In this document: positions 1-21,289 of the stretch, in pieces | Numbering within the stretch: the first letter of the stretch is position 1 | How the letters are laid out: each line of letters starts with the position of its first letter | Origin: a virus | DNA length: 21,289 bases | Virus record (IMG/VR): IMGVR_UViG_3300045954_000063 | Location: 1-21,289 of that record | Direction: 5' to 3' (one strand) | Program-made: the position numbers and the translations under genes | The notes under the pieces: model-generated | Seen by the model: the letters and a program-made list of their open reading frames with translations, nothing else | Databases searched by the model: none | What the model was told of the DNA's origin: nothing

Positions 1-650
1 TTTTGCGCCTTTGCCAATCGCTTACGATGTTTCTTAAATTGCTTGGGATTAGCCACTTTGTCACTATTGCTCGTAGCAATAAGGCTTGTTATTCCCAAGT
101 CAATTCCAATCACATTGTCTGTAACGGGCAAAGGCTTAATTGTGGGATCGTCAAATCTGATAGAAATATGCCATCTTCCAGAGGGATGCAGTCGAACAGT
201 AACACTACTAGGGTCACACCCTTTTGGAATCTGTCTAGACCATCGAATATCAAGAGGGTCAGCACTTTTAGCAAGATAGATTTTTCCATCTTTGAACTTA
301 AATGCCGACTTGGTGAACTCAGCACTGCCGCCATTTCTTTTCTTCTTGAAGTTGGGATATTTTGCCCTTCCTGCAAAGAAATTAGTAAAGGCAGATTGAA
401 GATGCCTCAACCCTTGTTGCATTGGTACGCAACTGACTTCGTTAAGAAAATCCAAGTCTTCTTGTTTTTTCCATTCAGTCAGCATAGACGAGGTTTGGCT
501 ATATCCAATTTTTTCCTGTCTTTCGTACCATCCTTGGGTTCTTTCGTGGAGAGCCTTGTTGTACACCAATCTTACACAGCCCAAAGTGCGCCGCAACAGC
601 GACTCTTGTTTTGGGGTTGGGTAAAATCTGTAACTAAAGGCTTTTTCCAT
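1..650 (-). CDS. tnpB: TnpB, RNA-guided nuclease of IS200/IS605 family (partial, C-terminus outside window)
   Basis: I translated this minus-strand frame from the ATG at 650-648; it stays open for 216 codons to the window edge. The N-terminus MEKAFSYRFYPTPKQ is the standard OrfB/TnpB opening (helix-turn-helix OrfB domain). Near residues 181-188 the motif IGIDLGI gives the first catalytic aspartate (D184) of the RuvC-like nuclease, followed by the typical KQFKKHRKRLAKAQ stretch. Family members are about 370-430 aa, so roughly half is seen; the remaining RuvC acids and the zinc finger lie outside the window. TnpB uses an omega RNA from the element's right end to cut DNA. It is unrelated to the neighbouring tail genes and transcribed away from them. 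The family assignment is secure; whether the copy is intact cannot be seen. Confidence 0.92.
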   Translation of the reverse strand, partial: MEKAFSYRFYPTPKQESLLRRTLGCVRLVYNKALHERTQGWYERQEKIGYSQTSSMLTEWKKQEDLDFLNEVSCVPMQQGLRHLQSAFTNFFAGRAKYPNFKKKRNGGSAEFTKSAFKFKDGKIYLAKSADPLDIRWSRQIPKGCDPSSVTVRLHPSGRWHISIRFDDPTIKPLPVTDNVIGIDLGITSLIATSNSDKVANPKQFKKHRKRLAKAQ

Positions 651-657
651 GTCTCAC

Positions 658-687
658 AGAATAGCACATTTTTCTGTGAGAAGTCAA
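658..687 (-). promoter_or_regulatory. Putative tnpB promoter with overlapping inverted repeat
   Basis: On the minus strand, TTGACT (687-682) and TATTCT (663-658) are spaced by 18 bases and resemble -35/-10 boxes. The expected start point is at or next to the tnpB ATG (650), implying a nearly leaderless transcript. A 9-bp inverted repeat, CTCACAGAA (653-661) and TTCTGTGAG (672-680), covers the -10 box and spacer and could act as an operator or as an RNA hairpin. The boxes and repeat are seen; their function is inferred. Confidence 0.45.
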
Positions 688-702
688 ACTATCAATATAA
701 AG

Positions 703-730
703 CCGTCCTAAAAGGACGGGGTTTCTACCC
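703..730. repeat. Subterminal hairpins of the IS200/IS605 left end
   Basis: CCGTCCT (703-709) and AGGACGG (713-719) form a perfect 7-bp stem with a 3-base loop. Next to it GGGT (719-722) and ACCC (727-730) form a 4-bp stem. Hairpins at the ends are the substrates recognised by the TnpA of this family, and the position just outside tnpB fits a left end. Confidence 0.7.
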
Positions 731-739
731 AATTTTCTG

Positions 740-1012
740 ATGATTGTAGAAAATCTTGAACGATATTTTAACGATTTTGCTGTGATGGCTGTCATTAACG
801 ATCAAAGCATCAAAATAATTTTTGATGAAACTAGCGATCCAATGAGTTTAGGCAGTGAAGGGAGGGACATAACGGCTTTAGCCATTACCAGTGAAGTGAC
901 GTTCGTAAGCCATCAAGACACATTAACAATAGGAGGAAAAGCTTTTGAAATTGTAGGAATTAATCGAGAAATGGATGGTAAACTAACAGAATTAGTGCTT
1001 AAAGAAGCATGA
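740..1012 (+). CDS. Head-tail joining protein, lambda FII-like (putative)
   Basis: This is a 90-aa protein that probably sits between the head portal/neck and the tail. The C-terminal half has the features of the lambda FII/Phage_attach family: a segment like GDTLTIGG followed by a short valine-rich strand and a DG-containing turn before a final hydrophobic strand (DTLTIGGKAFEIVGINREMDG). Its position directly before a tail-terminator-like and a tail-tube gene matches the lambda order FII-Z/U-V. It ends in an ATGA overlap with the next gene, so the two are translationally coupled. There is no recognisable ribosome binding site before the ATG: the preceding bases belong to the IS end. The gene may therefore have lost its native leader when the IS inserted. 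The family call rests on pattern and context, not on a search. Confidence 0.65.
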   Translation: MIVENLERYFNDFAVMAVINDQSIKIIFDETSDPMSLGSEGRDITALAITSEVTFVSHQDTLTIGGKAFEIVGINREMDGKLTELVLKEA

Positions 1013-1455
1013 ACAATCAATTAGCCATATTACAAGCGGTTTCTAATCAATTGCAGTCAATCACTGTAGCTAATGGTTACTTAACCGATTTAGGACTAAT
1101 GACTGTTAATTACTGGCAGGATTTAGACTTTGAGTATAAAGCTAACGCTTTAGAAATTCGAGATTTAGAGGAAGAAATCTATCACGACAATTTAGCCATT
1201 AATTACAATTTGCCTGTTAAGATTTCAGCTATTCATGTAATTAATGGTGACGATGATCCTCTTATTATTGGTTGCAATTTACTTGCCGACATGAAAAAGG
1301 CGTTCTCTAATCCTAGTTTTGGGGAAAGTCTTAAAGGAATTCACCTTAGAACGTTGCTTAGTTCTTCAGGTAAAAACATTGAAACCAAAGGAAAGAAAGC
1401 AATTAAAGTGTGTTTGTTAATTTCAATCAAATATAAGGAGTCAATCAATGCCTGA
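1009..1455 (+). CDS. Tail terminator / tail completion protein, gpU-like (putative)
   Basis: This 148-aa protein is thought to cap the tail tube and join it to the head. Near the N-terminus it has a GYLTDLG motif (about residues 43-49 of the coding region's first third), reminiscent of the GY-TD-G segment of tail terminator proteins, then a region of alternating strands and an acidic segment. The rest is not diagnostic. The call relies mostly on location: between a head-tail joining gene and the tail tube gene, as in lambda (Z, U, V). Its start overlaps the upstream stop (ATGA at 1009) and its end overlaps the tail tube start by 8 bases. Alternative: a neck protein of the Z type. Confidence 0.55.
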   Translation: MNNQLAILQAVSNQLQSITVANGYLTDLGLMTVNYWQDLDFEYKANALEIRDLEEEIYHDNLAINYNLPVKISAIHVINGDDDPLIIGCNLLADMKKAFSNPSFGESLKGIHLRTLLSSSGKNIETKGKKAIKVCLLISIKYKESINA

Positions 1456-2215
1456 ATATTATTTTGGTCAAGGAAAGGTCTATTTGTTCCCGATTAATCC
1501 TACGACTAAGCTACCTTTAGCCAATGGTTACTGGGTAGGCAATGTAGCCACTAATGGAATGAATGTTTCACTTCAGACAGAAAATTATGAGCACAGCGAA
1601 ACCTATACAGGAGATGGATTGACGGATCTCAGCATAGAGACCAAGAAAACTTTGGGCGGAACAATTCAGTTTGAAGAATGGAGCCTGAAAAACCTCCGAA
1701 CAATTTTTTATGGCCGAGGTTCAACGGCAATAGGTGCAACGGTGACAGCCGAACCCCATACAGCCAAAGCAGGGGGAGCACTTATCTTAAACAACATTAA
1801 TTTAACCGCTTTTACTTCTTTGACTGGTACAGGTGGCAGTCCTACCTATGTTGCTAATACAGATTACAAAGTCGATTTGAGATCAGGCACGGTAGACTTA
1901 ATTGCTGGGGGTGCCATTGATGATGACGACCCTGTGTTGGCTAATTACACTTTTGGGAATTATGACGATGTAACGGCTTTTAGTTCTAGGAATGTTGACT
2001 ATTGGTTGAGATTTAATGGTTTGAATAGAGCAGACAACAACAGTTCATTCATCGTTGATATTTGCCGAGTAAGAATTAGGCCTCCTGCTAATTTCAATTT
2101 AATTAGTGATGAAATGTCTATGCTAGAATGTGAATTTGGTGGGCTCTATGTCGAGCAATTAGATGTTCCTAATGGCGACTACGAGGGTGGATTCATGCGA
2201 ATTAGAAAAGCGTAG
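1448..2215 (+). CDS. Major tail tube protein
   Basis: This 255-aa protein forms the stacked rings of the non-contractile tail. It is preceded by a strong ribosome binding site (AAGGAG about 8 bases before the ATG), as expected for an abundant structural protein. The sequence is beta-rich and lies just upstream of the chaperone pair and TMP, which is the canonical place for the tube gene. An internal stretch at about residues 135-170 (NTDYKVDLRSGTVDLIAGGAI) is a module that recurs in the tail-fibre-like and hub proteins encoded on the other strand at 13159-17239, so it is probably a decoration or insertion domain of the tube. The C-terminal part (FGGLYVEQLDVPNGDY) resembles the closing strands of other tube proteins. 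The role is well supported by context; the module is inference. Confidence 0.75.
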   Translation: MPEYYFGQGKVYLFPINPTTKLPLANGYWVGNVATNGMNVSLQTENYEHSETYTGDGLTDLSIETKKTLGGTIQFEEWSLKNLRTIFYGRGSTAIGATVTAEPHTAKAGGALILNNINLTAFTSLTGTGGSPTYVANTDYKVDLRSGTVDLIAGGAIDDDDPVLANYTFGNYDDVTAFSSRNVDYWLRFNGLNRADNNSSFIVDICRVRIRPPANFNLISDEMSMLECEFGGLYVEQLDVPNGDYEGGFMRIRKA

Positions 2216-2226
2216 GAGAACAGACT

Positions 2227-2652
2227 GTGAGTAAAGAACTATCAATTTTAATCCCGACGGAAATTTTTAAGTTGAGAGATGAAAAAGTAGTTTCAATTGA
2301 TCCTTTTACTTTCAAACAATTTCCTGTTGCTTTAGGAATTCTTGAAAAATACTTTATGGCTTTTTCAGGAGAAATTACTACCGACAGTATTGTTGTAATG
2401 GTATTTGACAAAATTAATGAAGATTATTCGTTACTTAAGGATCTTTGTACTTTGATTAAACTTTGTACAAAGCTAGAGGACGCGGATCTTGATGGAATAG
2501 CTTATGATGAGGTTTTTTCGATTTTTACCGTAATTGTTCGGCAAAATATGGATTTTTTCAACCGGATAGGGAAAACCTTAAACCCTCAAAGGGAGGAAGA
2601 AAAAACCTCAGCACAACTAGAAATGACTGGGGACTTAAAGTTAGCCGCTTAA
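2227..2652 (+). CDS. Tail assembly chaperone, gpG-like (unshifted product)
   Basis: This 141-aa protein is a candidate tail assembly chaperone that helps the TMP fold and recruits tube subunits. It starts with GTG at 2227, 11 bases after the tube gene stop, behind an AGGAG ribosome binding site. It is acidic and mostly helical, with a hydrophobic core region (residues 45-105) and a polar tail. The assignment comes from its place between tube and TMP, its length (lambda gpG is about 140 aa) and the presence of a second, otherwise start-less open frame that continues it by a -1 shift. A T-TTT-TTC slippery heptamer lies in codons 109-111. Confidence 0.75.
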   Translation: MSKELSILIPTEIFKLRDEKVVSIDPFTFKQFPVALGILEKYFMAFSGEITTDSIVVMVFDKINEDYSLLKDLCTLIKLCTKLEDADLDGIAYDEVFSIFTVIVRQNMDFFNRIGKTLNPQREEEKTSAQLEMTGDLKLAA

Positions 2653-2840
2653 TCCGTTTTGGCCATCGGTTTACGGATATTGAAAACTATACGGCTGCTC
2701 AAATTAGATTGTTTGAGCAGTCGATAATTGCTATAGAATCTCAAGAAAGAATAGCCAGAATTCAAGATACTTCTATTGGGTCAAATGGTACGGAAAAATC
2801 AATTAAACAAACAATCAAATTGTTAGAAAATTATGGCTGA
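2227..2840 (+). CDS. G-T tail assembly chaperone fusion made by -1 programmed frameshift
   Basis: The frame one base behind the G frame is open from before 2523 to a TGA at 2838-2840 and has no ATG, GTG or TTG start in its first two-thirds. A canonical slippery heptamer T TTT TTC (2553-2559) is in phase with the G codons (gaT TTT TTC). A -1 shift there would join 111 G codons to 93 T codons, a 204-aa fusion. The T part contains an aromatic/basic block (DWGLKVSRLIRFGHRF) and a helical C-terminus, looking like a real protein domain, and it fills the 2653-2832 gap that would otherwise be empty. It overlaps the TMP start by 8 bases, which would couple TMP translation to it. G plus G-T upstream of the TMP is the conserved arrangement of long-tailed phages. 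The exact slip site is inferred. Confidence 0.72.
2553..2559 (+). promoter_or_regulatory. Ribosomal -1 slippery heptamer (T TTT TTC)
   Basis: This is the only canonical X XXY YYZ heptamer I found in phase in the region where the G and T frames overlap. Weaker candidates are A-AAA-ACC near 2609 and C-TTA-AAG near 2635. Confidence 0.6.
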
Positions 2841-5800
2841 CTATCGCGGTTTCCAAGGGGTCGTAGCAGCAATTGAACGGTTAAAGGAAACGGTTCAATC
2901 GGAATCAGCCGCCAATTCACTTATCAGTCGCGCTATTAGGGCGGATCTAAGAACCCAGATATCAGTCGTTAATCGCTTAGAAAAACTTGTACTAGGGGTT
3001 AAGCAATCAATTAAAACCCCTAGTACAAAAGTTAATTCCTTTGTCAGCAAAGATTTGGGACAACAAATCGGGTTACAAATTGCCAAGGAATTAAGGGCTA
3101 AGCCAGTGAACGTGAAGATCCAAGAATCTTTATTTGGGGCAATAACTAGGGGTGCTAAAGAAGGCTTAGGGCAAGGATTTAGTTATCAGATTGTCAAGGG
3201 GTTTGATAAGGCTGTAAAGCGGAATATTGGGGTTAATTTTGAATCGGCTGGTTTTGGTGCGGGTAATGTAGCGACCAATCCAAGACAAGCAATTGTCGAT
3301 GCAATCAAGAGCAGAAAGGAGTGGCAAGCCAAAAATAAAGGTTTGAGAGAAGCTTTTCGGTTATCAAAAACAGAAAATCCTGATATTAAAGCGGATAAAG
3401 AAAATATTTTTGTTGTTGGAGGGGCTGATCAAGTAGAGGGAAGGGGGGGAATAAATGTTAAGAGGAAATTGATTAACCAGTTAGGGCGAGACAAAAATAT
3501 AATTCCAGTAGAAAATAAAGAATCAGATGTTAGTTTAAGCGATCAAGAATCAGCTTTCATTAATAGCATTTCTAACACTTCAAATAGAGACGATTTTCAA
3601 TCTTTAGGCAGAAGTGTAAAACTAGGAGTAACTCAATTAAATCAAGGTTTGATCAGGGGTTACAATAATGATGCCGTTAAGTTAGCCAGCAAAGTTATTG
3701 CAGCTAAAAGAAAAAACCCTAACGCAAAAATAAAACTAGCTGGTTATTCTGATGGTGGACGAATAGTCGATGAAGCTATTGCCATATTAGAAAATGCAGG
3801 AATTAACGATGTAACGGGGGTAGGAATTGGAACTCCAGAAATAGGAACATCTATTGCTAAAAAGAACTATCAGGGTTTCTTAGGAGAAAAAGATCTAGTT
3901 AGAAAGAATTTCCCTATGGTTTTATTTCCTAATAAAAAAGCTGAACAGGAAAGGCTATTAAACTTAAAAAATCAACCAAATGCAGATTTATCTGGACATG
4001 ATTTATCAGAATATTTGAATCATCTTACTGTCATGAAAGAGGGTTTTAATTCTATAGGCTCTCAAGCCGAAGGAGAAATTAAAACTTATTTAAAAGGCAT
4101 AACAGAATATTTTGAAAAAGTCAAAGAACAAATACAATCAATTAAATCTGACACAAATATAGAACCAGTAAAAGCAGAAAAAATAAAAGAGGCTTTTGTT
4201 AAAGAATTAGACCAAATTGGGAAAGAACTAGAAAATGGACTAAAAGAAATATTAAAGGTTGACTCCAGTAATAGCCTTGCAACAGAAACTGAAAAATTAA
4301 TTTCTCAGCAAAAAAAACTAAAAGCACAAGGTTTAGAAGTAATTAATAATAAATTAAATCAACCTAGTAACGCTCCATCAAAATTATCTCTTAAAGATAA
4401 ATATACTATCGCTCTCGATAAATTTATTAAAGATGCTCAAAAGACGGCAGAAGCTAAAATTAAAGGCATTATTCCTAATTATTCCGATTTAACCAGTAAT
4501 CAAAAACAACAACGGGCTAGAGAATTTTCTGCACAATTAAACAAAGATGTCAAAAAATTCAGAGACGCAATTATTAATAAAGATAGGGAGTTAGCAAAGG
4601 AATTAGGGGAAAAGATTTTAAAAGATTCCCAAGCTATCAAAAAAGTATATGATGATTTAATTGAAGTTTTACCAGAAAATAGCCAGGATTTGCGAAGTGT
4701 GCGGGGGCTGAAAGGAAACCTCACGGCTATTCAAAGCGAGGTCATCAAGGGGTCTAAAGGGAAGGGACGGGCCCAAATTGGTTTGACTCAATTAATTGAT
4801 GAAGCCAACACTACTGGAGTTGATGTCAGTAGGGGCTTTAATCAAGGCATTGAAGACAGTTTGGCAGAAATTGAAGCAGCAGGGGTAGACTTAGGAGAAA
4901 CGGCTTTACAAGGGGCTAAGGATGCGTTAGATATTGCCTCACCTTCAGGAAAATTTGAGGATGTTGCTGAAAACTCAGTTCAAGGTTACATCAATGGTTT
5001 GAAAGCAAAAGCAGGAGCTTTAATTAATAATGTCAAAAATTTATTTTCAGGTGCGGTAGATGGTGCAAGAGGTGGCAGTCTTGATAGTATTGGGGAAGCT
5101 GTAGGAGATGTAGATTTAACAATTTCTAGTTTAATTAATCAAGCTTCAGAATCAATCAATGGCTTTTTTAATTCTTTGACTGAAAAATTTCCTATACTTG
5201 GAGAATTCAAAGATTTATTGATTGGTGTTGGTGCTTGGTTTGCTTTTAACCAAATTGTAGAAACTATTGTTGGTTCCCTAACTCAATTAGCTAATAGCAG
5301 TTTTTATGCTGTTGTTCAATTTGAAGGAATACAACGAGCCATGACGGCTTTAACGGGAAGTTCTCAAAAAGGAGGCAAAGGGTTAAATTTTGTTTCTAAA
5401 GAAGCTAGGAGATTAGGACTTGATTTAAAAACAGCAGAAGAAAATTATTTGGGGTTAGTTGGGGTTACTCGTTTTACGCCTTTAGAGGGATTTCAAACCA
5501 ATAAATTATTTTCTACTTTATCAAAGACAGCAGCAATTAGAGGCTTATCAAATGAGCAACAGTCTAGAATGTTTGCAGCTATTAACCAAGCAATTTCTAA
5601 AAGAAAATTAAGTGCTGAGGAAATAAGAGGACAATTAGGTGAAATTCCTGGTTTAGCTTTTGAATCAACTTTGGCAAGAAGTTTAGGGGTTAGCCCCTCC
5701 CAATTAAATCAATTGATGGAGCAAGGGTTATTTGCTGAAGATGTTTTTCCTAAAGTGGTTGCACAATACGCAGCAGAAAATAACGCAATCTCAGGCATTT

Positions 5801-8800
5801 CTGAAACAACAACCCAATCAATTAATAGGTTAAATAATGCCGTTTTAACTTTACAAAGAGGCTTTGCTGGTTGGGTTGAAGGAAGCAAAGTGTTAATTGA
5901 GGTTTTAGCTAATATTGTTGAGTTTGTTAATAAAAATAGTGCTGGACTGGTTAAGTTCTTATCCGTCGCCACCCTTTACGCATTTTCAGAAGCGGTAATA
6001 TTTATCGGTAAGGTTTTAACCAAAAGTGTGACGGCTCAGACACTTTTTGCTCAAGGATTTTTGTTATTAAAGTCAGCAATTAGAGGTTTAATCCCTGAAT
6101 TAATTAATTTCTTAAAGCAATTTATTTTATTAACCTTGGCTATAGAAGCATTTAGCAATGTTTTGACAATTTTAAACAATGGTTTTCCTGAATTACAAAA
6201 AGATATTGAAAAAACTCGTAATCGTGTAGAAAGTTTAGAAGCGGCGTTTAACAAATTAGCTAAAGCAGGAGAAGCGGCTAACAAGAATCTTCCCATTAGT
6301 GATCAAGATGTTTGGACTGATAGATCCTTAAATATTTTTGGCTGGAACACTGGGTTAAAATTAGAGCCAATTAGAGACGTATTAGGACTTAAAACTTTAG
6401 GAGCTAAAGAGGCTGAAGATTTCCAAATTGGGGTCAGTAATTTAGTTACTGGGATTGATAGCAACCTGAACAAAGATTCTCAAGCTAAGCAGCAATTAGC
6501 AAGAGTTCAAGAAATTGACAAACAGTTAAACATAGTTAGATCAAGGCGGTTTAACATTCCTTTAGGAGATAAAGATGCTTATAATAAATCACTGGAAACA
6601 GAGAATAAGTTACTAGAAAAGCGCGATGAACTATTAAAAGTAACGGCTCAATTTCAAAGCAATTTAGAAGCGGATAGAACAACCGTAGTTAAATATTTAG
6701 CTTTGTTAGATGAGTTAGCAGGAAAACAAGGCATTACCCGCGATGCAGAAGCACAAATCAGACAAAGTTTAGAAAGTCGTCTCAAGGATATTGATCAGAC
6801 AAAATCAACCTTTGAAGATTTGACTAGCAGCCTAGAAAGAAATATTAACGGCATTCAATTAGCTTTAAGAAACCTTAACGAGCAAGCGGCCTATTTCAAT
6901 GAAACTTTAGAACGCAATGCCACTAACGCCCGTGTGTCCTTTGTCAGAAGGGCTACTGGGAACAATACGGGGTCATCGGTCATTGGTTTGGGGCAGAACG
7001 AGTTAGAACAGCAAACCTTAGAAGCTCGGGCCGTATTTTTGGGTGATCAGTTAGGCGCGATCGCAAAGCTTTTGAGTGACCCCCAGTTTTCCAGTGTACT
7101 AGGGGAATTGCAGGGTCAGGCACAAGGTTTAGGGTTGAACCTTGAAAACACCGCGACCATTGACCGCCTGTTGCAAGAGGGCCGCAGCGCACAAGAAACG
7201 GCAGTATTAAACGCCCTGAAGCAGCAATTAGACCTTAAGAATCAATTGGGTCAAACTGAGGAGCAATTAGCGCAATCAATTCTTACCCAGAAAAACGCTT
7301 TGTTTGACTTCAATCGCACTGTAACCGATTATTTTTTCAATTTATCTCAACAAATAAAAGAGGCGCAAATTGAGACAGGACGGTTATTAGAGCAAAGTAA
7401 AACTACCGATCTCAAAACAAAGTTACAACGGGCTTTAGTGCCGGGGTCAGACACTTTTATTAATGGTTTGATTGGTCAAATTCAGGGGATTTTTGATGAA
7501 GCTGCATCTATCACAGAAAGGCTTTTTGGTCAGCAATCGTCGGTCATTCAGTTTCGGGGTGAACAGCATAGTTTAAATGCCCAACTGATAGACTTTACTC
7601 GTAATGTTAATGGGGCATCAGAAGCGGTCAAACAGTTTGCTGATGCTTTATTAGGAAGAACGGGGCAAAATACAAGTAGTAATCAACAGTTGACAGGAAA
7701 TGCCCTACCCGTTCCTGTTAATGCTCAAAACCCTCCAGGGGCAAGGGGACAATTGCCACCGCCACCGCCCCTATCCACCACAAACAACTTACGGGTGTCC
7801 TCACAAAGAAACCAAACCCCTAGTAATGCCTATCAGCCCTTTTTTCACCTGTTATTTAAAGGAGAAGGAAACATCAATTCAGCCAACAGGGGAAGGGCGG
7901 GAGACACTCCTGGCGGTTTTAGGGCAATTTTTGGGCGTAATGCGGATGAAATGACGTTAGGAGAAGTCTTGCAAGCACAAAGATCAGGCAAGGTTTTTGC
8001 TGTAGGCTTTCCCCAATTCATTCCTGGTACTTTAAGAGAAGCCGCGACCAGGACAAAAATTCCCCTGAACACTCCTTTCAACCGTCAGACTCAAGAAGCT
8101 TTGGCCATTGACTTGATCAACAATAAACGCCCTAACATTGGCCGGTATTTGAGGGGGGAGTCAAACAATTTAACAGAAGCTGCTCAAGATGCGGCTAGAG
8201 AATGGGCTGCGATCGGCTTGACTTATCCTGAAGCTGGCCGTGGTGTAAATCGTAGTCGTTACGGTGGTTTTGGGGGTAACGCCGCGTCAATCACTTCCCA
8301 GCAAGTTCAACAAGCATTACAGCAAGTTAGGTCCAACCTACAAACCCCTAGTACAACTACAAACAATTCAGTGTCTTCTCCAGACCCCCTAGTACAACAG
8401 GCAACTAACGCAACCAATACCCTAATTAACTTCAAAGGGGCTAACTTAGACTTACAAAATGCAGCTAACCGTCAAGAAATAGAGAAGTTTATTCTTAATC
8501 TAATTCAAACCAGAGAACAGATTCAAAGACAATTAGAAGACAGTTTAAGGAATACTAATAATCAAGTAATTGATGCCACTAACCAGCTAGAAGATATTAA
8601 ATCCCAGTATTCCCCTGCTACTCAAACCAGTGAGTTTGAGAAAGAAGCAAGGGCAATGGAGACTCAATTTAGAACTTTTGACAATCAATTGTTTGAACAA
8701 GAGAGAAGCTTATTAGAAAATATTAGGGGAATACAACAGTTTTCAACTCAGTCTCAAGAGGCAATTAAGGTTTTAAGGGGTACGGGTTCCCCCATTGATG

Positions 8801-10272
8801 CAGAGCAAGCAAACTTTTTAGAATCTTTAACCCCCCAGTTACAGAAAGATTTAGGGGTTTATCAGGGCTATGTTCAACAAATTCAAGCTGTCAGAAAAGA
8901 GTTGAGAGATGCCAAAGTTGACGCTAATAATTTTGTGGTAGCACAAGCACAATTAAGAGCAATTCAAAAAGAATTAGACACTTTAGGTAAAGAAGTTCAA
9001 TTGTCACAACAAAATTATAACTTTGAGTTAGAAAGAAGCGTATCCTTAGCACAGTCAAACTTACAGTTACAAAAAGACGAAATAGGAATTACACAAGACT
9101 ATGCTGATAAACCACAAGAAATGGCAAGGCAGTTAGCTATTGTCAGGGAACAAGCAAGATTAAGAGAGATTGACATTGAATACAATGTAAAAAATAATCA
9201 GTTAACCCGTCAATTACAACAAGTTAACCGAGAATTAGCTAATGTTCAAAAAACCGCTAATTTAGAAAAACAAAAAGAATTAGAGTTCATTCAATCTCAA
9301 TTACAGTTAGAACAAGAAATATTACAAATTAAGAAAGAATACCCTAATTTAGCACAACAGGAATTAGAAATACAGAAAGCACAAGAAGCGGCGCGGTTAA
9401 GAGAAATTGATATTAATAATCGGATTAATTCCGAAAGAATTAACCGACGGTCACAAATTAGAGATTTAGATAGTCAAATTGCTGAAAATGAAGCTAGACT
9501 AACCAGTGACCCTTTTGCTGCCAATGACATCAGAGAAGCTAACGCCCGTGAGAATGAAAAATTAAGGTTTGATCAACAAGTTGAACAGTTCACTCAACAA
9601 TATGCTGGCAATCCTGAATTGTTAAATCAACGCATTGGGAAAGCCTTAACAATCCATCAGCAGAACCTAGAATTAATTGACCGTCAATACTTAGATTTGG
9701 GTCAAACCATAGGCAGTAGTGTTGTTAATTCTGTAGGTTCCTTTATTGATGCTTTACGCAATGGTCAAAACGCCTTTGATGCGTTTATTGACAGTGTGTT
9801 ACAAGGTTTGGGACAAATTGGCTCTAATCTTATTGTGAGTTCAATTCAGGGGCTTTTCGGCTTTAATGGTGGGGGGTTTGCTGGAGGATTTGCTGAAGGG
9901 GGAACCGTTGCTGATGCTTTAAGAAAAGAGGGCCCCAATGGGGTGTTAGCTGTTTTCACCCCTGGGGAAGAAATTCTTAGCCTTAAAACAGGAGAAGCGC
10001 AACGTTATCAAGGGTTAAAAGAAATTTTTGGCAACAATCCTTTAAAACAGATTAATTTTTATAAAAATGGGGGGACAGTTGAGGGAAACCTGTTAAATAA
10101 TATAAGTGTACCATCACCGAGGCTAAACATTGATGATCGTCCTAGCAATCAAACAGTTAATAATTCTCGCAATTCTACAATTAATATTAATGTTACCAGT
10201 CCTAATGCTAGTTCCTTTGCCAAGAGTGAACGGCAATTAGGTCGATTGATTAGGGAGTATGAAAACCGATGA
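2833..10272 (+). CDS. Tail tape measure protein with embedded alpha/beta-hydrolase and lysozyme-like domains
   Basis: This 2479-aa protein sets tail length and is likely delivered into the host envelope. Order of regions: residues about 188-395, an alpha/beta-hydrolase fold (strand FVVGG at 193, nucleophile elbow GYSDGG with S306, then GTPEIG, D354 in GEKDLV, H389 in SGHDLSEYL); 400-640, coiled coil; about 830-1010, the conserved TMP N-terminal-type domain (FEGIQRAMTALTG, then LSAEEIRGQLGEIPG); hydrophobic helices at about 795-820 and 1030-1120; a proline-rich linker near 1640; about 1665-1796, a lysozyme/muramidase-like domain with candidate catalytic E1678 in KGEG and a GFPQFIPGT motif; 1860-2290, long coiled coil in which a segment containing ARLREIDI recurs after exactly 79 residues; then a glycine-rich hydrophobic C-terminus. 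The start overlaps the chaperone frame by 8 bases and the end overlaps the next start (ATGA). The TMP role is secure; the enzyme domains are motif-based. Confidence 0.93.
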   Translation: MADYRGFQGVVAAIERLKETVQSESAANSLISRAIRADLRTQISVVNRLEKLVLGVKQSIKTPSTKVNSFVSKDLGQQIGLQIAKELRAKPVNVKIQESLFGAITRGAKEGLGQGFSYQIVKGFDKAVKRNIGVNFESAGFGAGNVATNPRQAIVDAIKSRKEWQAKNKGLREAFRLSKTENPDIKADKENIFVVGGADQVEGRGGINVKRKLINQLGRDKNIIPVENKESDVSLSDQESAFINSISNTSNRDDFQSLGRSVKLGVTQLNQGLIRGYNNDAVKLASKVIAAKRKNPNAKIKLAGYSDGGRIVDEAIAILENAGINDVTGVGIGTPEIGTSIAKKNYQGFLGEKDLVRKNFPMVLFPNKKAEQERLLNLKNQPNADLSGHDLSEYLNHLTVMKEGFNSIGSQAEGEIKTYLKGITEYFEKVKEQIQSIKSDTNIEPVKAEKIKEAFVKELDQIGKELENGLKEILKVDSSNSLATETEKLISQQKKLKAQGLEVINNKLNQPSNAPSKLSLKDKYTIALDKFIKDAQKTAEAKIKGIIPNYSDLTSNQKQQRAREFSAQLNKDVKKFRDAIINKDRELAKELGEKILKDSQAIKKVYDDLIEVLPENSQDLRSVRGLKGNLTAIQSEVIKGSKGKGRAQIGLTQLIDEANTTGVDVSRGFNQGIEDSLAEIEAAGVDLGETALQGAKDALDIASPSGKFEDVAENSVQGYINGLKAKAGALINNVKNLFSGAVDGARGGSLDSIGEAVGDVDLTISSLINQASESINGFFNSLTEKFPILGEFKDLLIGVGAWFAFNQIVETIVGSLTQLANSSFYAVVQFEGIQRAMTALTGSSQKGGKGLNFVSKEARRLGLDLKTAEENYLGLVGVTRFTPLEGFQTNKLFSTLSKTAAIRGLSNEQQSRMFAAINQAISKRKLSAEEIRGQLGEIPGLAFESTLARSLGVSPSQLNQLMEQGLFAEDVFPKVVAQYAAENNAISGISETTTQSINRLNNAVLTLQRGFAGWVEGSKVLIEVLANIVEFVNKNSAGLVKFLSVATLYAFSEAVIFIGKVLTKSVTAQTLFAQGFLLLKSAIRGLIPELINFLKQFILLTLAIEAFSNVLTILNNGFPELQKDIEKTRNRVESLEAAFNKLAKAGEAANKNLPISDQDVWTDRSLNIFGWNTGLKLEPIRDVLGLKTLGAKEAEDFQIGVSNLVTGIDSNLNKDSQAKQQLARVQEIDKQLNIVRSRRFNIPLGDKDAYNKSLETENKLLEKRDELLKVTAQFQSNLEADRTTVVKYLALLDELAGKQGITRDAEAQIRQSLESRLKDIDQTKSTFEDLTSSLERNINGIQLALRNLNEQAAYFNETLERNATNARVSFVRRATGNNTGSSVIGLGQNELEQQTLEARAVFLGDQLGAIAKLLSDPQFSSVLGELQGQAQGLGLNLENTATIDRLLQEGRSAQETAVLNALKQQLDLKNQLGQTEEQLAQSILTQKNALFDFNRTVTDYFFNLSQQIKEAQIETGRLLEQSKTTDLKTKLQRALVPGSDTFINGLIGQIQGIFDEAASITERLFGQQSSVIQFRGEQHSLNAQLIDFTRNVNGASEAVKQFADALLGRTGQNTSSNQQLTGNALPVPVNAQNPPGARGQLPPPPPLSTTNNLRVSSQRNQTPSNAYQPFFHLLFKGEGNINSANRGRAGDTPGGFRAIFGRNADEMTLGEVLQAQRSGKVFAVGFPQFIPGTLREAATRTKIPLNTPFNRQTQEALAIDLINNKRPNIGRYLRGESNNLTEAAQDAAREWAAIGLTYPEAGRGVNRSRYGGFGGNAASITSQQVQQALQQVRSNLQTPSTTTNNSVSSPDPLVQQATNATNTLINFKGANLDLQNAANRQEIEKFILNLIQTREQIQRQLEDSLRNTNNQVIDATNQLEDIKSQYSPATQTSEFEKEARAMETQFRTFDNQLFEQERSLLENIRGIQQFSTQSQEAIKVLRGTGSPIDAEQANFLESLTPQLQKDLGVYQGYVQQIQAVRKELRDAKVDANNFVVAQAQLRAIQKELDTLGKEVQLSQQNYNFELERSVSLAQSNLQLQKDEIGITQDYADKPQEMARQLAIVREQARLREIDIEYNVKNNQLTRQLQQVNRELANVQKTANLEKQKELEFIQSQLQLEQEILQIKKEYPNLAQQELEIQKAQEAARLREIDINNRINSERINRRSQIRDLDSQIAENEARLTSDPFAANDIREANARENEKLRFDQQVEQFTQQYAGNPELLNQRIGKALTIHQQNLELIDRQYLDLGQTIGSSVVNSVGSFIDALRNGQNAFDAFIDSVLQGLGQIGSNLIVSSIQGLFGFNGGGFAGGFAEGGTVADALRKEGPNGVLAVFTPGEEILSLKTGEAQRYQGLKEIFGNNPLKQINFYKNGGTVEGNLLNNISVPSPRLNIDDRPSNQTVNNSRNSTININVTSPNASSFAKSERQLGRLIREYENR
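2987..3028. repeat. 14-bp perfect inverted repeat within the TMP gene
   Basis: TTGTACTAGGGGTT (2987-3000) and AACCCCTAGTACAA (3015-3028) are exact reverse complements separated by 14 bases. Each arm contains the octamer CCCCTAGT that recurs across the tail genes. The repeat lies in coding sequence for residues 52-66 of the TMP. Confidence 0.9.
7057..7064. repeat. HIP1 octamer GCGATCGC
   Basis: A perfect copy of the highly iterated palindrome of cyanobacteria, within the TMP gene. It supports a cyanobacterial host. Confidence 0.85.
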
Positions 10273-11114
10273 AAATATCAACAATATCAGCTAAATTAAA
10301 AGCTGAATCCCCCACATTAACAAGAATCTGGAAAATAACTAATGGGCAAGGAAGTTTAGGGTTTACAACTTTTTCTCAAGATTTAACTATTGATGGGCTT
10401 TTGTACAAAGCCTCTTTAGGCTTTAATCCTACTGACATTGAATCCTCTGTTAATGACCCTTACAACATGGAATTAACCTCAATTCTTAATGAAAATGGGA
10501 TAACTGCCATTGATTTAAGTTCTGGTTTGTTTGATTATGCTGGTGTTTTAGTAGCGTTAGTTGACTATACTAATTTACCTAGTTCATTAACAGTAAATCC
10601 CCCTCAACATTTAGCTTTATTTTCAGGAAAAATCAATAAAATTAGTTACACCGAAGACAATTATACAGTTGAGTTAATGAGTAAAGCTAACTTATTAACA
10701 GGTAAAACTAACTGGGTCACATCAAAAACCTGTCGCTACAGATTTGGGGATGAAAAATGCGGGTACGATATTTCTGTTCAAAAAGATACTTTGTCAGTTT
10801 CAGCCCCAGGTAGTGACAATTTTCACTTTACCAGTGGCACATCTTTTTCTGATGATTTGTATACGGGTTCAACTCTGACCTGGACTACTGGGGACAATAC
10901 CGGACAAATTTTAAGAGTGATGAAATCTAATGGGCAAAATTTCTTTACTTTGACCCCTACGGTTAACCCGATTAAAGCAGGGGACAATTTTCAGGTTGTC
11001 AAGCAGTGTAACAAAACAATTGTTGACTGCAAAAAATACAGTAATTTCTTGAATTTTGGAGGGGAACCGGATTTGCCAGGAATTGACCAATACTACTCAA
11101 ACGAAGCGCAATGA
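10269..11114 (+). CDS. Tail hub protein, DUF2163/BR0599 family (GTA gp13 / lambda gpL-like)
   Basis: This 281-aa protein forms part of the tail tip ring between tube and central hub. The N-terminal two-thirds is a beta-rich DUF2163 domain. The C-terminal part is the diagnostic BR0599 region, with a TGDNTG turn, a GD-F-V-K-QC strand, and the ending NFLNFGGEPDLPG. Four cysteines, C155, C164, C247 and C254, pair as C-x8-C and C-x6-C, the pattern of the iron-sulfur binding segment known from lambda gpL and GTA hub proteins; a [4Fe-4S] cluster is therefore likely. The gene overlaps TMP by ATGA and the following peptidase gene in the same way, so all are translationally coupled. Family recognition is strong; the cluster is inference from family knowledge. 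Confidence 0.87.
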   Translation: MKISTISAKLKAESPTLTRIWKITNGQGSLGFTTFSQDLTIDGLLYKASLGFNPTDIESSVNDPYNMELTSILNENGITAIDLSSGLFDYAGVLVALVDYTNLPSSLTVNPPQHLALFSGKINKISYTEDNYTVELMSKANLLTGKTNWVTSKTCRYRFGDEKCGYDISVQKDTLSVSAPGSDNFHFTSGTSFSDDLYTGSTLTWTTGDNTGQILRVMKSNGQNFFTLTPTVNPIKAGDNFQVVKQCNKTIVDCKKYSNFLNFGGEPDLPGIDQYYSNEAQ

Positions 11115-11536
11115 CCTTTCAATCAATAATCATTGGGAAAGCCCGTGAATATTTGGGAACGCCCTATCATCATCAGGGTAGAGTCAAAGGTGCGGGTATT
11201 GATTGCGCGGGGCTGCCCATCTGTGTGGCCCGTGAGTTAAACCTGAGTAATTACGATGTTGATGGTTATGGTCGTGATGGAAGTGGTGTGGGGTTGAAAG
11301 AAGCTTTTGACTTCAACTGTATTGCCAAATCAACCTTTGATTTGGGTGATATTGTCCTTTTGAGGATCAGGTATCACCCTCAGCATTGTGGCATCATTGC
11401 CACTGATAATGAATCAAATTTCACTTTGATCCATGCTTGTCGTTCCCGTCAAAAAGTGGTTGAGGTGATCTTTGGTCAATGGTGGCGCGATCGCTTAATT
11501 GCTTGCTACGAATTCCCTAACATTCACCAGCTATGA
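11111..11536 (+). CDS. Tail-tip NlpC/P60 cysteine peptidase (GTA gp14 / lambda gpK-like)
   Basis: This 141-aa peptidase probably cleaves peptidoglycan stem peptides when the tail crosses the cell wall. The catalytic cysteine lies in GIDCAGLP (C32), the general-base histidine in QHCGI (H92) and a third polar residue in LIHAC (H108), the usual order and spacing of NlpC/P60 domains. The N-terminus ARxYLGTPYHHQG is the standard first helix and loop of this family. Length equals that of stand-alone GTA gp14-type proteins; there is no JAB/Mov34 domain as in full-length lambda gpK. It overlaps both neighbours by ATGA and sits right after the DUF2163 gene as in gene transfer agents. A HIP1 octamer lies near its 3' end. 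Confidence 0.9.
   Translation: MTFQSIIIGKAREYLGTPYHHQGRVKGAGIDCAGLPICVARELNLSNYDVDGYGRDGSGVGLKEAFDFNCIAKSTFDLGDIVLLRIRYHPQHCGIIATDNESNFTLIHACRSRQKVVEVIFGQWWRDRLIACYEFPNIHQL
11487..11494. repeat. HIP1 octamer GCGATCGC
   Basis: A perfect HIP1 copy inside the NlpC/P60 gene. Confidence 0.85.
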
Positions 11537-13164
11537 CAAATTTTTCGGAAACGCTTTTAGACCTTGGCTACGATTACGGAACCGTCGCCACTCTTAACTT
11601 CAAGACTACCATCACTGAAACATCGGACGGTAGTGAGCAAAGGATGGCAATATGGGATCAGCCGTTGCTTAGTTTTGAGGTGGGGCAGCAAGATTTGGAC
11701 AACGACGAATTAGCTTACCTTCAAGGGTTTTTTGATGCGCGGCGGGGGAGTTTGGAGGGGTTTTTGTTTCGGGATTGGTCAGATTATCAGGTAATTTCTC
11801 AATTACTAGGGGTTGCGAATGGTAGTGTTAACCAGTTTCAGATGTACAAGTCCTACAGGATAGAAGATGCCATTGTCAACCGCGCCATCACCAAACCAAG
11901 AGAAGGAACTTTAAAAATTTACCTCAATGAAGTGGAGATGACATCGGGTTATGTCTGTGATTTTACTAGGGGGATTGTTACCTTTGAATCACCCCCGACG
12001 GGTAACTTGACTTGTGATTTTGAATTTGATGTTCCTGTGAGATTTGTTCAGGATCGGATTGATTACCGATTTAATGCAATTGAAGCTGCAACGGGGTTGA
12101 AAATTTACAGCCTAGAAAAATTATCTTTAATCGAAATTAGAGAAACTTTAACGGACAACTCACGGGGCGGAAATAGTTCCGCCCCCGTGTCCTCAACTTT
12201 AACCATTCCTTTTACCGCCCCTAATTCTAATTTGGGGACTATTATTGACTTGGGCTATGATTACGAAACTTTAGGGGGTGATGCTTACAATACAACGATT
12301 AACTCTGTATTTTCTGGTTTTGAGACTAGGCGTAGCAATTGGGTAAATGCTAAAGGTAGTTATGACGTAGGACAGCGAACTTTAGTTAGAAGTGAATTAA
12401 ATCAATTGATTGCTTTATTTAGAATTTGTCGAGGGCAATTTACCAGATTCTTTTACAAAGATTGGAAAGATAACGATTTTAAAGTAGTCAGATTTGGAGA
12501 AGATTCTATTAGCTTTGTTTTTAAAGCAATTAATAGAACGACTAAAGAGGTTATTTTTGATTTATCAGGGGTTGCCCTAATTAGAGTTTCTGCCATTCCT
12601 ACTGATTCTTATTTGATACCCTTGTTTGATACCAGTGGCTCAATGGGCGATTCTATTCCTTTTATTGAGCAAGCTTTAGAAGATCTAAGACCTTTGCTAA
12701 AACAAGCTGTTTATCTGACTGATGAGGCAACAAATAAATACTTTTTGCAACCGTCCAATTTTGGTGATGAAAGATATTTAAAAAGAATGGCGCAAGATTA
12801 TCGCTATTCAGAATTAGACAGAAAAAGGTTTATTTTTCTAATTTTTGAAAATGAAGCTAATCCCGTTTATCACGGTACAACTAGAAATTTAAACAATGAA
12901 CCTACTGAAACCTATTTAACTGATTTAGCCGATTTTCAAGAAGCTTATGCTGACATTGAATTTTTCAAAGCTTTAATTGTGATTCCTGTTCCTGATCCCA
13001 TTGAACAAAGAATAGAAAGCTTTATCGGTCAAGTGTCTGATGCTATTGGGGGAACTAATGGTTATACTCCCTTGAGTCAATACAATGTCTCAAAAGAGGT
13101 TTTACCTGATGATACAACCGCAAGCGTCTATCTAGGTTTGCTGTTAACTTATTTGCAACTATAA
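11533..13164 (+). CDS. Distal tail protein: two DUF2460 domains fused to a von Willebrand A domain
   Basis: This 543-aa protein has three parts. Residues 1-205 form a full DUF2460 (TIGR02217) domain: SDGSEQRMAIWDQP, the FFDARRGS and FLFRDWSDYQ motifs, and a C-terminal strand set ending FDVPVRFVQD. A low-complexity linker (207-225) encodes a palindromic DNA repeat. Residues 230-355 form a second, more divergent DUF2460 copy (ETRRSNWVN, YDVGQRTL, FTRFFYKDWKDNDF). Residues 360-540 look like a vWA domain: a hydrophobic strand leads into DTSGSMG (D366, S368, S370), the metal-binding MIDAS motif, followed by an amphipathic helix and later strands (RKRFIFLIF, FFKALIVIPV). DUF2460 proteins form the distal tail ring in gene transfer agents; vWA domains commonly bind protein ligands through Mg. 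An adhesion role is inferred. The stop overlaps the convergent minus-strand gene by 6 bases. Confidence 0.82.
   Translation: MTNFSETLLDLGYDYGTVATLNFKTTITETSDGSEQRMAIWDQPLLSFEVGQQDLDNDELAYLQGFFDARRGSLEGFLFRDWSDYQVISQLLGVANGSVNQFQMYKSYRIEDAIVNRAITKPREGTLKIYLNEVEMTSGYVCDFTRGIVTFESPPTGNLTCDFEFDVPVRFVQDRIDYRFNAIEAATGLKIYSLEKLSLIEIRETLTDNSRGGNSSAPVSSTLTIPFTAPNSNLGTIIDLGYDYETLGGDAYNTTINSVFSGFETRRSNWVNAKGSYDVGQRTLVRSELNQLIALFRICRGQFTRFFYKDWKDNDFKVVRFGEDSISFVFKAINRTTKEVIFDLSGVALIRVSAIPTDSYLIPLFDTSGSMGDSIPFIEQALEDLRPLLKQAVYLTDEATNKYFLQPSNFGDERYLKRMAQDYRYSELDRKRFIFLIFENEANPVYHGTTRNLNNEPTETYLTDLADFQEAYADIEFFKALIVIPVPDPIEQRIESFIGQVSDAIGGTNGYTPLSQYNVSKEVLPDDTTASVYLGLLLTYLQL
12154..12189. repeat. Palindromic repeat inside the DUF2460-vWA gene (copy 1)
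   Basis: GACAACTCACGGGGCG (12154-12169) is identical to 19786-19801. It continues into a near-perfect hairpin, CACGGGGCGGAA (12161-12172) with TTCCGCCCCCGTG (12177-12189), one bulged base and a 4-base loop. In the protein it encodes the linker between the two DUF2460 copies. Confidence 0.75.
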
Positions 13165-14322
13165 GGCATAACTAATAGCAATAATACTATTATTAGGAAT
13201 CGAACCAGAAGACAAAGGTGTAACTGTTCCTTCAGTTAAATTAACCGTAAAATCAGTATTTAAAACAAAAGTTGTATTAGCATTGTAGACATAGTAAACG
13301 GCCGATAAATTATTGTCGATGGCAATGGCTTGGTTTAAAACAGCATAAGTCCTTTTGATTCGACCAATGACATGGCCCATATCTCCCACATCCCCAGACA
13401 AAATCAATTCCTCATAGGACAAAATACGTTGACCGATTTCAGCATTTCTTATTCCACTTTTTGCGTATTTAACAATTCCTCTGGTATACAAGGGAACCCC
13501 AATGATTTTGTTAGCTTTCAAACCAGAACCTGTTGAGCCATAAACATTAACTGCACCCCGTCCTGACACCAAATAATAAGGACAAGGCACGGGTTTGTTG
13601 TTGACCCCATTAAAAAACCCGTTGCTTTGGTAATAGGCCATATTGGTCGAAGTTGTGACATCGTTATCACCACTTAAGGCGTACACCCCGTTTGTCACAT
13701 AATCAAGCATCCCCCAGGGACGGTTAGCCGTCCCAGATGTTAGCCAGTTCACTGCTGAGGAATAAGTATCTTTTACCGCGTGCCATTTAACAGATTGAGT
13801 GTGAAAATCTCTAGCTAAATAAGTTTCTAACCATCCGCTATTAGTCAAAAGACCGCAAGAAATGGCGTACAAATCGCTGTTTGCTGCCCTTTTTGTTAAA
13901 AAGCCAAAATGCGAACCTGTCCAGGTACTAGGCACATCATTTGCATTAAAAATGCTGAAAGAAGCCGCGCTTTTGTCGCAACCTAAAAATAAATAAAAGT
14001 CATTGGTTGCCGAATAAGGCAGCAAAATATTAGGCGATAAAAAAGTATTTGTCCCGTCAAAATCTCCGTTTAAAATGATGTTTTTTGTTCCCGAATTGTT
14101 GGTTAATTTGACCCAGCAATTATCTGTACGAATAAAGCCACCAAATTCATCATAAACATCATACTCCCCCTTAGCCACAAAAAAACTGGGAATGCTGTTG
14201 TTAGTAATAGTCCATCCTGCTGACTGTAAAGCGTCTTTTAGTCCATTTAAGACATCTTCCCCATCGTTGCATAACGTCCCAAAAAAATAAGGAGGTTGTC
14301 CCTGTAAAAAAACTTCTGGCAT
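13159..14322 (-). CDS. Tail fibre/tip-like protein (putative)
   Basis: This 387-aa protein is of no family I can name with certainty. I start it at the ATG at 14322-14320, because it overlaps the stop of the upstream gene (TAATG) and has purine-rich GGGGAG and AAAGG stretches just upstream; an in-frame ATG seven codons earlier (14343) is possible. The sequence is rich in Gly, Ser, Asn and aromatic residues with few charges, typical of surface-exposed phage fibre or tip proteins. The C-terminal 40 residues (NTDFTVNLTEGTVTPLSSGSI) share a module with the tail tube protein and the hub protein. It is the last gene of a three-gene minus-strand operon led by the hub gene and converges on the DUF2460-vWA gene with a 6-base overlap and no terminator between them. 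Role inferred from context and composition. Confidence 0.6.
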   Translation of the reverse strand: MPEVFLQGQPPYFFGTLCNDGEDVLNGLKDALQSAGWTITNNSIPSFFVAKGEYDVYDEFGGFIRTDNCWVKLTNNSGTKNIILNGDFDGTNTFLSPNILLPYSATNDFYLFLGCDKSAASFSIFNANDVPSTWTGSHFGFLTKRAANSDLYAISCGLLTNSGWLETYLARDFHTQSVKWHAVKDTYSSAVNWLTSGTANRPWGMLDYVTNGVYALSGDNDVTTSTNMAYYQSNGFFNGVNNKPVPCPYYLVSGRGAVNVYGSTGSGLKANKIIGVPLYTRGIVKYAKSGIRNAEIGQRILSYEELILSGDVGDMGHVIGRIKRTYAVLNQAIAIDNNLSAVYYVYNANTTFVLNTDFTVNLTEGTVTPLSSGSIPNNSIIAISYAL

Positions 14323-14543
14323 TAGTAAACCTTTACTCCCCAATTAAATAAAAGAACTTTGTGACCTTCTAAATGTAATTCGTCTTCTGTTATGGCAAAA
14401 TTAGCCGTAATTAAAGGAGGAAAAGCAGGAAAAAATTTAACAAAACTTTCTTCAAGCAATAAAGATGAGTCTCTATCGGTAATTTTAATCAAGGTATTTG
14501 TTCCTTGATTACCTAATGTTTGCGGATAAGTAATAATGGTCAA
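14322..14543 (-). CDS. Small protein of unknown function in tail-tip operon
   Basis: This 73-aa protein, not recognised, lies between the hub gene and the fibre-like gene. It appears to start with TTG at 14543, overlapping the stop of the hub gene (TTGA), and ends in TAATG overlapping the next start, so all three minus-strand genes are translationally coupled. It contains a central hydrophobic/proline stretch (FVKFFPAFPPLITANF) and an acidic segment but no signal peptide or clear membrane helix. Its position suggests a tail-tip accessory or fibre assembly protein, which is inference only. Confidence 0.55.
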   Translation of the reverse strand: MTIITYPQTLGNQGTNTLIKITDRDSSLLLEESFVKFFPAFPPLITANFAITEDELHLEGHKVLLFNWGVKVY

Positions 14544-17239
14544 GATTCGTAAACTCCATTTATGGCAAAATCATACTGGGTTCCACTATATTTTATGGTT
14601 ACTCTTCTCCATTGATCAACTAAACTTAATTTTACTTTAACATCACCTTGAGCTATTTCTTTAATGTTTAATGCCAGAGAACCATTGCCAGTATGTAAAA
14701 TTTCAAAGCTGGTTTTTGTCGTGGGATTAGAAGGCAAAATAATAGTCCTGTCTGTTCCTGTTGGTGCTAGATGTTGATGGTAAAAATCGTTATTAGTTAG
14801 CTGTTTATCTTGAGACAAACTTTGTATATTGAACTGAAATCTATCAAAAATAATTAAGAATTCAGTAGTTGATTGTCCCGTCCCTCCTGGGGACGTAACT
14901 GTAATTTTGCCTGTAACGGTATTACTGGCCAGGGTAGCGGTGATCTGCTGGTCGCTGTTAATCACAAAACTGGTCACAGCTATTCCTCCGACGGTGACGG
15001 CTGTTACATCGGTTAATCCTTGTCCAAAAATCTTGACCTGTTCGCTTACTCCTCCCTGAGTCGGGCTAAACCCGCTAAGTATGGGGCTTGTGACTTCAAA
15101 AGCATTTCCTTGGATCAGCAAGCTAACGGGTGAAACATCTTGCAAGGTTTGACCGGCTGAAACCGCCTTAAAGTAAAGAGTTTTTCCAATATCACTTTGG
15201 GAACCGGTCAAAATCAAACGATAGCCACTGAGTAAATAAAAGGTTTCGTTGCCCCCATGATTGTTCACCCGTCCATAAGTTCCCCTTAAACCCCTAGTAA
15301 GACCTGATAACCGATAATTGCGACCGCCTTGTCCCGTAACCCCTAGTAAAGTTGCCGTCTTGAAGTCCAGAATCTCATTACCCACCAAAGCCCTATTTAC
15401 TCCCAATTCAAAATCAGTCTGGGATATAGTGGCCAGTTCAGCATGACTGGGAATGGTGATATCAAGGGTGTTAGTGGTATCAGTAGAGGATAGGGGCGTG
15501 TGACCCCCTAGTACAGTTTGACAAGTGCCAAACACTGATCTGGTGATCAGTGATCCTGCAAATTCAAAAGTTGCTTGATTATTGCGGCTTACATAAACCG
15601 CCGCATTTCTCCAACTGCTGTCTCCATCCCCAAAGACATATAATCCTTTATTATCGGTGTCATAGGCTGTTGGGATGTCCAAAACTCTCAGGGTGGTATT
15701 ACTAGGGGTTGGCAATGGGGTACTTTTGGGAATTGCCGGCCCCGATGTAGTAATGGTCACTACTGTCCCGTTGCTAATACTTCCCCCATTAAGGGGCGTG
15801 ATTGTGCCATTGGTCAAGTTGACGCTGTAATCAACCCCTTGGGTGTAAGTTGTTTGTCCCGATGTGACAGTCGTCACCCCATAGATTGTCCCCAGTGAGA
15901 TTGGACTGCCTTTAGTGGCTGTTCCGGTAAAAATGTTTTCGGAAGGAGAAGTATAGTCAAAGCCAAAAATTTGCGCTTGATATTGCCAAGATTTAATTGT
16001 GACCAGATTAGATGTCGTGATTCCCAGTTCCTTGATCTGGATCATTTTTCTCACTTGATTGATCTCAATTTCAACTACGTCCCCAGGTTCTAGAACAGCG
16101 TAGCGCAAATTAAGAGAAAATTCTTGAACGTAGGATCGTTGCCAGCTTAGCCACAATAATTGGTTGACAATCCGTTTAGCCTCGTTAGCCGTCAAGCACC
16201 CTGAATAATCAATTGTCACTTGGTTGATATTTTCTTCTCCAAAAACAGGCGATCGCTCAACGGCTGCTAAAAGATTGTTGTCAAAATCGAGGTACTTGAT
16301 CTCATATTGAGTTGGTAAGGTTGTCGGATCTAATCGGGTTTCTTTGTATTTACTGGGTTGTCCTTCCTCACTCCCTGGTACATGAGCGGCTAAATGTCCA
16401 GGGGGAATATAGGTCAAAGATTCTGCCCTATATTGCTTTTTGAATACTAATTTATCTCCTGAATCAATTAGGTCAAAGAAAAAAACTTGACTTAATTGAT
16501 TAATTTTTTCTTGGGGTGATAAAGCATTATCAACTTGAAAACCCAAAACGTTAATATTGCTTAAATCTGAAACATCAATATCAGTTTGAGACAAATTAGG
16601 AGATTCTAAACAAATATCCTGAATAATGTCTGACAACTTTGGTTCTCTATTTTGAATAATGGCAGAAGCCTGGGGATAACCATTCCCAAAATCAGCTAAA
16701 GGCAATCTTTCAATAACAATGTAAGCCCTATGTCTATAGGGAATTTGATTTGCAACTCCTCCCAAAAATTGATCTATACTTTGGGTAGGCGTTCCTTCAA
16801 AAAACCTAGCAGAACAGCCTTGACTCGCATATTTATCGTTTAACTGTCCATCTTTCCAAAACAGTTTTCCGTTTAATCTTAATTCTTTTAAAGAATTTTG
16901 TTGTACTTCTTGAGAAAACATAAAAGCACAATCGCCATAATAGCTATAGGTCTTTTCTTCTGTAACGGTTGTTCCCCCACCTTTTCCCCCTGTAGTTTGA
17001 CTACTGGTACTGGTAGAAACTTCTTCTTTAGGGGGAAATGTTCCGTAAATCAAAATACCAGAAACTCGACCTCTACCCCAAATTTTAGTAATATAATCAC
17101 CATAGCTAGATCGGGGTTCGCTAAAGGTTTCCTGCTTATTTCTATCAACAGACTGAAAAGTTTTTTTGTTTGGGGCTAAAGCACTACTTATTAAGCCCGT
17201 TCCTACTGTTATAACCGTTCCTATCAGAAAATTAGCCAT
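14540..17239 (-). CDS. Central tail hub / host-specificity protein, GTA gp15 and lambda gpJ-like
   Basis: This 899-aa protein is the likely central fibre or hub that closes the tail and contacts the host. The N-terminal region has a hydrophobic start (FLIGTVITVGTGLISSAL), then SYGDYITKIWGRGRVSG, a glycine-rich insertion (GGKGGG, about residues 84-89) and YSYYGDCAFMFSQ, the pattern of hub proteins related to GTA gp15. The middle (about 230-420) matches Phage-tail_3-type regions: SPQEKINQLSQVFFFDL and VLEPGDVVEIEI. A shared NLTNGTITPLNGGSI module lies near residues 470-505. Residues about 716-796 form an IPT/TIG immunoglobulin-like domain (SGFSPTQGG, ITVTSPGGTG), followed by a C-terminal beta domain. 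It is about a third shorter than many GTA gp15 proteins, and I see no N-terminal TIM-barrel domain. It is the first gene of the minus-strand block, oriented against the rest of the tail genes. Confidence 0.8.
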   Translation of the reverse strand: MANFLIGTVITVGTGLISSALAPNKKTFQSVDRNKQETFSEPRSSYGDYITKIWGRGRVSGILIYGTFPPKEEVSTSTSSQTTGGKGGGTTVTEEKTYSYYGDCAFMFSQEVQQNSLKELRLNGKLFWKDGQLNDKYASQGCSARFFEGTPTQSIDQFLGGVANQIPYRHRAYIVIERLPLADFGNGYPQASAIIQNREPKLSDIIQDICLESPNLSQTDIDVSDLSNINVLGFQVDNALSPQEKINQLSQVFFFDLIDSGDKLVFKKQYRAESLTYIPPGHLAAHVPGSEEGQPSKYKETRLDPTTLPTQYEIKYLDFDNNLLAAVERSPVFGEENINQVTIDYSGCLTANEAKRIVNQLLWLSWQRSYVQEFSLNLRYAVLEPGDVVEIEINQVRKMIQIKELGITTSNLVTIKSWQYQAQIFGFDYTSPSENIFTGTATKGSPISLGTIYGVTTVTSGQTTYTQGVDYSVNLTNGTITPLNGGSISNGTVVTITTSGPAIPKSTPLPTPSNTTLRVLDIPTAYDTDNKGLYVFGDGDSSWRNAAVYVSRNNQATFEFAGSLITRSVFGTCQTVLGGHTPLSSTDTTNTLDITIPSHAELATISQTDFELGVNRALVGNEILDFKTATLLGVTGQGGRNYRLSGLTRGLRGTYGRVNNHGGNETFYLLSGYRLILTGSQSDIGKTLYFKAVSAGQTLQDVSPVSLLIQGNAFEVTSPILSGFSPTQGGVSEQVKIFGQGLTDVTAVTVGGIAVTSFVINSDQQITATLASNTVTGKITVTSPGGTGQSTTEFLIIFDRFQFNIQSLSQDKQLTNNDFYHQHLAPTGTDRTIILPSNPTTKTSFEILHTGNGSLALNIKEIAQGDVKVKLSLVDQWRRVTIKYSGTQYDFAINGVYES
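16249..16256. repeat. HIP1 octamer GCGATCGC
   Basis: A perfect HIP1 copy inside the hub gene. Confidence 0.85.
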
Positions 17240-17263
17240 GTCTTTTCAATTAACTTTTCTTAA

Positions 17264-17292
17264 TTCAATTATATCGTTTTTTTTACTATAAT
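17264..17292 (+). promoter_or_regulatory. Putative promoter for the membrane protein / YkuD-like pair
   Basis: A perfect TATAAT (17287-17292) lies 23 bases before the ATG at 17316. TTCAAT (17264-17269), 17 bases upstream of it, is only a half-match to a -35 box. It lies in the 76-base divergent region between the hub gene and the plus-strand pair. Confidence 0.4.
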
Positions 17293-17296
17293 TAAA
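17268..17296 (-). promoter_or_regulatory. Putative promoter for the minus-strand hub-fibre operon
   Basis: On the minus strand TATAAT (17273-17268) lies 28 bases before the hub ATG at 17239, with TTTAAT (17296-17291) spaced by 17 bases. It overlaps the opposing promoter, so the two units could be mutually exclusive. The sequence is very AT-rich, so chance matches are possible. Confidence 0.35.
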
Positions 17297-17315
17297 ATAG
17301 ATTTTGGCAGAATTT

Positions 17316-17765
17316 ATGATTAAAAGTTTGTGCATTAACTTACTGTTAGTAACAATAGGGTTATTTGTTGTTGCTGGTATATTTAGTATATTACCGTCGT
17401 TAGCTTCTACTTTATCCGTTAACAATGCTAATTCTAATGGTGATTATTCTGAGGTAATTAATAGTATTTTAACCATGTTAGGCGGTGGGGGGATTGGAGC
17501 AGCAAGCTCTAGCCTAATTAACCACAAAAGAACACCAGAAACATCAATAGACATTTCAGCATCAGGACTATCTAGTAACTTTACTTTTTCCCCTGCTTAT
17601 CTTAAAGAACAAATTGATCTGCTGAAAAAAGCTAATCAAGAGACAAGACGATATTGCAAAAGATTAAGAAACAGAGAGGGTTATATCGAAGACTTTTTGA
17701 TTAAAAAGTATAGTCAAGAATACGAAAGATACGTGGAAAGAATAGACAAAGACACTATAACATAA
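17316..17765 (+). CDS. Small membrane protein, possible holin (putative)
   Basis: This 149-aa protein has no recognised family. I start it at ATG 17316 rather than the in-frame TTG at 17304, as this places the hydrophobic segment at the N-terminus (MIKSLCINLLLVTIGLFVVA) and fits the promoter. One strong membrane helix covers residues about 5-32. A second, weaker and glycine-rich hydrophobic segment (about 48-67) follows a short polar loop. The C-terminal half is highly charged and helical (KKANQETRRYCKRLRNREG). Two helices plus a charged tail, encoded 30 bases upstream of a cell-wall enzyme gene on the same strand, suggest a holin. Many phage membrane proteins look alike, so this is a weak inference. 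Confidence 0.45.
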   Translation: MIKSLCINLLLVTIGLFVVAGIFSILPSLASTLSVNNANSNGDYSEVINSILTMLGGGGIGAASSSLINHKRTPETSIDISASGLSSNFTFSPAYLKEQIDLLKKANQETRRYCKRLRNREGYIEDFLIKKYSQEYERYVERIDKDTIT

Positions 17766-17795
17766 TAACTATAGTTGTTTATTTCTTAATTTTTC

Positions 17796-18269
17796 ATGCC
17801 ATCAGCAAAAACTCTAATTTACCAGCAAGAATTACGGCAATCATCGTCCTTGTTGAAAGGAAGATTGATCGCCTACGACAACCAAGACGTGAAAAAAGAT
17901 CAGGAATACATTGCCGCTAGTGGTACGGTTGGCAATCAGCAATGGGATTCACTGTCAGCCAAGGGGCGCGGCCCCATTCCCCGATGTTCTGATGTTGGGA
18001 TAGAACATTACAACGTCAAGACTACTCCTTTTGATCGCCGTGCTACGAAGGGAATTGAAGGGCCTTTTTATCATATCCTGCCAGAATCGGTCAATATCAG
18101 GGGCATCAATCGCAGTGAGTTTGGTATTCACTTCGATGCTAATGTGCCAGGCAGTGCGGGCTGTATCGTGATCGTTAATGAACCAGCTTGGGAAGCATTC
18201 CAAAAATTGATGAGCCATTACAAACAAGCTGGTTTAGAGACGGTTCCCCTGTTTGTATTTTATTCTTAG
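17796..18269 (+). CDS. YkuD-like (L,D-transpeptidase motif) protein, candidate lysis or cell-wall enzyme
   Basis: This 157-aa protein contains FGIHFDANVPGSAGCIVI, which matches the YkuD active-site pattern: a histidine (H112), a glycine/serine turn and the nucleophilic cysteine (C123) in SAGCIVI. YkuD-fold enzymes form or cut peptide links in peptidoglycan through this cysteine. The domain is small but near the lower end of the family; no signal peptide is visible, so export would need a holin or the tail. The ATG at 17796 has no clear ribosome binding site. Pairing with the upstream membrane protein and a location just after the tail module suggest an endolysin role, but an internal structural or wall-modifying function is equally open. 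The motif is seen; the role is inference. Confidence 0.6.
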   Translation: MPSAKTLIYQQELRQSSSLLKGRLIAYDNQDVKKDQEYIAASGTVGNQQWDSLSAKGRGPIPRCSDVGIEHYNVKTTPFDRRATKGIEGPFYHILPESVNIRGINRSEFGIHFDANVPGSAGCIVIVNEPAWEAFQKLMSHYKQAGLETVPLFVFYS

Positions 18270-18356
18270 CCAAAATTGTCCAGGGGTATTTGTGTATGAA
18301 ATTTTGTTAAAAGATTTTTTTACCCCCTAAATTATAGAGGGCAACTTCTAAATCAA

Positions 18357-19568
18357 TTAAAACACGATCTCATCTCGCAATTTCTGAAACAATATCCTGG
18401 TTGCCATGAAGGAAACGCGGGTTATAGCGTCTTTACCGCTTGCTTTGTCGTTATCCTTCATATCATCCCATTTAGCCCCTAAATACTCCCCTAAATCGTT
18501 TCTTAATCTACTTGTTGACCGCGTAGTGACTCTGGCAAGCACCCAAGCGTAAAACTTGGATCTCAGTAATTTAGACCCTGACCATTTAATTTTCTCCTTA
18601 CCCCCTGACTGTTCTATACGGCGTGAAAGCCCAAAATAAGCCTGGAAATGCTGCAAGCTGATATTTCTTTTCTGCCAGTGATTAGATCTGCTCAAATACC
18701 GTTCAATATGAGGAAATCCATTAACTAGGAACTTCTCAAAGGGGAACACTTTGTACAAAATTAAGCCTTTCAGTCCAATACCAAAGTTAAATGGTTCTAA
18801 TGCCCTTAAATACGGGATAAACAACGGATTATCAAAGGCTTTAAGCAATTTTCCTTCAATCTCAAGCTGTCTAAGTTCCAAGGAATGATGTAGATCCGCG
18901 TGTTCTTTGGTGTAACAGCTAAAGTTAATTCCTAAGCGTTTCGCCACCGAATCATTGTATTGTCGATCTCTCATTGCCTTGACTTGTTTACCAGCCATCC
19001 ATGCTATTGCCTCGATGTACCCTTTACCGCTTGGTTTCCAAGTAAGAGCAGCTAATTCTGGGAATTCATAGGATAGACGCTGTTGTAATTGGTTTCCCAC
19101 TGCATTGATCAGCTTGTCAACCTGATAGTATTCTAGAACCAACTCACGCAAGGGCCAAACTTCTCTAATAAGATGTCCAGGTAAAAACCGCCGCCGCCCA
19201 AATTCATCAATCCATTGCGGGTCAAAGTAGGAAGCGGCTAGACACAAAGCATCATTGTCATCGTACTTGTTGGGAAACCCAAAGTGACCCCGTTGAGATT
19301 TTAAATCCGCGTGACCAACCCAATAAACGGGAATGTCATGAACTTCGCCGAATTTAGCCCAAATTTGGCTATACCAGCCCCCTGTAGGTTCCATTACTAA
19401 ACCTGTCGGGTTCATATTAAGCAATTGGTCAAAATCTTTGTGAGAAGGCTTGACCCTGAAAATAGGATGATCAGGCTTTTTGAGGTAAGCTTTGATATTT
19501 TCAGGCATAGCAACGAGTGGACAAACAACGGCTAAACCATTGCGCCCGATATCCATACCAATGATCAT
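18357..19568 (-). CDS. IS110-like DEDD recombinase (transposase)
   Basis: This 403-aa protein starts at ATG 19568 (an in-frame TTG at 19580 is an alternative). The N-terminal RuvC-like fold has all four acids of the IS110 DEDD set: D6 in IIGMDIG, E60 in VMEPTGG, and D103/D106 in NKYDDNDALCLA, corresponding to the K-x-D-x-x-D-A motif. The C-terminal half has the Tnp_20 signature: YFGLSRR, then EQSGGKEKIKWSGSKLLR with the candidate catalytic serine S321. IS110 enzymes use this RuvC plus serine pair with a bridge RNA for seekless insertion into target DNA. The sequence is divergent from typical IS110 members, especially the middle. It lies between the lysis-like pair and a replication helicase gene, oriented with the latter. 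Key residues are present, so it may be active. Confidence 0.78.
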   Translation of the reverse strand: MIIGMDIGRNGLAVVCPLVAMPENIKAYLKKPDHPIFRVKPSHKDFDQLLNMNPTGLVMEPTGGWYSQIWAKFGEVHDIPVYWVGHADLKSQRGHFGFPNKYDDNDALCLAASYFDPQWIDEFGRRRFLPGHLIREVWPLRELVLEYYQVDKLINAVGNQLQQRLSYEFPELAALTWKPSGKGYIEAIAWMAGKQVKAMRDRQYNDSVAKRLGINFSCYTKEHADLHHSLELRQLEIEGKLLKAFDNPLFIPYLRALEPFNFGIGLKGLILYKVFPFEKFLVNGFPHIERYLSRSNHWQKRNISLQHFQAYFGLSRRIEQSGGKEKIKWSGSKLLRSKFYAWVLARVTTRSTSRLRNDLGEYLGAKWDDMKDNDKASGKDAITRVSFMATRILFQKLRDEIVF

Positions 19569-19650
19569 GGAGTTATACAAGAACTATTGCATTGATCCAA
19601 CTTTTGCAACGCTTAAAAAGGTTACAATACTCCCCCAATCCCTCACTAAG

Positions 19651-19707
19651 AGGTGATTACTTTTGTGTTTAACCTGCGTTCATTTAACTGAAGAAAAAGG
19701 TGATTAC
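19651..19707. repeat. Direct repeats AGGTGATTAC
   Basis: AGGTGATTAC occurs at 19651-19660 and 19698-19707, 47 bases apart, with a degenerate third copy (AAAAAGGTTACA) near 19615. All lie in the non-coding stretch between the IS110-like gene and the ATPase gene. They may be protein-binding sites or element-end features. Confidence 0.5.
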
Positions 19708-19785
19708 ATTAAGTTTTAATCCCTTGATTTCCGTCAAGTTAAATGTCGAGAGGGGTTGGAAGCCTCCCGCGACGTTTTCAAGACA

Positions 19786-19821
19786 GACAACTCACGGGGC
19801 GAAACTATTTTCGCCTTCGTG
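19786..19821. repeat. Palindromic repeat (copy 2), non-coding
   Basis: The first 16 bases are identical to 12154-12169. The hairpin is CACGGGGCGAAA (19793-19804) with TTTCGCCTTCGTG (19809-19821). Compared with copy 1, most arm changes are paired or conservative, so the fold is kept although the sequence differs. Confidence 0.7.
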
Positions 19822-19877
19822 TTTTCCCCTCTAGAAACGTTTCGGCTAATAGCTAATTAACCAATCGTCAGGCGGGT

Positions 19878-21289
19878 TTAAGTGTCAAGGCAAGGTTGAA
19901 CTTCTCTAATATCGTTGATGCCTACTTTTTGGGTTTGAATCCAGTTAGGTTTTGTGATCTTTATGATGGCTAAGCCATCCTCATGATCAAAGCCAATGAA
20001 CCTCAACTCAGTGGCGTTTTTAGCACTTTCCTTTACTATGGGGTCTTTCCCTATATACTCAACGCAAAAAGTCTCATCGATTGGGTCGTTAACAATTGTT
20101 TCTTGGGGTTCCCCTTCCCATGCCAAGAAAAATGACCAGGTGTTTTTGGTTGAGTCCTGTTTTTCTCGTTGTATAATACCATCAGTAGAAAGCTGAAAAG
20201 TAGTTTTACGAATTGTGTTGTAAGGTACTCCCAACTCGGAACTAATATCTTTATTAGTCAAGGGGGTATTTCTGTTTTTGCTCAAAAATTCGACTACTTG
20301 TTCTTTTACCGGAGCAATTGGATCTGGTTCTTTTGAGTCTTCTCCCAAAACCTCCCAACTCCAAGTGTGATCCTCCTCATTGACCTTGTACTCTAATTTG
20401 TACTTGGCAGGGCGACGAAAACGGCTTTTTTCAATGACCAATAATCGGTAAGGGCAAGTTACGTCAGAACCTTCTGACGGTTTCGACAAAGAAAGAACCT
20501 GGCTAACCGAGTTGTGGATCGCCTTGGTTCCCCTAGACTTTCCTTGGCCGTTGGAATGGTGAATCAAAAGTATGGTTACTCCTAATTCTTGCGCTAAATC
20601 TTTCAACTGTAAAATGGGTTTCGCGTATTCGGTCTCGTTTTCGCTAACAATTGAGCCTTTGCTTACGGTAGTAAGGGAATCGATGACAACGACCTCAATT
20701 TTGTGATCAATGATGTCTTTTCTCAAGGATGCCATGTGTTCGGTCGTCCACCGAGATTTGATGAATAAGGACGAGTGGCGTTCAATGCCACGCCCTTCTA
20801 AGTTTCGGATCAAGTCGCCTCTCGTTTCGTCCGTTTGAACTAGCAAGCAACGGCGGGTAGAAGCCGTTACGGGGAATTGTCCCCAAGGTGTACCAGTCAA
20901 AATACTGTTCACAAAATCATAGGACAGCTTGGTTTTACCTTCCCCGCCTAAAGCGTGAAGCATGAGGACAACTCCTTTAGGTAAAAGACCATGGAGAAAC
21001 CATTCTTTCGATTCATGCCCAAATTTTCCCTGAAAATCATCAGCCTCGTAAATGCGATCATTCTCATTGCTTAACAAAAATTTACAGTAAAGCTGTTCAA
21101 GGGTTTTCCTTGACATTTTTAATCGTTGGGATAGTCGAATCATCTTGTATTCTTTGACCACCAAATCAACGCAATTATTCTCAATTTCCCTGATTTCCTG
21201 TACAATCTTGTCCGTCATTCTTGTTTCCTCATCCTGGGTCAAATCCCCCCTGTATTTTGATTGAGTCAGTTCGTGAATTCTCTTTTCTA
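19878..21289 (-). CDS. RepA/DnaB-like AAA ATPase with winged helix, probable replication helicase (5' end outside window)
   Basis: The frame is open from the stop at 19878 to the right edge. A TTG at 21242 could start it, but the upstream codons also read like protein (KRIHELTQSKYRGDLT), so the gene probably begins beyond the window. The visible part has an N-terminal helical region; then a RecA-type ATPase (AAA_25/RepA-like) with Walker A GGEGKTK (20931-20948) and Walker B EVVVIDSL (near 20676-20696), and a later IHHSNGQGKSRGTKAIHNS segment typical of RepA/RadA-like motor domains. A winged-helix region follows (DISSELGVPYNTIRK), then a poorly conserved C-terminus. Such proteins serve as replicative helicases or helicase-primase partners of plasmids and phages. 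The upstream missing part might be a primase domain. ATPase identity is strong; the replication role is inferred. Confidence 0.8.
   Translation of the reverse strand, partial: EKRIHELTQSKYRGDLTQDEETRMTDKIVQEIREIENNCVDLVVKEYKMIRLSQRLKMSRKTLEQLYCKFLLSNENDRIYEADDFQGKFGHESKEWFLHGLLPKGVVLMLHALGGEGKTKLSYDFVNSILTGTPWGQFPVTASTRRCLLVQTDETRGDLIRNLEGRGIERHSSLFIKSRWTTEHMASLRKDIIDHKIEVVVIDSLTTVSKGSIVSENETEYAKPILQLKDLAQELGVTILLIHHSNGQGKSRGTKAIHNSVSQVLSLSKPSEGSDVTCPYRLLVIEKSRFRRPAKYKLEYKVNEEDHTWSWEVLGEDSKEPDPIAPVKEQVVEFLSKNRNTPLTNKDISSELGVPYNTIRKTTFQLSTDGIIQREKQDSTKNTWSFFLAWEGEPQETIVNDPIDETFCVEYIGKDPIVKESAKNATELRFIGFDHEDGLAIIKITKPNWIQTQKVGINDIREVQPCLDT

What the first reader, a model, noticed from the sequence alone, without database searches (positions are those of the whole stretch)
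3390..4020. Complete alpha/beta-hydrolase domain embedded in the N-terminal part of the tape measure protein
Residues 188-395 contain an ordered set of hydrolase elements: a first strand FVVGG with oxyanion-type glycines, the nucleophile elbow GYSDGG (S306) between a strand and a helix, a GTPEIG strand end, an acid (D354) and a histidine (H389) in SGHDLSEYL. TMPs often carry peptidoglycan-cleaving domains, but a lipase/esterase-like domain is unusual. It could act on lipid, exopolysaccharide esters or the outer membrane during DNA entry.
Basis: partly seen in the sequence, partly recalled or inferred. Interest (0 to 1): 0.78.

Follow-up and report, generated by a model that had tools for sequence, protein, structure and literature searches.

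The report
Swappable hydrolase inside phage tape measure
The tail "ruler" protein of this (probably cyanobacterial) phage carries a real serine-hydrolase enzyme domain in a slot where closely related phages carry other enzymes instead, which suggests that the ruler also serves as an interchangeable carrier of proteins injected into the host.

Summary
Tape measure protein (TMP) residues 186-407 form an alpha/beta-hydrolase domain: Pfam Cutinase above its cut-off when the domain is scanned alone, an AlphaFold model with pLDDT 80 and pTM 0.81, and fungal cutinases as best PDB folds (TM-scores only 0.41-0.48). S306, D354 and H389 are correctly placed. Across 17 copies fused to TMPs, relatives 20-46% identical to the window, Ser and His are always kept and Asp in 16.

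The domain recurs in cyanobacterial prophage and IMG/VR TMPs, always N-terminal to TMP_3, sometimes twice. It also occurs fused to MuF, or as arrays just upstream of the TMP (phage CL131).

The unexpected part: it sits in an exchangeable cassette. Sister TMPs that are mostly 70-96% identical elsewhere fall to 19-52% across this slot. One sister carries an ADP-ribosyltransferase there instead (best PDB match 1.7e-15). A second slot also swaps: two TMPs with 99.1% identical DNA up to residue 1343 have no match over 1343-1567. HExxH peptidase-like motifs and ART-PolyVal domains recur in the same regions.

I therefore favour an injected, polymorphic effector over an envelope-penetration lipase. 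Substrate, delivery and activity are inferred, not shown. Nothing like this was found in the papers searched.

The parts
2833..10272 (+). Tape measure protein (TMP), 2479 aa, the protein that carries the domain
   Evidence: ORF; Pfam TMP_3 1.4e-20 and several PHROG tape measure families
2833..3387 (+). N-terminal TMP backbone before the cassette (residues 1-185); its start is similar to that of sister TMPs, and it is 74-94% identical between the close pair L003/L004 over residues 1-150 of L004
   Evidence: identity profiles
3388..4053 (+). Alpha/beta-hydrolase cassette domain, residues 186-407
   Evidence: Pfam Cutinase, AF2 pLDDT 80 / pTM 0.81, Foldseek cutinase, profile match
3418..3423 (+). 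G196-G197 after the first strand, candidate oxyanion-hole loop; G197 aligned to Gly in 26 of 28 copies
   Evidence: role inferred
3748..3750 (+). S306, predicted nucleophile in GYSDGG
   Evidence: Ser in 17/17 TMP-fused and 3/3 MuF-fused copies
3892..3894 (+). D354, predicted acid
   Evidence: Asp in 16/17 TMP-fused copies (Glu in L075) and 3/3 MuF-fused copies
3997..3999 (+). H389, predicted general base
   Evidence: His in 17/17 TMP-fused and 3/3 MuF-fused copies
5314..5859 (+). TMP_3 core (residues 828-1009); the hydrolase is N-terminal to this core in every fused copy
7822..8397 (+). Conserved region residues 1664-1855 (phrog_37890, 1.2e-46), possibly the TMP's own wall-cutting domain
   Evidence: the function is a guess (PHROG of unknown function; no Pfam or PDB hit)
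2227..2652 (+). Small ORF in the tail-assembly-chaperone position just before the TMP
   Evidence: position and an overlapping -1 frame reaching the TMP start; inferred
10269..13164 (+). Tail genes directly downstream of the TMP (phiJL001 Gp84-like hub protein, NlpC/P60, DUF2460)
   Evidence: Pfam

Best explanation
The domain is a catalytically competent serine alpha/beta-hydrolase carried as an exchangeable effector cassette in the N-terminal half of a siphophage TMP. Proposed sequence: (1) the phage makes the TMP with the cassette built in and packs it into the tail [a TMP is a virion protein by established knowledge; not shown for this phage]. (2) On infection the TMP leaves the tail, a wall-cutting region helps cross the peptidoglycan, and the N-terminal cassettes enter the cell with or just before the DNA [inferred]. 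(3) There S306-D354-H389 cleave an ester, thioester or acyl-lipid bond in a host molecule [catalytic machinery supported by conservation; substrate unknown; a lipid or acyl-ester is the best guess from the cutinase, lipase, thioesterase and DUF676 resemblance]. (4) The result favours the incoming phage by taking over host processes or disarming defence, and the arms race drives cassette replacement by recombination [exchange shown between related phages; reason inferred]. ADP-ribosyltransferases and HExxH peptidase-like modules seem to fill the same role in sister TMPs. Confidence: fold and active site about 0.95; exchangeable cassette about 0.85; injected effector about 0.65.
For: Domain and active site. 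Breadth: strong matches in cyanobacterial prophage TMPs, IMG/VR contigs and BFVD entries including one named 'Tape measure domain protein'. Of 26 TMPs of this type in the tree, 13 carry it fused, 2 have it MuF-fused in the same prophage and 11 lack it; the best tree needs 5 changes and well-supported branches force at least 2. Cassette: L003 and L004 are mostly 70-96% identical on both sides but 19-52% over most of the slot, with no DNA match over residues 149-585. L074, 78-100% identical to L004 over residues 700-1310, carries an ART there instead (PF01129 above cut-off; PDB chain 6dre_B 1.7e-15). L004 and L005 are 99.1% identical in DNA up to TMP residue 1343, unmatched over 1343-1567, then 93% identical. 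Companions: ART-PolyVal 1.5e-13 in L003; HExxH motifs in 10 TMPs at about zero expected. Homologues fused to MuF, a known injected carrier (PMC5512222).
Against: No direct evidence that any of these TMPs, or their N-termini, reach the cytoplasm. No activity data. Virions of the related phage CL131 were analysed by mass spectrometry, but the protein list is in a supplement I could not read. A folded domain of about 220 residues may not fit inside a tail tube with the rest of the TMP, so its packing is unexplained. No immunity partner was looked for. The cassette comparison was made among L003, L004, L005, L073 and L074; the window itself has no relative close enough (nearest TMP_3 about 62% identical) to show a swap in its own lineage.
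Confidence: 0.65

Rival explanations
1. Envelope-penetration lipase or esterase: during ejection the domain cleaves lipids, acylated polysaccharide or another ester in the cyanobacterial envelope so that the tail channel can cross the outer or inner membrane.
For: Alpha/beta-hydrolase fold with cutinase and lipase as nearest relatives; TMPs are known to carry wall-cutting domains (own knowledge); one member matches the T6SS phospholipase Tle3 weakly.
Against: The same slot holds an ADP-ribosyltransferase in a close sister TMP, which has no obvious use in envelope crossing; 11 of 26 related TMPs lack the domain altogether; homologues are fused to MuF or are separate genes upstream of the TMP.
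Confidence: 0.22
2. Structural or assembly domain: the hydrolase fold is kept as a scaffold or for auto-processing of the TMP and has no host substrate.
For: Copies that have lost Ser exist in separate genes of related phages (L006 last copy, L044, L045, L046), so the fold can be used without catalysis; some other phages cleave their TMPs (own knowledge).
Against: All 17 TMP-fused and 3 MuF-fused copies keep Ser and His, at 20-46% identity to the window; the region is missing or replaced in close relatives, which is odd for an assembly part.
Confidence: 0.08
3. Chance or over-read motif: no real hydrolase domain.
For: In the full-length protein the Pfam Cutinase hit is below its cut-off (23.2 against 25.9 bits); TM-scores to cutinases are below 0.5.
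Against: Confident AF2 model, significant fold and profile matches, strict triad conservation in a wide family.
Confidence: 0.02

Closest known systems
Cutinase family (Pfam PF01083, CE5)
   Same: Best Pfam and PDB fold relatives; GYSxG nucleophile turn; Ser-Asp-His order
   Different: No cysteines at all in the domain or the whole TMP, so no cutinase disulfides; embedded in a phage TMP; fold TM-score only 0.41-0.48; only 4 of 25 family members match PF01083
Polyvalent proteins of phages and conjugative elements (Iyer et al. 2017, PMC5512222)
   Same: Large injected proteins combining disparate enzymes, with ART, zincin peptidase and lysozyme domains; ART-PolyVal is present in L003
   Different: The carrier here is the tape measure protein and the enzyme an alpha/beta-hydrolase; a term search of that paper's main text found no 'tape measure', 'hydrolase', 'lipase' or 'esterase' at the start of a word
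MuF-fused effectors of temperate phages
   Same: The same hydrolase family is fused to MuF (PF04233) in L036 and L042
   Different: In the window and most relatives the carrier is the TMP
Tox-ABhydrolase-1/2/3 of polymorphic toxin systems (Zhang et al. 2012, PMC3482391)
   Same: Lipase-like alpha/beta-hydrolase effectors, some linked to phage base-plate modules
   Different: Not compared directly (no profiles at hand); no immunity gene sought; the cassette is internal, not C-terminal
Lysin B of actinobacterial phages
   Same: Phage alpha/beta-hydrolase; weak fold hits, E about 0.02
   Different: A lysis enzyme acting on mycolic-acid cell walls (own knowledge), a separate gene, not in a TMP
ADP-ribosyltransferase effector of PDB 6dre (PAAR-repeat protein; Tre1 by own knowledge)
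   Same: Related to the domain that fills the same TMP slot in L074 (1.7e-15)
   Different: A different enzyme; it is the alternative cassette, not the hydrolase

Membership tests
Alpha/beta-hydrolase superfamily | Alternating strand/helix order with nucleophile elbow GxSxG between strand and helix | tested here: met
   AF2 model, S306 between strand 117-123 and helix 125-139 of the modelled segment; GxSxG in 17/17 TMP-fused copies
Alpha/beta-hydrolase superfamily | Ser-acid-His triad in that order, conserved | tested here: met
   Ser 17/17, acid 17/17 (Asp 16, Glu 1), His 17/17 in TMP-fused copies; spatial distance not measured
Cutinase PF01083 | Score above the curated cut-off | tested here: inconclusive
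   26.8-27.1 bits for the domain alone (cut-off 25.9), 23.2 bits in the full protein; 4 of 25 relatives match at E 0.01
Cutinase PF01083 | Conserved disulfides | tested here: not met
   No Cys in the window TMP or in the four relative domains counted
Tape measure protein (TMP_3) | TMP_3 core in a long ORF in the tail module | tested here: met
   PF20155 1.4e-20, tail genes downstream
Polyvalent protein | Several disparate enzymatic domains in one polypeptide | tested here: inconclusive
   Window: hydrolase plus a possible but unproven wall-cutting region. Sisters: hydrolase with ART-PolyVal and/or HExxH
Polyvalent protein | Packaged in the virion and injected into the host | not testable with these tools
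   Inferred from TMP and MuF carriers
Polymorphic effector or toxin | Constant carrier with exchangeable effector domains | tested here: met
   Slot 1 and slot 2 replacement among L003, L004, L005 and L074; not shown for the window's own lineage
Polymorphic effector or toxin | Adjacent immunity gene | not tested
   No search was made

The most novel reading that the evidence does not exclude
Cyanobacterial siphophages use the tape measure protein as a polymorphic effector-delivery device: two or more exchangeable slots N-terminal to the TMP core carry alpha/beta-hydrolases, ADP-ribosyltransferases or metallopeptidases that are ejected into the host with the DNA, and the hydrolase family described here is a new class of injected serine-hydrolase effector.
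Probability: 0.6. Interest if true: 0.85.

Novelty: new variant of a known kind. Interest (0 to 1): 0.72.

Why it matters
Injected phage effectors are known from head and MuF-type carriers, but I found no report of a tape measure protein whose enzyme domains are swapped between close relatives. If true, the conserved job of the TMP (measuring the tail) coexists with a fast-changing set of weapons. The extra N-terminal length of many cyanophage TMPs then becomes a place to look for new host-take-over or counter-defence enzymes, and the open question of where the ends of the TMP go during infection becomes testable with an enzyme as reporter.

Tried and rejected
Single-sequence AlphaFold model: too poor to use (pLDDT 47). 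First relative searches with the window domain alone in viral and genome collections: nothing; plasmids: nothing. A 12-row alignment was too diverse for a pattern search. Adenylate kinase and prephenate dehydrogenase hits in the PDB sequence searches were dismissed as chance: those alignments start after the GxSxG serine. Lysin B membership was considered and rejected (separate lysis gene; cyanobacteria have no mycolic acids, own knowledge). Cutinase membership was rejected because the disulfides are absent. Wall-cutting function of the phrog_37890 region could not be confirmed. PDB search of the L003 ART region found nothing, although Pfam ART-PolyVal is clear. Papers: no hit for tape measure protein with hydrolase fold and esterase, and among the titles returned nothing on point with polymorphic toxins, lipases or ADP-ribosyltransferases; the library holds open-licence papers only and most of the listed papers were not read. 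Table S5 of the CL131 paper, which would show whether gp047 and gp048 are virion proteins, could not be opened.

Full report
WHAT IS THERE. The window is a 21.3-kb IMG/VR virus record with a siphophage-type tail module: tail-chaperone-position ORF, TMP, hub-like protein, NlpC/P60 and DUF2460. The TMP is 2479 aa with a TMP_3 core at residues 828-1009.

IS IT A HYDROLASE. Scanned alone, the segment reaches Pfam Cutinase at 5.8e-6, just above the curated cut-off; in the full protein it falls just below. The nearest PDB sequence is a CE5 cutinase (phmmer 0.005; family profile 1.1e-5). AlphaFold without relatives failed. With 15 rows in the alignment it gave pLDDT 80.2 and pTM 0.81, with the strand, helix, strand, elbow, helix order expected of the fold. 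Foldseek placed Fusarium cutinases first (E 4.7e-4, probability 1.00), though with TM-scores of 0.41-0.48. Among viral models the best were a 1191-residue piece at 40% identity, a 'Tape measure domain protein [Bacteriophage sp.]' and two further unnamed models whose consecutive accessions and lengths suggest the CL131 proteins (that last attribution is my inference). I could not read coordinates, so the triad distance is untested.

RELATIVES. Simple pattern searches failed, but tblastn found Aphanizomenon phage CL131. Its gp047 and gp048, directly upstream of its TMP gene, carry four copies. An alignment-based search then found IMG/VR TMPs with the domain and a Xenococcus prophage TMP with two copies. 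A profile search of 390 cyanobacterial-class genomes gave 16 genomes with a match at E 1e-4 or better, 12 of them at E 1e-10 or better. Re-reading the ORFs showed that most strong matches lie in TMPs and always N-terminal to TMP_3. Two ORFs carry the domain behind a MuF domain, each on the same contig as a TMP (L036, L042). The remaining strong matches lie in separate ORFs without a TMP_3 core.

CATALYTIC RESIDUES. In 17 TMP-fused copies (the 16 relatives being 20-46% identical to the window) Ser is kept 17/17 and His 17/17; Asp is kept 16/17 with Glu in the other. The three MuF copies keep all three. Copies that lost Ser (L006 last copy, L044, L045, L046) are all in separate genes. So catalysis seems to be selected for in the TMP-fused form.

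A CASSETTE, NOT A FIXED PART. On a tree of 26 TMP cores, 13 have the fused hydrolase, 2 have it with MuF and 11 have neither. The label needs 5 changes on the best tree, and well-supported branches force at least 2. The most telling data come from close relatives. L003 and L004 TMPs are 74-94% identical over residues 1-150 and 70-96% over residues 650-1350, but only 19-52% over most of the hydrolase slot, with no DNA match over residues 149-585. L074 is 78-100% identical to L004 over residues 700-1310 but has an ADP-ribosyltransferase in the slot: PF01129 above cut-off and 1.7e-15 to the chain of PDB 6dre, which I recall as the type VI effector Tre1 (name from own knowledge). A second slot behaves the same way: L004 and L005 share 99.1% identical DNA up to residue 1343, no match over 1343-1567, then 93%. 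L003 has ART-PolyVal in that slot (1.5e-13). A hydrophobic-HExxH motif, usually HExxHxxQ, occurs in the N-terminal part of 10 of the TMPs examined, with about zero expected by shuffling; in two of these TMPs the DUF6782 metallopeptidase family matches over one of the motifs. I inspected this motif only as a pattern.

HOW IT MOST LIKELY WORKS. A constant TMP backbone with exchangeable enzymes is the layout of an effector carrier. ADP-ribosyltransferases need NAD+, so a slot that accepts them most plausibly ends up in the cytoplasm (inference). The polyvalent-protein literature describes ART, zincin peptidase and lysozyme domains in large proteins injected with phage DNA, and MuF fusions as delivered effectors (PMC5512222). 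I therefore read the hydrolase as an injected serine-hydrolase effector acting on a host ester, thioester or acyl lipid. The substrate, the delivery and the benefit are inferred. How a folded domain of about 220 residues is housed in the tail is unexplained.

RIVALS. A structural role is unlikely given strict triad conservation. Chance is excluded for practical purposes.

NOVELTY. Alpha/beta-hydrolase toxin domains linked to phage-like modules are known (Tox-ABhydrolase-1, PMC3482391), as are polyvalent and MuF carriers. I found no description of TMPs as carriers of exchangeable enzymes, nor of this hydrolase family, with the caveat that only open-licence papers were searched. I rate it a new variant of a known kind.

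LIMITS. The window's own lineage has no relative close enough to show a swap (nearest TMP core about 62% identical). The host is taken as cyanobacterial because the relatives with a known host are cyanobacterial; it was not tested directly. Genome sampling was 390 genomes of one class, so rarity outside cyanobacteria rests on the phage collection (one record of 50,697 by tblastn) and on pattern-limited scans. Several IMG/VR loci are fragments.

Noticed in passing
L074:5627-15439 and L073:4553-9679: TMPs with an ADP-ribosyltransferase domain (about residues 406-609) in the slot where sister TMPs have the hydrolase.
   Followed up: partly
L004 and L005/L072, TMP residues about 1343-1567: Second exchangeable slot; the contents in L004 and L005 do not match each other; L004's has no Pfam match and L005's was not identified.
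   Followed up: partly
L003, L035, L039, L041, L055, L057, L058, L059, L075, L076 TMP N-termini: Recurrent hydrophobic-HExxH(xxQ) motif, probably a zincin-like peptidase module, about zero expected by chance.
   Followed up: partly
L006 and L002 (CL131 gp047/gp048): Arrays of 4-5 hydrolase domains upstream of the TMP, interspersed with repeated Cys motifs like CKxGxxCGDxCIPKxxxC; L006 also has a J-domain-like stretch. The last hydrolase copy has lost its Ser.
   Followed up: partly
window 2227-2839: The ORF before the TMP has an overlapping -1 frame that stays open to the TMP start, as in tail-chaperone programmed frameshifts; no canonical slippery heptamer in the right phase was identified.
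   Followed up: partly
window 17796-18269: 157-aa ORF with GIHFDANVPGSAGCIVI, resembling an L,D-transpeptidase-like catalytic stretch; a similar stretch (GFHLEDLQRGSAGCLVF) lies inside the TMP of L003. No Pfam hit.
   Followed up: no
window 11533-13164: DUF2460 tail protein whose C-terminal part contains DTSGSM, like the metal-binding motif of a von Willebrand A domain.
   Followed up: no
window 3-650 (-) and 18357-19580 (-): TnpB-like protein at one end (by eye) and an IS110-type transposase (PF02371) near the other; both flank the tail module.
   Followed up: no
L003 5608-8973 / 8789-16840: The TMP reading frame is split into two overlapping frames, a frame break or an assembly error; not mended here.
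   Followed up: no
window 13159-17239 (-): Tail-type genes, including a Rcc01698-like (gene-transfer-agent) tail protein, on the strand opposite to the TMP operon.
   Followed up: no

Follow-up and report, generated by a model that had tools for sequence, protein, structure and literature searches.

Why does a phage tail protein carry two DUF2460 domains in tandem, and what is the vWA-like segment that follows them for? Both questions are raised by an open reading frame of 543 aa at 11533..13164 (+) in the window, by which we mean the whole stretch of 21,289 nucleotides analysed (IMG/VR record IMGVR_UViG_3300045954_000063). On the basis of the reading frame, profile matches, AlphaFold2 modelling and comparison with the PDB, we assign the product as a Dit-type distal tail protein with tandem DUF2460 domains and a C-terminal vWA-like domain. 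The overall reading that we favour, and hold to be fairly probable, is that of a cyanobacterial siphovirus Dit with tandem cores, assembled from three chains and ending in a vWA-like, exchangeable adhesion module. Receptor binding of cyanobacterial phages with GTA-type tails is little known, and at the C-terminus of the Dit, a defined site, putative host-binding modules can be identified and compared.

The duplicated DUF2460 domain and its tail module

Pfam DUF2460 (PF09343) matches the reading frame twice (1.4e-68, 230.9 bits against a cut-off of 30.4), as does NCBIfam TIGR02217 (160 bits against a cut-off of 136.65), and the two copies are 38% identical over 78 residues (E about 1e-10). The coordinates, the double matches to both profiles and the position of the DTSGSMG motif at residues 366-372 bear out the initial annotation, which had described a tandem DUF2460 protein with a DTSGSMG segment here. 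Copy 1 (aa 1-205; 11533..12147, +) is complete, has the R4C Dit as its closest solved fold (8gtc_G, Z 15.1) and contains a beta-rich insertion subdomain at about aa 86-168 (11788..12036, +), whose structural matches are tail and tailspike domains. A linker (aa 206-232; 12148..12228, +), with pLDDT below 50 in part, leads to copy 2 (about aa 233-350; 12229..12582, +), a ring core without the insertion subdomain, and then to the C-terminal module (about aa 356-543; 12598..13161, +). A frameshift or assembly artefact was set aside, since the frame is open and the architecture is identical in the loci L088 and L181; copy 2 as debris was also set aside, since ring-core residues are retained in about 25 relatives and most copy-2 rows form one tree group.

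The AlphaFold2 model was built from a 22-row alignment (mean pLDDT 78.7; about 68-94 for copy 1, 66-91 for copy 2 and 54-83 for the C-domain), a single-sequence run giving a pLDDT of only 31. Residues 5-354, which span both copies, align in one match each with JBD30 gp49 (VIA; Z 14.7) and the Chi tail-tip protein (Z 14.3), and in the model the first 350 residues are a tandem Dit resembling JBD30 gp49. Like the window Dit, these two solved proteins (8rk3, 8vjh) have two beta-sandwich Dit cores per chain; however, identity is 11-14%, neither JBD30 nor Chi has a vWA domain, and JBD30 gp49 differs in that each of its cores carries an OB domain and two further domains precede them at the N-terminus. 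Tandem Dits are already known from JBD30 and Chi, and DUF2460 is also present in two copies in Brevundimonas phage Bajun. The earlier statement that DUF2460 proteins are normally single-domain is thus accurate for GTAs and most of the proteobacterial phages compared, but needs qualification elsewhere. The DUF2460 Dit of RcGTA and R4C (Rcc01695; 6tba, 8gtc) shares with the window protein its profile family, its partners (hub, NlpC and megatron) and the fold of copy 1. In contrast to the window protein, it is single-domain (with six copies in R4C) and its gene lies between tape measure and hub, whereas the window gene is tandem, placed after NlpC, extended by a C-terminal module and accompanied by an inverted megatron.

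The tail module of the window comprises genes for a major tail protein (1448-2215), a chaperone (2227-2652), a tape measure protein, the long reading frame upstream of the hub (2833..10272, +), a baseplate hub protein assigned by profile TIGR02218 (10269..11114, +) and an NlpC/P60 tail peptidase, also assigned by profile (11111..11536, +), whose stop codon overlaps the Dit start. On the strand opposite to the Dit lie a facing gene for a probable fibre or adhesin with a C-terminus like a tail-tube domain (13159..14343, -) and the gene for a megatron-type tail protein (14540..17239, -). Single-DUF2460 relatives (L185, L281 and Microcystis phage L002) have tape measure, DUF2460, hub, NlpC and megatron in this order on one strand, and L184, also with a single DUF2460, has the same order as far as the locus reaches. 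Among the tandem loci, 18 have a visible megatron; there the Dit comes after the hub and, where found, NlpC, and in all 18 the megatron and the Dit are encoded on different strands.

This rearranged tail tip, a duplicated Dit behind NlpC facing an inverted megatron, occupies 11533-17239 of the window and is seen in L167-L183, L087, L089 and L268; L244, in a cyanobacterial genome, has a further arrangement in which hub and NlpC face the tandem Dit. A small tail-tube-type domain recurs within the window, at 1448-2215, at the C-terminus of 13159-14343 and at aa 440-497 of 14540-17239. The window represents a single, fragmentary record, and next to its tail module lies an insertion-sequence gene, namely an IS110 transposase (18357-19580, -) with relatives in 29 of 386 cyanobacterial genomes. 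A transposase-like reading frame, judged by eye, lies at the left edge (3-650, -), and 19878-21287 (-) encodes an ATPase-like protein that matches KaiC/FlaH and winged-helix domains weakly and may act in replication or regulation.

Scans led by an alignment detected a tandem Dit in about 25 further contigs, several of them cyanobacterial; when viral and genome contigs were scanned with one protein, either the whole Dit or the megatron, nothing was found. The tandem-Dit contigs include MAGs named Acaryochloridaceae, Myxosarcina and Xenococcus, and the hosts are therefore cyanobacteria at least in part. In the tree, all copy-1 sequences form one group (support 81/91) and 18 of the 22 copy-2 sequences another (100/99). 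The remaining four copy-2 rows belong to a Myxosarcina-type clade and are set apart by a long branch, so that a single duplication behind the tandem Dits of this lineage is likely from the sequences rather than proven.

The C-terminal domain and its metal site

The initial annotation had proposed a vWA fold for residues 360-543, and this gains support from the AlphaFold2 model (pLDDT about 54-83), whose top-ranked structural matches over this region are vWA chains: ITIH1 (Z 10.5), integrin alpha-L (9.9), integrin alpha-E (9.6) and PilB (9.2-9.4). Below these come PatB and SGNH-type esterases (Z up to 8.6) and flavodoxin (7.4); values under 8 may reflect a common arrangement alone, and the vWA matches exceed 8 by a margin that is not wide. 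The motif DTSGSMG (aa 366-372; 12628..12648, +) is placed at the end of the predicted first strand, and is kept in the independent homologue L088. An alignment of three members only (window, L088 and L181) aligns with cyanobacterial vWA profiles over beta1-alpha1 only (P 7e-5, compared with 0.37-0.82 for column shuffles). The vWA profiles PF00092 and PF13519 gave no match to the C-domain in the Pfam search, even at E 10, and a PDB sequence search with the C-domain gave none. The same fusion, for which a search in other cyanophage tails had been suggested, was found twice, in L088 and L181; further C-domain homologues were limited to L088's own genome among the 386 cyanobacterial genomes and to L181's contig among viral contigs, with none in phage records. 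With moderate confidence, the predicted fold of the C-domain can be called vWA-like.

Two other readings of this domain have to be weighed at this point. It could be an enzyme rather than a binding module, for example an SGNH-type esterase trimming host glycans, as the esterase matches of Z up to 8.6 might suggest; the vWA chains rank above these (9.2-10.5), and reading the three C-domain sequences revealed neither a GDS nor a catalytic D..H block, and we regard an enzyme as highly improbable. A metal-dependent adhesin, in which a working MIDAS would hold Mg or Mn together with an acidic residue of the ligand in the manner of integrin I domains and PilB, has more to recommend it, yet remains unlikely. 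In its favour are the vWA-like fold, the first MIDAS motif DxSxS (aa 366-370), present in the window and in L088, the complete MIDAS on the Dit of phage RcTitan, and PilB of Streptococcus sanguinis, a modular pilin that is directly involved in adhesion and includes a vWA module (PMC8179133). A chance origin of DTSGSMG was set aside: D.[ST]GSM occurs at about 0.004 per 543 aa among the ORFs compared, true vWA proteins counted in, and is thus too rare, besides being retained in a homologue. Against a working metal site stands the remainder of the MIDAS, whose Thr and second Asp were placed by the topology of the model rather than from a solved structure, the profiles aligning over beta1-alpha1 alone. 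The loop at 405-414, before a helix and strand beta4, where Thr would be expected (the PSNFGDER region), has an invariant Asp at 412 and no Thr, and just after the strand at 432-438, where the second Asp would be expected, the window has E439-N440-E441 with N440 invariant.

As modelled, then, a complete canonical MIDAS is not there in the window C-domain. The initial annotation had named the other MIDAS residues as the point on which its proposal of metal-dependent adhesion would turn, and at their expected places Thr and the second Asp are both missing. Metal-dependent binding is doubtful because of this incompleteness and because DxSxS has been lost in one of the two homologues (L181/L012); with the Pfam vWA profiles also silent, the proposal is not supported in the form in which it was made. 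Binding by the C-domain is probably independent of a complete MIDAS metal site.

Exchange of modules at the Dit C-terminus

The position occupied by the vWA-like domain in the window, L088 and L181 is filled differently in other members of the lineage. A legume lectin is found in L168, L171 and L176 (PF00139, 2.2e-16 for L176) and bacterial TSP3 repeats in L177 and L182 (PF18884, 2.1e-17 for L177), while several further modules have no convincing Pfam match, and L170, L172, L174, L175, L293, L268 and L089 have no or nearly no C-terminal module. Distribution of the modules can be set against the tree: copy 1 of the window Dit is sister to that of L179, which carries a different tail, and L088 and L181 fall in another fully supported clade with L268 and L089, both of which are without a module, L268 being the sister of L088 by copy 1. 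L088 and L268 also have a Dit N-terminal extension of about 140 residues (L088:7560-8000, L268:7632-8030) that is common to these two relatives only.

One exchange can be followed along the alignment. Identity between L176 (7974-9659) and L168 (7962-9674) is 52-67% as far as alignment column 240 and rises to 83-100% beyond it, including the lectin, and comparison of L176 with L174 (7941-8993) gives the reverse pattern around the same column. In this one case the alignment shows that recombination inside the second DUF2460 copy transferred the end of the copy together with its lectin module. Judged across the sequences compared, the Dit C-terminus of this lineage is shown as an exchange site at which lectin, TSP3, vWA-like and other modules interchange, and the end piece probably serves as an interchangeable means of gripping the host surface. 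A broader proposal, which we consider evenly balanced, is that cyanobacterial siphoviruses of a widespread lineage have, from copy 2 to the facing megatron, a stretch dedicated to the exchange of host-recognition modules. There vWA-like, lectin, calcium-repeat and other domains would be swapped by recombination, in convergence with the facing fibre genes. In two of the loci with tail-less Dits (L172:6472-7410, L174:8990-9973), a separate major-tail-protein-like gene lies downstream where other loci have the fused module.

Ring stoichiometry, adhesion and independent fusions

JBD30 gp49, with two beta-sandwich domains in each chain, assembles as a trimer and takes the sixfold tail to the threefold symmetry of the baseplate (PMC11445458). 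Roseophage R4C has 6 single Dits, 3 hubs and 3 megatrons, and its authors have proposed that extra Dit domains help host binding (PMC10276861). The suggestion that a duplicated DUF2460 would halve the copy number or form a pseudo-hexamer agrees with the solved analogue JBD30 gp49 and with the model match of Z 14.7 over both domains. By this analogy, the window Dit would be a trimer with side-by-side cores; its C-domain would sit at the tail rim and may bind the host. In our reading the gene encodes the distal tail protein of a cyanobacterial siphovirus with a GTA/R4C-type baseplate, in which two DUF2460 cores lie side by side so that three chains could close a ring under the sixfold tail tube, an arrangement that, on the JBD30 precedent, would fit a threefold hub and megatron. 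Copy 1 retains its outward insertion subdomain, and the vWA-like domain after copy 2 would be held at the rim, three per virion, as a first-contact adhesion module that may bind a host-surface protein or glycan before fibres and megatron commit to injection.

The alternatives to this arrangement concern the number of chains and the role of the C-domain. Six copies might form two stacked DUF2460 rings, copy 1 continuing the tube and copy 2 adding a further ring over the hub; the tail tip would then carry six of the C-terminal modules. The 27-residue linker could permit this, and single-DUF2460 Dits form hexamers (PMC10276861); the solved tandem Dit of JBD30 is, however, a trimer (PMC11445458), both model domains align with JBD30 and with Chi in one match, and stacking seems to us improbable. 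We are equally sceptical that the C-domain is an assembly part, such as a dock for the product of the facing fibre gene, that never touches the host: it is encoded beside facing genes that vary as well, and the JBD30 Dit helps to hold tail fibres (PMC11445458), but legume lectin and TSP3 repeats occupy the same place in relatives and some tandem Dits carry no module at all. Adhesion is the most likely function of the C-terminal module, vWA-like in the window phage, and the window protein is in our view best read as a Dit that forms a pseudo-hexamer and bears an adhesion module open to exchange, corresponding on the Gram-negative side to the evolved Dit of lactococcal phages.

Evolved Dits of lactococcal skunaviruses have carbohydrate-binding insertions that aid adsorption, as tested in those phages (PMC10688798). 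The likeness lies in a Dit that has gained an extra domain; the skunavirus host is Gram-positive and the domains are insertions, whereas in the window the module is fused C-terminally, after a tandem core. PilB (7b7p) similarly combines a filament protein with an added vWA module that is used for adhesion, but it is a pilin with a reported MIDAS (PMC8179133), the MIDAS of the window being incomplete.

A second vWA domain on a tandem Dit-like protein is found in gp22 of RcTitan (L336:17177-18904), a Titanvirus of Rhodobacter capsulatus. This is a YuA-type tandem Dit, encoded next to the tape measure gene, with a vWA domain of about 190 residues between its two Dit cores, where YuA gp72 matches both flanks and is without vWA. 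In contrast to the window protein, its MIDAS is complete (DVSGS 196, GGTTP 269, ITDAG 301), and its vWA domain shows no close relationship to the domain of the window protein (P 0.021 over 14 columns), so that the two fusions look independent; a vWA domain has probably joined a tandem Dit at least twice. More generally, both tandem Dits and fusions of vWA to a Dit probably have more than one origin, in the DUF2460 lineage, in JBD30/YuA-type Dits and in RcTitan, and this suggests that a threefold Dit, and adhesion domains of protein type at the tail rim, have been selected for. Proteins of the gp22 type in Titanvirus phages are annotated as hypothetical or as tail assembly protein.
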